From Akkermansia muciniphila (lineage in GTDB: Bacteria > Verrucomicrobiota > Verrucomicrobiia > Limisphaerales > BJHT01): DNA of 54,336 nt. Position numbers and translations under genes: made by a program. Positions 1-54,336 of the stretch are shown here, piece by piece. Each line of letters starts with the position of its first letter. The stretch's first letter is position 1. Where the stretch lies: positions 1 through 54,336 of the forward strand of contig CAMAUZ010000055.1 in assembly GCA_945861535.1 (NCBI GenBank), in the 5' to 3' direction. The notes beneath the pieces were generated by a model that had not been told where the DNA came from, did no database searches, and was given only the letters and a program-made list of their open reading frames with translations.

Positions 1-146
1 AGGGTGATGGCGGGGCGAATGTTGGGGGGGATTCTGCGCAAACACCAGGAAAGTCGCGCGAAATGATTCCACATTCGCACCCGCAGAGAGCCGCCGAGAC
101 CAATGTTTACAGGCCGATGAATCCATGTCGGCCCGTCACTAATTAT

Positions 147-416
147 GGCTTTAAGAGGGTGTTACGAAAGGCTCTGAGGCAAACTGCGGATTCATTGGCA
201 AATTCACGGATTTCCTTATTTCTTATGCTTGATGCGGGGCCAATGGGGGTGAATGAGCAATAGAGCAAACCCTCGTGGTAGCACGGGTTTCGTCCATAAT
301 TGGCTACCCTGCGGAACTGCGCATACTCGGTGTTGGCGACGCCAATGTCTTTTTCCGGGACCAATCCCCCGAACACCAACCACTTACGCAAACTTTCGTA
401 ACACCCTCTTTAAGCC
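147..416. mobile_element. MITE-like element with 24-bp terminal inverted repeats
   Basis: The segment is bounded by two 24-bp inverted repeats, 147-170 and 393-416, that match with a single mismatch; the core is GAGGGTGTTACGAAAG and its complement. The flanks are TTAA-like on both sides, so a short TA-rich target duplication is possible but cannot be fixed. The interior, about 220 bp, encodes no recognisable transposase, although one minus-strand frame is open across nearly all of it and stops inside the left repeat. This is how a small non-autonomous transposable element or the joined ends of an IS would look. No second copy is present in the window. Confidence 0.5.
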
Positions 417-445
417 CGCCCGAAAACTCCAAACCAAAACCTCCC

Positions 446-1057
446 ATGCCCGCTAAAAAATCCCGTTCCAAAACCCCCGCGCCTGCCGTGCCCCTCTATC
501 AGATCAAAATCACGCTCACCGGTTCCGGCCCGTCCATCTGGCGGCGGCTGGTCGTGAGGAAAGACCTGCCGCTTGATCTGTTGAGCGATGTCATCCAAAT
601 CGCGATGGGCTGGGAAGGCTGTCACCTGCACCAGTTCATCACGGGGACCACGCGTGCGACCCGCGTCTTTTATGGCGTCGCCGACCCGGACTTCGGTCCC
701 GTGGACGAAGACATATTGGATGAACGCGACTACACGCTGGCGCAACTAGCACCGGCGGCGAAACGAAAGTTTCGCTACGAATACGATTTCGGCGACGGCT
801 GGGAGCACGAAGTCGTGGTGGAAAAGACCCTGCCGCCGGACCCGGCTTTCAAATACTCCGTCTGCCTCGCCGGCGAGAACGCCTGTCCGCCCGAGGACTG
901 CGGCGGGATCGGCGGCTTTTGCCGCCTGCTGGAGGCGCTGGCGGATCCGGAAGATCCCGAACACGAGGAGATGCAGGGCTGGGTGGAGGCAGACTGGAAC
1001 CCCGCGGCGTTCGATTGCGCTCGCGTCAACGCGGACTTGAAGAGGTTCAAGGCCTGA
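446..1057 (+). CDS. Plasmid pRiA4b ORF-3 family protein
   Basis: This 203-residue protein belongs to the pRiA4b ORF-3 / IS1096 passenger family of unknown molecular function. Typical signatures are the N-terminal YQIKITLTGSGPSIWRRLVV strand pattern (about residues 17-36), the helix ending MGWEGCHLHQF, the FRYEYDFGDGWEHEV segment near residue 110, and a Cys/Gly-rich CPPEDCGGIGG stretch near 145. I start it at the ATG at 446, because the longer in-frame extension to 275 reads through the inverted repeat of the MITE-like element and has no family resemblance. It stands alone, converging on the small basic-protein gene at 1242. Family members often sit on mobile DNA, which fits the neighbouring element, but no transposition role is shown. 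Confidence 0.85.
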   Translation: MPAKKSRSKTPAPAVPLYQIKITLTGSGPSIWRRLVVRKDLPLDLLSDVIQIAMGWEGCHLHQFITGTTRATRVFYGVADPDFGPVDEDILDERDYTLAQLAPAAKRKFRYEYDFGDGWEHEVVVEKTLPPDPAFKYSVCLAGENACPPEDCGGIGGFCRLLEALADPEDPEHEEMQGWVEADWNPAAFDCARVNADLKRFKA

Positions 1058-1194
1058 AGCGAGTCCCCATCTCGAACCGCAATGCGTTGGCAAATGGGAG
1101 CAGCGGTGACTGCCTGGCAGAGGGTACTCGACGGAACTGCGGGCGAAGCCGAGCGGAGGACGGGAAGCGCGGCGGGAGCGGGCGGACTAAAAAC

Positions 1195-1228
1195 CTGTCT
1201 CTCCTGCCGGTGACAGCAGGAGAGACAG
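1195..1228 (-). terminator. Rho-independent terminator of the small basic-protein gene
   Basis: A perfect 13-bp stem (CTGTCTCTCCTGC at 1195-1207 with its complement at 1216-1228) and an 8-nt loop begin 13 bp beyond the stop codon of the minus-strand gene. On the minus strand the stem is followed by GGTTTTTAG, giving the U tract. The plus-strand side has no T run, so it should work only for the minus-strand gene. Confidence 0.85.
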
Positions 1229-1241
1229 CGATGAGCAGGGG

Positions 1242-1367
1242 CTACTTCTTCTTGCCCGAAGCCTGTTTGGCGGCGGCGGCCTGCTTGCTCTTCTGGTCCG
1301 CGCTGCTGGCTTTGGCCTGCTTCTGCGTGGACTTCTTCTGTGTGGATTTGGGGGATTTATCGCCCAT
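1242..1367 (-). CDS. Small Lys/Gln/Ala-rich basic protein (41 aa)
   Basis: The ATG at 1367 opens a 41-codon frame beginning MGDKSPKSTQKKSTQKQ and ending ASGKKK. The product is very basic, lacks hydrophobic stretches and is built almost wholly of K, Q, A and S, so it is probably disordered or a single nucleic-acid-binding helix. I recall closely similar 40-residue proteins starting MGDKSPK in unrelated bacterial genomes, where they are uncharacterised; this is memory, not a search. Support for a real gene is the dedicated strong terminator directly after the stop codon. Upstream there is only a weak AGAAAG ribosome-binding candidate. RNA or DNA binding is inferred from charge only. Confidence 0.75.
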   Translation of the reverse strand: MGDKSPKSTQKKSTQKQAKASSADQKSKQAAAAKQASGKKK

Positions 1368-1932
1368 GATGTTTGCTTTCTACTACGGGTTGACTCACCG
1401 GTGGCATGTTAGTTTCGCCGCCGACAACGGCCAAGATGGGCACCGCGAGGGGGATTGTAAATGCTGGAGGCAATATTTACCGGTGCCCTGAAGCTCAAGG
1501 GACGCACCAACGAAGCACGATCCGATTTCACCATCGTCTTCCCCTCAGCCGGAAGAAGCAGGTGAACCACGAAAGGCACGAAAGCAGCAGGTCTCACGGA
1601 ATGAGAAATCGTCATCAATCGGGAGACACAATTCACCATGGGCCAACCACGATTCGCGCCCGTGTTTTCGTGCCTTTCGTGTCTCTCGCGGTTCACCCCA
1701 ACCGCCGTTTCCAGAGTGCATTCTGCGGCTTGAATTTTGCACCTTCCCTTGAGCTTTATCCTTTGAGCTTTGAACTTCTCCCCATCCCTCCGCGCGAACA
1801 TAACCTGAAGCATGCCCCACACCCTCCCGTCCCCTAATGGCGCCCGGCGATGCCCGTTTCCCCACTGGAAAAATCACGCTCGGGCGCGCACATTTTCCCG
1901 GTCGCCCGCTAAATCGTAACCGCAAAAACTCC
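1368..1932. other. Intergenic region with two palindromic repeat elements
   Basis: No gene is supported here. It holds an imperfect inverted repeat (1561-1583 with 1666-1697, core CCACGAAAGGCACGAAA) separated by about 80 bp, the right arm carrying an extra 9 nt. At 1743-1782 lies a copy, in the opposite orientation, of the element that follows the stop codons at 46867 and 53671 (core AAAGCTCAAAG...AAGCTCAAGGG). The promoter of the DUF1549/DUF1553 gene should lie at the right end but I cannot point to it. Confidence 0.55.
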
Positions 1933-4014
1933 ATGCGAAAATCGCTCTCCACCCGCTTCCCGCACCGCGCGCTGGCGGCCATCTGCGCCCTCCTGCTCGG
2001 CGCGATGTTGCCGGCCATTCTCCCCGCCGCGCCGCCGCCGCCACCAACCGCGCACGTCGCCGTCAAAGCCGCTGACCGCCCCCTGCCCTGGTCCTTCAAG
2101 CCGCTTCAGAAAGTTGACCCCTCGCCCGTCCGCAACCCCGCCTGGGCACGCACGCGCAGCGACCAATTTCTCCTCGCCCGCATGGCAGCCGCCGGCATTC
2201 AACCCGCCGCCCCCGCCGATCCGCGCGTCCTCATCCGCCGTCTCCACTTTGACCTCACCGGCCTCCCGCCCACGCCCGCAGAAGTCGAAGCCTTCGTCGC
2301 CGACTTTTCCCAAAATTCGTCTGTCGAAATTCGCCAATCGAAATTCTCCGCCGCCGTTGACCGCCTCCTCGCCTCCCCGCACTACGGCGAACGCTGGGCG
2401 CGCTACTGGCTCGACCTCGCCCGCTACGTGGACGAAACCGCCTCGTGGCTGGAGAAAACCAGCGGCGCCCATCTCTACCGCGACTGGGTCATCAAGGCCT
2501 TCAACGACGACCTCCCCTACGATCAGTTCGTCATGCGCCAGATCGCCACCGACCAGATGGGCCTGCCGCCCGAGGACCGCCACGCGCTCGCCTTTCTCGG
2601 CCTCGCGCCGACGTACTGGAAGGAACTCCAGCTCCCGCCCGAACTCATCAAAGGCACCGTCGCCGACGAATGGGAGGAGCATGTGGACACCCTCAGCCGC
2701 ACCTTCCTCGGCCTCACGCTCGCGTGCGCGCGCTGCCACGATCACAAGTCCGACCCCATCACCGCCGCCGATTACTATGGCATCGCCGGCGTCTTCGCGA
2801 GCGTGCGCCACGCCGAGCGCCCCACGATGGGCGACGAGTTCTGGCTCCCCGTGAAAAAAGCCCGCGAAGCCGTCGCCGCCCTCGAAAAACAGCGCGATGA
2901 ATTGAAGAAGAAAAAGCCCGCGCCCGCCGACCTCACCAACCAGGTCGCCGTCATCGAAAAGAAAATCGCCGACACCAAATCCGGCACGCCCCATTTCAAC
3001 ATGACCATGGCCACCGCCGTCGAGGACGCCGCCCTCTTCGTCGTCGCCGCCGGCAACAACAAAGGCACCGTGCTCGATTTCAAACCCGGCCAGGCCCGCG
3101 ACCTCGAGGTGATGCGGCGCGGCGATCCGAACAACATCGGTGCCCTCGTCCCCCGCCGCTTCCTCACCGCCTTCCCCGGCGCAGACGGCCAGCCGCGCCG
3201 CCTCGTCACGGGCAGCGGCCGCCTCGAACTCGCGCAAGCCCTCGTGCAGGAAGCCGCGCCGCTCACCGCGCGCGTCATCGTCAACCGCGTGTGGAAACTC
3301 CACTTCGGTCGCGGCATCGTGGACACCCCGAGCGAATTCGGCGTCCTCGGCGACCCGCCCACGCACCCGGATTTGATCAACGATCTCACCGCCCGCTTCG
3401 TCGCCAACGGCTGGTCCATCAAATGGCTCCACCGCGAAATCCTCCTCTCCGCCGCGTGGCAGCAAAGCTCCCTCGCGCCCGACTCCGAGAAGCGCGATCC
3501 CGAGAACAAACTCTTCGCCCGCATGCCCCGCCGCCGCCTCGATTTCGAGGCTTGGCGCGACACCGCGCTCGCCGCCGCCGGCACGCTCGACCGCAGCTTC
3601 GGCGGCGTCGCCACAGCGCTCACGTCCGACAAAAACGTCCGCCGCACCCTCTACGGCACCGTGAACCGCCACGAACTCGAACCCATGCTGCGCATCCATG
3701 ACTTCCCCGACCCCGCCGCCCACAGCGCCTCGCGCACCGAGACCGCCACCGCGCTGCAAATGCTCTTCTCCCTGAACAGCCCCTTCCTCCTCGCCCAAGC
3801 CGACGCCCTCGCCGCACGCCTCGAAAAAGACGCCGGCCCCGCGTTGAACAACCGCGTCACCCGCGCCCACGCCCTCCTCTTCCAACGCCCGCCCACCGCC
3901 AAGGAACTCGCCATGGCCACCCGTTTCCTCACCGGCCGCGAGACCGACAAAAAAGCCTGGTCCGAATACGCCCAAGCCCTGCTGGCGAGCAATGAAACGC
4001 AGTTTGTGGATTAA
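1933..4014 (+). CDS. DUF1549/DUF1553 (PSCyt2/PSD1) exported protein
   Basis: This 693-residue protein starts with a signal peptide (MRKSLSTRF, then a hydrophobic Ala/Leu stretch) and contains the DUF1549 signatures DLTGLPPTPAEVEAF and HYGERWARYWLDLARY, followed by CARCHDHKSDP around residue 260. The CxxCH in that motif could bind heme c. The second half is DUF1553: HFGRGIVDTPSEFG, then MPRRRLDFEAWRD. I start at 1933, since the 32-residue upstream extension precedes the signal peptide. The family is abundant in Planctomycetes and Verrucomicrobia and normally sits directly before a DUF1501 gene; here that partner lies 3.5 kb further on. At 693 residues it is shorter than members that also carry an N-terminal cytochrome domain. 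Polysaccharide or sulfatase-linked metabolism is often proposed, but the function is unknown. Confidence 0.9.
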   Translation: MRKSLSTRFPHRALAAICALLLGAMLPAILPAAPPPPPTAHVAVKAADRPLPWSFKPLQKVDPSPVRNPAWARTRSDQFLLARMAAAGIQPAAPADPRVLIRRLHFDLTGLPPTPAEVEAFVADFSQNSSVEIRQSKFSAAVDRLLASPHYGERWARYWLDLARYVDETASWLEKTSGAHLYRDWVIKAFNDDLPYDQFVMRQIATDQMGLPPEDRHALAFLGLAPTYWKELQLPPELIKGTVADEWEEHVDTLSRTFLGLTLACARCHDHKSDPITAADYYGIAGVFASVRHAERPTMGDEFWLPVKKAREAVAALEKQRDELKKKKPAPADLTNQVAVIEKKIADTKSGTPHFNMTMATAVEDAALFVVAAGNNKGTVLDFKPGQARDLEVMRRGDPNNIGALVPRRFLTAFPGADGQPRRLVTGSGRLELAQALVQEAAPLTARVIVNRVWKLHFGRGIVDTPSEFGVLGDPPTHPDLINDLTARFVANGWSIKWLHREILLSAAWQQSSLAPDSEKRDPENKLFARMPRRRLDFEAWRDTALAAAGTLDRSFGGVATALTSDKNVRRTLYGTVNRHELEPMLRIHDFPDPAAHSASRTETATALQMLFSLNSPFLLAQADALAARLEKDAGPALNNRVTRAHALLFQRPPTAKELAMATRFLTGRETDKKAWSEYAQALLASNETQFVD

Positions 4015-4077
4015 GAAACCGAGTTCGTCGAAGAACGCCCTCGCACGAAAATAGCCTCCTTGCTAAATACTCCGCCC

Positions 4078-5685
4078 GTGAATCAACTTTTCTACGGCGA
4101 CAACCTGCACGTCCTGCGCGAACACCTCGCGGACGAGTCCGTGGACCTCATCTATCTCGACCCGCCGTTTAACTCCAAGCGCGACTACAATCTCCTTTTC
4201 AGGTCACCGAAGGGCCACCAGAGCGAGGCGCAGATTGAGGCATTCAAAGACTCGTGGCACTGGGGCGAACAAGCCGAGCGGGAGTTCGATGAAGTCCTTG
4301 GCGGGAAGAACACTGACTTGGCGGAGATGATGCGCGCGCTGCGCCTATTTCTTGGTGAGAACGACATGATGGCCTACCTCACCATGATGGCCAATCGTCT
4401 GCTCGAACTCCACCGCGTCCTAAAACCCACCGGCTCGCTCTATCTCCACTGCGACCCGACCGCCTCACATTATTTGAAAATCGTCCTCGATGGCGCGTTT
4501 GGAAAAGAGAACTTTCGCAACGAAATTTCGTGGCGTCGCTCCCATCCAAAGGGCCTCGCCTTCACGCGCTTTGCCAGTAACCACGATGTAATCTTCGCCT
4601 ACGGAAAGAGCGGCTGGACAACTTGGAATTCCATCTACTCGAAGCACGACCCAGATAGGGCTGCCGAACAATACAGTTTGGTTGATGAGGCCGGTCGACG
4701 CTATCAACTCACGTCCTTGCTCAATCCGAATCCTGACCGGCCAAACCTCACATATGAATTCAAGGGCGTGACAAAAGTTTGGCGCTGGACGAAAGATCGG
4801 ATGCTGGAAGCGGATGCCAAGGGACAAATCGTTGTGCCGAAGGGAGGCAAGGGGATTCCAAGATTCAAGCGTTACTTGGATGAACAAGAGGGCATTCCGG
4901 TCGGCGACTTCTGGGATGACATCGAAATTGTTTCGGGAGCAGAGTCACTTGGCTACCCGACACAAAAGCCATTGGCCTTGCTGGAGCGTATCGTTTCCGC
5001 AAGCAGTAACCCGCACGATGTCGTGCTTGACCCGTTCTGCGGTTGCGGCACCGCCGTTCATGCCGCGCAAAAGCTCAACCGCAAATGGATTGGCATCGAC
5101 ATCACGCATCTGGCCATCTCGCTCATCGAGAAACGGCTCAAGGATGCCTTCGGCGCGAAGTGCAAATTTGAAGTCCGCGGGACGCCCAGAGACCCCGACG
5201 CCGCGCGCGACCTCGCCACGCGGGACAAATACCAGTTCCAATGGTGGGCCGTGTCGCTCGTGGAGGCGCAGCCGTTCCAAGGTAGGAAGAAGGGTGCAGA
5301 CGGCGGCATTGACGGGGTGAAATACTTCCATGATGTGGACAAGGCCGGGGCGCGTAAGATTGTCGTGAGCGTGAAGGGCGGCGAAAACCTCAAGGCCGAT
5401 GATGTGCGGTCCATCATGGCCGTGCGTGAACGCGAGTCCGCTGAAATAGCCCTCTTCATTTCACTCAAGGAGCCGACCGACAAGATGCGCGCCGATGCCG
5501 CATCTGCTGGGTATTACGAGAGCGCCACGGGCAAGAAGTTCCCGCGCGTGCAACTGCTGACCATTGAAGGACTTCTCTCCAGCACGCAGCGCGCCGAACA
5601 CCCCGACCATCAGCCAGACCTAAACTTCAAAAAAGCCAGGCAAGAGGCGCACGGCCAGCAATCCAGCCTGCCGCTGGCCTCCTGA
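4078..5685 (+). CDS. Beta-class DNA methyltransferase fused to a restriction-endonuclease-like domain
   Basis: Residues 1-345 form an adenine-type DNA methyltransferase: catalytic motif IV DPPF at 28-31 comes before the AdoMet-binding motif I DPFCGCGT near 317, the beta-class order. Residues 380-490 look like a PD-(D/E)xK nuclease: GADGGIDG near 407, then a beta-strand ending SVKGG near 431, where Asp and Glu/Lys-type residues of the fold would sit. Modification and cleavage may therefore be joined in one polypeptide. I chose GTG 4078 because family members begin with the NQLFYGDN strand; TTG 4060 is an in-frame alternative. A second methyltransferase gene follows after 26 bp, suggesting one operon. 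No separate type I or III restriction subunit is nearby. The nuclease call is by motif only. Confidence 0.85.
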   Translation: MNQLFYGDNLHVLREHLADESVDLIYLDPPFNSKRDYNLLFRSPKGHQSEAQIEAFKDSWHWGEQAEREFDEVLGGKNTDLAEMMRALRLFLGENDMMAYLTMMANRLLELHRVLKPTGSLYLHCDPTASHYLKIVLDGAFGKENFRNEISWRRSHPKGLAFTRFASNHDVIFAYGKSGWTTWNSIYSKHDPDRAAEQYSLVDEAGRRYQLTSLLNPNPDRPNLTYEFKGVTKVWRWTKDRMLEADAKGQIVVPKGGKGIPRFKRYLDEQEGIPVGDFWDDIEIVSGAESLGYPTQKPLALLERIVSASSNPHDVVLDPFCGCGTAVHAAQKLNRKWIGIDITHLAISLIEKRLKDAFGAKCKFEVRGTPRDPDAARDLATRDKYQFQWWAVSLVEAQPFQGRKKGADGGIDGVKYFHDVDKAGARKIVVSVKGGENLKADDVRSIMAVRERESAEIALFISLKEPTDKMRADAASAGYYESATGKKFPRVQLLTIEGLLSSTQRAEHPDHQPDLNFKKARQEAHGQQSSLPLAS

Positions 5686-5711
5686 ACCGCGCTTGGGGAA
5701 ATTCGGTCAGC

Positions 5712-6710
5712 ATGGGGCAAAACCCGCCGCGTCTGGAAATGTATCAACTCATCCACGCCGATTGCTTTGACTGGTTGCGGAAATGCCCGCCGCACTCGCT
5801 CCAGGCTGTCTGCACCGACCCACCCTATGGCGTGCTGGAGTTCAGCAAGCCGGAGGTTGCCAAGCTGAGGGCAGGCCGTGGAGGTGTGTGGCGTCTGCCT
5901 CCGACCATTGGGGGCAGTCAGCGCGACCCCTTGCCGCGCTTTACCGTGCTCACCGACGCGCAACGAGATGACCTCCGCCGCTTCTTCCATGACTGGGCCA
6001 CGCTGCTCCGGCCCGCCCTGGTGCCGGGCGCGCATGTCTGCATCGCGGGGCATCCCGTGCTTCAGCCATTAGTGCAAATTGCGCTCTCCGAGGCCGGCTT
6101 CGAAATCCGCACCGCCATCATGCGCCTTTATTATAGCTTTCGTGGTGGAGACCGGCCCAAAAACGCCGAGAAGGAATTCCCCGACGTTTGTGTGACCCCC
6201 AAGGGCGCGTATGAGCCGTGGATGCTCTTCCGCAAGCCGATCGAAGCCCGCACCGTCGCGGAAAACCTGCGCCGTTGGAAGACCGGCGGGCTGCGTCGCC
6301 TCTCCACCGACCGGCCCTTGCCCGACTCCATCCCCAGCGGACGGACCCCCGACCGCGAGGAAGCCATCTCCGACCACCCGTGCCTCAAGCCGCAGCACTT
6401 CATGCGCATCATCGTACGCTCGCTGCTCCCGCTCGGCGAAGGAACGGTGCTCGACCCATTCATGGGTTCCGGTTCCACCCTCGCCGCCGCGGAAGCGGTC
6501 GGCTATCCCTCGATTGGCGTCGAGCGGGACGAGCATTACTACGCGCTGGCGCAGCGGGCCATCCCACAACTGGCCACGCTCTACCCACGCTTTCGCGGAG
6601 AAGAATTGGAACTCCAAGCGGACTACCGTTCCGGCCCGGAACTCGACAAACAGCAGATGGATTTCGCTTTGGCGGAGAAATACCGGAAGCGGAAAGCGAA
6701 GGCGGTCTGA
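5712..6710 (+). CDS. Beta-class site-specific DNA methyltransferase
   Basis: This 332-residue enzyme has TDPPYG (motif IV, near residue 36) before DPFMGSGST (motif I, near residue 247), the beta-class arrangement of N6-adenine and N4-cytosine methyltransferases; DPPY favours adenine. Between them lies the target-recognition region containing the YYSFRGGDRPKNAEKEFPD segment. Its start lies 26 bp after the preceding methyltransferase-nuclease gene, so the two are probably co-transcribed. ATG 5739 (MYQLIHADCF) is an equally plausible start that would place the first conserved strand at the N-terminus. No dedicated endonuclease follows, so it is either solitary, partnered with the fused nuclease domain upstream, or phage- or plasmid-derived. 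The recognition sequence cannot be deduced. Confidence 0.88.
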   Translation: MGQNPPRLEMYQLIHADCFDWLRKCPPHSLQAVCTDPPYGVLEFSKPEVAKLRAGRGGVWRLPPTIGGSQRDPLPRFTVLTDAQRDDLRRFFHDWATLLRPALVPGAHVCIAGHPVLQPLVQIALSEAGFEIRTAIMRLYYSFRGGDRPKNAEKEFPDVCVTPKGAYEPWMLFRKPIEARTVAENLRRWKTGGLRRLSTDRPLPDSIPSGRTPDREEAISDHPCLKPQHFMRIIVRSLLPLGEGTVLDPFMGSGSTLAAAEAVGYPSIGVERDEHYYALAQRAIPQLATLYPRFRGEELELQADYRSGPELDKQQMDFALAEKYRKRKAKAV

Positions 6711-6927
6711 TGGGTGGCGAACGCCCCCATCGCCAGGGCCACCCCCTCGTCGTCAGCGGAGCAACGCAGCTTGCGGATTGAGCCACGTATTGAACCCACA
6801 CCCAAGCCAGAGTAAGAGAATGTCGTGAGCACAATCCTCGAAATCACCAACGCCATTGCGCCCTTCGATCCCTGCTCGCAAACAACGGAACCTTGGCCCT
6901 GAACTGAACTAGCTTCACTACCATCCC

Positions 6928-7521
6928 ATGCCCCCGACATCCCCATCACCATTCCGCCTGAGCACCCTCGGCGCGTGGGTGGCTGCGCACATGGCGACCA
7001 TTCCGCTCCTGCTCATGGCCACGGCCGCCATGGCAGGCGGCGACAACCTCGCGTTCTTTGGTCTGCCAGTGGGATTCGGATTGGTGCAACTCATCTTCCT
7101 TCGCCGACAGATTCGGCTCGCCTGGCTGTGGCCGGTGTTGACCGTCGTCGGTTCGTTCCTCGCCATGTTTTTAGGTCTGGGCTGGTTCTGGATTCCGGCG
7201 ATGGGTCTGGGCTTCGGCATCGCTCAACTGCCGCTCCTGCTCGGGCGCGGATTCCGCTTCGCTCCGCTGTGGGCCGTGTGCAGCGGCCTGGGCTGGGTCA
7301 CGGGTTTCTTACTGAACCCCTTGATGGATCGCATACAGGCGTTTCTCACCAGTGGCCTCCCGTCAGGTTCCCCTGAGTTCTGGACCATCTACCTTCCCGT
7401 CGCGCTGACCTACAGCGCCGCGACCGGATTCTATCTCTATTTTTACAGCCCGCAGCCGAATTGCGCGTCAGAGCACCCGACCGCGATCGGTCCCGACGAA
7501 CCGAAAACCATTCTCACATGA
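6928..7521 (+). CDS. Integral membrane protein of unknown function
   Basis: The 197-residue product has about five hydrophobic segments (including LGAWVAAHMATIPLLLMATA, a Phe/Leu-rich stretch near residue 45, and WFWIPAMGLGFGIAQLPLLL) and a short polar C-terminal tail. I do not recognise the family. The gene ends with ATGA overlapping the ATG of the DUF1501 gene, so translation of the two is probably coupled. The 217 bp between the second methyltransferase gene and this one carry no gene and no clear promoter. It may be a membrane partner of the DUF1501 protein, but this is inference from the overlap alone. Confidence 0.7.
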   Translation: MPPTSPSPFRLSTLGAWVAAHMATIPLLLMATAAMAGGDNLAFFGLPVGFGLVQLIFLRRQIRLAWLWPVLTVVGSFLAMFLGLGWFWIPAMGLGFGIAQLPLLLGRGFRFAPLWAVCSGLGWVTGFLLNPLMDRIQAFLTSGLPSGSPEFWTIYLPVALTYSAATGFYLYFYSPQPNCASEHPTAIGPDEPKTILT

Positions 7522-8906
7522 ATCTCCTCCCCCTCTCCCGCCGCGCCGCCATCGCCCGTTTCGGTGGTGGCATGGGCACGCTCGGCTTGCTCGCAGCACT
7601 GCCCGGAAACGCCTTCGCGCTACCAAATGCCAACGCGCCTGCGCTGGCGGTGCCGCACTTTCGCCCGCGCGCCAAGCGGGTCATCCATCTGTTCATGAAC
7701 GGCGGCCCGTTCGGCCCGGATTTCTTCGACCCGAAGCCGGACCTGACCAAGTTCGCCGGACAGCGGCCCGCGGGCGCGGACTTGCGCACGGAGCGGCCCA
7801 CGGGCGGGTTGCTGCCGGTGCCGTTCAAGTTTTCCAATCACGGCAAGTCGGGCCTGCCCGTCAGCGAATTGCTCCCGCTCACCGCGCAGTTCGCCGACGA
7901 CCTCTGCGTGCTCCGCAGCGTTCACACAGACAACCCGAACCACGGCCCCGCCCTGCTCCTGATGAACAACGGCACGATGACGCCGCGCGTGCCCGCGATG
8001 GGTTCGTGGTGCAGCTACGGTCTCGGCACGGAGAACGCGAACCTGCCCAGCTACGTCGTGCTCTGCCCCGGTCGGCCCGTGCGGTTTTCCATTCTCTGGA
8101 CCAGCGCGTTCCTGCCGTCGCAGCACGGCGGCAGCTACATCAATCACTCGAACCTCGACCCCAAGGCGATGATCCCGTGGCTGCACAATCCGCGCACCGC
8201 GCCGGACGCGCAGCGCAAGCAGCTTGACCTGCTGGGCGAGATGAACCGCGAGCACCTCGCCGCGCGCGGCGGCGCGGATGCCGCGTTGCAGGGCCGCATC
8301 GAGGCGATGGAGACGGCCTACCGGATGCAGTTCGCCGCGACGGACGCCTTCGACATCACGCGCGAATCGACGACAACGCGGGAGACTTACGGCAAGGGAC
8401 ATTTCGCCAACGGCTGTCTCATGGCGCGGCGGTTGGCGGAGCGCGGCGTGCGCTTCATCCAGGTCTATTACGGCAACGGCCAGCCGTGGGACACCCACTC
8501 GAACCACGATCCTTCCACGCGCAATCTCGGCAAGGACATCGACCGCCCCATCGCCGCGCTGCTCGGCGACCTGAAACAACGCGGTCTGCTGGAAGACACG
8601 CTGGTCGTCTGGGGCGGCGAGTTCGGTCGCACGCCGGTGAGCGAGAACGGCAACGGCCGCGACCACAACCCGCACGGCTTCTGCATGTTCTTCGCGGGTG
8701 GCGGTACGCGCGGCGGCATGAGCTACGGCGAGACGGATAATTTCGGATTCAAGGCGATGGAAAACCGCCTGCACGTCCACGATGTCCACGCGACCATGCT
8801 CCACCTGCTCGGTATCGACCACGAACGCCTAACCTTCCGTTACGCCGGCCGCGACTTCCGCCTCACCGATGTCCACGGCCACGTTGCGAAAGATATTCTG
8901 GCGTAA
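7518..8906 (+). CDS. DUF1501 (sulfatase-like) Tat-exported protein
   Basis: The 462-residue protein starts with a Tat-like leader (LSRRAAIARFGGGMGTLGLL). DUF1501 signatures follow: KRVIHLFMNGGPFGPDFFDP near residue 55, DDLCVLRSVHTDNPNHGPA near 127, and WGGEFGRTPVSENGNGRDHN near residue 370. The fold is related to alkaline phosphatase and sulfatases, but the substrate is not known. I start at ATG 7518, which overlaps the preceding stop codon by four bases; the upstream in-frame extension lacks any signal. It is the expected partner of the DUF1549/DUF1553 gene at 1933, displaced from it by the methyltransferase pair and the membrane protein gene. The gene ends about 30 bp before a 92-bp palindrome. 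Confidence 0.92.
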   Translation: MNLLPLSRRAAIARFGGGMGTLGLLAALPGNAFALPNANAPALAVPHFRPRAKRVIHLFMNGGPFGPDFFDPKPDLTKFAGQRPAGADLRTERPTGGLLPVPFKFSNHGKSGLPVSELLPLTAQFADDLCVLRSVHTDNPNHGPALLLMNNGTMTPRVPAMGSWCSYGLGTENANLPSYVVLCPGRPVRFSILWTSAFLPSQHGGSYINHSNLDPKAMIPWLHNPRTAPDAQRKQLDLLGEMNREHLAARGGADAALQGRIEAMETAYRMQFAATDAFDITRESTTTRETYGKGHFANGCLMARRLAERGVRFIQVYYGNGQPWDTHSNHDPSTRNLGKDIDRPIAALLGDLKQRGLLEDTLVVWGGEFGRTPVSENGNGRDHNPHGFCMFFAGGGTRGGMSYGETDNFGFKAMENRLHVHDVHATMLHLLGIDHERLTFRYAGRDFRLTDVHGHVAKDILA

Positions 8907-8937
8907 GACGGCGGACGGTCTGCAAAGGCGACCGCTT

Positions 8938-9029
8938 GTAGGAGACGACGTAAGGAGACTCTAACCTTTTCTGCGAGAGGAGTACTCATGGGCAAAAGGA
9001 AGTCAGAGACTCCTCACGTCGTCTCCTAC
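8938..9029. repeat. 92-bp palindromic element between convergent genes
   Basis: The left arm starting GTAGGAGACGACGT (8938) pairs with the right arm ending ACGTCGTCTCCTAC (9029). Pairing continues with few mismatches for about 30 bp per arm around an AAGG/CCTT-rich centre. It lies between the stop codons of the DUF1501 gene and the cytochrome c gene at 9076, so it could stop transcription from both sides or be a REP-like mobile palindrome. There is no T tract on either strand. Confidence 0.7.
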
Positions 9030-9075
9030 CAGGAGAAGAAAGATTACCACGCTACCACCTCCACCCACCGCCGAC

Positions 9076-9696
9076 CTACTCGTTGACGTTAATCTTCTCC
9101 AAGTCCGCCGCCTGCCAGAAGTCCGCCTTGTCCGCCACCTTCTTGCGAATCGCCGCCACTTGCTCGGGGGTTACTCCTGGCAGGTTGTTACCCCATTCCT
9201 TGTTCTGCCGGATATAGGTTACGACAGCGGCGACCTTGTCGTCGTTCAACACATCCTTCCACGGGGGCATCTGGTTGTTAAAGTCAACGCCTTTGACCTT
9301 GATCGGACCGCCGATGCCATTCAACACGAGGCGCACGATTCGTCCTGAACCTTCAGCCAGAACCCATTCAGAACCGGAAAGCGCTGGAAACTGCCCAGCC
9401 ACACCCAAGCCGTTGTTCTGATGACACCCCGAGCAGGACTCAGCATAGACCTTCTTACCGAGCATATACCGCTCTTCCTCGGGTGATTTCACCAGATAGG
9501 CCTGCAAGTCACTCGCCGAGGTGTAGGGACCGTAAAGCTTCGGATTGAAAGTCCCCCCCACGTTCTCAAACGCCACGCAACCACGATACCCGAGCAACAC
9601 CATCACAAACACCAGCCACATCGGGACTGCACCGATACCAGACTTCGGCTCGGCCGTCTGCAGATTCAGTGCTGATTTCGCGGAATCAGAGTTCAT
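9076..9696 (-). CDS. Membrane-anchored mono-heme cytochrome c
   Basis: The 206-residue protein has one N-terminal transmembrane helix (VPMWLVFVMVLLGYRG) and a class-I cytochrome c domain with heme site CSGCH near residue 90 and a likely axial Met in NNQMPPWKDVL near residue 143. Its ATG overlaps the stop codon of the CcoO-like gene (ATGA), so it is translationally coupled to it and is the last gene of the ACIII operon. By position it resembles the cytochrome subunit (CcoP/FixP) of cbb3 oxidases, but it has one heme and not two. It probably receives electrons from ACIII or from the CcoO-like cytochrome on the outer face of the membrane. Confidence 0.88.
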   Translation of the reverse strand: MNSDSAKSALNLQTAEPKSGIGAVPMWLVFVMVLLGYRGCVAFENVGGTFNPKLYGPYTSASDLQAYLVKSPEEERYMLGKKVYAESCSGCHQNNGLGVAGQFPALSGSEWVLAEGSGRIVRLVLNGIGGPIKVKGVDFNNQMPPWKDVLNDDKVAAVVTYIRQNKEWGNNLPGVTPEQVAAIRKKVADKADFWQAADLEKINVNE

Positions 9697-10937
9697 TTCG
9701 CGGGAGGTGCGGGCTTGGGGGCTTCCGGGGCCGGAGTAACAACCGCCGCCGGTTTTGCCGGGGTGACCGCCGGCACAGAGGTCGCAGTAGCGGCCGTTGG
9801 GGCGGTCGCAACCGGCGGAGCCGCAGGCGCCGGGGCCTTCGGAGTCGGAGCTTCCACCAACCCCGGACCGGACCGCAGACTCTGCAGGTAAGCCACCAAT
9901 GCCTCGGCTTCCGGCTTGGGAACGATTTCAAACTGTTCGCCGACAAGTCGAATCGCCTGCTGATACCCGGGTGTACCAGGAGTCGAACGCGGACGTTTGG
10001 TGAAAAGATAGGGATAGGCCGGCATCAACGAGTCCACCCCGGCGTTCGACTCTTCCGAAGTGATGATCCGGGGATCAAAGAGATGCGAGAGATGCCAGAC
10101 CCGCGAATGTTGGCGATCGCCAATATTACTCAGGTCCGGTCCCATCCGCTGGGCACCGACCATGACCACGGGATCATAGAGATAGTCCAACGCCACGGAG
10201 CGCCGCCGCCCCCAGCCCCGGTCCATGTCCACGCCGCGCAGATTCATTTTCACCAAAGTCTTGGCACCTGCCGTAGTCAGCTTCTTATTGAGCTTGTCGA
10301 GATCGTCCTTCGACAAGCCCCGGGCCAGCACCACCGGCACCGTCAGTCCGCCGCCCAGCGAGGGTCGAATCCGCAGCAGCAACTTCGCCACGTCTGCCGG
10401 GGTCTTGCCCGCCGAAGTAAGGATTACAGTGAAGCTATCCCCCGGATGCGCCGGAACTTCGCCGGGCTTGGCGGCCGCAGGTGCCGCGACGACCGTGGCG
10501 ACTTTGAGTGTGGCACCCGCCTCCATCAGTTTGTTGGTGAGATACTCGGTAAACTCGCGATCCAATCCCTTGATCTCCATGGGCAGTCTGCCGAGCGCAT
10601 TCACCGCCGCAGCCTGGGCCAGGTCAGGACGAACTTCCTCACTCAAAACCCGCCCGAGCGCCGCCAGATTCGGCCCCGTCGCAGTCAGAGTCAGATCAAA
10701 ATCCGACGGCTCCTGAGTAACTTGCTGGCTATGACAGTAGTAGCAACCGTTCGCGCGATAGACCTCCGCACCCTGTTGCGCCAGACCGGGACGCGGCGAC
10801 GGATACGTCTGCCCCGTCTCGACACTCTCCTCCGGTTGGTCGCCACCCAATTGCCAGGTGGGAATGAAGACAAACCCGAACCACGAGAGCGAGAGACTGA
10901 ACAAGGCGCTCAGGAAAAGCAGGGGCCCGTGATTCAT
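9693..10937 (-). CDS. ccoO: CcoO-like cytochrome c with two inserted L7/L12-CTD-like modules
   Basis: The start MNHGPLLFLSA (10937) and the membrane helix that follows are typical of CcoO/FixO, as are heme site CYYCHSQQV (residues 65-73), RMGPDLSNIG near 265 and MPAYPYLF near 305. Unlike standard CcoO, about 180 residues separate the heme motif from the rest. That insert reads as two copies of the ribosomal protein L7/L12 C-terminal fold: residues 78-148 (DFDLTLTATG ... GLDREF ... LMEAGATLKV) and 168-232 (SFTVILTSAG ... GLSKDDLDKLNKKLTTAGA). The last 60 residues are Ala/Pro-rich. ATGA overlaps couple it to the genes on both sides. The 19-residue upstream extension to 10994 overlaps the preceding gene and is rejected. 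It is probably an electron carrier paired with the CcoN-like protein. Confidence 0.85.
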   Translation of the reverse strand: MNHGPLLFLSALFSLSLSWFGFVFIPTWQLGGDQPEESVETGQTYPSPRPGLAQQGAEVYRANGCYYCHSQQVTQEPSDFDLTLTATGPNLAALGRVLSEEVRPDLAQAAAVNALGRLPMEIKGLDREFTEYLTNKLMEAGATLKVATVVAAPAAAKPGEVPAHPGDSFTVILTSAGKTPADVAKLLLRIRPSLGGGLTVPVVLARGLSKDDLDKLNKKLTTAGAKTLVKMNLRGVDMDRGWGRRRSVALDYLYDPVVMVGAQRMGPDLSNIGDRQHSRVWHLSHLFDPRIITSEESNAGVDSLMPAYPYLFTKRPRSTPGTPGYQQAIRLVGEQFEIVPKPEAEALVAYLQSLRSGPGLVEAPTPKAPAPAAPPVATAPTAATATSVPAVTPAKPAAVVTPAPEAPKPAPPAK

Positions 10938-12412
10938 CGTTTCCCTCCCGCTTTGACTGTGCAACCACACCAACCGGCCACCTGTGTGGCGCAAGCGCGG
11001 CCGAAGTGCCGGCAGACCAACAACAGATTCGCCAGCAGCATGACATGCCCGGCAACGAGCAACAGTTCACCCAAGGTGCTGAACCGCAGCGCCGGCAAGG
11101 TCAGTTTGATGACATCGACAAACGGCACGCCCAGCTTACCCATCTCGTGTCCTTGGATGAATCCGCCCGCCGCCACCACACCAATCGTCAGCACCGTTCC
11201 CATCACTGCCAGCCAGAAATGCGCATTCATCAACTTCCGGGACGGCCATTCGATCCCGACCAATTTCGGCACAATGTAATAAATCGCCCCAAAGGCTCCC
11301 ATCGCGAAAAAGGCATACAGCCACAGCAAACGCAACGCCGTCAGAAGCTGCGTGAGCTGCACACTCCGGTTGGCATCCGGAAGGGAAATCACCGCCGTCA
11401 CCAATCCCGCGATCAGCAGACTCACCGCGGAAAAACCAAAGAAACGAATCGGACCTGCTGCTTCCATCTGCCGATACGCGCCGGACACGGTCCGGTGCAG
11501 ATTCACCGCGGTCGCCAGGATGGGAACCAGCAGAAACGTCCCCGCAATCAGGCTCACACTGACCAACCAGGCGGGCAGCGGTGAAGACACTGTGAGCCCA
11601 ATCCAGCCGCCCGCCAGCAGAAGAGTGCCGAAACCGAAGAGCGCCAGATTGGAGTTATGCAGCGGACGCTGGAGGATTTTGGGAATGAAGTAGTAGAGAT
11701 TGGCCACCCCAAGCGGCAGCAGAACAAGATATTGCAAATTGCTCGCAAACCAAGTGTGAACCGCCAGTTGTACCACGCCGCGCACCGGATGACAGAGCAA
11801 CAAGTAGCTCGCCGCCGAAAAGGCCCACGGAAAAATGAACAACGCTGCCACCAGATACCACTGTGCGGGATAAAGCTGCCGTTCGCTGCGCGCATGGAAG
11901 GTCAGGAGTCCCTGTACCGCGATCACGGCATAACTGATGAACAGCAGGAGCACGGCGTGACGCGGCATTTCGATCCATTCAAAGCCCGTGTTGTAACCGG
12001 CCAGAATGCCGACCAGTCCCACCGTCACACCAAGATTCCAGAAGCCAGCACCGACCATGGTCACTCCGGGTCCTTGCAGCGTTGTCCGGCCCAAGCGACA
12101 GAGTATCCACAGCGCGGTAGCCAAGCCGGCTTGGATGGCAAATCCGTAGAGAAAGGTGTTGGTAAACGCTGGATAGAGCCGCCCATAGGTCAACCATGGA
12201 CAATGTGCGAGAAACTCACCGGAATGGAGCTTCACCGACGCCAGCAGTCCGAACACACTCGCCAGCACCACCCAGAGAACGGCACTGCCAAACATCAACA
12301 GGAGCGGCCCCCGGCACGAGGTATCAATTTCCGCAGGCGACGCCGACGCGCCGACATGCTCGGAGGTATCCGGCAGGGTGGAAGCTTGGGCAGCTATGGA
12401 GGAACCGCTCAT
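10934..12412 (-). CDS. CcoN-like membrane protein lacking all heme and CuB ligands
   Basis: The 492-residue, roughly 12-helix protein aligns with CcoN, the catalytic subunit of cbb3 oxidases, through GRLYPAFTNTF (77-87), YYFIPKILQRP (240-250), YYIVPKLVG (378-386) and NAHFWLA (396-402). Every ligand position differs. The low-spin heme His of RPLHTNA is Phe83. The CuB His of WYGHN is Ser224 in WFASN. The HH pair is missing from GGWIGLTVSSP (268-278). The two His of GHVHAG are Leu360 and Leu362 in ALRLLW. It should therefore not reduce oxygen and may bind no heme. Its conserved scaffold and coupling (ATGA) to a CcoO-like gene suggest a structural or quinone-binding role beside ACIII. Ligand positions are known from P. 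stutzeri cbb3; the alignment here is by eye. Confidence 0.85.
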   Translation of the reverse strand: MSGSSIAAQASTLPDTSEHVGASASPAEIDTSCRGPLLLMFGSAVLWVVLASVFGLLASVKLHSGEFLAHCPWLTYGRLYPAFTNTFLYGFAIQAGLATALWILCRLGRTTLQGPGVTMVGAGFWNLGVTVGLVGILAGYNTGFEWIEMPRHAVLLLFISYAVIAVQGLLTFHARSERQLYPAQWYLVAALFIFPWAFSAASYLLLCHPVRGVVQLAVHTWFASNLQYLVLLPLGVANLYYFIPKILQRPLHNSNLALFGFGTLLLAGGWIGLTVSSPLPAWLVSVSLIAGTFLLVPILATAVNLHRTVSGAYRQMEAAGPIRFFGFSAVSLLIAGLVTAVISLPDANRSVQLTQLLTALRLLWLYAFFAMGAFGAIYYIVPKLVGIEWPSRKLMNAHFWLAVMGTVLTIGVVAAGGFIQGHEMGKLGVPFVDVIKLTLPALRFSTLGELLLVAGHVMLLANLLLVCRHFGRACATQVAGWCGCTVKAGGKR

Positions 12413-12427
12413 TCAGGTAGGCGGCAG

Positions 12428-12799
12428 TTACTCGAAGCTGACCGGCTTGGTCGCTTCGAGGACACGCGAGAGGAGATTGGAACGACCGGCGTCCGGAGAT
12501 TTCCAATGCTGAATGGTCAACTCCATCGCCCGATCCACGGGGAGCCGGACAATTCCCTTGGATTGGTCAACCCAGCCGTAAGTTTTCAGAGCCTCGGCAT
12601 TTGCGGCATTCAAATCACGGGCGGCATCCGCCCGCTCTTTGGCGCGCTTCTGACCGAGCGCCTCGGGTTTGGTGATACGCTGCATCGTCCGTACCAGACC
12701 AAGGACGATCAGGAAAGACCCGACGAGGGCCACGACGTAAGCCGCCTTGGAAGCGCACTTGCTGCTGCAACAACTCTTGGATTCAGATTCGTGGGTCAC
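12428..12799 (-). CDS. Small single-helix membrane protein with N-terminal Cys motif
   Basis: The 123-residue product carries the cysteine cluster SCCSSKC (about residues 9-15), one transmembrane helix (VVALVGSFLIVLGLV), a charged helix, and YGWVDQSKGIVRLPVDRAMEL near residue 75. Similar small proteins with a GIVR(L/I)P(V/I)DRAMEL segment accompany ACIII and oxidase clusters in other bacteria, to my recollection. The Cys cluster could bind metal such as copper, which would suit an oxidase-assembly role, but this is inference. It lies 37 bp after actF and 15 bp before the CcoN-like gene, inside the operon. Confidence 0.75.
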   Translation of the reverse strand: MTHESESKSCCSSKCASKAAYVVALVGSFLIVLGLVRTMQRITKPEALGQKRAKERADAARDLNAANAEALKTYGWVDQSKGIVRLPVDRAMELTIQHWKSPDAGRSNLLSRVLEATKPVSFE

Positions 12800-12836
12800 A
12801 GGCTACCTCCGTTGTAGGATGACAGAAGCTTCATAC

Positions 12837-14165
12837 TCACTTGGCACCTCCGCGCGCCGGACCGCCAGCAACAGGCATCTCGACATACACCCCCATGGTC
12901 TCCGCAATCCGAGGATCGCGCTGCGGATAGGGCGGATGACTTGCAAAGGCTTTGAGAAAAAGTTTGTAAAGAATCACGCCCATGAAGGCGACACACACCA
13001 CATCCTGCCAGCCGAGGGCGACCCCGTTCGGGTGAATAACCGGCATGATGTTAAACTGCATGTCGAAGTAGTGCATGATCCACGCCCAGACACAGACCGG
13101 GACGATGACGGACAGTTTCATCTTGGCGTCGATGCGCAGCAGAGCGAGGAACGGCAGGAAGAAGTGACCGAAGATGATCAGCAACCCGACATACCACCAC
13201 GTTCCCTTCTCGCGCAGCACATACCAGAAGGTCTCTTCCGGAACGCCCGCATTCCAGATCAAGAAATACTGCGAGAAGTGGATGTAGGCATAGAACACGG
13301 TGAACGCGAAGAGCAGCACGCCGATGTCATGAAACTGCCGTTCGCGGAGGACATGCTTTAGTTGTCCCTCTTTCTTGAACTTCAAGGCCAGCAGGTAGGT
13401 GGTCGCCAAGGTGGTCCAAACGCTGCCGGCAAAATAGTAAACGCCGTACATCGTGGAGAAGAATTGATGCTGGAGTGATTTCATCCAGTAAATCGCCGCC
13501 AAGGTCAGGGTGATCGCAAAGACAAAGATGCCACCCGCGGCGTACCGGCGCATCCGGATGGTGCAACTCGCCGAACCGGTCTTGTCCTGTTCGAGCGAGG
13601 CCCGGCGGAGTCCATGAGCGAGGAAACCCCAAGCGAGGAACAAAGAGACTGACACGACGTAAAAGGCATTCTCATTGAACAGCGCCGCCTTCACATGCAG
13701 CGCGTGGTCCGTGTGCGGGTCCAAGTGCATCCACGGATAAATCTGACTCTTGGCCAGCAACAGGATGGGAATGAACAGAATAAGCATCCACGGAAACAAG
13801 AGGCAGGCGATGTGTTCCAAGAAGCGACGGATCGGCACCGACCAATTCGCATCCATCAGATGGTGAAGAATCACCAGGAACAACGACCCGAGACAGATGC
13901 TCAGGAAGAACATGAACGCGGTGAGATAGGAGTAGGCGAATTGTTTCGCACCAGTGACCCCGGCCGCCGCCGAACAGCAATCATCGTGGTCAGCTTTGTC
14001 CGTCTTGCCGACCTTCGCGGGAGCATCAGCGGCCTTGCCGTGGGTATCCGCAGCGCTGACCGGCAGGCTCAGGGAAACTCCGAGCACCAACGCCAGCACC
14101 AACCCGAGGCAACGACGCCAGCCAGCCAGCCATCCAGCAGCCATGGTATGCAGTTCAAATCTCAT
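12837..14165 (-). CDS. actF: ACIII subunit ActF, quinol:cytochrome c oxidoreductase membrane subunit
   Basis: The 442-residue protein is a polytopic membrane subunit of alternative complex III, the quinol:cytochrome c oxidoreductase that replaces the bc1 complex. It has an N-terminal signal-like segment, a His/Cys/Lys-rich loop (residues 40-65), and about ten helices with family-typical stretches such as WMKSLQHQFFSTMYGVYYFAG and VFYAYIHFSQYFLIWNAGVPEE. ActF is related to ActC (NrfD-like) and forms part of the proton-translocating membrane arm. The gene follows actE after 2 bp. ATG 14144 (MAAGWLAGW) is an in-frame alternative start. Confidence 0.92.
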   Translation of the reverse strand: MRFELHTMAAGWLAGWRRCLGLVLALVLGVSLSLPVSAADTHGKAADAPAKVGKTDKADHDDCCSAAAGVTGAKQFAYSYLTAFMFFLSICLGSLFLVILHHLMDANWSVPIRRFLEHIACLLFPWMLILFIPILLLAKSQIYPWMHLDPHTDHALHVKAALFNENAFYVVSVSLFLAWGFLAHGLRRASLEQDKTGSASCTIRMRRYAAGGIFVFAITLTLAAIYWMKSLQHQFFSTMYGVYYFAGSVWTTLATTYLLALKFKKEGQLKHVLRERQFHDIGVLLFAFTVFYAYIHFSQYFLIWNAGVPEETFWYVLREKGTWWYVGLLIIFGHFFLPFLALLRIDAKMKLSVIVPVCVWAWIMHYFDMQFNIMPVIHPNGVALGWQDVVCVAFMGVILYKLFLKAFASHPPYPQRDPRIAETMGVYVEMPVAGGPARGGAK

Positions 14166-14167
14166 AA

Positions 14168-14827
14168 CTATTTACCCAGCGCACGCTGAAATTCCGCCGG
14201 CACATCGGTCGCCCGCCCAAGCTTGCTCAGTTGCAGCGCCCGCACATAGGCGATGATCGCCCAGCGGTCCTGGGGGGTGATGTTCTGGCCGTAGCCGCCC
14301 ATAAGGTTCCGTCCGTTCGCGATGACATGGAACAACTCGCCATCCGGCATCATGACAATTCGTTTATCGTGAAGAGTCGCCACCACAGCCATACCTAGTT
14401 TCTTGGTGATACCATTGCCGTCACCCTGCGCCCCGTGGCACGGGAGGCAACTGATCGCGTAGCGTTCGCGTCCCCGGGCCATGAGTTTCTCCGTCACTGG
14501 AACGGGAATAGTATCGACCATGTTGGTAGTTCCGGCGACACGGCCGGTGAAGGTGGGACTGTCACGCAGCGGGGAGTCACTGTAGGAGGCGACCAGCTCG
14601 CCCTTGACCAGACGGGCTGCACTCCGGGGAACCGTGCCAGTGACAAACGGCTGCGAACTGATGCCGCCGGGCAGGAACGCATTGGGTTCCTGCGGCCGCA
14701 GCTTCTGCTGCCGGTCCATGTCCGGGAAGACCTCAATGGGCGGCTTGCGGGAGATGCTCCCGCGGAAGCCCGCAATGCTGACCACAGCCACCGCGAGCAG
14801 CAAAAAGATTAACAAAAAGTAGCGCAT
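14168..14827 (-). CDS. actE: ACIII mono-heme cytochrome c subunit ActE
   Basis: This 219-residue protein begins MRYFLLIFLLLAVAVV, a lipoprotein-less membrane anchor or signal, and contains one heme c site, CLPCHGAQGDG (near residue 130), in a region typical of ActE (GRERYAISCLPCH). ActE is the peripheral monoheme cytochrome of ACIII and hands electrons to a soluble or membrane cytochrome. I chose ATG 14827, one base beyond the actD stop codon, over the longer start at 14839 that would overlap actD. It sits 2 bp before actF in the operon. Confidence 0.92.
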   Translation of the reverse strand: MRYFLLIFLLLAVAVVSIAGFRGSISRKPPIEVFPDMDRQQKLRPQEPNAFLPGGISSQPFVTGTVPRSAARLVKGELVASYSDSPLRDSPTFTGRVAGTTNMVDTIPVPVTEKLMARGRERYAISCLPCHGAQGDGNGITKKLGMAVVATLHDKRIVMMPDGELFHVIANGRNLMGGYGQNITPQDRWAIIAYVRALQLSKLGRATDVPAEFQRALGK

Positions 14828-14828
14828 G

Positions 14829-15359
14829 TCACTCCTCAACCAGTTCGATATGCTTGCTGCCCGCCGCTTCGAGCAGCTTGCGGGTTTCGGTCTCGGAATA
14901 CTTCAAGTCGTCACATTCGATGACGAGAATGAAACGGTCGTGGGAGGCCCCGGCGAACCGCTTGTTTTTCAACAACGGATGATGCAGACGAGGCAGCCGG
15001 TTTAGGAACAGCATTCCGAAAAGGCTCCCGAACGACGCCAGGAGAATCGTCAACTCATACGAGACCGGGAAGGCGAATAAGGGACTGAACAGAGGCTTGC
15101 CACCGATTACGATCGCGTAGTCGAAGCTGTTCATGAAGTAGATCATCGACATGCCGGTGGTAAAACCCGTGATTCCACCGCCGAAGGTGAACCAGCCGAC
15201 CTTGGAATTCTTCAGCCCCATGGCGGCATCCATGCCATGTACCGGAAAGGGCGTATGCACGTCCCACCGACGATAGCCCTGGTCACGGACCGTCTCCGCC
15301 GCGTGGATTGCAGCCGCGGTAGTGTCGAACTCTGCGATTATTCCGTATGGTCTTGCCAT
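14829..15359 (-). CDS. actD: ACIII subunit ActD (DUF3341)
   Basis: The 176-residue protein is the two-helix ActD subunit (DUF3341). It opens with a small alpha/beta region (MARPYGIIAEFDTTAAAIHAAE, VHTPFPVHGMDAAMG) and has transmembrane helices at about residues 55-80 and 95-120 (YELTILLASFGSLFGMLFLN). A cytoplasmic HDRFILVIE region follows. ActD packs against the ActC membrane arm; a specific catalytic role is not known. It lies 66 bp after actC, the largest gap between consecutive genes of this operon, and one base before actE. Confidence 0.92.
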   Translation of the reverse strand: MARPYGIIAEFDTTAAAIHAAETVRDQGYRRWDVHTPFPVHGMDAAMGLKNSKVGWFTFGGGITGFTTGMSMIYFMNSFDYAIVIGGKPLFSPLFAFPVSYELTILLASFGSLFGMLFLNRLPRLHHPLLKNKRFAGASHDRFILVIECDDLKYSETETRKLLEAAGSKHIELVEE

Positions 15360-15425
15360 CGCGCTTGCCTAAGTTGTCTCGCCGCACCGATTACTCGGCC
15401 GGAAAGCTGCCGTTACCTGAACGAA

Positions 15426-16853
15426 TTAGTGATGCCCTCCGACCTTGGCCCCACCCAACGGATGGTGCGGGTCTGCCTGCGGCGTCACGCCCTTGACTTC
15501 CGAAATGGCAATCATGGGCAGGAACCGCATGAACAGGAGGAACAGTGTGAAAAACAAACCAAAGCTTCCGACAAAGGTCATGATGTCCACCCAGGTCGGC
15601 GTGAAGTAGCCCCAGTTGGAAGGGAGATAGTCCCGGTGCAACGAGGTGACAATGATGACGAAGCGCTCGAACCACATGCCGATATTGACAAAGATCGACA
15701 CGATGAAGACGAACACCATGTTGCGGCGCCACGAACGCTTCCAGAAGAGATGCGGGCAGATGACGTTACAGGTAATCATGCTCCAATAAGCCCACCAATA
15801 GGGGCCAAAGGCGCGGTTCTGGAAGGCGTAGAGTTCGTAGGGGTTGCCGCCATACCAAGCGATGAAGAACTCCATGCCGTAGGCGTAGCCCACGATCGAA
15901 CCGGTCGCGAGGATGACCTTGCACATCATATCAACGTGTTTCACGGTGATGATGTCTTCCAGTTTGCAGATGGTCCGCAGCGGGATGAGCAGCGTCAGCA
16001 CCATCCCGAAGCCGGAAAAGACAGCGCCCGCGACGAAATACGGCGGGAAGATGGTGGTATGCCAGCCGGGCACTTGTGACACGGCGAAGTCAAAAGAGAC
16101 GATGGAGTGAACGGAGAGCACCAGCGGAGTAGAGAGACCGGCTAGCAGCAGGTAGGCTTTCTCGTAATTGCTCCAATGCCGGTTGGAACCCGTCCAACCC
16201 AAAGCAAAGAAGCCATAGGCGAACTTACGCAGCTTGGTCGTCGCCCGGTCACGCAAGGTCGCGAGGTCTGGAACCAATCCCGTATACCAGAATAGCAATG
16301 ACACCGTTCCATAAGTCGAGACAGCGAACACGTCCCATAGCAGCGGTGATTTGAACTGCGGCCAGATCGAGTTGGCATTCGGCAGCGGAAACAACCACCA
16401 AGCAAGCCAGATGCGTCCGACATGGATCAGCGGGAAAATGCCGGCGCAAGCCACGGCGAACAAAGTCATGGCTTCGGCCGCGCGATTAACCGAGGTCCGC
16501 CATTTCTGCCGCAAGAGGAAGAGAATCGCCGAAATCAGGGTGCCTGCATGACCGATGCCGATCCAGAAGACGAAGTTGGTGATGTCCCACGCCCAACCGA
16601 CGGGATGGTTCAAACCCCACACCCCGACACCGGTCGAGATCAGATAGCCGATGCAGCAGAACATCACCGTCATCAGCAGCACGCTCGGAATAAACGCCCA
16701 CCACCACCACACCGGCGTTTTGCCCTCGACGATGCCAGAGATGTGATCGGAGATATAGCCGAGACTGCGGTTATTGAGCACGAGCGGCTCACGCACCAAT
16801 TCCGCCGGGGGCGGAGCGATCTTCACGGGTGAATTATCAGGAGCCGAGGCCAT
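15426..16853 (-). CDS. actC: ACIII quinol-binding membrane subunit ActC (NrfD/PsrC-like)
   Basis: The 475-residue, roughly ten-helix protein belongs to the NrfD/PsrC family and is the quinol-oxidising membrane subunit of ACIII. Recognisable features are [11 protein letters not shown], the helix-loop segment [15 protein letters not shown]-like ([14 protein letters not shown]), and [25 protein letters not shown] near residue 250, a hallmark of this family. The tail is His/Gly-rich ([13 protein letters not shown]). Start and actB stop codon overlap as TAATG, so translation is coupled. Residues of the quinone pocket cannot be assigned by eye. Confidence 0.94.
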
Positions 16854-19800
16854 TAGTGGGATCCTTTCTTCTGATCGTGGGCCGCCGGGTGGCTGTCATG
16901 CTTCTCAAAGGGATCGCCATTGCGCTTGGTGTACTCGTCCAGATTGTGGGGCAGCGGATGCTGCTTGTAGTCCGGCATCAGTGGATTGGGATTCCGCACT
17001 TTGGCCAGATAAGTCAGTCGCGGACGCGTATCCAGGAAGCCGAGCACCGCATAGTTGCGGTCCTGCTCCTTCAATTTAGAAACCCGGCTGTTCGGATCTA
17101 AGATATTGCCGAAGGTAATCGCCTCGGCCGGGCATACCTGCTGACAGGCGGTCTTGATCGCGCCATCCGGCACCGCCACGTCACCCGACGCGCCGACTTT
17201 CACCTTCTGTGCAATCTTACCACCCTCGATGCGTTGTAGGCAGAACGTACATTTCTCCATCACGCCACGCATCCGCACGGTGACGTCCGGGTTCTTGGCC
17301 ATCTTGACCAGTTCCCACGAGTCGGCGTTCGTACGCTTCAGCGGTCCCTGGTAGAGATTCTCAACCGGGCGCTTGTTGTAATCGAAGAAATTGAACCGGC
17401 GAACCTTCCACGCGCAGTTGTTCGAGCAATACCGAGTGCCCACGCAACGATTGTAGGCCATGACATTCAGACCTTCCTCGTCATGGACGGTCGCGTTGAC
17501 CGGACACACGCTCTCACACGGCGCGCTCTCGCAATGCTGACACAGCATCGGCTGCGTCACCATCTGCGGATCATCAATCCAAGGCTGGGAGGTCTGACTC
17601 TCGTCGGACCCGGTCGTCTTGAACTGCATCTTGACGGTCACATCCCCGCTGAAATAGCGGTCCAGACGCATCCAGTGCATTTCGCGACCACGAGCCACCT
17701 GGTCTTTGCCGACAATCGGAATGTTGTTCTCGCTCTGACACGCGATGACACACGCCGAGCAGCCCGAGCAGGCACTCAGATCAATCGCCATACCCCACTG
17801 ATGGACATTGCTCTTGAGTTCCGGAGACGCCACATAGGGATGCTTGTAAATACCCTGGGGCTGCTTGGGATTCTTGGGATCGGTCGGGATAAAGCCGACG
17901 TGCGACGCGCCGTCCAAGTCCATGTTCTTCGCGAAATCCGGCTTCGAGTTGAACTGGCTAAGATTCGCCTCGCGAATAATGGGACGGCCTTCCATCGACC
18001 AATGATCCTGAGTGCACGAGAAGTCGAAGAGCGTCTCTCTACCGGAGACTTTCGCCCCCACGGCAATCGCCGCAGAACCGCGCAGGGCGTAGGCATTAAA
18101 ACCGACCTTCTTTCCGTCGAAATTTGCAACCCGGCCGCCCTTCTCACGTCCGTAGCCAAGCGCGAGACACAGCGAGTAGTCCGCCTGTCCCGGTTGAATC
18201 CAGATAGGGGCGGTGATCTTCCGACCACCAAGCTCGATCTCTACCAACTCGCGGTTCTTGAGTTTAAGTTCAGCCGCCGTCTTGCGACTGATCAGGACAG
18301 CGTTGTCCCACGTCATTTTGCTGACGGGGTCCGGCATTTCCTGAAGCCAGCCGTTGTTCGTGTAGCGACCATCATCCACGCTGTAGTCACTGTGGAAAAC
18401 TACTTCCAGACTATCCTTGGTTGGAGCTGGAAAAACAGAGGCCAAGGAAATCTTCGCGCCGATTTCGGTCCAGTCGAGCTTGGGAGCCACCGCCTTGGCC
18501 GCCGCGCCAGTGACATAGCCGTCGTGGAGATATTGCTTCCACTTCTCCTCGGCAAGCGTGCCGCCGGTCTGCTGCGCGAACGTCTCCCGCGCAATGTCAT
18601 ACGGCCGGGTCGTGGTCTCGCCGGCGAGCCGTGCGATTACTTCCAACTCCGTAATGCCATCGAAGAGCGGCGCAATCAGCGGTTGAATAGGGACCAGCGT
18701 GCCGTCGCTCGTGCGGACATCGCCCCACGATTCGAGATAGTGCGCCGCCGGCAGATGCCAGTTACAGCCCGCGAAAGTCTCGTCCTCGTAATAACTGACG
18801 CGAATGACATTCTTGGCCTTGCGTTGCAGGTCGCTCCATTTCAAGTCAGCCGGAGCATTGTAGGCCGGGTTGCCGCCAAGGATAACCAAGGTGCCCACCT
18901 TGTCGTCCCGGAGCGCCTGAGCCAGTTGCGCGAGCGAGGCATCTTCCGTCACCGCGCGTTCACGAAGCTCGACAGTCTGGCCAAGACTGCCCGTCGCCGC
19001 ATTGATCGCATGGGCGATAAGATGAACCGCCAGCGGCTGCCGATAGCCCGCGAGCACCGCGACTTTGCCGCGGTTTTTTTCGTTGGCCAAATCCTTCGCA
19101 CACTCAGTGATCCACGCCGGATCGACCTTGCTGCCTGCCGATAGCTTGACCAGCGCCGCAGTCACACCGCTTTCGACCTGAGCCTTGGTCAGGCGGATAA
19201 CTTCCGTCGCAATCTGCGCCGCGACCTGAATCACATTGCTCGAAGGAATTCGCAAGCGATGGTCCGCCCCTGCACCGGTGAGAGTCATCAGAGACTCCAC
19301 GGCATAGAGCCGGTTCATCGGGTCGCCAGGCTTGGTGACTTTGCGACCTTTCGCAAAACCCCGGGTCATCCTTTGACCATCTTGTTCGCCACCGAGAAAG
19401 TCACTATCCAAGGCCAAGACCACCGACGCCCGGTCGAGTTGGTAATAGGCCGAAGCCGGTGCGCCCGCCACGACCGAAGCGGCTTCGTCGTGGATGCGAA
19501 AATCCACCGGCTCATAAACCGCCCAGTTGGACTGCGGCAGCTTCTGTTTGAGCAACGCCTGCACGCGGGCGCGTGACGGCGAGTTGCTGCTTTCCGCCAA
19601 CACCCATAGACCAGCGCCAGCCGCAGCCGATGCTTTCTTCGCTTCCGAAGTCAGCGCATCCAGCGCGGCTTCCTTGGTGGTCGAGTTGCCCTTGTTACGA
19701 TATTGCTGCGCACGATCGGGATCGTAGAGACCGAGGATCGACGCCTGCGCGTAGGCATCCGTGGCACCGCTGCTGTCGGGATGCTGGCTGTTCCCTTCGA

Positions 19801-20164
19801 TTTTGGTAGGACGGCCCTCGTTCGATTTGACGACCAACGGAATGCCGCCGCGACGCGACGGAAACGCGGTCGCGAAAAATTGCGCCACGCCGTGCGTGTA
19901 ATTCTCCGGCAACCGCGAAAATGGATAAATCTTCTCTTCCGGCCGACGACAACCGGTCAGCCCAAAGCCCGCGAACAGGACCGACGCCGACATCAGCTTC
20001 ATGAAGGTACGCCGGGTAACTTCATCCTTCATCTCGCTCGCGCCGGCCGGGAACTCGCGCTCCGCCCAGTTCTGAAACTCCGGCGAGTCGGACAATTGCT
20101 CCAAGCTCCGCCAATAGGTCGGGCCGGAATCCGGTTCAGGACAGGCTGGTGGAATGGTCTTCAT
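16853..20164 (-). CDS. actB: ACIII large iron-sulfur subunit ActB (molybdopterin-oxidoreductase-like/FeS fusion)
   Basis: The 1103-residue subunit begins with a typical ActB N-terminus (TYWRSLEQL, residues 16-24) and a Tat motif (RRTFMKLM) leading into a lipobox-like LTGC. A long molybdopterin-oxidoreductase-like domain follows; known ActB proteins hold no molybdenum cofactor. The last 310 residues form a ferredoxin-type domain: [16 protein letters not shown] near 795, [17 protein letters not shown] near 880, [11 protein letters not shown] near 905, [12 protein letters not shown] near 973 and [13 protein letters not shown] near 1008. Together these fit one [3Fe-4S] and three [4Fe-4S] clusters. 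I start at ATG 20164, which overlaps the actA stop codon as ATGA; the extension to 20206 is rejected. It passes electrons from the ActC quinol site towards the cytochrome subunits. Confidence 0.95.
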
Positions 20165-20811
20165 CGATGACAGGCGGAGCAATTCTGGGAAGCGTTGACC
20201 TTCCAATCGTGGACAAACTTGGCACCCTGCGTCTTGGCAAAATTCTGCGGGGGCACCCAGTCCAAGTTATAGACTTGATCGGGCGGACGGAGGTTCGGAG
20301 CAGGGTTGCGATGACAGTCGAGACAGAAGGTCATGCTGAGCGACTTGGCGTGCCGCACCTCGTCCATCTTGTTCACCGGCCCGTGGCAATGCACGCAACT
20401 GACCCCGCGATTCACATGCACCGAGTGATTGAAATAAACGTAGTCCGGAGTCTTATGAATCTGCACCCAGGGGATCGGCTTACCGCTCTGCGCGCTCTCA
20501 CGGACCAGCGCCAGCTTCGGGTCATCCTTCAACACCTGGTTGTGACAGTTCATGCAGGTGTTCGCCGAGGGAACATTCGAGTACCACGACTTCTCGACGC
20601 CATTGTGACAATAGCGGCAGTCCAGCCCCAACTGCCCCGCATGAATCGTGTGCGAGAAGGCCACCGGCTGGATCGGCTGATACCCGACGCGCGTGTACTT
20701 CGGAGTGAAGTAATACGTCAGGCCCGCCGTCACGCCGGCACCCAGCAACAAGGCGCCGATGAGCACCTTGCCGGGCAACTTATTCGTCCACTTAGGAAAG
20801 ACGTCTGACAT
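20161..20811 (-). CDS. actA: ACIII pentaheme cytochrome c subunit ActA
   Basis: This 216-residue protein has one N-terminal membrane helix (VLIGALLLGAGVTAGLTYYF) and five CxxCH heme sites: CRYCH, CMNCH, CVHCH, CLDCH and CSACH, the last ending the protein. Extra His residues in FSHTIH and FNHSVH fit axial ligands. This is the classic ActA pentaheme subunit, the electron exit of alternative complex III. It is the first gene of the operon (actABCDEF, small membrane protein, CcoN-like, CcoO-like, cytochrome c). The promoter must lie in 20812-21040, where I see no convincing -35/-10 pair and no Shine-Dalgarno site before the ATG. Confidence 0.95.
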   Translation of the reverse strand: MSDVFPKWTNKLPGKVLIGALLLGAGVTAGLTYYFTPKYTRVGYQPIQPVAFSHTIHAGQLGLDCRYCHNGVEKSWYSNVPSANTCMNCHNQVLKDDPKLALVRESAQSGKPIPWVQIHKTPDYVYFNHSVHVNRGVSCVHCHGPVNKMDEVRHAKSLSMTFCLDCHRNPAPNLRPPDQVYNLDWVPPQNFAKTQGAKFVHDWKVNASQNCSACHR

Positions 20812-21044
20812 TCAAATAATAAAACGAACTCAAACAACTCAGCGGTTCCGCCCCGGAATTTTCTGCATCCCGACGCTTCGGAGCCAAATAAGGATTGCTT
20901 CAGCCCGTTGCAGTTCATCGCGCCAATGACGCGAAGCGCCGGAGTGGATACCGGAGCCACCGGGCCACGGCAAGAAAAGTTCGCACCCGCGCGCAAGTTT
21001 TTGTCCGCTTAATGAATAGATAAGCGTTGTTGCTTCCGGTCCCC
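20812..21044. promoter_or_regulatory. Presumed promoter region of the ACIII operon
   Basis: These 230 bp separate actA, the first gene of the respiratory operon, from a repeat copy that begins at about 21045. The stretch next to actA is AT-richer (TTCAAATAATAAAACG on the plus strand). No consensus promoter, operator or riboswitch could be picked out by eye, so the assignment rests only on position. Confidence 0.35.
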
Positions 21045-21345
21045 GCCGGACATTTCCCCCGCGAAGGCCCGCCCGTCAGCAAATCCCGGCTCCCCACCCC
21101 GCACGCACGCGATCGGAAATCTCAAATTTCAAATCCCAAAGTTTCAGCTCCCCTTCCCTCCATCTGCAATTTCACAGCTCGAATCCGCCGCTCGCCATCC
21201 GCCACGTCATTCACCATTCGCCATTCCTCATTCCCCAGCAATGCCACACGCGCCGCTTCTGTTATCACCAGCCCGAGCTGCACCACTCCTCCCGCCGCGC
21301 CCCTTGCCCGTTCGCCACGCTGCTCCTCCCGCTCACCTTCCCCGC
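21045..21345 (+). repeat. Degenerate copy of the metallophosphoesterase gene's upstream region and 5' end
   Basis: About 300 bp match 29970-30250 with many substitutions and small indels: GCCGGACATT..CCCCCGCGAA, ACGCGATC.GAAATCTCAAA, CGCCATTCCTCATT.CCCAG, CACGCTGCTCCTCC. In the other copy this sequence runs up to and into the first codons of the metallophosphoesterase gene at 30195; here the start codon is lost. It abuts a truncated toxin gene on the opposite strand, so it probably marks an old rearrangement or a repeat insertion. Confidence 0.6.
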
Positions 21346-21416
21346 CGCTGCCGAGCGTAATACTGCGCGGCCTCGCGATACTTAGTGCGGGCTTCGGGAT
21401 GAAACCGAAGCCGCAG
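21333..21416 (-). pseudogene. Truncated ParE/RelE-type toxin gene (5' end only)
   Basis: Read from CTG at 21416, where an ATG would be expected, the frame gives RLRFHPEARTKYREAAQYYARQRRGR and then a stop codon. This is the N-terminal strand-helix of ParE-family toxins (FHPEA...Y.EAA.YY..QR.G); compare EREALAEYLETARYYDEQREG of the intact toxin at 37207. Only 27 of about 95 codons remain. The break falls where similarity to the duplicated 30.2-kb upstream region begins, so it was probably truncated by that rearrangement. It directly follows the broken antitoxin gene, as in an intact operon. Confidence 0.6.
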
Positions 21417-21639
21417 TGCGTGACCAGCCGGCGGACTGCTTCCAGCACGGCCTCACCGGCAATCGTCTCCACCCGACCACTGCGAACCTCCTCGCGACGG
21501 CGCTTGGCCTCCGTCAGCCACAACTGCTGTATCCGCGCATCCGGCGCCTCCTCCAGACTGCCGTGAGCGCCTCCGCCAGCCGCGCCCGCGCCAAGCCGGG
21601 CAGACGCATCGCCTCCCGCTCCAAGTGTTTCAGCGTCAT
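21417..21639 (-). pseudogene. Frameshifted addiction-module antitoxin gene
   Basis: ATG 21639 opens MTLKHLEREAMRLPGLARARLAEALT, the start of the addiction-module component family (TIGR02574-like). After about 27 codons the frame fails. A one-base shift continues the family pattern as SLEEAPDARIQQLWLTEAKR, then RVETIAGEAVLEAVRRLV. A single missing base near 21560 explains both halves. With the truncated toxin downstream it forms a decayed toxin-antitoxin operon. Frameshift by sequencing error is possible for the antitoxin but would not explain the toxin truncation. Confidence 0.65.
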
Positions 21640-22663
21640 GGGCAAACAATCTACGGGCAAGCCAACCACTACGCCGCTCCCGGCAAGCGGTTTCTCCGCC
21701 TCCCCAGCCTACGGGGCCGTCTGATCCCCGGAGTTTGGCCCAAAACACCACGGGCGGGAGCGGCACCCGAAGGCTCACACTCCCGCCCGTGGCCCGGCCA
21801 CACGGACGAGCAAATCTTGGTAGGGCGCGTCTGTCCCCAGCGCGCCGGTTGGATGTTCGATTGTCGCTGGGGGCGGCGCGGTGAGAACAGACGCGCCCTG
21901 TCGGCAAAGGCGCATTTCCAAGTCAGGCAACGCTCTGACCGCTGGCCACCGTCCCGGAGGGACGTTCGAGAATAGCCCGGCACTTCAGTGCGGGGTCAGG
22001 AGTGGAAACGAACCCAGTCCTGACCGGGACGACTGCGGCAACCCCTCCACGCCGCAGTCGTCCCTGCGGGACTTGCGGATTCAACCGCCCCCAACCCAGA
22101 ACTCAAGTGCTGGGATATTGATTCCGGTGAAAAACCCCCCTGTTTTGGAAAATCGAAATCAAACTGTGAAAAACGCGCCGAAAATTTCGCTCTACAATCG
22201 TGTAGGAGCGATTCTGATTTTCGGGGAGGGTGTTTTGATGGTCTTTTTCAAAGTCCATTTTCGCGGCTGAGGGGTAACTCAGCAGAATCGATATTCGCGA
22301 ATGTCCCTGCGGGGCAAGGGGTGTGAGCGAGGCAGCGGCGAGGAAGGGCCGCGTGAAGCAGGAGAATGACGACTGTCGCCAAAACCTCGTGCAGTCCGTG
22401 CCCGCCCCGAACTACATCCAAGTGCCGGCTGGCAGATCAGTGACTCGCTGGGCAGGTCTTGTTGAGACGCGTGCATCAGAGTGATGCATCGGCGGTGCCG
22501 TAGCTCGACATTCCGATGTCGAGCTTCGACCGTCCTACCAGCGCGGACGAACTCGACATCGGAATGTCGAGCTATAGTGGCCGTGCAACTCAATTGCACG
22601 AGTCTCAATAGGGGAAAAGGGGTGAGGTGCTCACTTGGAGCCACTCGCCTGTTACTTTTTCGG
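21640..22663. other. 1-kb intergenic region of nested palindromes
   Basis: No gene is supported. Elements seen: a GGGCGCGTCTGTCCCCAGCG element at about 21823-21895 (related to 29350-29390); a two-arm element at 21950-22115 built round the hairpin ACGACTGCGGC (22029-22039) / GCCGCAGTCGT (22051-22061), with outer arms resembling GTCCCGGAGGGAC and CACTTCAGTGC/AACTCAAGTGC; and two inverted copies of a palindrome, AGCTCGACAT-TCCG-ATGTCGAGCT at 22502-22525 and 22551-22573. The AT-richer part (22120-22270) holds only short frames. Confidence 0.6.
22502..22573. repeat. Pair of inverted REP-like palindromes
   Basis: The 24-bp hairpin at 22502-22525 (10-bp perfect arms, TCCG loop) is repeated in inverse orientation at 22551-22573 (CGGA loop), 25 bp away. 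The arrangement resembles a BIME, two REP palindromes in mirror orientation. It lies downstream of the envelope operon, whose last stop codon is at 22664. Confidence 0.65.
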
Positions 22664-23008
22664 CTAGTTCCCTACCGGACGACCTTGGGCGTCAACTATG
22701 ATGTCCTCCGGCACTTGGATGGTGCGGCCGTCGGGGGTGGTTTCTGTCCGCCAGCGACGGACGATGCGCGTGGTGTTGTCGAAGGGGATTTTGGCCCCGG
22801 CGGCAAAGCCTTCACCGATCCCGACGACACCGCCAACCACATTGCCACCGACTGCGCCAACGCCCGCGCCTATGGCCTGCCCGATTGCCGGGCCGGGCTG
22901 GCTTCGGTTGGTGATTCCCACGCGATTTGGATCCGTGGCACAACCGCCAAGTGCGACAACGGCCAACAGCGGCAGCAGGACGACCTTAGCGAGGGATGTA
23001 AGCTTCAT
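22664..23008 (-). CDS. Small glycine-rich lipoprotein
   Basis: The 114-residue product starts MKLTSLAKVVLLPLLAVVALGGC, a lipoprotein signal with lipobox LGGC. A glycine-zipper-like stretch follows (IGQAIGAGVGAVGGNVVGGVVG), then a polar C-terminus (RWRTETTPDGRTIQVPED). I chose ATG 23008; the longer frame to 23056 adds 16 polar residues before the signal. It is the last gene of the envelope operon, 57 bp after lpoB. Glycine-zipper segments in small envelope proteins often insert in or span membranes, but no function is known. Confidence 0.8.
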   Translation of the reverse strand: MKLTSLAKVVLLPLLAVVALGGCATDPNRVGITNRSQPGPAIGQAIGAGVGAVGGNVVGGVVGIGEGFAAGAKIPFDNTTRIVRRWRTETTPDGRTIQVPEDIIVDAQGRPVGN

Positions 23009-23065
23009 AATGGTTTTTCTTTCAGCCGGAGTTTCGTGCCTTTCCGGCACCGCCATTGCAAACCG

Positions 23066-23680
23066 TCAGAATCCCACTGTGGATCGCTTCCCCTGTTTCG
23101 TGATGGTCTTTTCTTCTTCCCACACGGCAAGCCCGTCCTTGCTGGTGAGCGAGAGCTGGAAGACGAACGAACTCTGTCGCACATTTCCCGCTTGCTCCCG
23201 TTGCTCGATGATCTTGCCCGACAGTGAGTAATCCGGCAGGCGGGTGTTTTTCTTGTCCTGGAGAAATTCCGTCTGCTGCTGGATGCCTTTGGCCAAGGGG
23301 TCTTCGGCGTTCCCGCCAAGGCCCATGGTGGTGGTGGTCACGACCTTGCCGGTCTTGCTCAGGGCGACGCGGATTTTTTTCACCAGCATATCGGTGTCAA
23401 CATGCTGACTGGTGTTGTTCACGATCCGGCTGATGGCGAGCATGGCGGGTTGGCCACCAGGCGATTCTAACTTCCCGGCGTTAATAACGCCGTCGATCAA
23501 GGAACCGACCATGGTGTCAGCCGCATTCGCGTAGTCCTGAATGTTAATGCTGCCCACGGTGGTGATGATGCGCGATCCACTGGGATCCACATAGGTGGCT
23601 TGGGGTGTGGCGCATCCGGCCAGCAGGAGGGATGCAGACCCAAGGGCGAGCAGTGTGTGGGGCGAGTTTTGTGATTTCAT
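23066..23680 (-). CDS. lpoB: LpoB-family lipoprotein (penicillin-binding protein activator)
   Basis: The 204-residue lipoprotein (signal ending LLLAGC) matches LpoB: TYVDPSGSRIITTVGSINIQD after the anchor, AADTMVGSLI, and the ISRIVNNTSQHVDTDML strand near residue 90. In E. coli, LpoB reaches through peptidoglycan to stimulate the PBP1B glycan synthase from the outer membrane. The adjacent upstream gene encodes a YcfL/DUF1425 protein, the same neighbour as in E. coli (ycfL-lpoB), which strengthens the call. No class-A PBP gene is in the window. The C-terminal half also resembles the general CsgG/LpoB fold of the operon's other members. Confidence 0.85.
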   Translation of the reverse strand: MKSQNSPHTLLALGSASLLLAGCATPQATYVDPSGSRIITTVGSINIQDYANAADTMVGSLIDGVINAGKLESPGGQPAMLAISRIVNNTSQHVDTDMLVKKIRVALSKTGKVVTTTTMGLGGNAEDPLAKGIQQQTEFLQDKKNTRLPDYSLSGKIIEQREQAGNVRQSSFVFQLSLTSKDGLAVWEEEKTITKQGKRSTVGF

Positions 23681-23716
23681 GGTGTTTTCAGATTCAATGA
23701 TGCTCTGTGCTGCGTG

Positions 23717-24145
23717 TTAACGGGTGTTGTCGATGAGTTTCAGCCGGAAATCTTTAGCCGCTGGGGTCGGCGCGAGGGCGCTGAGGAAGATGCTTTCCTT
23801 GCCTTCGATCTGGCGCGGGATGTAGGTCGAGGTGGGGCTGTTGACCTGCACCCCGTTGGCATCAAACCACTCGAAGCGGTAGTTGAAGCTCTTCAGGGAA
23901 CTGGTGGTGTTGAGCAGCTCGACCTGGATTTTAAGGAACTCGCCGGGAGCCTCGTTGACCCCGACGATGCGGACGGCCCGGTTGAGGCCCGCGTCGGTGA
24001 TGACGCGCTTGTCGTTCACCATTTGGCGCTGGCCCACGGGCGCGGCGCGCTCCACGGTGTTGACCGTGGAGGCGCAGGCCGTTAGCAGCGAGAGGCCGAC
24101 GATGCTAGCAAAGGTGCAGCAGCGATGTGTGAGGGACAGTTTCAT
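23717..24145 (-). CDS. YcfL-like DUF1425 lipoprotein
   Basis: The 142-residue protein has a lipoprotein signal (LSLLTAC) and a beta-rich domain containing LKIQVELLNTTSSLKSFNYRF and EWFDANGVQV, the core of DUF1425 (E. coli YcfL). Its ATG overlaps the stop codon of the preceding COG3014-type gene (ATGA), and lpoB follows after 36 bp. The ycfL-lpoB pair is conserved in Proteobacteria, so a role with LpoB at the outer membrane is a fair inference; its biochemical activity is unknown. Confidence 0.8.
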   Translation of the reverse strand: MKLSLTHRCCTFASIVGLSLLTACASTVNTVERAAPVGQRQMVNDKRVITDAGLNRAVRIVGVNEAPGEFLKIQVELLNTTSSLKSFNYRFEWFDANGVQVNSPTSTYIPRQIEGKESIFLSALAPTPAAKDFRLKLIDNTR

Positions 24146-25566
24146 TTGAGTTTCACTTGGGTAACAATCAAGGGCGTGTGAGTGTTGATGGCTTTGACAA
24201 AGATGAGATTGATGGTGCCCTCCCCCACTGTGACTTCGGTCTTCAACTGACCATCGCCGAGTTGCAGCTTGCGGTCAGCGGGCGTGGGCACGCGACAAAC
24301 CTGGAACTCCTTCGGCAAGGTGGTCCAGGTGCGCGTGTCCGCGATATTGGTGCTGGCGTCATAGACGGCGTTGCCAATAATCGAACCCAACTGCGCCAAG
24401 CCTCCCCCGGCTTCTTTGGCGAGCTTGTTGCTGAAGTAGGTCTTCACTGCCTTGGCAAGAGTGGTCACCATGGTTTTGGTAATAATCGTCGGGAGCTCGT
24501 CCTTGAATTCACGACCGATGATCGCATCCATGCTGGCCAGCAACGCAGTGGTTTCCTTAGTCTCACCGGCCGTCACTTCCAAATGGGAAAGGCAGCCGTC
24601 CTGCACCTTGAGCGTTGGAAAGGCTGCACCGACATAAGAGACCTTGGGCACACCAACCAAAATCAACGGAAGATCAATTCGAATCTGATCACGGGCCGGG
24701 GCAAGGCCAGACTCAAAAATCACGTAAGTCGTGGCGGACGGGTTCTGGCCCGCGAGCGCCTGCTTGATGGTCTCCTGGTCTTGCAGCACGAACTTGTTCC
24801 CCTTGGTCATGGCAGCGACTTCGTCGAAGGAATGCTTGGCGAGTTCCAAATCCGCCGGCCCGGTTGCTGCCGCCATAAAAAAAAGGCCATGCAAGTAGAG
24901 GGCGGCCGGGTTCTTGTAAATCGCCTCCGCCTGCCACTTGTCAAGAAAGGCGAAATTGTTCTCCAACTGCGATTGAAGCTTCGGATTCGCCCGCGCCTTG
25001 TCCGCTGCCTCCTTGCCCTTCTCGTCTTTCGCCGCCGCTGCCTCGGCTTTTTCCACACGCGCCTTGTTGATCTCAACCGCCTCCTCCTGCCGTTGCAGGG
25101 CGCGATTGAATTCCACGCGCGCCTTGTCCGGTTCGCCAAGCTGCAAGTAATTCAGCGCCTTGTAGGTATTGAGCATGATCTTGTCATAAGCGCGCCCCTC
25201 GTAGGGGAGAGTCGCCTGATTTGACAGCAGCGCCACGGTTTCGCTGCCCACTTTGACCTTCGCTCCTTCGTCGAACTTGTTGACCTTCTCCTCGGCCGCT
25301 GCGAGAGCCGTATTGCTTTCCTTGAACTGGCCGTCGGCCCGCAAGGCCGTGCCCTCTTCCACCCGCCAGATCACGGTGTCCTTGCTCTCCTTTTCCTTGG
25401 CTGCCTTGGCTCCAAATTCAGCAGCGGCGGCCTTGACTTGCCCTTGTCGCCATAAGTCGGCGCTTTTCTTGTTCTGATTACTGTAGGTCTGGCAGCCGGT
25501 GGCCAAGAGCATGGCCAGCGTCCCCAATGCCAAGGTGCGAATACTCTCCTTTGTTATGGTTTTCAT
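24142..25566 (-). CDS. COG3014-type TPR-like lipoprotein
   Basis: The 474-residue protein begins with a lipoprotein signal (LAMLLATGC). It continues with helical, TPR-like repeats (residues 35-250, such as YKALNYLQLGEPDKARVEFN) broken by a very Ala/Lys/Glu-rich helix near 170-200. A beta-rich second half contains YVIFESGLAPARDQIRIDLP. This architecture matches the uncharacterised COG3014 family, which I recall beside lpoB and DUF1425 genes in other bacteria. Its stop codon overlaps the next ATG. A scaffold role in outer-membrane or cell-wall synthesis complexes is inferred from context. Confidence 0.75.
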   Translation of the reverse strand: MKTITKESIRTLALGTLAMLLATGCQTYSNQNKKSADLWRQGQVKAAAAEFGAKAAKEKESKDTVIWRVEEGTALRADGQFKESNTALAAAEEKVNKFDEGAKVKVGSETVALLSNQATLPYEGRAYDKIMLNTYKALNYLQLGEPDKARVEFNRALQRQEEAVEINKARVEKAEAAAAKDEKGKEAADKARANPKLQSQLENNFAFLDKWQAEAIYKNPAALYLHGLFFMAAATGPADLELAKHSFDEVAAMTKGNKFVLQDQETIKQALAGQNPSATTYVIFESGLAPARDQIRIDLPLILVGVPKVSYVGAAFPTLKVQDGCLSHLEVTAGETKETTALLASMDAIIGREFKDELPTIITKTMVTTLAKAVKTYFSNKLAKEAGGGLAQLGSIIGNAVYDASTNIADTRTWTTLPKEFQVCRVPTPADRKLQLGDGQLKTEVTVGEGTINLIFVKAINTHTPLIVTQVKLK

Positions 25567-25629
25567 ATGTCTCCAGTGTTTTGATTCATTTGCGGTGGCT
25601 TGCTTTTCCTCCTTGCGGAAGGGAAATCT

Positions 25630-26565
25630 TCAAGGGGTGGGCAGCTTCCTGGCAGGTGGCAGTCGGAGGATGGCACCCTCGGCAATGCCGGTGTCTTCCA
25701 GGATTTCTGCGGTGGAGAGCCGGGGAGTTATGTTGCTGATTTTGACTTTGCCCACCATGACTTCCTGCCGGCCCAGGACTTCCCCGGTGTCTGGGTCTTT
25801 CAGTTCCTTTCCGAGGGCAAACACATGCCATATCTGGTCCATCTCCACACCGCTCCCATCACCGCGGTTGATCGTGATTTGCTTGTCAATCTTGTCCCCC
25901 ACCATGCGGACGGGGTTGAGCACATCGGCGATGCGGACAGCAATCTTCTCTGCCATCTCGCGAGAAATGGTTACGAGCAATTCGTCGCTCAGGATGCCGT
26001 CCTTGACCGAGTAGGCGCGTTCCTCTGAAATGTCCTTGATGTTGTGTTGAAAGTTGGCTGTCTCACGTACTTTGCCGGTGCTGGTTTCAAAGATTTTCGC
26101 CACAACAGATAGCCGGATGAAGCGCTTGGTCGCGCTCTTCCCGGTGCCGGCAAAAGTGGCTGTCTCAGAGAAGTCAGCAAAGTCGTCCACGCTGGAAACA
26201 ACATAGTATTTGGTGCCGGCGAGCTTGAAGAGCGCCGCCAGCATCGGATCGTTGGCATCGTAGTTGCCTGAGTGCTGGAGATCCTGCTTCTTGACCAGTT
26301 CCTTGAGGTCGCTGACGGCAACAAGCTGGAATTTACGAGTGGCATTGAAACGGTCGAGCAACTGGCTGTCGAGCGACTCTACCACCCGCCCCATCGAAAG
26401 AGATTTGTTCAACTTGGCGACGGTTTGTGCCAGCGACGCCGTGGGAGTGATCGCGGCAATGCCGAGTGTATCCAATTTTGGCTGGCCGTGGACCACGCCG
26501 GGCGTCGGGACGGTGAGGCCCAAAGTGATGGCGAAGAATAATTTGATCGGAATGCTTGTTTTCAT
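25630..26565 (-). CDS. CsgG/FlgT-like exported protein
   Basis: The 311-residue protein has a cleavable signal (FFAITLGLTVPTPGVVHG) without a lipobox Cys. Its first domain reads like the CsgG/LpoB nucleotide-binding-like fold: VVESLDSQLLDRFNATRKFQ, then AGTKYYVVSSVDDF, and a repeated strand VVAKIFETSTGKV. The C-terminal 90 residues (ITINRGDGSGVEMDQIWHVF, DPDTGEVLG, VGKVKISNITPRLSTAEIL) resemble the C-terminal domain of flagellar protein FlgT. No flagellar genes are in the window, so a general envelope role is more likely. It follows the PEGA gene after 14 bp. Confidence 0.7.
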   Translation of the reverse strand: MKTSIPIKLFFAITLGLTVPTPGVVHGQPKLDTLGIAAITPTASLAQTVAKLNKSLSMGRVVESLDSQLLDRFNATRKFQLVAVSDLKELVKKQDLQHSGNYDANDPMLAALFKLAGTKYYVVSSVDDFADFSETATFAGTGKSATKRFIRLSVVAKIFETSTGKVRETANFQHNIKDISEERAYSVKDGILSDELLVTISREMAEKIAVRIADVLNPVRMVGDKIDKQITINRGDGSGVEMDQIWHVFALGKELKDPDTGEVLGRQEVMVGKVKISNITPRLSTAEILEDTGIAEGAILRLPPARKLPTP

Positions 26566-26579
26566 AAATGGCTAAGGGA

Positions 26580-27761
26580 TTACTTATCCTTTTCCTTACC
26601 GAATAGGCTCGTGTTGATTTGAGCGCCGTCGAAGAGCGATTTGCCCTTGGCTTCGAACAGTGCTTTGATGTCGGCCTTGGCATCAATCTTGGTGTCAAAT
26701 TTGGCGTCCATGCGGGTATCCACTCGATAGCCGCTCTGCCGCAGGGTTTGGGCGAAACCTTCGGCTACTGTGACCACCGCATCTGTCAGCTTTTTGCCGG
26801 TTTCCAGCCCCAGCAGGAAAGTCTGGTTGTTTTTCCAACGCTCATAACCCGCCTCACTCATTTGGATCGCAACTTTGAGTTGCTGGCCGGGATAGACGTT
26901 TATGGTGCGTTCCCAATCCCGGAAGCCTTCACGGGTGAGGCGGATTTTGTGCAGGCCGGGAGCAGCCTTGAAGACTCCCGGTGCCGATCCAATAACTGTG
27001 CCATCGAGTTCTACACTTACGTCCAGAGGCACGACTTCGAAGCGGTTGGTGCCTACGATAACCGTGCCGTCCGGTTTCAATCGAACATCGGGCACGCTGA
27101 TTGGCAACTGCGCTAGGTCTTGCATCACGCATGCAATTGAAAAATCCGCCAACGTGGGGACACCTGGCGCGGGAAGCGCAGCCGGCTTGCCTGCCAAAAC
27201 CTCCGCCAGCTTCAACGCCGCCTCATCCAACAATTCATTAAAAAGGTCACTGCTCTCCGTCTGGCTGTTGGCAGTGAACCGGGTCGTCTTGCTGACCTTC
27301 AGGGTATCGCCAGCCCAAGCAGCGCCTTGCACGGCATCGAGAATCCGACCCGTTACCCGCAGGGTGTGAACCACGTTGACTGTTTCCAGATTAGCATCCT
27401 TGAAAGTCTTCTTCTCGCTCCCCAGCGAACCGATGGTGGCGATGATAAGACTGTCTGCACCCAAGTTCTGGGCCAAGCGCAACGCGGTGGTGTTATTTTG
27501 CAGCAAGGTGTCCAGTGCGGTGCCTTTGCCGAGCGCCAGAACGACCGCATCACGGCTGATTAGAACGAACCCCTTGCCCGCTAGCCGGCTGGTAAGAAAA
27601 TCCTCGAATGAGGCAACCTTGTCATCCAAAGCGACCCCGGCGCGATTCTCGACGAAGATAGCCGCCTTGCGAGGCGGATTGGGAGCGGCCCCGGCGGCGT
27701 GAACCCCGAACAATCCTGCAAAGAGCAGAGCGATAAACGGGGCGGTGTTGAGTGTTTTCAT
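26580..27761 (-). CDS. PEGA-domain exported protein with CsgG-like N-domain
   Basis: The true gene starts at ATG 27761 (MKTLNTAPFIALLFAGLFGV, a signal peptide) and encodes 393 residues. Residues 30-195 resemble the CsgG/LpoB fold (RKAAIFVENRAGVALDDKV, LAQNLGADSLIIATIGSL). Residues 255-315 form a PEGA domain (VSVELDGTVIGSAPGVFKAA then GLHKIRLTREGF), usually a surface or peptidoglycan-proximal module. A repetitive Asp/Lys segment (DAKFDTKIDAKADIK) lies near the end. The open frame extending to 28427 overlaps the FN3 gene, has no signal and is Arg/Pro-rich noise. It lies 29 bp after the FN3 gene, in the same operon. Confidence 0.8.
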   Translation of the reverse strand: MKTLNTAPFIALLFAGLFGVHAAGAAPNPPRKAAIFVENRAGVALDDKVASFEDFLTSRLAGKGFVLISRDAVVLALGKGTALDTLLQNNTTALRLAQNLGADSLIIATIGSLGSEKKTFKDANLETVNVVHTLRVTGRILDAVQGAAWAGDTLKVSKTTRFTANSQTESSDLFNELLDEAALKLAEVLAGKPAALPAPGVPTLADFSIACVMQDLAQLPISVPDVRLKPDGTVIVGTNRFEVVPLDVSVELDGTVIGSAPGVFKAAPGLHKIRLTREGFRDWERTINVYPGQQLKVAIQMSEAGYERWKNNQTFLLGLETGKKLTDAVVTVAEGFAQTLRQSGYRVDTRMDAKFDTKIDAKADIKALFEAKGKSLFDGAQINTSLFGKEKDK

Positions 27762-27790
27762 AGGTTGGTATGTATTTCTTGGTTCTGCTC

Positions 27791-28756
27791 CTAGGGCAGC
27801 GCGGCGGTGACGGGGGCAGTGGGGCTGCTTTCGCCGGTGGCGTTGCGGGCGGTGACGGTGATTTCCAATTCGGTGGCGGCGGGCTGGGCGGGGAGGGTGA
27901 TGATGCCCTGGCTGTCGGCCACCAATTCGCTGAAGACTTGCACGCCGGTGGCTTTCACCGTGGCGCGGAGGCGGTAGTTGTCGGCGCGGCGGGCGTCGTC
28001 CCAGTCGGCGAGGAGGGTGCGGCTGCCGGGCGCGCCTGCGGTGATGACGAGGTTCTCCGGGGTCTCGGGGCTGGCGGAGTCGGAGGGTTTGTCGAAGCCG
28101 AAGGCGTACCAGCGCTCGTCGTCGTCGGGGATGATCTGGCTGAGTTCGGCGCGGAGGTTGGTGAGGCGGGTGCGGGCGGCCTTGAGGCCGGCGAGGTAAT
28201 TGCCATGCGCGGTGCCGGCGTCGGTTTTGGTCTGGTTGCTGTTGCTCTGGGCGGTGCTGATGGCTTGGGCGGCGGTCTCGCAGGCGGCGGCGGTGCAGGC
28301 GATGCCGTTGACGTTGGCGGTTTCGCGGGCGGGGTTGGCGGCGAAGTAGGCGCGGAGTTGCTGGAGGGCGGGCAAGGGGTTGGCGGGGATGGCGAGGGAG
28401 CCGCCCTCGAAGCCGGCTTCCACCCACTTTGCGTTCCAGTCCTCGCCGAGCACGGGGAAGAGGGAGCGGAGGCAGGTGCGGGCGAAGAAGCGGCTGTTGC
28501 TCTGGACGGTGCGGAGGGTGGCGGTCTTGGCGCTCTTGGTCGTTTGAGCGGTGTTCCAGAGGGCCTTCAGGCCGGGGACGGCGGGCGGGGTGTTATCCGG
28601 CCCGGCGGGGGTGCCGACGAGGGCGGTGAGGGTGGCGCGCAGGGCGGCTTCGCCATTATGGGCCAGGCCGACGGCGGCTCCGTGGGTGTGGGCACCATCG
28701 GCGGCGTCTTCCAGGAGCTGGATGATGGGGTCGTAGGCTTCGGGGATGGCGTTCAT
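27791..28756 (-). CDS. Fibronectin type III domain protein
   Basis: The 321-residue protein has a helical N-terminal region (residues 1-220, with WNAKWVEAGFEGGSLAIP near 108) and a C-terminal FN3 domain (residues 235-320: ENLVITAGAPGSRTLLADWD, YRLRATVKATG, LEITVTARNATGESSPT). There is no clear signal peptide. Similar proteins of about this length, helical domain plus FN3, are common in Verrucomicrobia. It is the first gene of the seven-gene envelope operon, preceded by 1.4 kb of repeat-rich DNA. Function unknown. Confidence 0.8.
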   Translation of the reverse strand: MNAIPEAYDPIIQLLEDAADGAHTHGAAVGLAHNGEAALRATLTALVGTPAGPDNTPPAVPGLKALWNTAQTTKSAKTATLRTVQSNSRFFARTCLRSLFPVLGEDWNAKWVEAGFEGGSLAIPANPLPALQQLRAYFAANPARETANVNGIACTAAACETAAQAISTAQSNSNQTKTDAGTAHGNYLAGLKAARTRLTNLRAELSQIIPDDDERWYAFGFDKPSDSASPETPENLVITAGAPGSRTLLADWDDARRADNYRLRATVKATGVQVFSELVADSQGIITLPAQPAATELEITVTARNATGESSPTAPVTAALP

Positions 28757-28849
28757 GGGGGGAGGGGGTTGGGAATAGGGGATGGGGTCTGGGGTCTAGG
28801 GTCTGGGGCGGTGGTTTGGGGTAAGTGGCTGGGTTTTAGTTGGTTCGGT

Positions 28850-29320
28850 GTGGGCGGAGGGGTTTTTCTGGAGCCAAAAGAGGCGTTCGTCGTGTCTGGG
28901 GGGATGGTTTATAGGAAAAAAGGGCGTTCGGTCGGTGCGGAGGGGTTCTCGGGGTGGCAAAAAAGGGCTTCGGCGGGCCGGGATGGGGTTTTTGGCCCAA
29001 AATGGCGTTCTGTCTGCCCGAATGAGATTTTTGGGCACGAAAAAATGCGGCTGGCGGGCCGGAATGGGTCGAGGGGCGTCCGAAACAGGGCTCCAAGCAC
29101 CCGGAATGGCCTGGCCGGAGCCAAACCGAGTGGGCAGACACGCCGGATGGGTTTGGGGTCGGCCGGAAAATGCGTCCGGGCGCGGGGGATGGCGTTGCGG
29201 CGTCCGCAAACAGGGGTTCGGGCAGGGCGGATGGGTTGGGAGGCGACGCGGCAGGGCGTCCCGACACGCCGAGAGGAAAGCTGCGTGGGCTGGGGTAGGT
29301 GCCGACGCGAGGAGGCTCGG
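28850..29320. repeat. Degenerate tandem array of about 41-bp units
   Basis: Ten to eleven units of 39-46 bp follow each other. Each reads roughly GGGCGTTCGG-N-GGGCCGGAATGGG, then a G/T-rich run, GGCC or GCGTCC, and AAAA or AAAC. Examples start near 28921, 28964, 29003, 29042, 29084, 29124 and 29208. Unit lengths are not multiples of three and vary, so the long Pro-rich minus-strand frame over it is not credible as a gene. No other copy is in the window. Confidence 0.65.
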
Positions 29321-29482
29321 CGCGTTTGTCCCAACGCGCCGCGGGAGAGTTCGGACGCGCAACCGGCGCGCTGGGGACAGACGCGCCCTACCGGGGAGGC
29401 GGTCCCGGTTATTAGCCGGAAAGATCGAACGCGGAAACGACGGTATCTCGCAGCCTTGACTTTTACCGGCGAGAGAAACGCC

Positions 29483-29537
29483 GACGCTCGGACGTAAGGA
29501 CGCTCGGACGTAAGGACGCTCGGACGTAAGGACGCTC
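29483..29537. repeat. 16-bp tandem repeat, 3.4 copies
   Basis: GACGCTCGGACGTAAG is repeated perfectly at 29483, 29499 and 29515 and ends with a partial copy. There are no spacers, so it is a simple satellite and not a CRISPR. Confidence 0.9.
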
Positions 29538-30194
29538 TATGTAATTCCCAGAACTCATCGTGTGCGCGATGGGATACTGGATTGAGCGAACGGAAAGCGA
29601 GCCTTATTTCAAACTTTCATTGGCAATGAGATGAAAGCCGTGCATCCCGATGTTGTTGGCAAAATTACCAGCGCCATGCGCCGGGGCGCGGCCTTTCCAA
29701 CAGAGCGCCGCCGGCGCGGCAGGCGCGCGGCGTTTACGCCGCTTCACCGTCCGAACGTCGCCGCGCGTGCGCACCCGCCAGGCGCGGCGGACGCTGAAGC
29801 GGGATAAATGCCGCGCTCCTGGCGGGCCGCTGCCCCTCGCCCGGCCTTGCCCGTCACCCACAACTTCGGGATGCATCGGCCGAGCCTCCGTGCATCCCGA
29901 TGTTATTGGAAGAATTACGAGCGGTGTGCGGCGGAACAGTTGCTCTGCCAGTGCCGCGCCGCAGGCACGGCCGGACATTGCCCCCGCGAATGCGCTCCCG
30001 TCGGCAAATCCCCGCTCACCAACCACGCCCGCACGCGATCTGAAATCTCAAAGTTCAAGGCTCAAATTCCAGTTCCACATCGCTCCAGCGGAAATCTCAA
30101 ATCGGAGATTTCACATCACGAATCCTCCGCTCGCTATTCGCCATTCCTCATTTCCCAGCATTGCCCCGCCCGCCGCATCTGCTATCACACATCC
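29538..30194. other. Repeat-rich region upstream of the metallophosphoesterase gene
   Basis: No gene is supported. It holds two copies of a motif starting GTGCATCCCGATGTT (29640 and 29890), each followed by TTGG.A.AATTAC.AGCG. Between them lies a copy of the GCGCGGCGTTTACGCC palindrome family (29723-29818). From 29970 to the start codon the sequence matches the degenerate copy at 21045-21345 and contains short A/T-rich direct repeats (AAATCTCAAA). Confidence 0.55.
29723..29818. repeat. CGCGGC-palindrome family member
   Basis: The left arm GCGCGGCGTTTACGCCGCTT pairs with itself and, further out, with the right arm (CGGACGCTGAAGCGGGATAA, then ATGCCGCGCTC). Related copies lie at about 35637-35748, 46941-47033, 47208-47300, 47474-47567 and 54077-54170. 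Confidence 0.7.
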
Positions 30195-31745
30195 ATGCCC
30201 CATCACACCTCCCACCGCGGCAGCCGCCGACTCTTCACGCTGCTCCTCCTTCTCCCCGTCCCCGCCGCCCTCGTCGCCCAGACCATCCTCGTCCAGCCCT
30301 ACCTTCAACCCGGCAACGGCTCCACGCTCACCAGCAACGACGTCAAAGTTATCGCCTGGCTCACCGACCAGAAGCTCGGAAAATTCACCGTCGAATTCGG
30401 CCCCAAAGACGCGCCCGCCCGCACCATCCAGCCCGAGCGCACCGCCCTCGATTTCAAAGCCGCCAGGTCCTTCCGCCCCTTTGTTTCCAAGCCCGACGCC
30501 GCCACCCCGACCACCCCCACGCCCGCCACCGACGCCGCCAAAGAGCGCTACCCCGTCATCGCCGAACGCGAGCAGCACTACTTCAAATACTGGGCCACCC
30601 TCCCTGCCCTGCCCTTCGACACCGACATCGCCTACCGCGTCCTCCTCGGCACGAATGTCATCCGCGCCGGCACCTTCCCGACGCGCGCCAGCGCCATGCA
30701 GCCCATCCGCTTCGTCATGGTCGGCGACCTCGCGCAAGGTAAGTCCTCGCAAAACGCCATCGCGTGGCAAATCAGCCAGGTGAAACCCCACTTCCTCGTC
30801 GCGCTCGGCGACCTCGTTTACCCCTCCGGCCGCGTCAACCAATACCTCAACCACTTCTGGCCCACGTACAATCAGCCCGCCACCGCCGGCCCCAAAACCG
30901 GCGCGCCCCTCATGGCTTCGGTCCCTTTTTACGCCGCCCTCGGCAACCACGACGCCGAAAGCGCCAAACTCCCCGACACCCCCGACGCCTTCGGGGCCTA
31001 CCACTTCTTTTTCCCGCCGCAAAACGGCCCCGGTCCTGGCCCGTGGAACACCCCGCTCGGCAAAGACCCCGCCACCACCCACACCTTTCTCCTCACCGCC
31101 CGCGCCAGCTATCCGCACCTCGGCTTCTACTCCTTCGACAACGGCCCCGCGCACTTCCTCATCCTCGACAGCTCCAAATGTGTGAACTACGAGAATCCCC
31201 GCCTGCTCGACTGGATCGAACGCGACCTGCGCGCCGCCAAGGCCCCGTGGAAATTCGTCTGCTTCCACGTCCCCGCCTTCGAAGCCACCAAGAACCACTA
31301 CACCGAACAACGCATGCGCCTCCTCCATCCCCTCTTCGAGCGCACCGGCGTGGACATCGTCTGGGCCGGCCACGTCCACAACTACCAGCGCAGCCACCCC
31401 CTCCGCTTCCGCCCCACCACGCCCAAGCCCACCTCCGCCGGCCTCGTCAACGGTGACTTCAGCCTCGACCCCGTCTTCGATGGCGTCACCCACACCCGCG
31501 CCCACGGCATCATCCACATGGTCTGCGGCGGCGGCGGCGCGAGCCTCTACAGCGGTGGACCCGAAAAAAACGCCGCGGAATTCGCCAAGAAATACGGCCC
31601 CAACAACTGGGCCTCCTTCACCGCCCGCTTCTTCGACAAAAACCACAGCTTCGCCGTCGTGGACCTCACCCCCGCCCGCCTGCAGCTCCGCGCCCTCGAC
31701 CTCGACGGCACCGAAGTGGACCGCGCGGTGCTCACCAAGCCGTGA
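30195..31745 (+). CDS. Purple-acid-phosphatase-like metallophosphoesterase
   Basis: The 516-residue protein has a signal peptide (RRLFTLLLLLPVPAALVAQT), an N-terminal beta-sandwich with ILVQPYLQPGNGSTL like the Fn3-type domain of purple acid phosphatases, and a calcineurin-like catalytic domain. Metal-binding blocks are VMVGDL (near 177), ALGDLVYPSG (near 203), ALGNHD (near 253), CFHVPAF (near 355) and WAGHVHNYQRS (near 391), in the right order for a two-metal phosphoesterase. I start at ATG 30195 directly before the signal peptide. It likely releases phosphate from organic phosphoesters outside the cytoplasm. The upstream region is duplicated in degenerate form at 21045. Confidence 0.88.
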   Translation: MPHHTSHRGSRRLFTLLLLLPVPAALVAQTILVQPYLQPGNGSTLTSNDVKVIAWLTDQKLGKFTVEFGPKDAPARTIQPERTALDFKAARSFRPFVSKPDAATPTTPTPATDAAKERYPVIAEREQHYFKYWATLPALPFDTDIAYRVLLGTNVIRAGTFPTRASAMQPIRFVMVGDLAQGKSSQNAIAWQISQVKPHFLVALGDLVYPSGRVNQYLNHFWPTYNQPATAGPKTGAPLMASVPFYAALGNHDAESAKLPDTPDAFGAYHFFFPPQNGPGPGPWNTPLGKDPATTHTFLLTARASYPHLGFYSFDNGPAHFLILDSSKCVNYENPRLLDWIERDLRAAKAPWKFVCFHVPAFEATKNHYTEQRMRLLHPLFERTGVDIVWAGHVHNYQRSHPLRFRPTTPKPTSAGLVNGDFSLDPVFDGVTHTRAHGIIHMVCGGGGASLYSGGPEKNAAEFAKKYGPNNWASFTARFFDKNHSFAVVDLTPARLQLRALDLDGTEVDRAVLTKP

Positions 31746-32069
31746 GCCAGGGCGGCAGAGGAGACAGGGGACAGGAAGCAGGGGACAAAAATCAGCGCAA
31801 AGAAAATCGGGACCGGGAAAATTGCGGCAAAGGAATGGAGGCAAAGGAATGAGGAACGGGACAACGCGCAAAAAATTTCGTCCCCCATTTGTTTTGCCTC
31901 CATTCCTTTGCCACAAATTCCCCTGCCAAATCCCGAGCCGCACACAAAAAATTTGCCCCCATTCGTCTGCCCCCATTCGTCTGCCAGAAAATTCCACTGC
32001 CAAAAAAGCTCGCCACGCCGCTCTCCCCATTCTGAAATCTCCAATCTCAAATCTCAAATCACACACCCC
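31746..32069. other. Intergenic region with inverted and direct short repeats
   Basis: GGCAAAGGAATGGAGGC (31826-31842) has a perfect 17-bp inverted copy at 31896-31912, and the 14-bp unit GCCCCCATTCGTCT is repeated head to tail at 31955 and 31969. A/T-rich triplets (AAATCTC) precede the next start codon. No gene is seen. Confidence 0.6.
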
Positions 32070-32609
32070 ATGCTCCCCGCCATCCTCACCACCCTCGCCG
32101 TGCTCGTGCTGCTCTTCCTCATCATCGTCAGCCGACGCCCCGCCACCTTCCGCGTCACCCGCTCCGCCACCATCGCCGCGCCGCCCGCCGTGGTCTTCGC
32201 GCAGGTGAACGACCTCGGCAAATGGGACGCCTGGTCCCCGTGGGCCAAACTCGATCCCAACGCCAAACACACCTTTGAAGGCCCGCCCGCAGGCCCCGGC
32301 GCCAAGATGAGCTGGAGCGGCAACAGCAAAGTTGGGGCCGGCAGCATGACCATCATCGACAGCCGCCCGCCCGAGTTCCTCCGCTTCCACCTCGAATTCC
32401 AAAAACCCTTCAAAGCCACCAACACCACCGAGTTCACCTTCCAGGCCGCAGGCGGGCAAACCACCGTGACCTGGACCATGACCGGCCAGGCCAATTTCAT
32501 CTACCGCGCCGTCGGCATCTTCATGGACTGCGACAAAATGGTCGGCCGCCAATTCGAGCAAGGCCTCGCCCAACTCAAAACCGTCGCCGAATCCTCTGCC
32601 GGCAAATAG
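32070..32609 (+). CDS. SRPBCC-fold protein with N-terminal membrane helix
   Basis: The 179-residue protein has one N-terminal transmembrane helix (ILTTLAVLVLLFLIIVSRRP) and a START/polyketide-cyclase-like (SRPBCC) domain: RSATIAAPPAVVFAQVNDLGK, WDAWSPWAKLDP, a beta-strand FTFQAAGGQTTVTWTM and a long C-terminal helix (RQFEQGLAQLKTVAE). Such domains bind hydrophobic ligands, but the ligand is unknown. ATG 32070 was chosen because the helix begins there. It appears monocistronic. Confidence 0.85.
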   Translation: MLPAILTTLAVLVLLFLIIVSRRPATFRVTRSATIAAPPAVVFAQVNDLGKWDAWSPWAKLDPNAKHTFEGPPAGPGAKMSWSGNSKVGAGSMTIIDSRPPEFLRFHLEFQKPFKATNTTEFTFQAAGGQTTVTWTMTGQANFIYRAVGIFMDCDKMVGRQFEQGLAQLKTVAESSAGK

Positions 32610-32765
32610 GGACCGCGCCCCGCGTGCCGATTTGGGCGGCTCGCCCAAAGCCTCGTGCCCCAATCTGCCTTCCCTCTCCGCGCGCGGTATAAGTTTGTGT
32701 CACGAAGTTTTCGGCGGAACGCCGAAAGCCGCACGCCAGCGGCGCGCGCTCCTCATCCAACCCGG

Positions 32766-33076
32766 TCCCGGAAGGACCCCGCAGGAGATTAGCCGGGGGC
32801 AAGCCTGCGCCCGCAGGCGCGGCCCCCGGATTCACACGCCAAACCCGCCATGCCCCAACGGGGCATCGAAGAAAAACCCCGCACCTCCTGCCCCGCAGCG
32901 TCTGCACCACCATTCGCCACCTCTGGCAGCTCGATCCACCGCGATTGCCCACCGTCCCGGCCCATTTCTTCGATGCCCCGCCGGGGCACGGAGAAACTCA
33001 TCACCCTCACCGGGGGCTGCGCCCGCTCGCGCGGACTTGCCCCCGGCTAATCGCCTGCGGCGTCCCTCCAGGACGG
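32766..33076. repeat. Long inverted repeat, about 110-bp arms
   Basis: The arms 32766-32877 and 32966-33076 are imperfect inverted copies. Shared blocks are GATTAGCCGGGGGCAAG (and its complement), GCCCCCGG, and GGGGCATCGAAGAAA. The spacer is about 88 bp. The rest of 32610-33123 holds another palindromic stretch, TTTTCGGCGGAACGCCGAAA, and no gene. A related TTTTCGGCGGCCCGCCGAAA lies at 53762-53781. Confidence 0.7.
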
Positions 33077-33123
33077 GAACTGCGCTTCCATCCATCCCCA
33101 GAAAAAAAACGCCACGCCCCTCC

Positions 33124-34032
33124 CTACCCCTTCCCCTTTGCGTCTCCTTGCGTTCTTTGCGGCCATCCCTTCCCCTCCGGTTTCGTCGGCGTTGGCTTCG
33201 TCGGCTTCAGATCTTGCCCCGGCTTCACAGCCGCCTTGTCACCCGCCCCCGGCTTCTCCGTTTCCTTCACCACCGCGCGCACGGGGCGCAACAACGCGTC
33301 GGCATCGGGAAAACCGAAGTGCTGCAAAAACTGCGTCACGGGCGCCTGGATGTGGATGGGCCGCTGGCGAAACGGATCGACATAACTGAGGCGAAACGCG
33401 CGCAGGGCCAGCGGCTCGCGCTGGTCGCGGCGTTCGGGCGTGCCTTCGCCGGCGTAGAGCGGATCGTTGAGCACGGGATGCTCGGACTCGGCGAGGTGGA
33501 CGCGAATCTGATGCGTGCGACCCGTGCGCGGCTCGACGAGGATCAGCGCGGATTTCGCACCCGCCTGGATCACGCGAAAATGCGTCTCGGCCTCCTTGCC
33601 CGCGAGCTGATCCACCACCATCAGGCCGGGGCGATACGGATGCTCGCCGAGCGGCAGACGGCACGTCCATTCCTGCTGCTTCGGCACGCCGCGCACGACG
33701 GCGAGATAAGCCTTCTTGATCTGCTGATTCTCGAACAGCTCGCCGAACGCTCGCACCGCACCGGGACTTTTCGCCATCAGCAACAGGCCCGTGGTGTCGG
33801 CGTCGAGACGATGGACGTAGCGGAGGAAACGGAGGTTGCGCGAGCGCGCCCAGAAGTCCGGCGCGTTCATCGAGGACTCGATGGCGAGCTGGAGATTGCG
33901 GCCGGTGCGATCCCAGTCGTCGGGCGCGAGCAGCCAGCCCTCGGGCTTGTCGATGGCCATGATGGCGCTGTCCTCGTAAATGATGGGAATGGTGATGCCG
34001 TTGGGCAGTTCGATGTGTTTTGGTTTGGCCAC
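33124..34032 (-). CDS. RluA-family pseudouridine synthase
   Basis: The 302-residue enzyme isomerises uridine to pseudouridine in rRNA or tRNA. It shows IIYEDSAIMAIDKPEGWL, the catalytic RYVHRLDADTTGLLLMAKS (Asp near residue 75), KKAYLAVVRG and EPRTGRTHQIRVHL. A Lys/Pro-rich C-terminal tail of about 40 residues is unusual and may be disordered. No S4 domain is present. I start at GTG 34032; the extension to ATG 34101 runs into an inverted repeat (34085-34115) and lacks family resemblance. The exact RNA target cannot be told. Confidence 0.88.
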   Translation of the reverse strand: MAKPKHIELPNGITIPIIYEDSAIMAIDKPEGWLLAPDDWDRTGRNLQLAIESSMNAPDFWARSRNLRFLRYVHRLDADTTGLLLMAKSPGAVRAFGELFENQQIKKAYLAVVRGVPKQQEWTCRLPLGEHPYRPGLMVVDQLAGKEAETHFRVIQAGAKSALILVEPRTGRTHQIRVHLAESEHPVLNDPLYAGEGTPERRDQREPLALRAFRLSYVDPFRQRPIHIQAPVTQFLQHFGFPDADALLRPVRAVVKETEKPGAGDKAAVKPGQDLKPTKPTPTKPEGKGWPQRTQGDAKGKG

Positions 34033-34084
34033 AAAAATAAAAACTGAAATTACAGACGGCGGTTGCTGAAACAGGAAGCGGATA

Positions 34085-34197
34085 AAACCACTAACCGGCA
34101 CTAACCTGCACTAATAAGACGGGGAGACTGAAATCAATCACCGGGGCGCTGCTTTGCCTGGTCTTCATTAGTGCCAGTTAGTGCCGGTTAGTGGTTT
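34085..34197. repeat. 31-bp inverted repeat between gdh and the pseudouridine synthase gene
   Basis: Arms 34085-34115 and 34167-34197 match with two mismatches. The core ACTAACCGGCACTAA is itself built of a repeated CACTAAC unit. The loop is 51 bp. It could fold in the transcript downstream of the glutamate dehydrogenase gene. Confidence 0.7.
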
Positions 34198-34227
34198 CAA
34201 TTTTCCCATTTCGTTTCCCCCGCGCGC

Positions 34228-35484
34228 TCAGGGGAACAGCCCGCGCAGTTTCTTGGCTTCATAAATCCGTTTCACGCCCAGCGCCAGTGCGGCCGTGCGC
34301 AGCGAGACCTTCTCCTTGCGGCTGAATTGCAGCGTGTGCATGAAGGCGCTCTCGAGCAGCCGGAACAGCCGGTCCATCACCTCCGTCTCCGTCCAGAAAA
34401 AGCTCTGCAAATCCTGCACCCACTCGAAATAGGAAACGATCACGCCGCCCGAATTGCAGAGGATGTCGGGGATCACGAGAATCTCCGGCCGCTGCGCGAG
34501 GATGGCGTCGGCCTCGGGCGTGGTCGGGCCGTTCGCGCCCTCGGCGATGATGCGGCACTGGATTTTGCCCGCGTTGGCCACGGTGATCTGCCGCTCCAAC
34601 GCCGCAGGCACGAGCACGGTGCAGGGCGTCAGCAATAACTGCTCGTTCGTGATCGCCTCGCCGCCCGGAAAACCCACGACCGTCCCCTGCCGCTGCGCGT
34701 GCTCCTCCAGCTTCCAAAGATCGAGACCCGCCGCATTGAACACCCCGCCATTCGCATCGCCCACGGCGATCACTTTGAGACCGTATTTCGCGAGCGAGAA
34801 CGCGGCGACCGAGCCGACATTGCCGAAGCCCTGCACCACTGCGGTCGCGCCGGACGCCTGCAACTCCAGCGTGTCCATCGCGCGACCGACGAGGTATCCG
34901 ACACCCCGCCCGGTCGCCTCACGCCGTCCCAGCGAGCCGCCAATGGCCACCGGTTTGCCTGTGACAATACCCGGCGTCGTCGCACCCATGTGGACGGAAT
35001 AGGTGTCCATGATCCACGCCATTGTCTGCTCGTTCGTGCCGACATCCGGCGCGGGAATGTCCATCTGGGGACTCATGAACGGAATCATCTCCTGCGTGTA
35101 GCGGCGCGTGAGGCGCTCGAGTTCGCCGAGGGAAAGCTGGTGCGGATCGCACGCGATGCCGCCCTTCGCGCCGCCGTAGGGCAGACCGGCGAGCGAACAT
35201 TTCCAACTCATCCACATCGCCAGCGCCGCGACCTCGCCGAGCGCCACATCGGGATGATAACGCAGCCCGCCCTTGGTCGGCCCGAGCGTGGCGTGGTGCT
35301 GCACGCGATAGCCCGCGAACACCTGCGTCGAGCCATCGTCGCGCCGCAACGGCAGCGCCACAGTGAGCGAGCGCTTCGGGTATTTCAGACGGTCCCGATA
35401 ATCGGCGGGAATCTGCAAGAAGTCGGCCACCAGATCGAACTGCTGGCAGGCCATGCGGAAGGTCGGGTGATCGTAAACCTGCAT
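34228..35484 (-). CDS. Glutamate dehydrogenase
   Basis: The 418-residue enzyme deaminates glutamate to 2-oxoglutarate and ammonia with NAD(P). Signatures are GPTKGGLRYHPDV, the catalytic-lysine segment GLPYGGAKGGI near residue 100, the Rossmann motif VVQGFGNVG near 218 and CRIIAEGANGPTTPEAD near 313. Its length matches the bacterial/archaeal hexameric class of about 420 residues. I start at ATG 35484 (MQVYDHPTF); the much longer open frame to 36012 overlaps a palindromic repeat and the PagL-like gene's end. Cofactor preference is not evident. It stands alone. Confidence 0.93.
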   Translation of the reverse strand: MQVYDHPTFRMACQQFDLVADFLQIPADYRDRLKYPKRSLTVALPLRRDDGSTQVFAGYRVQHHATLGPTKGGLRYHPDVALGEVAALAMWMSWKCSLAGLPYGGAKGGIACDPHQLSLGELERLTRRYTQEMIPFMSPQMDIPAPDVGTNEQTMAWIMDTYSVHMGATTPGIVTGKPVAIGGSLGRREATGRGVGYLVGRAMDTLELQASGATAVVQGFGNVGSVAAFSLAKYGLKVIAVGDANGGVFNAAGLDLWKLEEHAQRQGTVVGFPGGEAITNEQLLLTPCTVLVPAALERQITVANAGKIQCRIIAEGANGPTTPEADAILAQRPEILVIPDILCNSGGVIVSYFEWVQDLQSFFWTETEVMDRLFRLLESAFMHTLQFSRKEKVSLRTAALALGVKRIYEAKKLRGLFP

Positions 35485-35782
35485 GCGGCGGCGAGTAAAA
35501 GGTGCGCCCGCGGCGAAGTCACGCGGGGATTTGTCCGGGGGTGATGCGTGATCCGTGATCCGTGAATTCGATTGGTGACGGCGAGGTGCGACCGGGCGCG
35601 GGGTGGGCGCGAGGCGGGTGGGGGCGTGCGAGCGCGGCAGGAGCGCGGCGTTCACGCCGCAGCGCGTCCGCATGCAACCGAAGCGCTGGGAAAAATTTGA
35701 CGGTCCTCTTGTTCTCCACCCGTCTGCGGCCTGAACGCCGCGCTCCGGGCCGCACGCTGCCGCCTCCGTTACCTCGCCCGCT
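35485..35782. repeat. Intergenic region with a CGCGGC-palindrome family member
   Basis: About 300 bp without a gene. GTGATCC is repeated at 35548-35565. The arms near 35637 (GGAGCGCGGCGTTCACGCCG) and 35728-35748 (CCTGAACGCCGCGCTCC) form an inverted repeat of the family also found at 29723, 46941, 47208, 47474 and 54077. Confidence 0.6.
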
Positions 35783-36403
35783 TCAGAACATCCACGCCAC
35801 TCCCGCCATTGGACCGTGGGCGTTGATCCCGAGATTGCGGGGCGCGGTGTTGGCATTCGAGATGTGCTGAAACCGATACTCCGCGTGCAGCGCCAGCCGC
35901 GGCCGCAGGAGGTAGCGAGCCCCCACGGCGGCATCAATATTGAACCCGAACAACGGGCCAAAAACGTTCTTGTCCTTGTCCGCCATGCCAATACCCAGCC
36001 CCAGTTGGCCATACGGCGTCACGCGCCAATCCTGCGGCACAAAGTTGTAGCGCCCCCACAGGGTCAGGCCGGTGACATAACTGCCGCGGCCCTGATAAAC
36101 GCTGCCGCCGAAGACCTCCCCGACCGCCTCAAAATTCCCCCGCCACAAACCCGACCCGCGGACTCCCGTGAGCATGTAACCAGCCTGTCCAACCGCCACC
36201 ACGTAATTCACCGCCGGCCGGCCGCCGACCGCACCGACCGGCGAAAACATCACCGCGCCGCCGGCCATCCCCTCCCAGTTGCCCTTGGTAAACAAAACGT
36301 CCACCCCATCGGCCCACCGACCCAGCCGCACCGTTTCCTCCGCCAACGCCGGCATGGCCAGACCGGCCAGCAGCAAAAAAAGAGTTCGGGGTTTCACGCA
36401 CAT
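35783..36403 (-). CDS. PagL-like lipid A deacylase / acyloxyacyl hydrolase family protein
   Basis: The 206-residue protein has a signal peptide (TLFLLLAGLAMPALA) and alternating beta-strands ending in Phe, as in a small outer-membrane barrel. The C-terminal part, LHAEYRFQHISNANTAPRNL then GPMAGVAWMF, matches the PagL motif in which His and Ser of the HxSN sequence are catalytic. PagL removes the 3-O-acyl chain of lipid A. No other lipid A genes are nearby. If the HxSN assignment is wrong, it is a generic barrel protein. Confidence 0.75.
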   Translation of the reverse strand: MCVKPRTLFLLLAGLAMPALAEETVRLGRWADGVDVLFTKGNWEGMAGGAVMFSPVGAVGGRPAVNYVVAVGQAGYMLTGVRGSGLWRGNFEAVGEVFGGSVYQGRGSYVTGLTLWGRYNFVPQDWRVTPYGQLGLGIGMADKDKNVFGPLFGFNIDAAVGARYLLRPRLALHAEYRFQHISNANTAPRNLGINAHGPMAGVAWMF

Positions 36404-36976
36404 AATGCTCGCGGCGCTAAATGCGCAGCCGTCGCGAAAAACTCAAGGCCAAGCTGCGGGACGGCGACGGGGACAAGATTACTTTCCCCGCCCCCCAGTC
36501 ATCCGGAGCAACGCCACCCGCCCGCCGCCGAGCGGCAGTTGAATTTCCCGCCGTGATACTCGCCCTCGTCGGCTGGACCGCGGCAACCGTCCCGCAGCGC
36601 GGCCCTCCCATTTCTCGGTAGGGACGCGTTGCGCGCGTCCGTAACCTCCCCACCGCCGCGCCCGCCGACCCATCGCATTCGTCCCTCGCTATTGCACCCA
36701 ACTCACGCGTGCCGAGCCAGAACGACGCTGCACAGGTTCCGGGGGAAAGGCTGTGCCGCGCGGCAACGCAGCCCTACCAACGATGCCGCTGATTCGGTGG
36801 GGACGCGTTGCGCGCGTCCGTAGCCATCCTCGGGTGCGAATAGCGGGGCGTTCTCGCCTCAGTCCACCGCCCGCTCGACGAGACGTCGCCCCAACTTGCC
36901 GAGGTGGGGCAAACTTGGACGCGACGGATCACAGAACCGACTTGTCGCCTGACGGCTGGCCCTCTATCCCTTTCCC
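36404..36976. repeat. Left flank of 177-bp repeats upstream of the toxin-antitoxin pair
   Basis: One whole unit of the 177-bp repeat (36619-36795) and the first 30 bp of a second (36800-36832) lie here; three further units follow the toxin gene. Each unit starts TAGGGACGCGTTGCGCGCGT and carries GCCGCGCGGCAACGC near its end. The remainder of the region (36404-36618, 36833-36976) contains no gene I can support. Confidence 0.75.
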
Positions 36977-37210
36977 ATGACCATCACTGTTGCGAACATA
37001 CTCGAAGAGGCGTTGCTCCTGTCCGACGACTCCCGGCTTGATCTCGCGGAACGCCTGATCGCCAGCACCGGCACGCCGGCCGAGTTGCTGGGTGAACAAG
37101 CGCGCCTCGCGGCGGAGCGGATGCGAGCGCTGGATGGGGGGCAATCCGTCGAGATTCCCGGCGCGGATGCCCACGAACTGGCAAGACAGACATTGCGCAA
37201 TCGGCCATGA
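36977..37210 (+). CDS. Addiction-module antitoxin
   Basis: The 77-residue protein (ILEEALLLSDDSRLDLAERL) has the two-helix N-terminus of the addiction-module component family, the same family as the broken gene at 21417. A short C-terminal region probably binds the toxin. The stop codon overlaps the toxin start codon (ATGA), the usual type II toxin-antitoxin arrangement with translational coupling. Its C-terminus lacks the longer acidic tail of many homologues. It probably represses its own promoter, which would lie in or beside the 177-bp repeats. Confidence 0.8.
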   Translation: MTITVANILEEALLLSDDSRLDLAERLIASTGTPAELLGEQARLAAERMRALDGGQSVEIPGADAHELARQTLRNRP

Positions 37211-37518
37211 CGCACGGCTTCGAGCGCGAGGCTTTGGCAGAGTATCTCGAAACTGCCCGCTACTACGACGAGCAGCGTGAGGGACTGGGGGAGGAGTTCA
37301 TTCGGGCAGTGGAAGCCGCAGTGGTGGCGATTGCCAAGGATCCGGAACGCTTTCAACCCGTGGGCGATGGCCTGCGCCTCTTCCGCATGAAACGCTTTCC
37401 GTATCACCTGTTCTATCGCTTCGACGAGCGGCACAACCACGCCACGTTCTTCGCGGTGGTGCATCAACGGCGACGGCCTGGTTATTGGCGGCACCGCGGC
37501 CCTACCAATTCTCGGTAG
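37207..37518 (+). CDS. RelE/ParE-type toxin
   Basis: The 103-residue protein matches ParE/RelE toxins: EREALAEYLETARYYDEQREG, GEEFIRAVEAAVVAIAKDPE, FQPVGDGLRLFRMKRFPYHL and a last strand ATFFAVVHQRRRPGYW. Such toxins act on gyrase or on ribosome-bound mRNA; the subfamily is not certain. The last eight residues (RGPTNSR) and the TAG stop codon lie inside the first downstream 177-bp repeat, so the natural C-terminus may have been replaced by repeat sequence. Confidence 0.85.
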   Translation: MTHGFEREALAEYLETARYYDEQREGLGEEFIRAVEAAVVAIAKDPERFQPVGDGLRLFRMKRFPYHLFYRFDERHNHATFFAVVHQRRRPGYWRHRGPTNSR

Positions 37519-38035
37519 GGACGCGTTGCGCGCGTCCGTAACCTCCCCACCGCCGCGCCCGCCAACCCATCGCGTTCGTCCCGCGCCACCGCACCCAATT
37601 CACGCGCACCACGCCGGAACGGCGCTGCGCTGGTTCCGGGGGAATGGCTGGGCCGCGCGGCAACGCGGCCCTACCACGTGCCGCTGATTCGGTAGGGACG
37701 CGTTGCGCGCGTCCGTAACCTCCCCACCGCCGCGCCCGCCAACCCATCGCGTTCGCCCCGCGCCATCGCACTCAATTTACGCGCACCACGCCGGAACGGC
37801 GCTGCGCTGGTTCCGGGGGAAGATTGGGCCGCGCGCAACGCGGCCATACCAACGATGCCGCTGATTCGGTAGGGACGCGCTGCGCGCGTCCGTAACCTCC
37901 CCACCGCCGCGCCCGCCGACCCATCGCGTTCGTCCCGCGCCACCGCACCCAATTCACGCGTGCCGAGCCGGAACGGCGCTGCGCTGGTTCCGGGGGAAGA
38001 TTGGGCCGCGCGCAGCGCGGCCCTGCCACGCTGGC
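37502..38035. repeat. 177-bp tandem repeat, three units
   Basis: Units begin at 37516, 37693 and 37870 (TAGGGACGCG), 177 bp apart and about 90% alike, preceded by the tail of another unit. Each contains the hairpin GGGACGCG-TTG-CGCGCGTCC and the hairpin GGGCCGCG...CGCGGCCC near its end. Related units lie upstream of the antitoxin gene at 36619 and 36800. Unit size and lack of unique spacers exclude a CRISPR. The remaining bases to 38132 contain nothing recognisable. Confidence 0.9.
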
Positions 38036-38132
38036 TCATCACCGCTTCCTCACATCACGCCGCCCAGGCCTTCCTCCGCGAGCCACTCGCGCCGGACCGC
38101 GGCGTGCCCGCGAACTTTACGACCCACCAATG

Positions 38133-38333
38133 CTACAAGAGGCAGATCACGATCGCCGCGACCAGCGCAGTCGCCCCCAGAGTGTTGATGGATTGCGGTG
38201 GCAGGCTGCTGTCACCGGTTTGCGTCAATTCGGGAAGCCGGAGGTCCAGTTCGTGGGCCAGCGTGGCGCCCAGAAACAGTGTGCTCAGCAACGCCATCAC
38301 GGAAAATGCCATTACGGTAATATTCATTCTCAT
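38133..38333 (-). CDS. Small two-helix membrane protein (66 aa)
   Basis: The frame starting MRMNITVMAFSVMALLSTLF (ATG 38333, or 38327) has an N-terminal hydrophobic helix, a polar middle (HELDLRLPELTQTGDSS) and a second hydrophobic helix at the C-terminus (LGATALVAAIVICLL). The composition looks like a real small membrane protein. There is no recognisable family, no Shine-Dalgarno site, and repeats on one side, so it remains a candidate. Confidence 0.45.
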   Translation of the reverse strand: MRMNITVMAFSVMALLSTLFLGATLAHELDLRLPELTQTGDSSLPPQSINTLGATALVAAIVICLL

Positions 38334-38480
38334 GTTGCGAGCATCGTCGATGCCAGTCGCTTTTGCAATTCGGCAGGGTGGATAATTTGACAAATTCTGT
38401 GGCCGTCTTCGGCGTGCTGCGCACCTCCGGGTGCTTCAGCGGAACTCATCGGCGCAAAGTCGTGCCGTGTCACGCCCCGC

Positions 38481-39329
38481 TCACGGCACGGGGATGTTGT
38501 AGAAGGCCAGCCACGTGCCGATCTGCGAGCCGAGGGTGATTTTGTCCTGCTTGTACCATTTCACATGGCCGTCCTCGAACAGGAAGTGGCCGCCTTCCAT
38601 GATGTCCTGGTTGGCGCGGTGGCTGGTGGTCGCCACGTTGGCGGATTGCCCGGCCATCGCGCCGGTGCCGTTGATGGTGACGCGCACCGCGGTCGGGGTG
38701 AAGGGCATGCCGGTGGGCCGCGGTCCGGGCGTGCCCTGGATTTGCAGCATGTCGCTGACAATCGGGGCGTCCCGATATGGACCGTCGAGGCGGGTGCGGG
38801 CGAGCCAGTTGCTCACGGAACCGAAATACGTGTGACCGCCCTCGGGCACGGTCCGGCCGACGAGGTAGAAATAGCCGGACAATTCCTGGTGCGGGACGGT
38901 GGGATCGCCGTAGGACGCGCCGACGTTGGGCTGCACCTGGAGGCGGTCCACGGCGCGATGATATTCGCCGGTGGGGCAGTAGAGCGGACTGTTCTTCGTG
39001 CTCGAAGCGGAGGCGGTCACGGGCATGAGGTAATATTTGTAAAAAGAAAGCACGGACGGGCCGACCCAGCTCACATGCATCCCCTGCCCGCCGCCGTCGG
39101 TTCCCGCCGGAAAGCGCGTGTCGTAATCACCCGCATAAACATTCATCCCCACGCCCCACTGCTTGAGATTGTTCAGGCACATCGCGCGGTTGGCGGACTG
39201 CTTGGCGCGCCCGAGCGCGGGCAGGAGCATCGAGGCCAGGATGCCGATGATGGCGATGACCACGAGCAGTTCGATGAGGGTGAAGCCGGCGGTGGCGGCG
39301 CGGCGCGAGGGTGGGAGGTTTGAGCGCAT
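38481..39329 (-). CDS. Type IV pseudopilin-like protein with H-X9-DG motif
   Basis: The 282-residue protein begins with a prepilin leader and helix: basic residues, cleavage at G-F in [20 protein letters not shown], then a long hydrophobic helix. The globular part has an early Cys-containing helix ([16 protein letters not shown]) and near its end [13 protein letters not shown], where H-X-F-x-DG-H fits the processing-associated H-X9-DG region. Such proteins are present in many copies in Planctomycetes and Verrucomicrobia and are probably processed by a prepilin peptidase. No secretion genes are nearby, so its role (type II-like pseudopilus, adhesin) is unknown. Confidence 0.9.
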
Positions 39330-39567
39330 GGAAAACGATTACCGGTGTGCTAAACCGTGCCGGATGGCGGTCAAGGTGGTTCCAGCGAATCGGGGCGGGT
39401 TCCAGTGAACCTGCCGGACCGAGTTAATCCCGGGGTTCTTGGAAGCCGCGCGCCGGATTGGCTGGCCTTTCGCCGGCCTGCAGCGGAAACCTCTTCGGGA
39501 GAAATCTAAACCGTTCCCGCTGGCTCCCGTCCCGGTCGGCACCGAACCGGAGCGGGCGAACCCTCGC

Positions 39568-41706
39568 ATGTTGAACCCGGAAACGAACTTCGGCCGCCCC
39601 GCGGGCCGCGTCCTGCGCGGCGTGTTGATCGTCGTCGCCGTGCTGGGCTTCGCCGTGGCGTGGTGGCGTTATCCGGCGGAAAATCAATTCTCCATCCTGC
39701 GCTGCACAATCTCCTTTCTTGGTTCGCCGGATGCGGACCGGAACCCGGCGGGCTGGCGCTTTTATCAAGCGGGCATGACGGCGCTGCTGCTGTTGCTGCT
39801 GGAGCTGGCGTGGCTGCGGCATGGGCGGTTGCGCGGCGTGATCGGGAACACGGCGCGCTGGAGCACGGGCGCGGTGGGCGTTTCGCTCGCGCTCATGTTC
39901 CTCGCCGTGTGGATCGCCGACACGCGCGACGGGCGGTGGTTCGGAATGCGGACCGGCGAACTGCACACGCGCATGGCGGTGCTCGCGATTCCGTTCATGG
40001 CGGCGGGCCTCGTGCTCGACGGCGCGGCGCTCCGACGCAGCGGGCTGGGCCCGCGCAGACTGTGGCCTTTCCCCGCTCTCGGCGGCGTCGTCCTCACTGG
40101 TGTCGTGGCGTTGGGGTGGTGGGAGATCAAGTGTGCGCGCGACCCACGGCTCGCGCACTGGCCGGGCGAGGGACTGCATTCCACGCCGTTGTGGGAATGG
40201 ATTTCCTTCACCTGTCTGTTCGTCTTCCTGGTCTGGATGGCGCACGGAAAATGGGTGCCGAATCCCGGCGGCGCGGCCACGGGCACGCCGCGCCCGGGCG
40301 CGCCCGCACCCGAACCCGCGCCCACGCCCCCGCGCTCCCGGAGGCGGCGCTGGCTCACGCGCGCCGTGCTGGGCCTCGGTCTCGGTATTGTCGTCCTGGC
40401 GCTCGCGATGTTGCGTCCGGTGGATCGCGCGCCGTGGGCAGCGACGCCGGCCGCGATGCAGGCGCGCTCCGACGCCGCGGCGATGCACCGCGAACTGGCC
40501 GCCGCCCAGCCCGCGGCGTTGCACGCCGGCTGGGCGACGGCCGCGCTGGACTTGCGAAACGGCGAGCCGCTGGCGGGCTACGGCGCGCGGCGCGGCGCGG
40601 GCGCTGAGGGAATCGCCGAGCCGCTCCACGGGCGCGCGTTGTTCCTGCGGGCGGGCGGGACGGAGGCGGTCCTCGTCACCGCGGATGTCCTGCTCATTCA
40701 CGCGACCGTGGCACGGGAAATCGTGCGGCTTTGCGCCGCGCAAGGCCTCGCGGAAAAGGCGATTTTCTTCACGGCCACCCACACGCACTGCGGTCCCGGC
40801 GGCTGGGGGCCGAATGTGATCGAGCAGGCGGTGTGCGGAAAATTTGACCCCGAAACGGTTCACCGGCTCGCCCGCGTGCTGGCCGCCACGATCCTCCAGG
40901 CCCGCGCCGCCGCGGTGCCCGCGGAGTGGACCTGGCTGGAGCTCAGCGCGCCCGAGCATGTGCGCAATCGCACGGTAAAAGGCGGTCCGACCGACCCGTC
41001 GCTCGACGCGCTCGCCGTGCGGCGGCTCGCCGACGGCGCGACGGGTGTGTTCGCCTGCTACGGCGCGCACGCCACCTGCCAAGGATCGCATCAGATGAAA
41101 TTCTCCGGCGATTATCCCGGCGCACTGGTGCGCAGCCTGGAAAACGGTGGACTGAAATTCGCCGCGTTTGGCGCGGGTGCGATGGGCAGCCAGTCGCCCG
41201 TCGGCCAAGGCGACGACGCGGAGCGCGCCGAGGTGATCGGCACCGACCTCGCGCGGCTGATCCGCGCGGCGCTGCCCGGTGCCACCTGGCGGCGCGACGT
41301 CACCCTCGCCACCGCCCGGCGCGACGTGCCGCTGCCCGCGTTGCAGGTGCGGCTCGGACGACACGTTCGGCTGGCCGGATGGATCGCCAACGCACTGCAT
41401 CCGCCGACCGCGCCTTTTCACCTGGTGCGGCTCGACGAGCACCGGCTCGCCGGTCTCCCCGTGGAATTTTCCGCCATGCTTTCCGCGCCCCTCCGCGCCG
41501 CCGCCGCGCAGCGTGGCATCCAGCTGTGCATCACGCCGTTCAACGGCGATTACGCCGGATACGTGCTCCCATCCGCCAACTACAGCACCAGCGCCTACGA
41601 AGCCGGCATGACCTTTCTCGGCCCGTGGGGCGGGGAATATTTCGTGGACCTGATCCACGCCGGGATCGGCCTCGAACGCAGCGCCACGGCTCGTTCCAAT
41701 CCATAG
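39568..41706 (+). CDS. Membrane-domain / neutral-ceramidase-like fusion protein
   Basis: This 712-residue protein has two parts. Residues 1-240 are a six- to seven-helix membrane domain with CTISFLGSPDADRNPAGWRF near residue 45, resembling DUF998-type proteins. A Pro/Ala-rich linker and another helix (LTRAVLGLGLGIVVLALAML) lead to residues 310-700, a neutral ceramidase-like domain: FTATHTHCGPGGWGP near 402 holds the zinc-site histidines, followed by YGAHATCQGS and SGDYPGALVRSLE. Ceramidases cleave the amide of sphingolipids, but homologues in bacteria are often uncharacterised. I start at ATG 39568, since the earlier 43 codons precede any membrane segment. I know of no such fusion, but no search was made. 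Confidence 0.75.
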   Translation: MLNPETNFGRPAGRVLRGVLIVVAVLGFAVAWWRYPAENQFSILRCTISFLGSPDADRNPAGWRFYQAGMTALLLLLLELAWLRHGRLRGVIGNTARWSTGAVGVSLALMFLAVWIADTRDGRWFGMRTGELHTRMAVLAIPFMAAGLVLDGAALRRSGLGPRRLWPFPALGGVVLTGVVALGWWEIKCARDPRLAHWPGEGLHSTPLWEWISFTCLFVFLVWMAHGKWVPNPGGAATGTPRPGAPAPEPAPTPPRSRRRRWLTRAVLGLGLGIVVLALAMLRPVDRAPWAATPAAMQARSDAAAMHRELAAAQPAALHAGWATAALDLRNGEPLAGYGARRGAGAEGIAEPLHGRALFLRAGGTEAVLVTADVLLIHATVAREIVRLCAAQGLAEKAIFFTATHTHCGPGGWGPNVIEQAVCGKFDPETVHRLARVLAATILQARAAAVPAEWTWLELSAPEHVRNRTVKGGPTDPSLDALAVRRLADGATGVFACYGAHATCQGSHQMKFSGDYPGALVRSLENGGLKFAAFGAGAMGSQSPVGQGDDAERAEVIGTDLARLIRAALPGATWRRDVTLATARRDVPLPALQVRLGRHVRLAGWIANALHPPTAPFHLVRLDEHRLAGLPVEFSAMLSAPLRAAAAQRGIQLCITPFNGDYAGYVLPSANYSTSAYEAGMTFLGPWGGEYFVDLIHAGIGLERSATARSNP

Positions 41707-41718
41707 CCATCCCGTCGG

Positions 41719-41739
41719 GGAGACCGGCGCACGGTCTCC
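41719..41739. repeat. Hairpin after the ceramidase-like gene
   Basis: GGAGACCG (41719-41726) and CGGTCTCC (41732-41739) form an 8-bp stem 13 bp past the stop codon. There is no T run, so it is a weak terminator candidate or a REP element. Confidence 0.4.
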
Positions 41740-41834
41740 GCCTCCCGTGATGGGATTGATGAATTCCGACGCACCGCGAGATGCGAGACGCGAGGTTGCT
41801 GACAGCGGGGCGGCGGGGTTGTAGAAACCCGGGC

Positions 41835-41969
41835 GTGTCGAACAATCAACCATTCACTGAATCCGCCGCGCGGCTGTGGAAACGCAGCCGAGTTCCCGGC
41901 GTGGAGCTGGAAGCCGGTGACGCGATAAAGTCGATGATTGTGGATGGCATTCCCTTAGCAAACGTATGA
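41835..41969 (+). CDS. Possible 44-aa leader peptide coupled to the DUF1186 gene
   Basis: A GTG-initiated frame, beginning VSNNQPFTESAARLWKRS and ending DGIPLANV, stops at TGA 41967-41969, overlapping the next ATG by four bases. The overlap resembles operon coupling used elsewhere in this window. The sequence is polar and matches no family known to me, and the start codon is weak, so it may be a chance frame. Confidence 0.35.
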   Translation: MSNNQPFTESAARLWKRSRVPGVELEAGDAIKSMIVDGIPLANV

Positions 41970-42874
41970 ACGAAGAAGTCAGCCGCACTCACGATTACCC
42001 GCCACCAGTGGACCAATTGCTGCGCCTTGGCGCGGTCGAGATGGGAAGTCCGCGCCAGGATTATTCCGCCCTCGGGATCACCTCGACGGACGTCCCCGCA
42101 TTGATCCGCATGATTGGAGACGACGGACTCCACACTGCAGCCGGCGAAACTCCGCTCGTGTGGGCACCGCTCCACGCTTGGCGCGCTTTGGGACAATTGA
42201 AGGCGGAAGCGGCCATCAAACCCCTGCTGCGACTGCTCGCACGCATTGATGACTACGACGACGATTGGGTGGGGGAAGACCTGCCCGGGGTGTTGGGCGC
42301 GATGGGCGCTCCGGCGTTGGAGCCGGTGACGGCCTATCTGGCGGACTCACGACACGGAGAGTGGGCGCGAGTGACCGCGGCCGAGGCCATTAAAAAACTC
42401 GGCAAGAATCATCCCGAATTGAAAGCAGAGTGCGTAACCCGTTTAAGTGCTCAATTGGAAAAGTTCGTGGACCAGCCGGAAACAGTGAACGCTTTCCTAG
42501 TCTTTGCGTTGGTTGAGCTTCGGGCGGTCGAAGCGTTGCCAGTGATGGCCCGCGCCTTCGCGGCGGGGCATGTGGACGAAACGGTGATGGGGGATTACGA
42601 GGACATCGAAATCGAACTGGGCGTGAAGAAGCAGCGAAACCAGCCGCGCGGGGCGGGCGGGTGGGTGAAATCTGCCCCTGAACCGCGGTCCTCGGTTGAA
42701 GAGTCCTACGTCGAGGAGAGCTTTCTGAGTGGAATGATGCCGAACAATCCGTCGGTCGGAAATGTCGCTGCCGACCGGCTGACGCCGCATGTGCGCCCGG
42801 ACAAAATCGGACGCAACGCTCCATGTCCCTGCGGCAGCGGGAAAAAGTACAAGAAGTGCTGCGGCAGCGCGTAG
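41966..42874 (+). CDS. DUF1186 / SEC-C motif protein
   Basis: The 302-residue protein begins with a DUF1186-like helical, HEAT-type region (LLRLGAVE, LGITSTDVPALIRMI, VLGAMGAPALEPVTAYL, VTAAEAIKKLGKNHPE). It ends with a SEC-C zinc motif, NAPCPCGSGKKYKKCCGSA, in which three Cys plus one Cys/His hold zinc. In SecA this motif binds SecB and ribosomes, and it is often appended to proteins of unknown function. A Pro/Ser-rich linker joins the two parts. The start overlaps a small upstream frame (ATGA). Confidence 0.85.
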   Translation: MNEEVSRTHDYPPPVDQLLRLGAVEMGSPRQDYSALGITSTDVPALIRMIGDDGLHTAAGETPLVWAPLHAWRALGQLKAEAAIKPLLRLLARIDDYDDDWVGEDLPGVLGAMGAPALEPVTAYLADSRHGEWARVTAAEAIKKLGKNHPELKAECVTRLSAQLEKFVDQPETVNAFLVFALVELRAVEALPVMARAFAAGHVDETVMGDYEDIEIELGVKKQRNQPRGAGGWVKSAPEPRSSVEESYVEESFLSGMMPNNPSVGNVAADRLTPHVRPDKIGRNAPCPCGSGKKYKKCCGSA

Positions 42875-43179
42875 GGGCGGAGTCGCAATCGGAGCTGAGC
42901 GCGACCGGTCCCCGCCCGCAGCGGCTCCGCACCTACGAAAGCGCAAGAAACTCCCAACGCCCCGCCTTCGATGTTGCCGCTGCGACCGGGGACCGGTCGC
43001 GCTCCGTGTGGGTTGCGGCTTCGCCGCCTTGCCTTCATCACCCCGGTGGATCCCTTTAGAATCGACGCGACTTAGCCGGACCTCGCAGTCGGAGAAGCCC
43101 GCCGCTCCGTGGGAGTTGCGGCCGTGATTAGGTTGAAAGAATCTCCACGGCATGGCGTCGCACGCCGCGTTGATTTCTT
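42875..43179. repeat. Intergenic region with a 27-bp inverted repeat
   Basis: GAGCGCGACCGGTCCCCG (42897-42923 including its tail) is repeated inversely at 42978-43004 with three mismatches, 54 bp apart. The remaining bases up to the next gene hold no gene or clear promoter. Confidence 0.6.
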
Positions 43180-44520
43180 ATGCTGACTTTTAATTCCACC
43201 GCGGGTGCGCGGTTTTGTGACGGCGTGTCGCGGCGGAGCTTCCTCAAGGTGGGCGGGCTGGGCATGGGCGGGCTGGCGCTCCCGCAATTGCTGAAGGCCG
43301 AGGCGGCGGCGGGAATCCGCAAGTCGCACAAGGCGATCATCATGATCTATCTGCCGGGCGGGCCGCCGCATCAGGACATGTATGACCTGAAGAATGACGC
43401 GCCGCGGGAGATTCGCGGGCCGTTCCGCGAGATGGCGACGAACGTGCCGGGCATCCGCATCTGCGAGCATCTGCCGCGGATCGCGGGGATGATGGACAAG
43501 CTGGTGCCGATCCGGTCGATCGTGGGTGCGGAGGGCGGGCATGATAATTTCCAATGTTTCACGGGGCGCCCGACACGCCTTCAGCCGCCGGGCGGCTGGC
43601 CGATGTTCGGCTCGGTGATTTCGAAATTGCAGGGGCCGGCGAACAAGGCGGTGCCGCCGTTTGTGGGTCTGGAGAACCGGACGAAACACCGGCCGTACAA
43701 CATGGCGGGGCCGGGTTTTCTGCGGGTGCCGCACCGGTCGTTCCAGCCGGATGGCGAGGGGAAGTCGGATTTGACCTTGGGCGAGATCACGACGGAGCGG
43801 TTGGAAGATCGGCGGACGCTGCTGGCGGGGTTTGACCGCTTCCGGCGCGACGTGGACAGCAGCGGATTGATGGAGGGTTTGGATACCTTCACGCAACAGG
43901 CGTTCGGCGTGCTGACTTCGAGCCAGCTCGCCGAGGCGTTGGATTATCGGAAGGAATCGCCGAAGACCATCGAACGGTATGGCAAGGGCGATCCGGCGAT
44001 TCGCGGCGATGCGTCGCCACGGATCAACGAGCATTTTCTGATGGCGCGGCGCTTGGTCGAGGCGGGGGCGCGGGCGGTGACGGTGTCGTTCGGCTTCTGG
44101 GATTATCACGGGAGCAATCACAAGATCGCGTTGCAAGATTTCCCGATGTTCGACCAGGCGGTGACGGCGCTGGTGCAGGACTTGCACGATCGCGGCATGG
44201 AGAAGGACGTGTCGGTGGTCGTGTGGGGCGAGTTCGGACGGACGCCGTCGATCAACAAGGACGCGGGGCGCGACCACTGGCCGCGCGTCTCGTGCGCGTT
44301 GCTCGCCGGCGGCGGGATGAAAACCGGACAGGTGATCGGCGCGACGGACCGGCTCGGCGGCGAGGCGACGGAGCGGCCGGTGCGGTTCGGCGATGTCTTC
44401 GCGACGTTGTATCACAACCTCGGGATCGACGCGGTGAACGCGACGGTGACGGACCTGGGGGGGCGTCCGCAGTATATCGTGGAGCCGGGGTGCGAGGTGA
44501 TGCGGGAATTGGTGGGGTAG
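43180..44520 (+). CDS. DUF1501 (sulfatase-like) Tat-exported protein, second copy
   Basis: The 446-residue protein has a canonical Tat leader (GVSRRSFLKVGGLGMGGLAL) and DUF1501 signatures: KAIIMIYLPGGPPHQDMYDL, NVPGIRICEHLPRIAG, VVVWGEFGRTPSINKDAGRD near residue 345 and a C-terminal NLGID segment. It is only distantly like the copy at 7518. No DUF1549/DUF1553 partner gene lies next to it, unlike the usual pairing. A small relic of another DUF1501 gene lies at 44960. Confidence 0.93.
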   Translation: MLTFNSTAGARFCDGVSRRSFLKVGGLGMGGLALPQLLKAEAAAGIRKSHKAIIMIYLPGGPPHQDMYDLKNDAPREIRGPFREMATNVPGIRICEHLPRIAGMMDKLVPIRSIVGAEGGHDNFQCFTGRPTRLQPPGGWPMFGSVISKLQGPANKAVPPFVGLENRTKHRPYNMAGPGFLRVPHRSFQPDGEGKSDLTLGEITTERLEDRRTLLAGFDRFRRDVDSSGLMEGLDTFTQQAFGVLTSSQLAEALDYRKESPKTIERYGKGDPAIRGDASPRINEHFLMARRLVEAGARAVTVSFGFWDYHGSNHKIALQDFPMFDQAVTALVQDLHDRGMEKDVSVVVWGEFGRTPSINKDAGRDHWPRVSCALLAGGGMKTGQVIGATDRLGGEATERPVRFGDVFATLYHNLGIDAVNATVTDLGGRPQYIVEPGCEVMRELVG

Positions 44521-44549
44521 GTTGATGGAGGTGATTTTCCGGGTGCTTC

Positions 44550-44919
44550 ATGCGCTTGAAAGAGAAGCCCCGGTTTCGTGCCATGACACCGAATGCTAAC
44601 CCCGCTGCCCGGTTGTCGCAGGGATCAAACTGGGCGGAAGCCGTAAAGTCGTGCCTCGCTGAAATGGGAATTATCCGCAAGCGAATGAAAGCCACCGACC
44701 GGCCCATCCAGCAGGCCGATGCTTCCATTCGCCGGAACCAGGAGGAAACCCGCGCCATTCTTCGCAATGTTGAGGCAGGTTTTTGAGGCGGTCAGGCAGA
44801 TGCTGTTTCTGTCCCGCGACGTGGAGCAGAACAAGGAAGAGATCGCAGCATTGAAGGAGCAGTTGGGCGAGACCAACGACCTGCCCCCGCAGCGGAAGCC
44901 GCCGAAAGGCCCGAAATGA
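44550..44919 (+). pseudogene. Coiled-coil protein gene with a probable frameshift
   Basis: The first frame (44550-44786) ends IRRNQEETRAILRNVEAGF. A +1 frame continues as VFEAVRQMLFLSRDVEQN and KEEIAALKEQLGETN to a stop codon at 44919. Removing one G from GCAGGTTTTTGAGG (near 44777) joins the two into a single helical protein of about 120 residues. I do not recognise the family. It may be a genuine frameshift, a sequencing error, or two overlapping frames. Confidence 0.45.
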
Positions 44920-44959
44920 GCAGCTTCCCCCAATCTCTTGCCCATCAAAAACGATGCCT

Positions 44960-45022
44960 GCGGGCGGCAGGTTGAAGACGGGACAGGTGGCCGGCACGAC
45001 GGACCGGCTCGGCGGCGAAGCA
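44960..45022 (+). pseudogene. Relic of a DUF1501 gene
   Basis: About 60 bp here closely match 44313-44370 inside the DUF1501 gene: GACAGGTG.CCGG, GCACGACGGACCGGCTCGGC. In frame it reads GGRLKTGQVAGTTDRLGGEA, compared with GGGMKTGQVIGATDRLGGEA of the gene. It is the remains of a second DUF1501 copy or a small duplication, separated from the parent by the coiled-coil frame. Confidence 0.65.
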
Positions 45023-45526
45023 AAGAAGCACAACAGCAACGAACGGCCCGAAAACAACCGGCCCGCTCGTGATTACCTCCCCCCAACTCCCCCCGCCCGC
45101 CCCCATTCCCAGTCCCATTCTCACTAACTACGAGCCACTTGCAAAGCCCCTGCTGGTTTATCTTTTACCCCCCATCTTTTACCATCTGTATCCCATCCAC
45201 TCTTCCAACGCCCAAGCATCTGGTAAAAGATCAGGGGTAAAAGATGGAAAGCCGGAACTGTGAAGCCGAGTTTTTGCAAGCCGCTTACTAATCACTAATC
45301 CGTAACAATTCAGTCGCGCCGAAGTAATGCACCACAGAGACACGATGAGCACAGAGAAGCCAAAGAATTGGCTGGCCGATATTCGTTCACTAATTGGTCA
45401 GTTCCCGCAGCAGATGCCAGTCCCTGTTTTTCTCTGTGTTCATCGTGTCTCTGTGGTTCACTCGGCGTTTTCCACTGCATGGACACGGCTAATCACGAAT
45501 CACTAATTACTTTTCCCCACCCCGCC
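45023..45526. other. Intergenic region with two inverted repeats
   Basis: ATCTTTTACC-type arms (about 45167-45193 with 45229-45248) form one inverted repeat. A better one joins 45331-45358 with 45430-45457 (28 bp, one mismatch, core CACAGAGACACGATGAGCAC) across a 71-bp spacer. Otherwise it contains pyrimidine-rich sequence before the sigma-54 regulator gene and no gene I can support. Confidence 0.65.
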
Positions 45527-46867
45527 ATGCCCCCCATCCTCCTCGTCGATGACGACCCCGGCCAGACCAGCCTGCTCGACTCCTTCCTCCGCAGCCAGGG
45601 CTTCGCCACCCTGCCCGTCTCCTCCGGCGAAGCCGCCCTAGCCGCCCTCCGCGCGCAGCCCGTCAGCATGATGATCTCCGACGTCCGCATGCCCGGCATG
45701 TCCGGCCTTGAGACCCTCCGCCGCGCCCGCCAGGAATTCGCCACCCTTCCCGTCCTCCTCGTCACCGCCTACGCCGACATCCGCGACGCCGTCGAAGCCA
45801 TGCGCGACGGCGCGGTCAATTACCTCTCCAAACCCATCGACCTCGACGAACTCCTCGCCTGCGTCCGCCACGCCACCGGCCTCACCCAGACCACGCCCCT
45901 CGCCACTCCCGCCGAACGCCCGCTCCCGCCCACCATCATCGCCGCCAGCCCGCTCATGCGCGCCGTCTTCCGCGACGCCGCCCTCATTGCCTCCTCCGAA
46001 AGCCGCGTCCTCCTCACCGGCGAAAGCGGCGTCGGCAAAGAAATCCTCGCCGACGTCATCCACGCCTGGAGCACCCGCGCCGCCGGTCCGCTGGTGAAAG
46101 TCAACTGCGCCGCCCTCCCCGAAAACCTCCTCGAATCCGAACTCTTCGGTCACGAAAAAGGCGCCTTCACCGGCGCGGTCCACCAACGCATCGGCCGCTT
46201 CGAGGAAGCCAGCACCGGCACCCTGTTCCTCGATGAAATCGCCGAGATGTCCCCGCAGCTCCAATCCAAGCTCCTCCGCGTCACGCAGGACGGCCGCTTC
46301 CAACGCGTCGGCTCCAACCGCGAACACCACACCGCCGCGCGCCTCCTCGCCGCCACCAACCGCAATCTCGACGATGAGGTCAAATCCGGCCGCTTCCGCG
46401 AAGACCTCTTCTACCGCCTCACCGTCTTCGAGATTCACCTGCCCTCCCTGCGCGAACGCCCCGAAGACATCCTCCCCCTCGCCACCCGTTTCCTCACCGA
46501 ATTCACCAAGACCAAGCCCCGCCTCTCCGCCGCCGTCGCCGAATGCCTCGAACGCTACCCCTGGCCCGGCAACGTCCGCGAACTCCGCAACGCCATGGAA
46601 CGCGCCGCCCTCCTCTCCCGCGGCGAACTCATCCTCCCCGACCACCTCCCCACCCGCGTCCGCGCCAGTTCCTCCGCGCCCGCGCCCGCGTCCCCGCCCG
46701 CCCCCGACTCCGGCAACCTCGACGAAATGGAACGCCACACCATCCTCCTGGCCCTCCGCAAACACGGCTTCAACCGCACCGAAACCGCCAAGACCCTCGG
46801 CATCTCCCGCCGCGCCCTCCTCTACAAACTCCAGCGCCTCCGCGCCGCCGGCTGGCAGGTGGAATAA
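45527..46867 (+). CDS. NtrC-family sigma-54-dependent response regulator
   Basis: The 446-residue regulator has a receiver domain (ILLVDDDPGQTS; phospho-acceptor Asp near residue 52 in MMISDVRMPGMSG; Lys in LSKPIDL). An AAA+ domain follows with Walker A GESGVGKE, the sigma-54 contact loop GAFTGA, Walker B GTLFLDEIAEM and PWPGNVRELRNAMERAALL. The C-terminal Fis-type helix-turn-helix is HGFNRTETAKTLGISRRALL. It activates sigma-54 promoters upon phosphorylation; no partner kinase gene lies in the window. The start 45527 fits the receiver start. Its last 21 codons and about 55 bp downstream are duplicated at 53612-53728, 6.8 kb away. Confidence 0.93.
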   Translation: MPPILLVDDDPGQTSLLDSFLRSQGFATLPVSSGEAALAALRAQPVSMMISDVRMPGMSGLETLRRARQEFATLPVLLVTAYADIRDAVEAMRDGAVNYLSKPIDLDELLACVRHATGLTQTTPLATPAERPLPPTIIAASPLMRAVFRDAALIASSESRVLLTGESGVGKEILADVIHAWSTRAAGPLVKVNCAALPENLLESELFGHEKGAFTGAVHQRIGRFEEASTGTLFLDEIAEMSPQLQSKLLRVTQDGRFQRVGSNREHHTAARLLAATNRNLDDEVKSGRFREDLFYRLTVFEIHLPSLRERPEDILPLATRFLTEFTKTKPRLSAAVAECLERYPWPGNVRELRNAMERAALLSRGELILPDHLPTRVRASSSAPAPASPPAPDSGNLDEMERHTILLALRKHGFNRTETAKTLGISRRALLYKLQRLRAAGWQVE

Positions 46868-46922
46868 AAAAACGAAGCTCCAAGCCCAAAGCTCAAAGCT
46901 CAAGGGAAGCACCAAGAAACAA
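46805..46922 (+). repeat. Left copy of the 118-bp direct repeat
   Basis: The sequence from TCCCGCCGCGCCCTCC through the stop codon of the response-regulator gene to AAGCACCAAGAAACAA recurs at 53612. The copies differ only by a 3-nt indel and one or two substitutions just after the stop codon. The first part is coding here and noncoding at the other end. They bound a 6.8-kb block that contains the TIR/SEFIR/WD40 operon. Confidence 0.85.
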
Positions 46923-46928
46923 TCGCCG

Positions 46929-47735
46929 CCCCGGCCCCGGAGCGCGGCATTTATGCCGCTTCAGCGTGCGACGACGGAGCGGGTGCGAACGCGCTGCGAC
47001 ATCCGAACGCTGAAGCGGCGTGAACGCCGCGCCCCGCGAGCCAGCGGGGGACCACACGCGCCCTCGCGTGTCGCCGGATGCGCCCTCGCATCCGGCTTCC
47101 GGCTCCGCACACCCGCCGTGGAAGTTTCGTCCGCTCTCGTGCCACGCGGGTTTTCCTCGAGGGCGCGGAAAACGGCACCCGAGGGCGGGTGATCTCCCCG
47201 GCCCCGGAGCGCGGCATTTATGCCGCTTCAGCGTGCGGCGGCGGAGCGGGTGCGAACGCGCTGCGACATGCGAACGCTGAAGCGGCGTGAACGCCGCGCG
47301 CCGCGCGCCAGCGGGGGAGCACACGCGCCCTCACGTGTCGCCGGATGCGCCCTCGCATCCGGCCTCGGTCTCCGCACACCCGTCAGGGAAACTCTGAACG
47401 CTCTCGTGCCACGCGGGTTTTCCGCGAGGGCGCGGAAAACAGTACCCGAGGCGGGTGCGCTCCCCGGCCCCGGAGCGCGGCATTTATGCCGCTTCAGCGT
47501 GCGGCGACAAAGCGGGTTGCGAACGCGCCGCGACCTGCGGACGCTGAAGCGGCGTAAGCGCCGCGCCCCGCGAGCCAGCGCGGGAGCACACGCGCCCCCG
47601 CGTGTCGCCGGATGCGCCCTCGCATCCGGCGTCGGCGCGCGCCCGCGCGTCGCGGAACTTTCGCACGCGCTCGTGCCACACGGGTTTTCCGCGAGGGCGC
47701 GGAAAACGGCACGCGAGGGCGCGTGCGGTCCCCAA
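46929..47735. repeat. 267-bp tandem repeat, three units
   Basis: Units start near 46941, 47208 and 47474 (AGCGCGGCATTTATGCC), 266-267 bp apart. Each holds three palindromes: the CGCGGC family (about 95 bp), an ACACGCGCCCTCGCGTGT / CGGATGCGCCCTCGCATCCG pair, and a CGTGCCAC.CGGGTTTTCC / GGAAAAC.GCAC arm pair. All reading frames over it are Arg/Ala/Pro-rich and repeat with the DNA, so none is taken as a gene. It lies directly downstream of the AAA-WD40 gene and the response-regulator gene. Confidence 0.9.
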
Positions 47736-47775
47736 GGTGCCGAGCTGCGCCCGACTCCAACTTCGGAGTTTGGGG

Positions 47776-50700
47776 TTACGGCTTTTTCTCCGGGTCCGGG
47801 CGTTTGGGCGGGGAGGAGTTGGGTGGCAGGGGATACATGGGGACGAGCTTGGGGGAGCGGGTATCGTCCTCGAATTTCAGAGCGAGGCGGCGGTGCCATT
47901 CGGCCAGCAGTTCGGCGGGCGCGCCGGAGAGAATGGGCAGTGAGGGATCATCCGCGCCGAGCCAAAGTGTGCGGATCACCACAGAATCACCCGTGACTGC
48001 TTCGGCTGCCTTCACGGCGCGCCCATCGCGGCTGATCCACGGCTGGGGCATCCATCGGATGCCCTGCGGCCAGCGAATGCCGACTACCCTGAAACTGCCA
48101 CTCTCCGAGGTCTCCCACCACCGGATACAGGAACCCGTTTGCGTGACGACCTTGGTGCCGTCCGCGCTGAAACTTGCGTTCCAGACCCAATCCTCGTGAC
48201 GCAACGGCGCGCTGACTGGCTGGCCGGTGGTGGCGTCCCAGAGGCGTGCAGTTTGATCGGCACTGGCGGTGACGACCTTGGTGCCGTCCGCGCTGAAACT
48301 CGCGCTCCAAACGTTAGCCTCGTGGCGCAAGGACGCGCCGAAGGGGCGGCCGGTGGTGACGTCCCAAAGCCCGGCGGTGCTGTGGTCGCTGACGGTGACG
48401 ACCTTGGTGCCGTCCAAACTGAAACTCGCGCTATTGACGGAATTCTCGTGGCGCAAGGGCGCGCCGAGGAGTTTGCCAGTGGTTGCGTCCCAGAGCCGGG
48501 CGGTTTTGTCGTCGCTTGCAGTGACGACCTTGGTGCCGTCCGCGCTGAAACTCGCGCTCCAAACGTTAGCCTCGTGGCGCATGATCTCGCCGAGGGCCTT
48601 GCTGGTGGTTGCGTCCCAGAGCCGGGCGGTTTTGTCGTCGCTTGCAGTGACGACCTTGGTGCCGTCCACGCTGAAACTCGCGCTCACGACAAAACCCGTG
48701 TGGCGCAAGGGATCACCGAGTGGCTTGCCGGTGGCGGCGTCCCAGAGCCGGGCGGTGTGGTCTGGGCTGGCGGTGACGACCTTAGTGCCGTCCGCGCTGA
48801 AATTCGCACTATTGACCTGGCTCTCGTGGCGCAAGGGCACGCCGAGGGGCAGGCCGGTGGCGGCGTCCCAGAGCCGGGCGGTTTGGTCTTTGCTGGCGGT
48901 GACGACCTTGGTGCCGTCCGCGCTGAAACTCGCGCTCGAGACCAGACTCCCGTGGCGCAAAGACGGGCTGAGGGGCAGGCCGGTGGTGGCGTCCCAGAGC
49001 CGGGCGGTCCAGTCGAAGCTGGCGGTGACGACCTTGGTGCCGTCCGTGCTGAAGCTCGCGCTCAAGACGATAGACTCGTGGCGCAAGGGATTGCCGAGGG
49101 GCAAGCCGGTGGTGGCGTCCCAGAGCTGGGCAGTTTTGTCGTGACTGGCGGTGACGACCTTGGTGCCGTCCGTGCTGAAGCTCGCGCTATAGACGATAGA
49201 CTCGTGGCGCAAGGGATTGCCGAGGGGCAAGCCGGTGGTGGCGTCCCAGAGTTGGGCGGTCTTGTCGTGGCTGGCGGTGACGACTTTGGTACCGTCCGCG
49301 CTGAAGCTCGCGCTCCTGACGATATCCTCGTGGCGCAAGGGCGCGCCGAGGGGCTGGCCGGTGGTGGCGTCCCAGACCTGGGCGGTTTTGTCTTCGCTGG
49401 CGGTAACCACCTTGGCGCCGTTCGTGCTTAAACTCGCGCTTAGGACGCGAGCCTTGTGTTCCAAGGGCGCGCCGAGGGGCCGGCCGGTGGTGCCGTCCCA
49501 GAGCTGGGCGGTGTTATCGTCGCAGGCGGTGACGACCTTGGTGCCGTCCGCGCTGAAGCTCGCGCTCCCGACGGAAGCCACGTGGCGCAAGGGCGCGCCG
49601 AGGGGCCGGCCGGTGGTGGCGTCCCAAAGCCGGGCGGTTTTGTCGAAGCTGGCGGAGACGACCTTGGTGCCATCCGCGCTGAAGCTCGCGCTCCTGACGG
49701 TATCCTCGTGGCGCAAGGGCGCGCCGAGGGGCCGGCCGGTGGTGGCGTCCCAGACCTGGGCGGTTTTGCCTTCGCTGGCGGTGACAACCTTGGTGCCGTC
49801 CGCGCTGAAGCTCGCGCTCAAGACTGGGACCTCGTGGCGCAACGCGAGAAGCATTTTAGGCAGCGGGGCTTCCAGCGTCTCCCGCACTGCCAACTGGCGT
49901 TCCGCCGTATCCCGATAAGTGCGCGCCTTCAGCCGCAAGAGGATCGCTTCGTCCCGCGTCCCGGTCTGTTCCGCCTCGCTCGCCCGCCGGTCCCAATAGC
50001 CGGCCATGAGTTCATCCGCTTTGGCCGGGTTCCATTGGCGCAGTTCTTGATAAGCTTTGGTGGGAACATCCTGTTCCGCGCGCGCGATTTCCTCGCCGAG
50101 GCTGTAAATCCGCGTCGCCCGCCAGCCGAACCCCGCCGCAGCAATGATTGCCAAACCGGCTGCCATGGCGAGGACCAGTCGGCGGCGGGTCCACCGCTCG
50201 GCGACGCGAATTACGGCGACCGCCCATTGCTCGTCGAAACGCCGCCGGTAGATTTCATTCCGGATGGTGAGCCGCGCGTCGCGACCAATTTTGACGAGAC
50301 CGGAAAGTTTTAGCGCCAACACCGGTGAGGTGGGCCGGTCGCGCTCCTCGCCCCCGCGGAGGATACGGCGATAGAGGTTCACCGTCGCCAACCGCGCGGT
50401 GACCCGTTGCCCGAGAAACCGCTCGATGTTTTCAAAGTGCGTGCCGTCGCTGTCCTCCAGGGGCTTTTCGTGAGTGAGAAAGGACTCCTCGATCAGCCGG
50501 TCCACCGCGGCGGGTGCGTCCAGCCCGGCCGCGATCACCTTCTTGCACGCGCTGGCAGTCAGGTACGGCTGCCCGCCGGTCCACTTCAGCACGGCGTCCA
50601 GGAGGGCCTCGCCGCGCGCCGGGTCCGGGGAAAGCGCGCGAGCGAGCGGACTGAGGTCGTCGCGCTCGCGGTCAAAATCCTGCAGCTCGAAGGTGCGTCC

Positions 50701-51306
50701 GACATTGTAAGTGGTGGTCCGCTGCTGCTTCACGAGTTCATTGGGCGTGAAGACACCGGCTAGGCAGAAGGTGAGGCGGCGCAGGTCCGGCTCGCCGGCG
50801 CGGTCGTTGTAGAGGGAACGGATGGCGAGGAAGAAGTCGTCGGTATAGGGGAGATTGAGCGTGTGATCGATCTCATCGAGAAAGACGACGAACCGGACGC
50901 CGGGATGGTGGGCGAGGATCTCATCGCGGAAAAAGGCGAGGAGCTTCTGGTTGGCGGTGGGTTCCAGACTGGCGACCCACCAAGCCTTTACGTCGCAGCC
51001 TAGTTCAAACTGTGAACTGAGGTGGCTAAGCAGCCCAACATACCAGTCATCGGCATTGGCCGGGGTACCGAGGCGCCCGGCCAGATCAATCAGCGCGGTG
51101 CGAAAACCGCTGCCGCGAAGCTCCGCGCGGATGCGCATGATCGCACTCGTTTTGCCCATCTGGCGGGGGCAAAGAACATTGCAGTATTCGCCCTTGCGGA
51201 GCGCCTGTAGCAACTCGTCGTCCGACCGACGCACGACGTAAACGCCGGTGTCGAGCGGGACCGCACCACCGACCTGTAGTTCGCGAGGTGAAGCGTCGTC
51301 GGTCAT
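47776..51306 (-). CDS. AAA-like ATPase / transmembrane / 14-repeat WD40 protein
   Basis: The 1176-residue protein has an AAA-like (STAND-type, AAA_35-like) ATPase with Walker A CPRQMGKTS (residues 46-54) and Walker B VVFLDEIDH near 140. A winged-helix-like region follows (LALKLSGLVKIGRDARLTIR). One membrane helix near 380 (LVLAMAAGLAIIAAAGFGW) is followed by a linker. Fourteen WD40 repeats of 42 residues (about 490-1065) share the pattern SASFSADGTKVVTAS-DKTARLWDATTG, enough for two seven-bladed propellers. The repeats are extremely alike in DNA (126-bp period), so expansion or conversion is recent. Its start overlaps the SEFIR-ATPase stop codon (ATGA). It probably senses a ligand through the propellers and signals through the ATPase; this is inference. 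Confidence 0.9.
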   Translation of the reverse strand: MTDDASPRELQVGGAVPLDTGVYVVRRSDDELLQALRKGEYCNVLCPRQMGKTSAIMRIRAELRGSGFRTALIDLAGRLGTPANADDWYVGLLSHLSSQFELGCDVKAWWVASLEPTANQKLLAFFRDEILAHHPGVRFVVFLDEIDHTLNLPYTDDFFLAIRSLYNDRAGEPDLRRLTFCLAGVFTPNELVKQQRTTTYNVGRTFELQDFDRERDDLSPLARALSPDPARGEALLDAVLKWTGGQPYLTASACKKVIAAGLDAPAAVDRLIEESFLTHEKPLEDSDGTHFENIERFLGQRVTARLATVNLYRRILRGGEERDRPTSPVLALKLSGLVKIGRDARLTIRNEIYRRRFDEQWAVAVIRVAERWTRRRLVLAMAAGLAIIAAAGFGWRATRIYSLGEEIARAEQDVPTKAYQELRQWNPAKADELMAGYWDRRASEAEQTGTRDEAILLRLKARTYRDTAERQLAVRETLEAPLPKMLLALRHEVPVLSASFSADGTKVVTASEGKTAQVWDATTGRPLGAPLRHEDTVRSASFSADGTKVVSASFDKTARLWDATTGRPLGAPLRHVASVGSASFSADGTKVVTACDDNTAQLWDGTTGRPLGAPLEHKARVLSASLSTNGAKVVTASEDKTAQVWDATTGQPLGAPLRHEDIVRSASFSADGTKVVTASHDKTAQLWDATTGLPLGNPLRHESIVYSASFSTDGTKVVTASHDKTAQLWDATTGLPLGNPLRHESIVLSASFSTDGTKVVTASFDWTARLWDATTGLPLSPSLRHGSLVSSASFSADGTKVVTASKDQTARLWDAATGLPLGVPLRHESQVNSANFSADGTKVVTASPDHTARLWDAATGKPLGDPLRHTGFVVSASFSVDGTKVVTASDDKTARLWDATTSKALGEIMRHEANVWSASFSADGTKVVTASDDKTARLWDATTGKLLGAPLRHENSVNSASFSLDGTKVVTVSDHSTAGLWDVTTGRPFGASLRHEANVWSASFSADGTKVVTASADQTARLWDATTGQPVSAPLRHEDWVWNASFSADGTKVVTQTGSCIRWWETSESGSFRVVGIRWPQGIRWMPQPWISRDGRAVKAAEAVTGDSVVIRTLWLGADDPSLPILSGAPAELLAEWHRRLALKFEDDTRSPKLVPMYPLPPNSSPPKRPDPEKKP
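48120..49842. repeat. 126-bp WD40-coding tandem repeats
   Basis: About 14 units of 126 bp encode the WD40 repeats of the gene on the minus strand. Each contains GACGACCTTGGTGCCGTCCG and GGCGTCCCAGAG (plus strand). Units between 49000 and 49300 are almost identical. The plus-strand frames over this array are mirror images of the repeats and not genes. Confidence 0.9.
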
Positions 51307-52898
51307 TCAATGTTCCCGAAAAAGTCGGCGTAGATTTGGTTGGTGGGAACGATCCGTTTGCTCGCGCGACGAACCAGCCCCGCACCTTCGAGGCGGTAGA
51401 AGTCGGCTTTTTTCGGAACCGTTCCCTGATTGATCGCCTGTTTGAGGGCGGCGAGCAAACCCGCCACCGCCTGAACATTGGCGAGCATGGCGCGCAGATG
51501 CTCGCCGAATGGTCCGTCGTCCTGGGCGGCCTCCTGTCGCAATTGGTCGAACCCAATCGGTTCCGGGCCGTAGAGCTTGTAGTAGGCCTCCTGCGTGAGG
51601 AACGGGTGGCCACCGAGAAGCCGGTGCAACTCCGCGCAGTCCTCCACGGAGAGCGGAGAGCCATAGCGCCGGTTCAATTCGGCAGCCTCGAGCGCAGAAA
51701 AGGGGTCCAAGGCCAGCCGGTCACCGACATTGAAGGGTGACCGCAGCGGGTCGGTGATGAACAGCTTTGGTTCGGAGGATGACGAGAGGGCCAGTCCGAC
51801 CTTGTGCCACGGCGATTCGGGATCAGCCCGGTCATTGTGCCACATGCGGACCATGGAAAAGAAATCTCCAGCGTAGGGCTGCTGCATGACACGATCGGTT
51901 TCATCAAACGCCAGCACGACGACTCCGTTCACGGCCGGGAGGAGTTTCGATTCGACGAACCGAAGGAAGGTATCTTGATTACCCAACTCCTCGATGGATA
52001 TGGCCAGGTTAAGTCGATGGGCAAGTTGCGAAGCGAGCGTGGTCAGCAACCGACCATAGTTCGACACAATGCCCGCTTCGAACCTGGAAAAATCTACGGA
52101 GGCAGTTGCTTTCCCGCTGGCGCGGCAAAGGGCTAGATAGCGCTTCAGCAGGCTGCTGGAGCCAAATTGCCGCGGCCCTTTGATCACAATGGTTTCACAC
52201 CGTTTCTTTGCGGCGGCTTTGGCTCGCTGGTCCGCGCCACGCTCGATATAGGCTGGATCGTCCACCGGCATCGTGCCGCCGGGAGCCGAGCGCGCCGAAG
52301 GATCGACCAACGGGGGCGCCGTCGGTGCCGGCGCAACGCCCACGGGCGCAGCGCCAGGGAAGTCGAGGGGCGTCCCGGTCCTGCGCTTGAGGCTTGGCGG
52401 GGGACCGAGTGGAGCAGCTTGGATTCCCGCCGCACCCGCGAGGCGTTCCTTCAGTCCCGTGTAGGATGGTTCATCCGTGAGGATATAGAACGTCGAGCCA
52501 CGGACAGGGGCAGGAATAGAACCGGCATCGTCACGGTTGAAAAGAATCGGAATGAAACGAGTGGAGACGGATTTGTGGTCGTAAAGCTCATTGGTGATGA
52601 CCGCGCCTTCCCAATCCACGCCCTTGCCCACGCCGGGCGCCTCGTGGCCCCGGAAGCGGCGATAGCAAGTCGCGGTGCAAACGAGGAGAACATGGTCCGC
52701 CCACTCAATCTGGTTGAGCATCCAGCGCGGCCAGCCTTGGGGCGGAGTGCCCTCGACATACTGGTCGATCATTGTCTCATACCCGTCGGCGCGCAGGCGC
52801 TCAGCCAGTTCCAGAACCCGCTGCCGATGCGCCTCGTCATCGTGACTGTAGGAAATGAAAACCTTCGGATGCGCTGTGGTGGTGGAATCAGGCTTCAT
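51303..52898 (-). CDS. SEFIR-domain protein with degenerate AAA-like ATPase
   Basis: The 531-residue protein starts with a SEFIR domain (TIR-like; residues 12-150): KVFISYSHDD, LRADGYETMIDQYVEG, PPQGWPRWMLNQIEWADHVL and GVGKGVDWEGAVI. A Pro/Ala-rich linker (160-210) leads to an AAA-like ATPase of the same type as the downstream gene (AYIERGADQRA, then IKGPRQFGSSSLLKRY at 239-254, Walker B VVVLAFDETDR near 327). The Walker A lysine is Ser247, so ATP hydrolysis is doubtful. A winged-helix-like end (LEGAGLVRRASKRIV) completes it. I start at ATG 52898; the 75 codons upstream are Arg/Pro-rich and overlap the TIR gene. The stop overlaps the AAA-WD40 start, so the two are coupled. Confidence 0.85.
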   Translation of the reverse strand: MKPDSTTTAHPKVFISYSHDDEAHRQRVLELAERLRADGYETMIDQYVEGTPPQGWPRWMLNQIEWADHVLLVCTATCYRRFRGHEAPGVGKGVDWEGAVITNELYDHKSVSTRFIPILFNRDDAGSIPAPVRGSTFYILTDEPSYTGLKERLAGAAGIQAAPLGPPPSLKRRTGTPLDFPGAAPVGVAPAPTAPPLVDPSARSAPGGTMPVDDPAYIERGADQRAKAAAKKRCETIVIKGPRQFGSSSLLKRYLALCRASGKATASVDFSRFEAGIVSNYGRLLTTLASQLAHRLNLAISIEELGNQDTFLRFVESKLLPAVNGVVVLAFDETDRVMQQPYAGDFFSMVRMWHNDRADPESPWHKVGLALSSSSEPKLFITDPLRSPFNVGDRLALDPFSALEAAELNRRYGSPLSVEDCAELHRLLGGHPFLTQEAYYKLYGPEPIGFDQLRQEAAQDDGPFGEHLRAMLANVQAVAGLLAALKQAINQGTVPKKADFYRLEGAGLVRRASKRIVPTNQIYADFFGNIE

Positions 52899-52941
52899 AA
52901 TTTGTTTTGAGGTTCGGCGCAGCGCAGTCGAGGTGAAGGAA

Positions 52942-53490
52942 TCAGGCGACGGAGCATTTGCAGGAGGACGCGGGAGGAGGGTGACGCGAGCCGGGCAATT
53001 TTCGGCGGAGGGTTTCCGAGGAGCAAGGCGTGCTTCTCGGAGATGGCGCAGCCACGGCGGATTCAGACTTGCCCTGCGGAAACGCCGTGCCGCGGGAGTT
53101 CGTGAAAATATCGGTCTCCGCAAAAAGGCCGGCCGCGGTGACGCGGTCGAACCGGCAGAGATACAGAGTGTTCCGATTTTGCTTCACCCGTCCACGCAGG
53201 GACGCCTTGATCGCATCCCATTCGACTCCTCCCGGCCAGCTTTTCACTTCGTAGTCAGCGGAGAGAAACACGACGACCAACTCCGTTTGTGCGCCGTAGA
53301 AAGACTGGAGAACATCGTCTCCGTTTTTCCCGTTCAGCTCGGCTTCATGCCACTCGTCGTAGAAGACCCGCTTCCGCCCAAACTTCGTGGCGAGGGTCTC
53401 GGCGACGGCACGCACAAACTCGCGTTGTTCACCGGCAAAGCTCAGGGCGATATCGAAACGTTTGGCGGACGTGGAGGTGGTGGAACTCAT
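52942..53490 (-). CDS. TIR-domain protein
   Basis: The 182-residue protein carries a TIR (TIR_2-like) domain: RFDIALSFAGEQREFVRAVA, RVFYDEWHEAELNGKNGDD, ELVVVFLSADYEVKSWPGGV and EWDAIKASL. Bacterial TIR domains often cleave NAD+ or make signalling nucleotides from it; here a catalytic Glu (in FYDEWHEAEL or near WPGGVEWD) is plausible but cannot be assigned by eye. The last 40 residues (Ser/Pro/Cys-rich) look unlike a TIR domain, so the true C-terminus may be altered by a frameshift. It lies 43 bp before the SEFIR gene and is first of the three-gene operon. Confidence 0.8.
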   Translation of the reverse strand: MSSTTSTSAKRFDIALSFAGEQREFVRAVAETLATKFGRKRVFYDEWHEAELNGKNGDDVLQSFYGAQTELVVVFLSADYEVKSWPGGVEWDAIKASLRGRVKQNRNTLYLCRFDRVTAAGLFAETDIFTNSRGTAFPQGKSESAVAAPSPRSTPCSSETLRRKLPGSRHPPPASSCKCSVA

Positions 53491-53611
53491 GCTGGTTGTG
53501 GTCGCGAGGCTACCGAAGCGCGGGCGATTGCAAAGCGTGAATCACCACCGGCAATCATGCGAAACAGAAAGTGGCTGGCGCGCACGCACCGGAGTCATTC
53601 CGCAGCCACGA

Positions 53612-53728
53612 TCCCGCCGCGCCCTCCTCTACAAACTCCAGCGCCTCCGCGCCGCCGGCTGGCAGGTGGAATAAAAAAAGTTCCAAGCCCAAAGCTCAAA
53701 GCTCAAGGGAAGCACCAAGAAACAAGCG
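53612..53728 (+). repeat. Right copy of the 118-bp direct repeat
   Basis: It matches 46805-46922: the 3' end of the response-regulator gene including its stop codon, followed by the A-rich run and the AAGCCCAAAGCTCAAAGCTC element. Here the preceding codons are not those of a regulator gene, so this copy is a fragment. Together the copies resemble attachment-site duplications or recombination scars around the block 46923-53611; no integrase gene is seen. Confidence 0.85.
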
Positions 53729-54336
53729 CCGGTCCGGGGAGCGCACGCCGCTGGCGTGCCGTTTTCGGCGGCCCGCCGAAAACTTCGTTCCACTGACCCG
53801 GATTCCTTCACAGATGCCCGCACCAACATGGGTGGCACGGGCTACCAGCCCGCGCCGTCCGGCGACTCGCCGGACGGAATGGGCGCGACGTGGTGATTGC
53901 CCAAGCGCGCCGGAACAGCCGCACGTCTCCCTCCCTTCCGCCGGGCCAGTGGCCCGGCGGCACAGGCGAGTCGCCCGTGCCACCCGCTCCGGCCGAAGAC
54001 GAGCCAGACTGGGGAACGACGGTTTGGGCGGGCCGCCCAAACCGGCACGCGGGCCGCGTGCGCTCCCCGGCCCTGAAGCGCGGCATTTATGCCGCTTCAG
54101 CGTGAGCGGTGCGGGCAGGGTCGGACCCGCGACGACGTTCGAACGGTGAAGCGGCGTGAACGCCGCGCTCCTTGGGTTGCGGCTCCAACGCCCGGTACTA
54201 CAACCCTGCAAAATCCTCGCGGGGCGCGAGGATTTCTCCCGGAGCGCGGCTGTGTGCGCGGAGCACCAGCCGCAGCGGGTTGACCGCACGAGAAGCGTCT
54301 GATTTCTACGGGTGCCCGCAACGTTTCGGGGCTGCT
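53729..54336. other. Terminal intergenic region with palindromes
   Basis: TTTTCGGCGGCCCGCCGAAA (53762-53781) is a near-perfect palindrome related to the one near 32708. GGCCACTGGCCC-type arms lie at about 53942-53958. At 54077-54170 is another member of the CGCGGC-palindrome family, in the same form as those in the 267-bp units. No convincing gene is present. Confidence 0.6.
54077..54170. repeat. CGCGGC-palindrome family member
   Basis: AGCGCGGCATTTATGCCGCT at the left pairs locally and with GAAGCGGCGTGAACGCCGCG at the right. It is close in sequence to the copies at 46941, 47208 and 47474. Confidence 0.75.

Follow-up and report, generated by a model that had tools for sequence, protein, structure and literature searches.

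The alternative complex III (ACIII) operon described here contains a gene for a heme-copper oxidase subunit I that keeps the fold of the cbb3 subunit CcoN and has lost every residue that ligates heme b, heme b3 and CuB. Such ligand-less proteins, here called N together with their liganded homologs, are common at this place in the ACIII operons of Verrucomicrobiota, and their oxidase function has almost certainly been lost. Beyond what a first-pass annotation of this DNA had pointed out, we report liganded versions at the same operon place, repeated losses of the ligands, and the cbb3 label that the gene carries in papers on methanotrophs.

The window, meaning the whole stretch of 54,336 nucleotides that was analyzed, encodes actABCDEF-orfX-N-O-P in that order, all on the minus strand. 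A multiheme cytochrome c, ActA, with five CxxCH motifs in its sequence (20161 to 20811) is followed by ActB with molybdopterin-like and Fe-S domains (16853 to 20206) and by the NrfD-family ActC (15426 to 16853), both recognized by domain matches. Next come ActD (14829 to 15359; PF11821, E 5.7e-64), a mono-heme cytochrome c with a CLPCH motif that is ActE-like by position and homology (14168 to 14839), and an ActF-like subunit without a Pfam hit, assigned by position and conservation (12837 to 14165). The multiheme ActA, Fe-S ActB, NrfD-type ActC and ActD mark the set as an alternative complex III. The small protein orfX (12428 to 12799) has no Pfam or NCBIfam match and is separated from N by a gap of 15 bp (12413 to 12427).

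The N gene occupies the coordinates given by the first-pass annotation, 10934 to 12412, but on the minus strand, where the frame from 12412 to 10934 is open for 492 amino acids; the plus frame is interrupted by a stop. Its placement inside an ACIII operon holds, with actABCDEF and orfX upstream on the same strand, as does its translational coupling to the CcoO-like gene, since the N stop and O start overlap in an ATGA at 10937 to 10934. A second ATGA, at 9696 to 9693, joins O to P. The O gene (9693 to 10937, with a likely ATG start at 10937, the mechanical open reading frame beginning at 10994) encodes a CcoO-like mono-heme cytochrome c with the FixO domain and CYYCH motif expected of a cbb3 CcoO. 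The window CcoO-like protein also has an unusual insertion with an L7/L12-like stretch. P (9076 to 9696) is a CcoP-like cytochrome c whose only CxxCH is CSGCH, and it is therefore not a di-heme CcoP.

The homology of N to COX1 is not a chance resemblance, because PF00115 matches it with 130 bits (E 1e-37); the N sequence also matches CcoN chains in the PDB with E values of about 1e-25. An AlphaFold2 model based on an alignment of 21 sequences reached a mean pLDDT of 89.4, and Foldseek and VIA-align comparisons with this model ranked CcoN structures first. Against P. stutzeri CcoN (3mk7_D) the model gave a Z of 50.4 and an rmsd of 1.6 over 442 residues at 23% identity. By its predicted structure, then, N is a protein of the CcoN fold. 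The NCBIfam ccoN equivalog TIGR00780, with a cut-off of 583 bits, scores the window N at only 109.7 bits; two liganded ACIII-linked N proteins also fall below that cut-off, at 225 and 253 bits.

Ligand positions were read from an alignment to P. stutzeri CcoN and from an alignment of 151 rows. Alongside the CuB ligands, the remaining P. stutzeri sites are H60, H345, H347 and Y251, which were matched to the 3mk7 sequence. The window N has F83 at the position of H60, S224 at H207, L360 at H345 and L362 at H347; the HH loop of H257 and H258 reads T274 and V275 or a gap, and G268 stands in place of the cross-link Tyr251. The numbering of the CuB ligands as H207, H257 and H258 follows PMC3578206. 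All six ligand histidines are indeed replaced, as had been claimed from the sequence by eye, and the active-site Tyr is gone as well; the fold comparison and the alignments alike put no conserved His at the heme and CuB sites. The positions that correspond to the heme and FeB ligands of NorB hold no His either. A column comparison found no family-conserved His, Met or Cys at a new place that would form a likely pair, which rules out relocated ligands. New residues did appear at Cys71, present in 0.55 of ligand-less members, and at Tyr76, present in 0.70, both at 0 in liganded members. Judged by its residues, N cannot hold heme b, heme b3 and CuB as a CcoN normally does.

N matches were present in 53 of the 58 genomes searched, the window genome included, and a 21-member N profile matched 108 of 337 genomes of the phylum, canonical CcoN being included in that number. 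The order actF-orfX-N-O-P is kept in all 20 same-order loci that were fetched, with act genes preceding it as far as the contigs extend. The N counts that follow rest on fetched loci, which represent part of the N genes in the genomes searched. We collected 150 CcoN-type open reading frames of at least 380 amino acids and at least 100 bits, thresholds that favor intact genes in the counts because shorter or weaker matches were dropped. The ACIII-linked set consists of the 124 N genes that lie behind actF, excluding loci without actF in the available stretch and L003, which duplicates the window gene.

Ninety-eight of these 124 genes are ligand-less, with zero to three of the histidines and the active-site Tyr absent in every one, and the other 26 are liganded, with six of six His plus the Tyr in the same gene order. 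The same ligand-less protein thus stands beside act genes elsewhere, in 98 ACIII-linked homologs in operon context, and a loss confined to the window genome is ruled out. A few lineages have kept some histidines: family f62 retains H60 and H347, the low-spin heme b pair, f59 retains H60, and f64 retains H60 plus, in four of six, H207, so that one heme may persist there. Within the window's order the ligand positions vary without pattern. That this whole order is ligand-less, as 21 rows had suggested, is ruled out by three liganded loci (L010, L014 and L017). One genome (G039) has both forms, and a locus near the window by ActC (L204) is liganded. The ACIII-linked cbb3 (C-family) oxidases of other Verrucomicrobiota share with the window the operon order and homologous N, CcoO-like and CcoP-like genes; unlike the window form, the liganded ones have the six His, the active-site Tyr and a CcoS/FixS-like gene. 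An 'Opitutaceae' case of an ACIII-linked C-type oxidase is cited, after Refojo 2010, in PMC8498564.

The CcoS/FixS-like gene lies between orfX and N. This spacing is 191 to 336 bp in liganded operons (25 of 25 with an orfX call) and has a median of 14 bp in ligand-less ones (77 of 78 under 150 bp). The liganded gap encodes a small membrane-type protein, and Pfam FixS (CcoS) matched all five gap reading frames scanned, two of them above the cut-off. In a profile search, the gene was found upstream of N in 26 of 26 liganded versus 0 of 98 ligand-less operons. Because this profile was seeded with three reading frames of liganded loci and then broadened using those loci, the 26 of 26 is not independent, but the gap lengths and a set of named loci agree with it. 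In the named loci, which were fetched through ActC from the best 80 of 589 matches and of which at least five are genomes already in the first set, the profile matched five of five liganded versus 0 of 25 ligand-less rows (24 loci, the AV5 MAG, L209, giving two rows). The window has no CcoS-like reading frame upstream of N, where only the 15-bp gap is found. The curated CcoS model TIGR00847 has no match in the window genome (G000), a silence that alone proves little because the model also misses the divergent CcoS-like reading frames of most liganded genomes of the class, G036 and G037 included. Of the 22 genomes examined from the window's order, TIGR00847 matched 12, and in 11 of these its match shares a contig with a canonical CcoNO gene. 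Canonical CcoP has two heme motifs. Set against canonical cbb3 (P. stutzeri 3mk7), the window thus has the whole fold, the scaffold motifs and the CcoO heme motif in common, but lacks the cofactor ligands and CcoS and has a CcoP-like protein that carries a single heme motif.

Phylogenies suggest that the ligands were lost more than once, and we are unsure of the number of losses. A tree of N implies at least three, in a clade of 95, in f62 and in one f58 genome; this tree of 139 rows was made by a quick method after removal of the ligand columns, with other classes reduced to three rows and long branches flagged. In a tree of ActC to ActF, well-supported branches force six changes, and the count of losses is 8 to 10 if regain is excluded; it includes three outgroups and 87 of the 124 operons, of which only 10 are liganded, and used no mixture model. 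The disagreement could stem from long-branch attraction in the N tree, from an old duplication or from transfer of the N-O-P cassette. The clearest single case is L105 (f58): its relatives L095 and L096 are fully liganded, and it has lost the CcoS-like gene along with the Tyr and all six His.

The dN/dS of N is 0.05 to 0.24 in ten ligand-less pairs, which indicates purifying selection, perhaps somewhat relaxed: four of five liganded pairs gave 0.01 to 0.07, the fifth having no computable value. For the window N and its congener the value is 0.05, beside 0.045 for the neighboring actF. Far below 1 in all ten pairs, these ratios reject a pseudogene; together with the 98 homologs in operons, they uphold the view of the first-pass annotation that the gene is kept rather than decaying in one genome. 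Liganded N has 139 nearly invariant columns; in ligand-less N the seven of these that belong to the active site have a median retention of 0.09, versus 0.63 for the other 132 (Mann-Whitney p 4e-5, uncorrected for kinship). Structural Trp, Gly and Pro columns are the best-retained class, with W125, W221, P280, G77 and G90 kept at 0.99 to 1.00. R57, R437, S240 and T215 (P. stutzeri numbers), which presumably have heme-propionate and K-channel roles, are eroded like the ligands.

The partner cytochromes have kept their hemes. CxxCH is retained in the CcoO-like gene of 97 of 98 ligand-less operons and in the CcoP-like gene of 95 of the 96 in which P was found, the lone exception being cut by a contig end. 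P carries one heme motif in 23 of the 24 liganded operons where it was found, and two in one. An extra mono-heme cytochrome c replaces orfX in 13 operons (11 in f59, two in f66). The module, then, no longer has b-heme and copper sites, and its c hemes have persisted or increased in number. The orfX profile also matches behind actF in 10 of 44 ACIII loci titled as other phyla.

Some ligand-less operons adjoin an aa3-type oxidase. Among loci with at least 3.6 kb after P, 23 of 75 ligand-less ones, all in f59, f60, f64 and f72, have an A-type COX1 gene directly downstream of P on the same strand, and none of 10 liganded ones does; the small number of families makes this a trend rather than proof. 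In two of the loci (L084 and, likewise by sequence, L100) COX3 and a COX2 with the CuA motif follow the COX1. The other 52 ligand-less loci, the window included, have no adjoining A-type oxidase gene, and the window genome has one other COX1, of 609 amino acids, on another contig with a CuA-motif reading frame near it. Among the 44 loci titled as other phyla, coxA is nearby on the same strand in 31, one (L241) has a liganded N, and another (L269) has a fused, liganded CcoNO behind ACIII. A known parallel is the ACIII-aa3 supercomplex of Flavobacterium johnsoniae (PMC8361435), which, like the window operon, pairs ACIII with a heme-copper oxidase module. There, however, the partner is an active oxidase contacted via subunit III, whereas the putative partner here is a ligand-less C-type core whose gene in four families is placed between ACIII and the aa3-type genes.

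The ligand-less form occurs in named organisms. The isolates Cephaloticoccus capnophilus CV41 (L222) and C. primus CAG34 (L233) are ligand-less. In Chthoniobacter flavus Ellin428, N lacks H60, H207 and the HH-loop His, is split between two frames and is followed by coxA; its last two ligand positions are unreliable because the row is the 321-amino-acid first piece only. The N copy of the AV5 MAG is in two pieces. Four genomes (G209, G099, G111 and G129) of genus group g66, which we infer to be Methylacidiphilum, have ligand-less N. One of them (G129) has a nitrous oxide reductase gene within the act cluster, as reported for Methylacidiphilum caldifontis IT6 in PMC11102522.

In G209 there are five COX1 matches: two A-type genes (one called by NCBIfam, one by our own profile), one of 568 amino acids that is ba3-type per the literature, one beside a NorC-like gene, and N. 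In the other three genomes the COX1 matches are of similar lengths, and canonical cbb3 was seen in none of the four, either in a search that scored all candidates or in another of at most four per genome. Isolated verrucomicrobial methanotrophs have been described, with one exception, as having cbb3, aa3 and ba3 oxidases, with the cbb3 genes adjoining ACIII and C-type oxidases adjoining ACIII only in them and Opitutaceae (PMC8498564). These three oxidase types are repeated in PMC10205796, and the high O2 affinity of Kam1 has been attributed to the cbb3 at issue (PMC6688271). The methanotroph 'cbb3-type' oxidase gene is very likely the same ligand-less N gene. What the accessible parts of these three papers treat as a functional oxidase, without mention there of missing ligands, is ligand-less here by sequence, which argues against a functional cbb3 oxidase at the Methylacidiphilum ACIII locus. 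We found no report of a ligand-less CcoN beside ACIII in the open-access literature searched.

The reading that we consider probable is that N is an adaptor, tethering O and P to ACIII and relaying electrons to another oxidase. N would be a non-catalytic CcoN, retaining the subunit I fold without the heme b, heme b3 and CuB sites, and would derive from a functional ACIII-linked cbb3 oxidase of the kind that other Verrucomicrobiota still encode with the same gene order. ACIII would be joined in the membrane by orfX, N, O and P as a single complex, with N reduced to holding the CcoO-like and CcoP-like c-type cytochromes beside ACIII. Electrons from quinol oxidized by ACIII would pass through the ActA and ActE hemes to O and P, whose c hemes would deliver them to a separate oxidase, the aa3-type one downstream in four families or one elsewhere in the genome for the window organism. 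We infer the complex, the electron path and the acceptor. A non-catalytic docking or wiring role is probable because the residues are lost yet N is intact, with cytochrome c partners. Of the two parts of the proposal in the first-pass annotation, a non-oxygen-reducing protein is strongly supported, with the ligands absent and the CcoS-like maturation gene lost too, and a membrane partner of ACIII is what the conserved operon suggests. Broader still is the idea that a cofactor-free subunit I was recruited repeatedly, across much of the class, into an assembly of ACIII, dead cbb3 and aa3 connected via c hemes, and we rate its chances as even. Retention of the entire multi-helix fold is left unexplained by a purely structural role.

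N could instead be an assembly or stability factor that only folds or holds ACIII, or orfX, in the membrane, with electron transfer by O and P a separate matter. The strict gene order of the fetched loci and the preferential conservation of structural Trp, Gly and Pro columns would fit this, but nearly all ligand-less operons keep the CxxCH motifs of O and P, which indicates electron transfer in the same unit, and we regard such a factor as unlikely. Hardly less unlikely is a new chemistry in the vacated core, which might now form a quinone site, conduct ions or bind a single low-spin heme b through unusual ligands. Retention of both low-spin heme b ligands in f62 and of H60 in f59 and f64, along with the new Cys71 and Tyr76, speaks for it; the patternless ligand positions in the window's order, the erosion of R57, R437, S240 and T215 and the lack of a new conserved His/Met pair speak against it.

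We give very little credence to a relic in slow decay, held by its position in an essential operon. The longer branches of ligand-less members, the split copies of Chthoniobacter flavus and the AV5 MAG, and the broken copies under 380 amino acids outside the count are what decay would produce, but the low dN/dS in all ten pairs and the operon context of N in 98 loci contradict it. Least credible of all is an active oxygen or NO reductase that uses other ligands: although PF00115 and cbb3 family models match N and the methanotroph papers count it as cbb3, no site His is conserved family-wide, and both the Tyr and the maturation gene are gone in 98 of 98.

Genes for a heme-copper oxidase subunit I usually count as evidence of oxygen respiration, and those for cbb3 as evidence of microaerobic, high-affinity living. 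Family searches place N with cbb3, yet 98 of the 124 operons encode a protein incapable of the usual heme and copper binding. Methylacidiphilum methanotrophs are very likely among the ligand-less, and PMC6688271 links high O2 affinity to that cbb3. Repeated loss of the ligands and of CcoS, with the c hemes retained, amounts to a natural experiment on the non-catalytic roles of an oxidase core, and a role for such a core beyond catalysis is testable in cultured species.

CcoN-like genes that keep the heme and CuB ligands (liganded N) also occur in other classes of Verrucomicrobiota (loci L073-L080), where they encode proteins of 453-461 aa and are accompanied by an O-like gene. At most of these loci a gene for a cytochrome c of about 600 aa lies upstream of the CcoN-like gene, and no act genes were found with the latter in the stretch examined at each locus. 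A liganded ACIII-cbb3 operon, complete with a CcoS-like gene, is present in a MAG labelled Gemmata sp. (L241), reflecting either transfer or a binning error. Liganded and ligand-less N operons reside together in a single genome (G039; L010, L150). The N gene of Chthoniobacter flavus Ellin428 is split over two frames (L223:14592-16074), the result of either decay or sequence error.

In the window, the CcoO-like ORF (9693-10994, minus strand) encodes 433 aa, exceeding most of its relatives, which are often 195-260 aa. This protein has an insertion in which one stretch weakly resembles ribosomal L7/L12 (PF00542, E 1.3e-4), and its tail is Pro/Ala-rich. On the plus strand, at 1837-8906, two N6/N4 DNA methylase genes are flanked by PSCyt2/PSD1 and DUF1501 genes.

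Within N itself (10934-12412, minus strand; window numbering), two residues absent from the liganded proteins recur in the ligand-less form: Cys71, at a frequency of 0.55, and Tyr76, at 0.70. These residues perhaps provide a new contact or a disulfide in ligand-less N.
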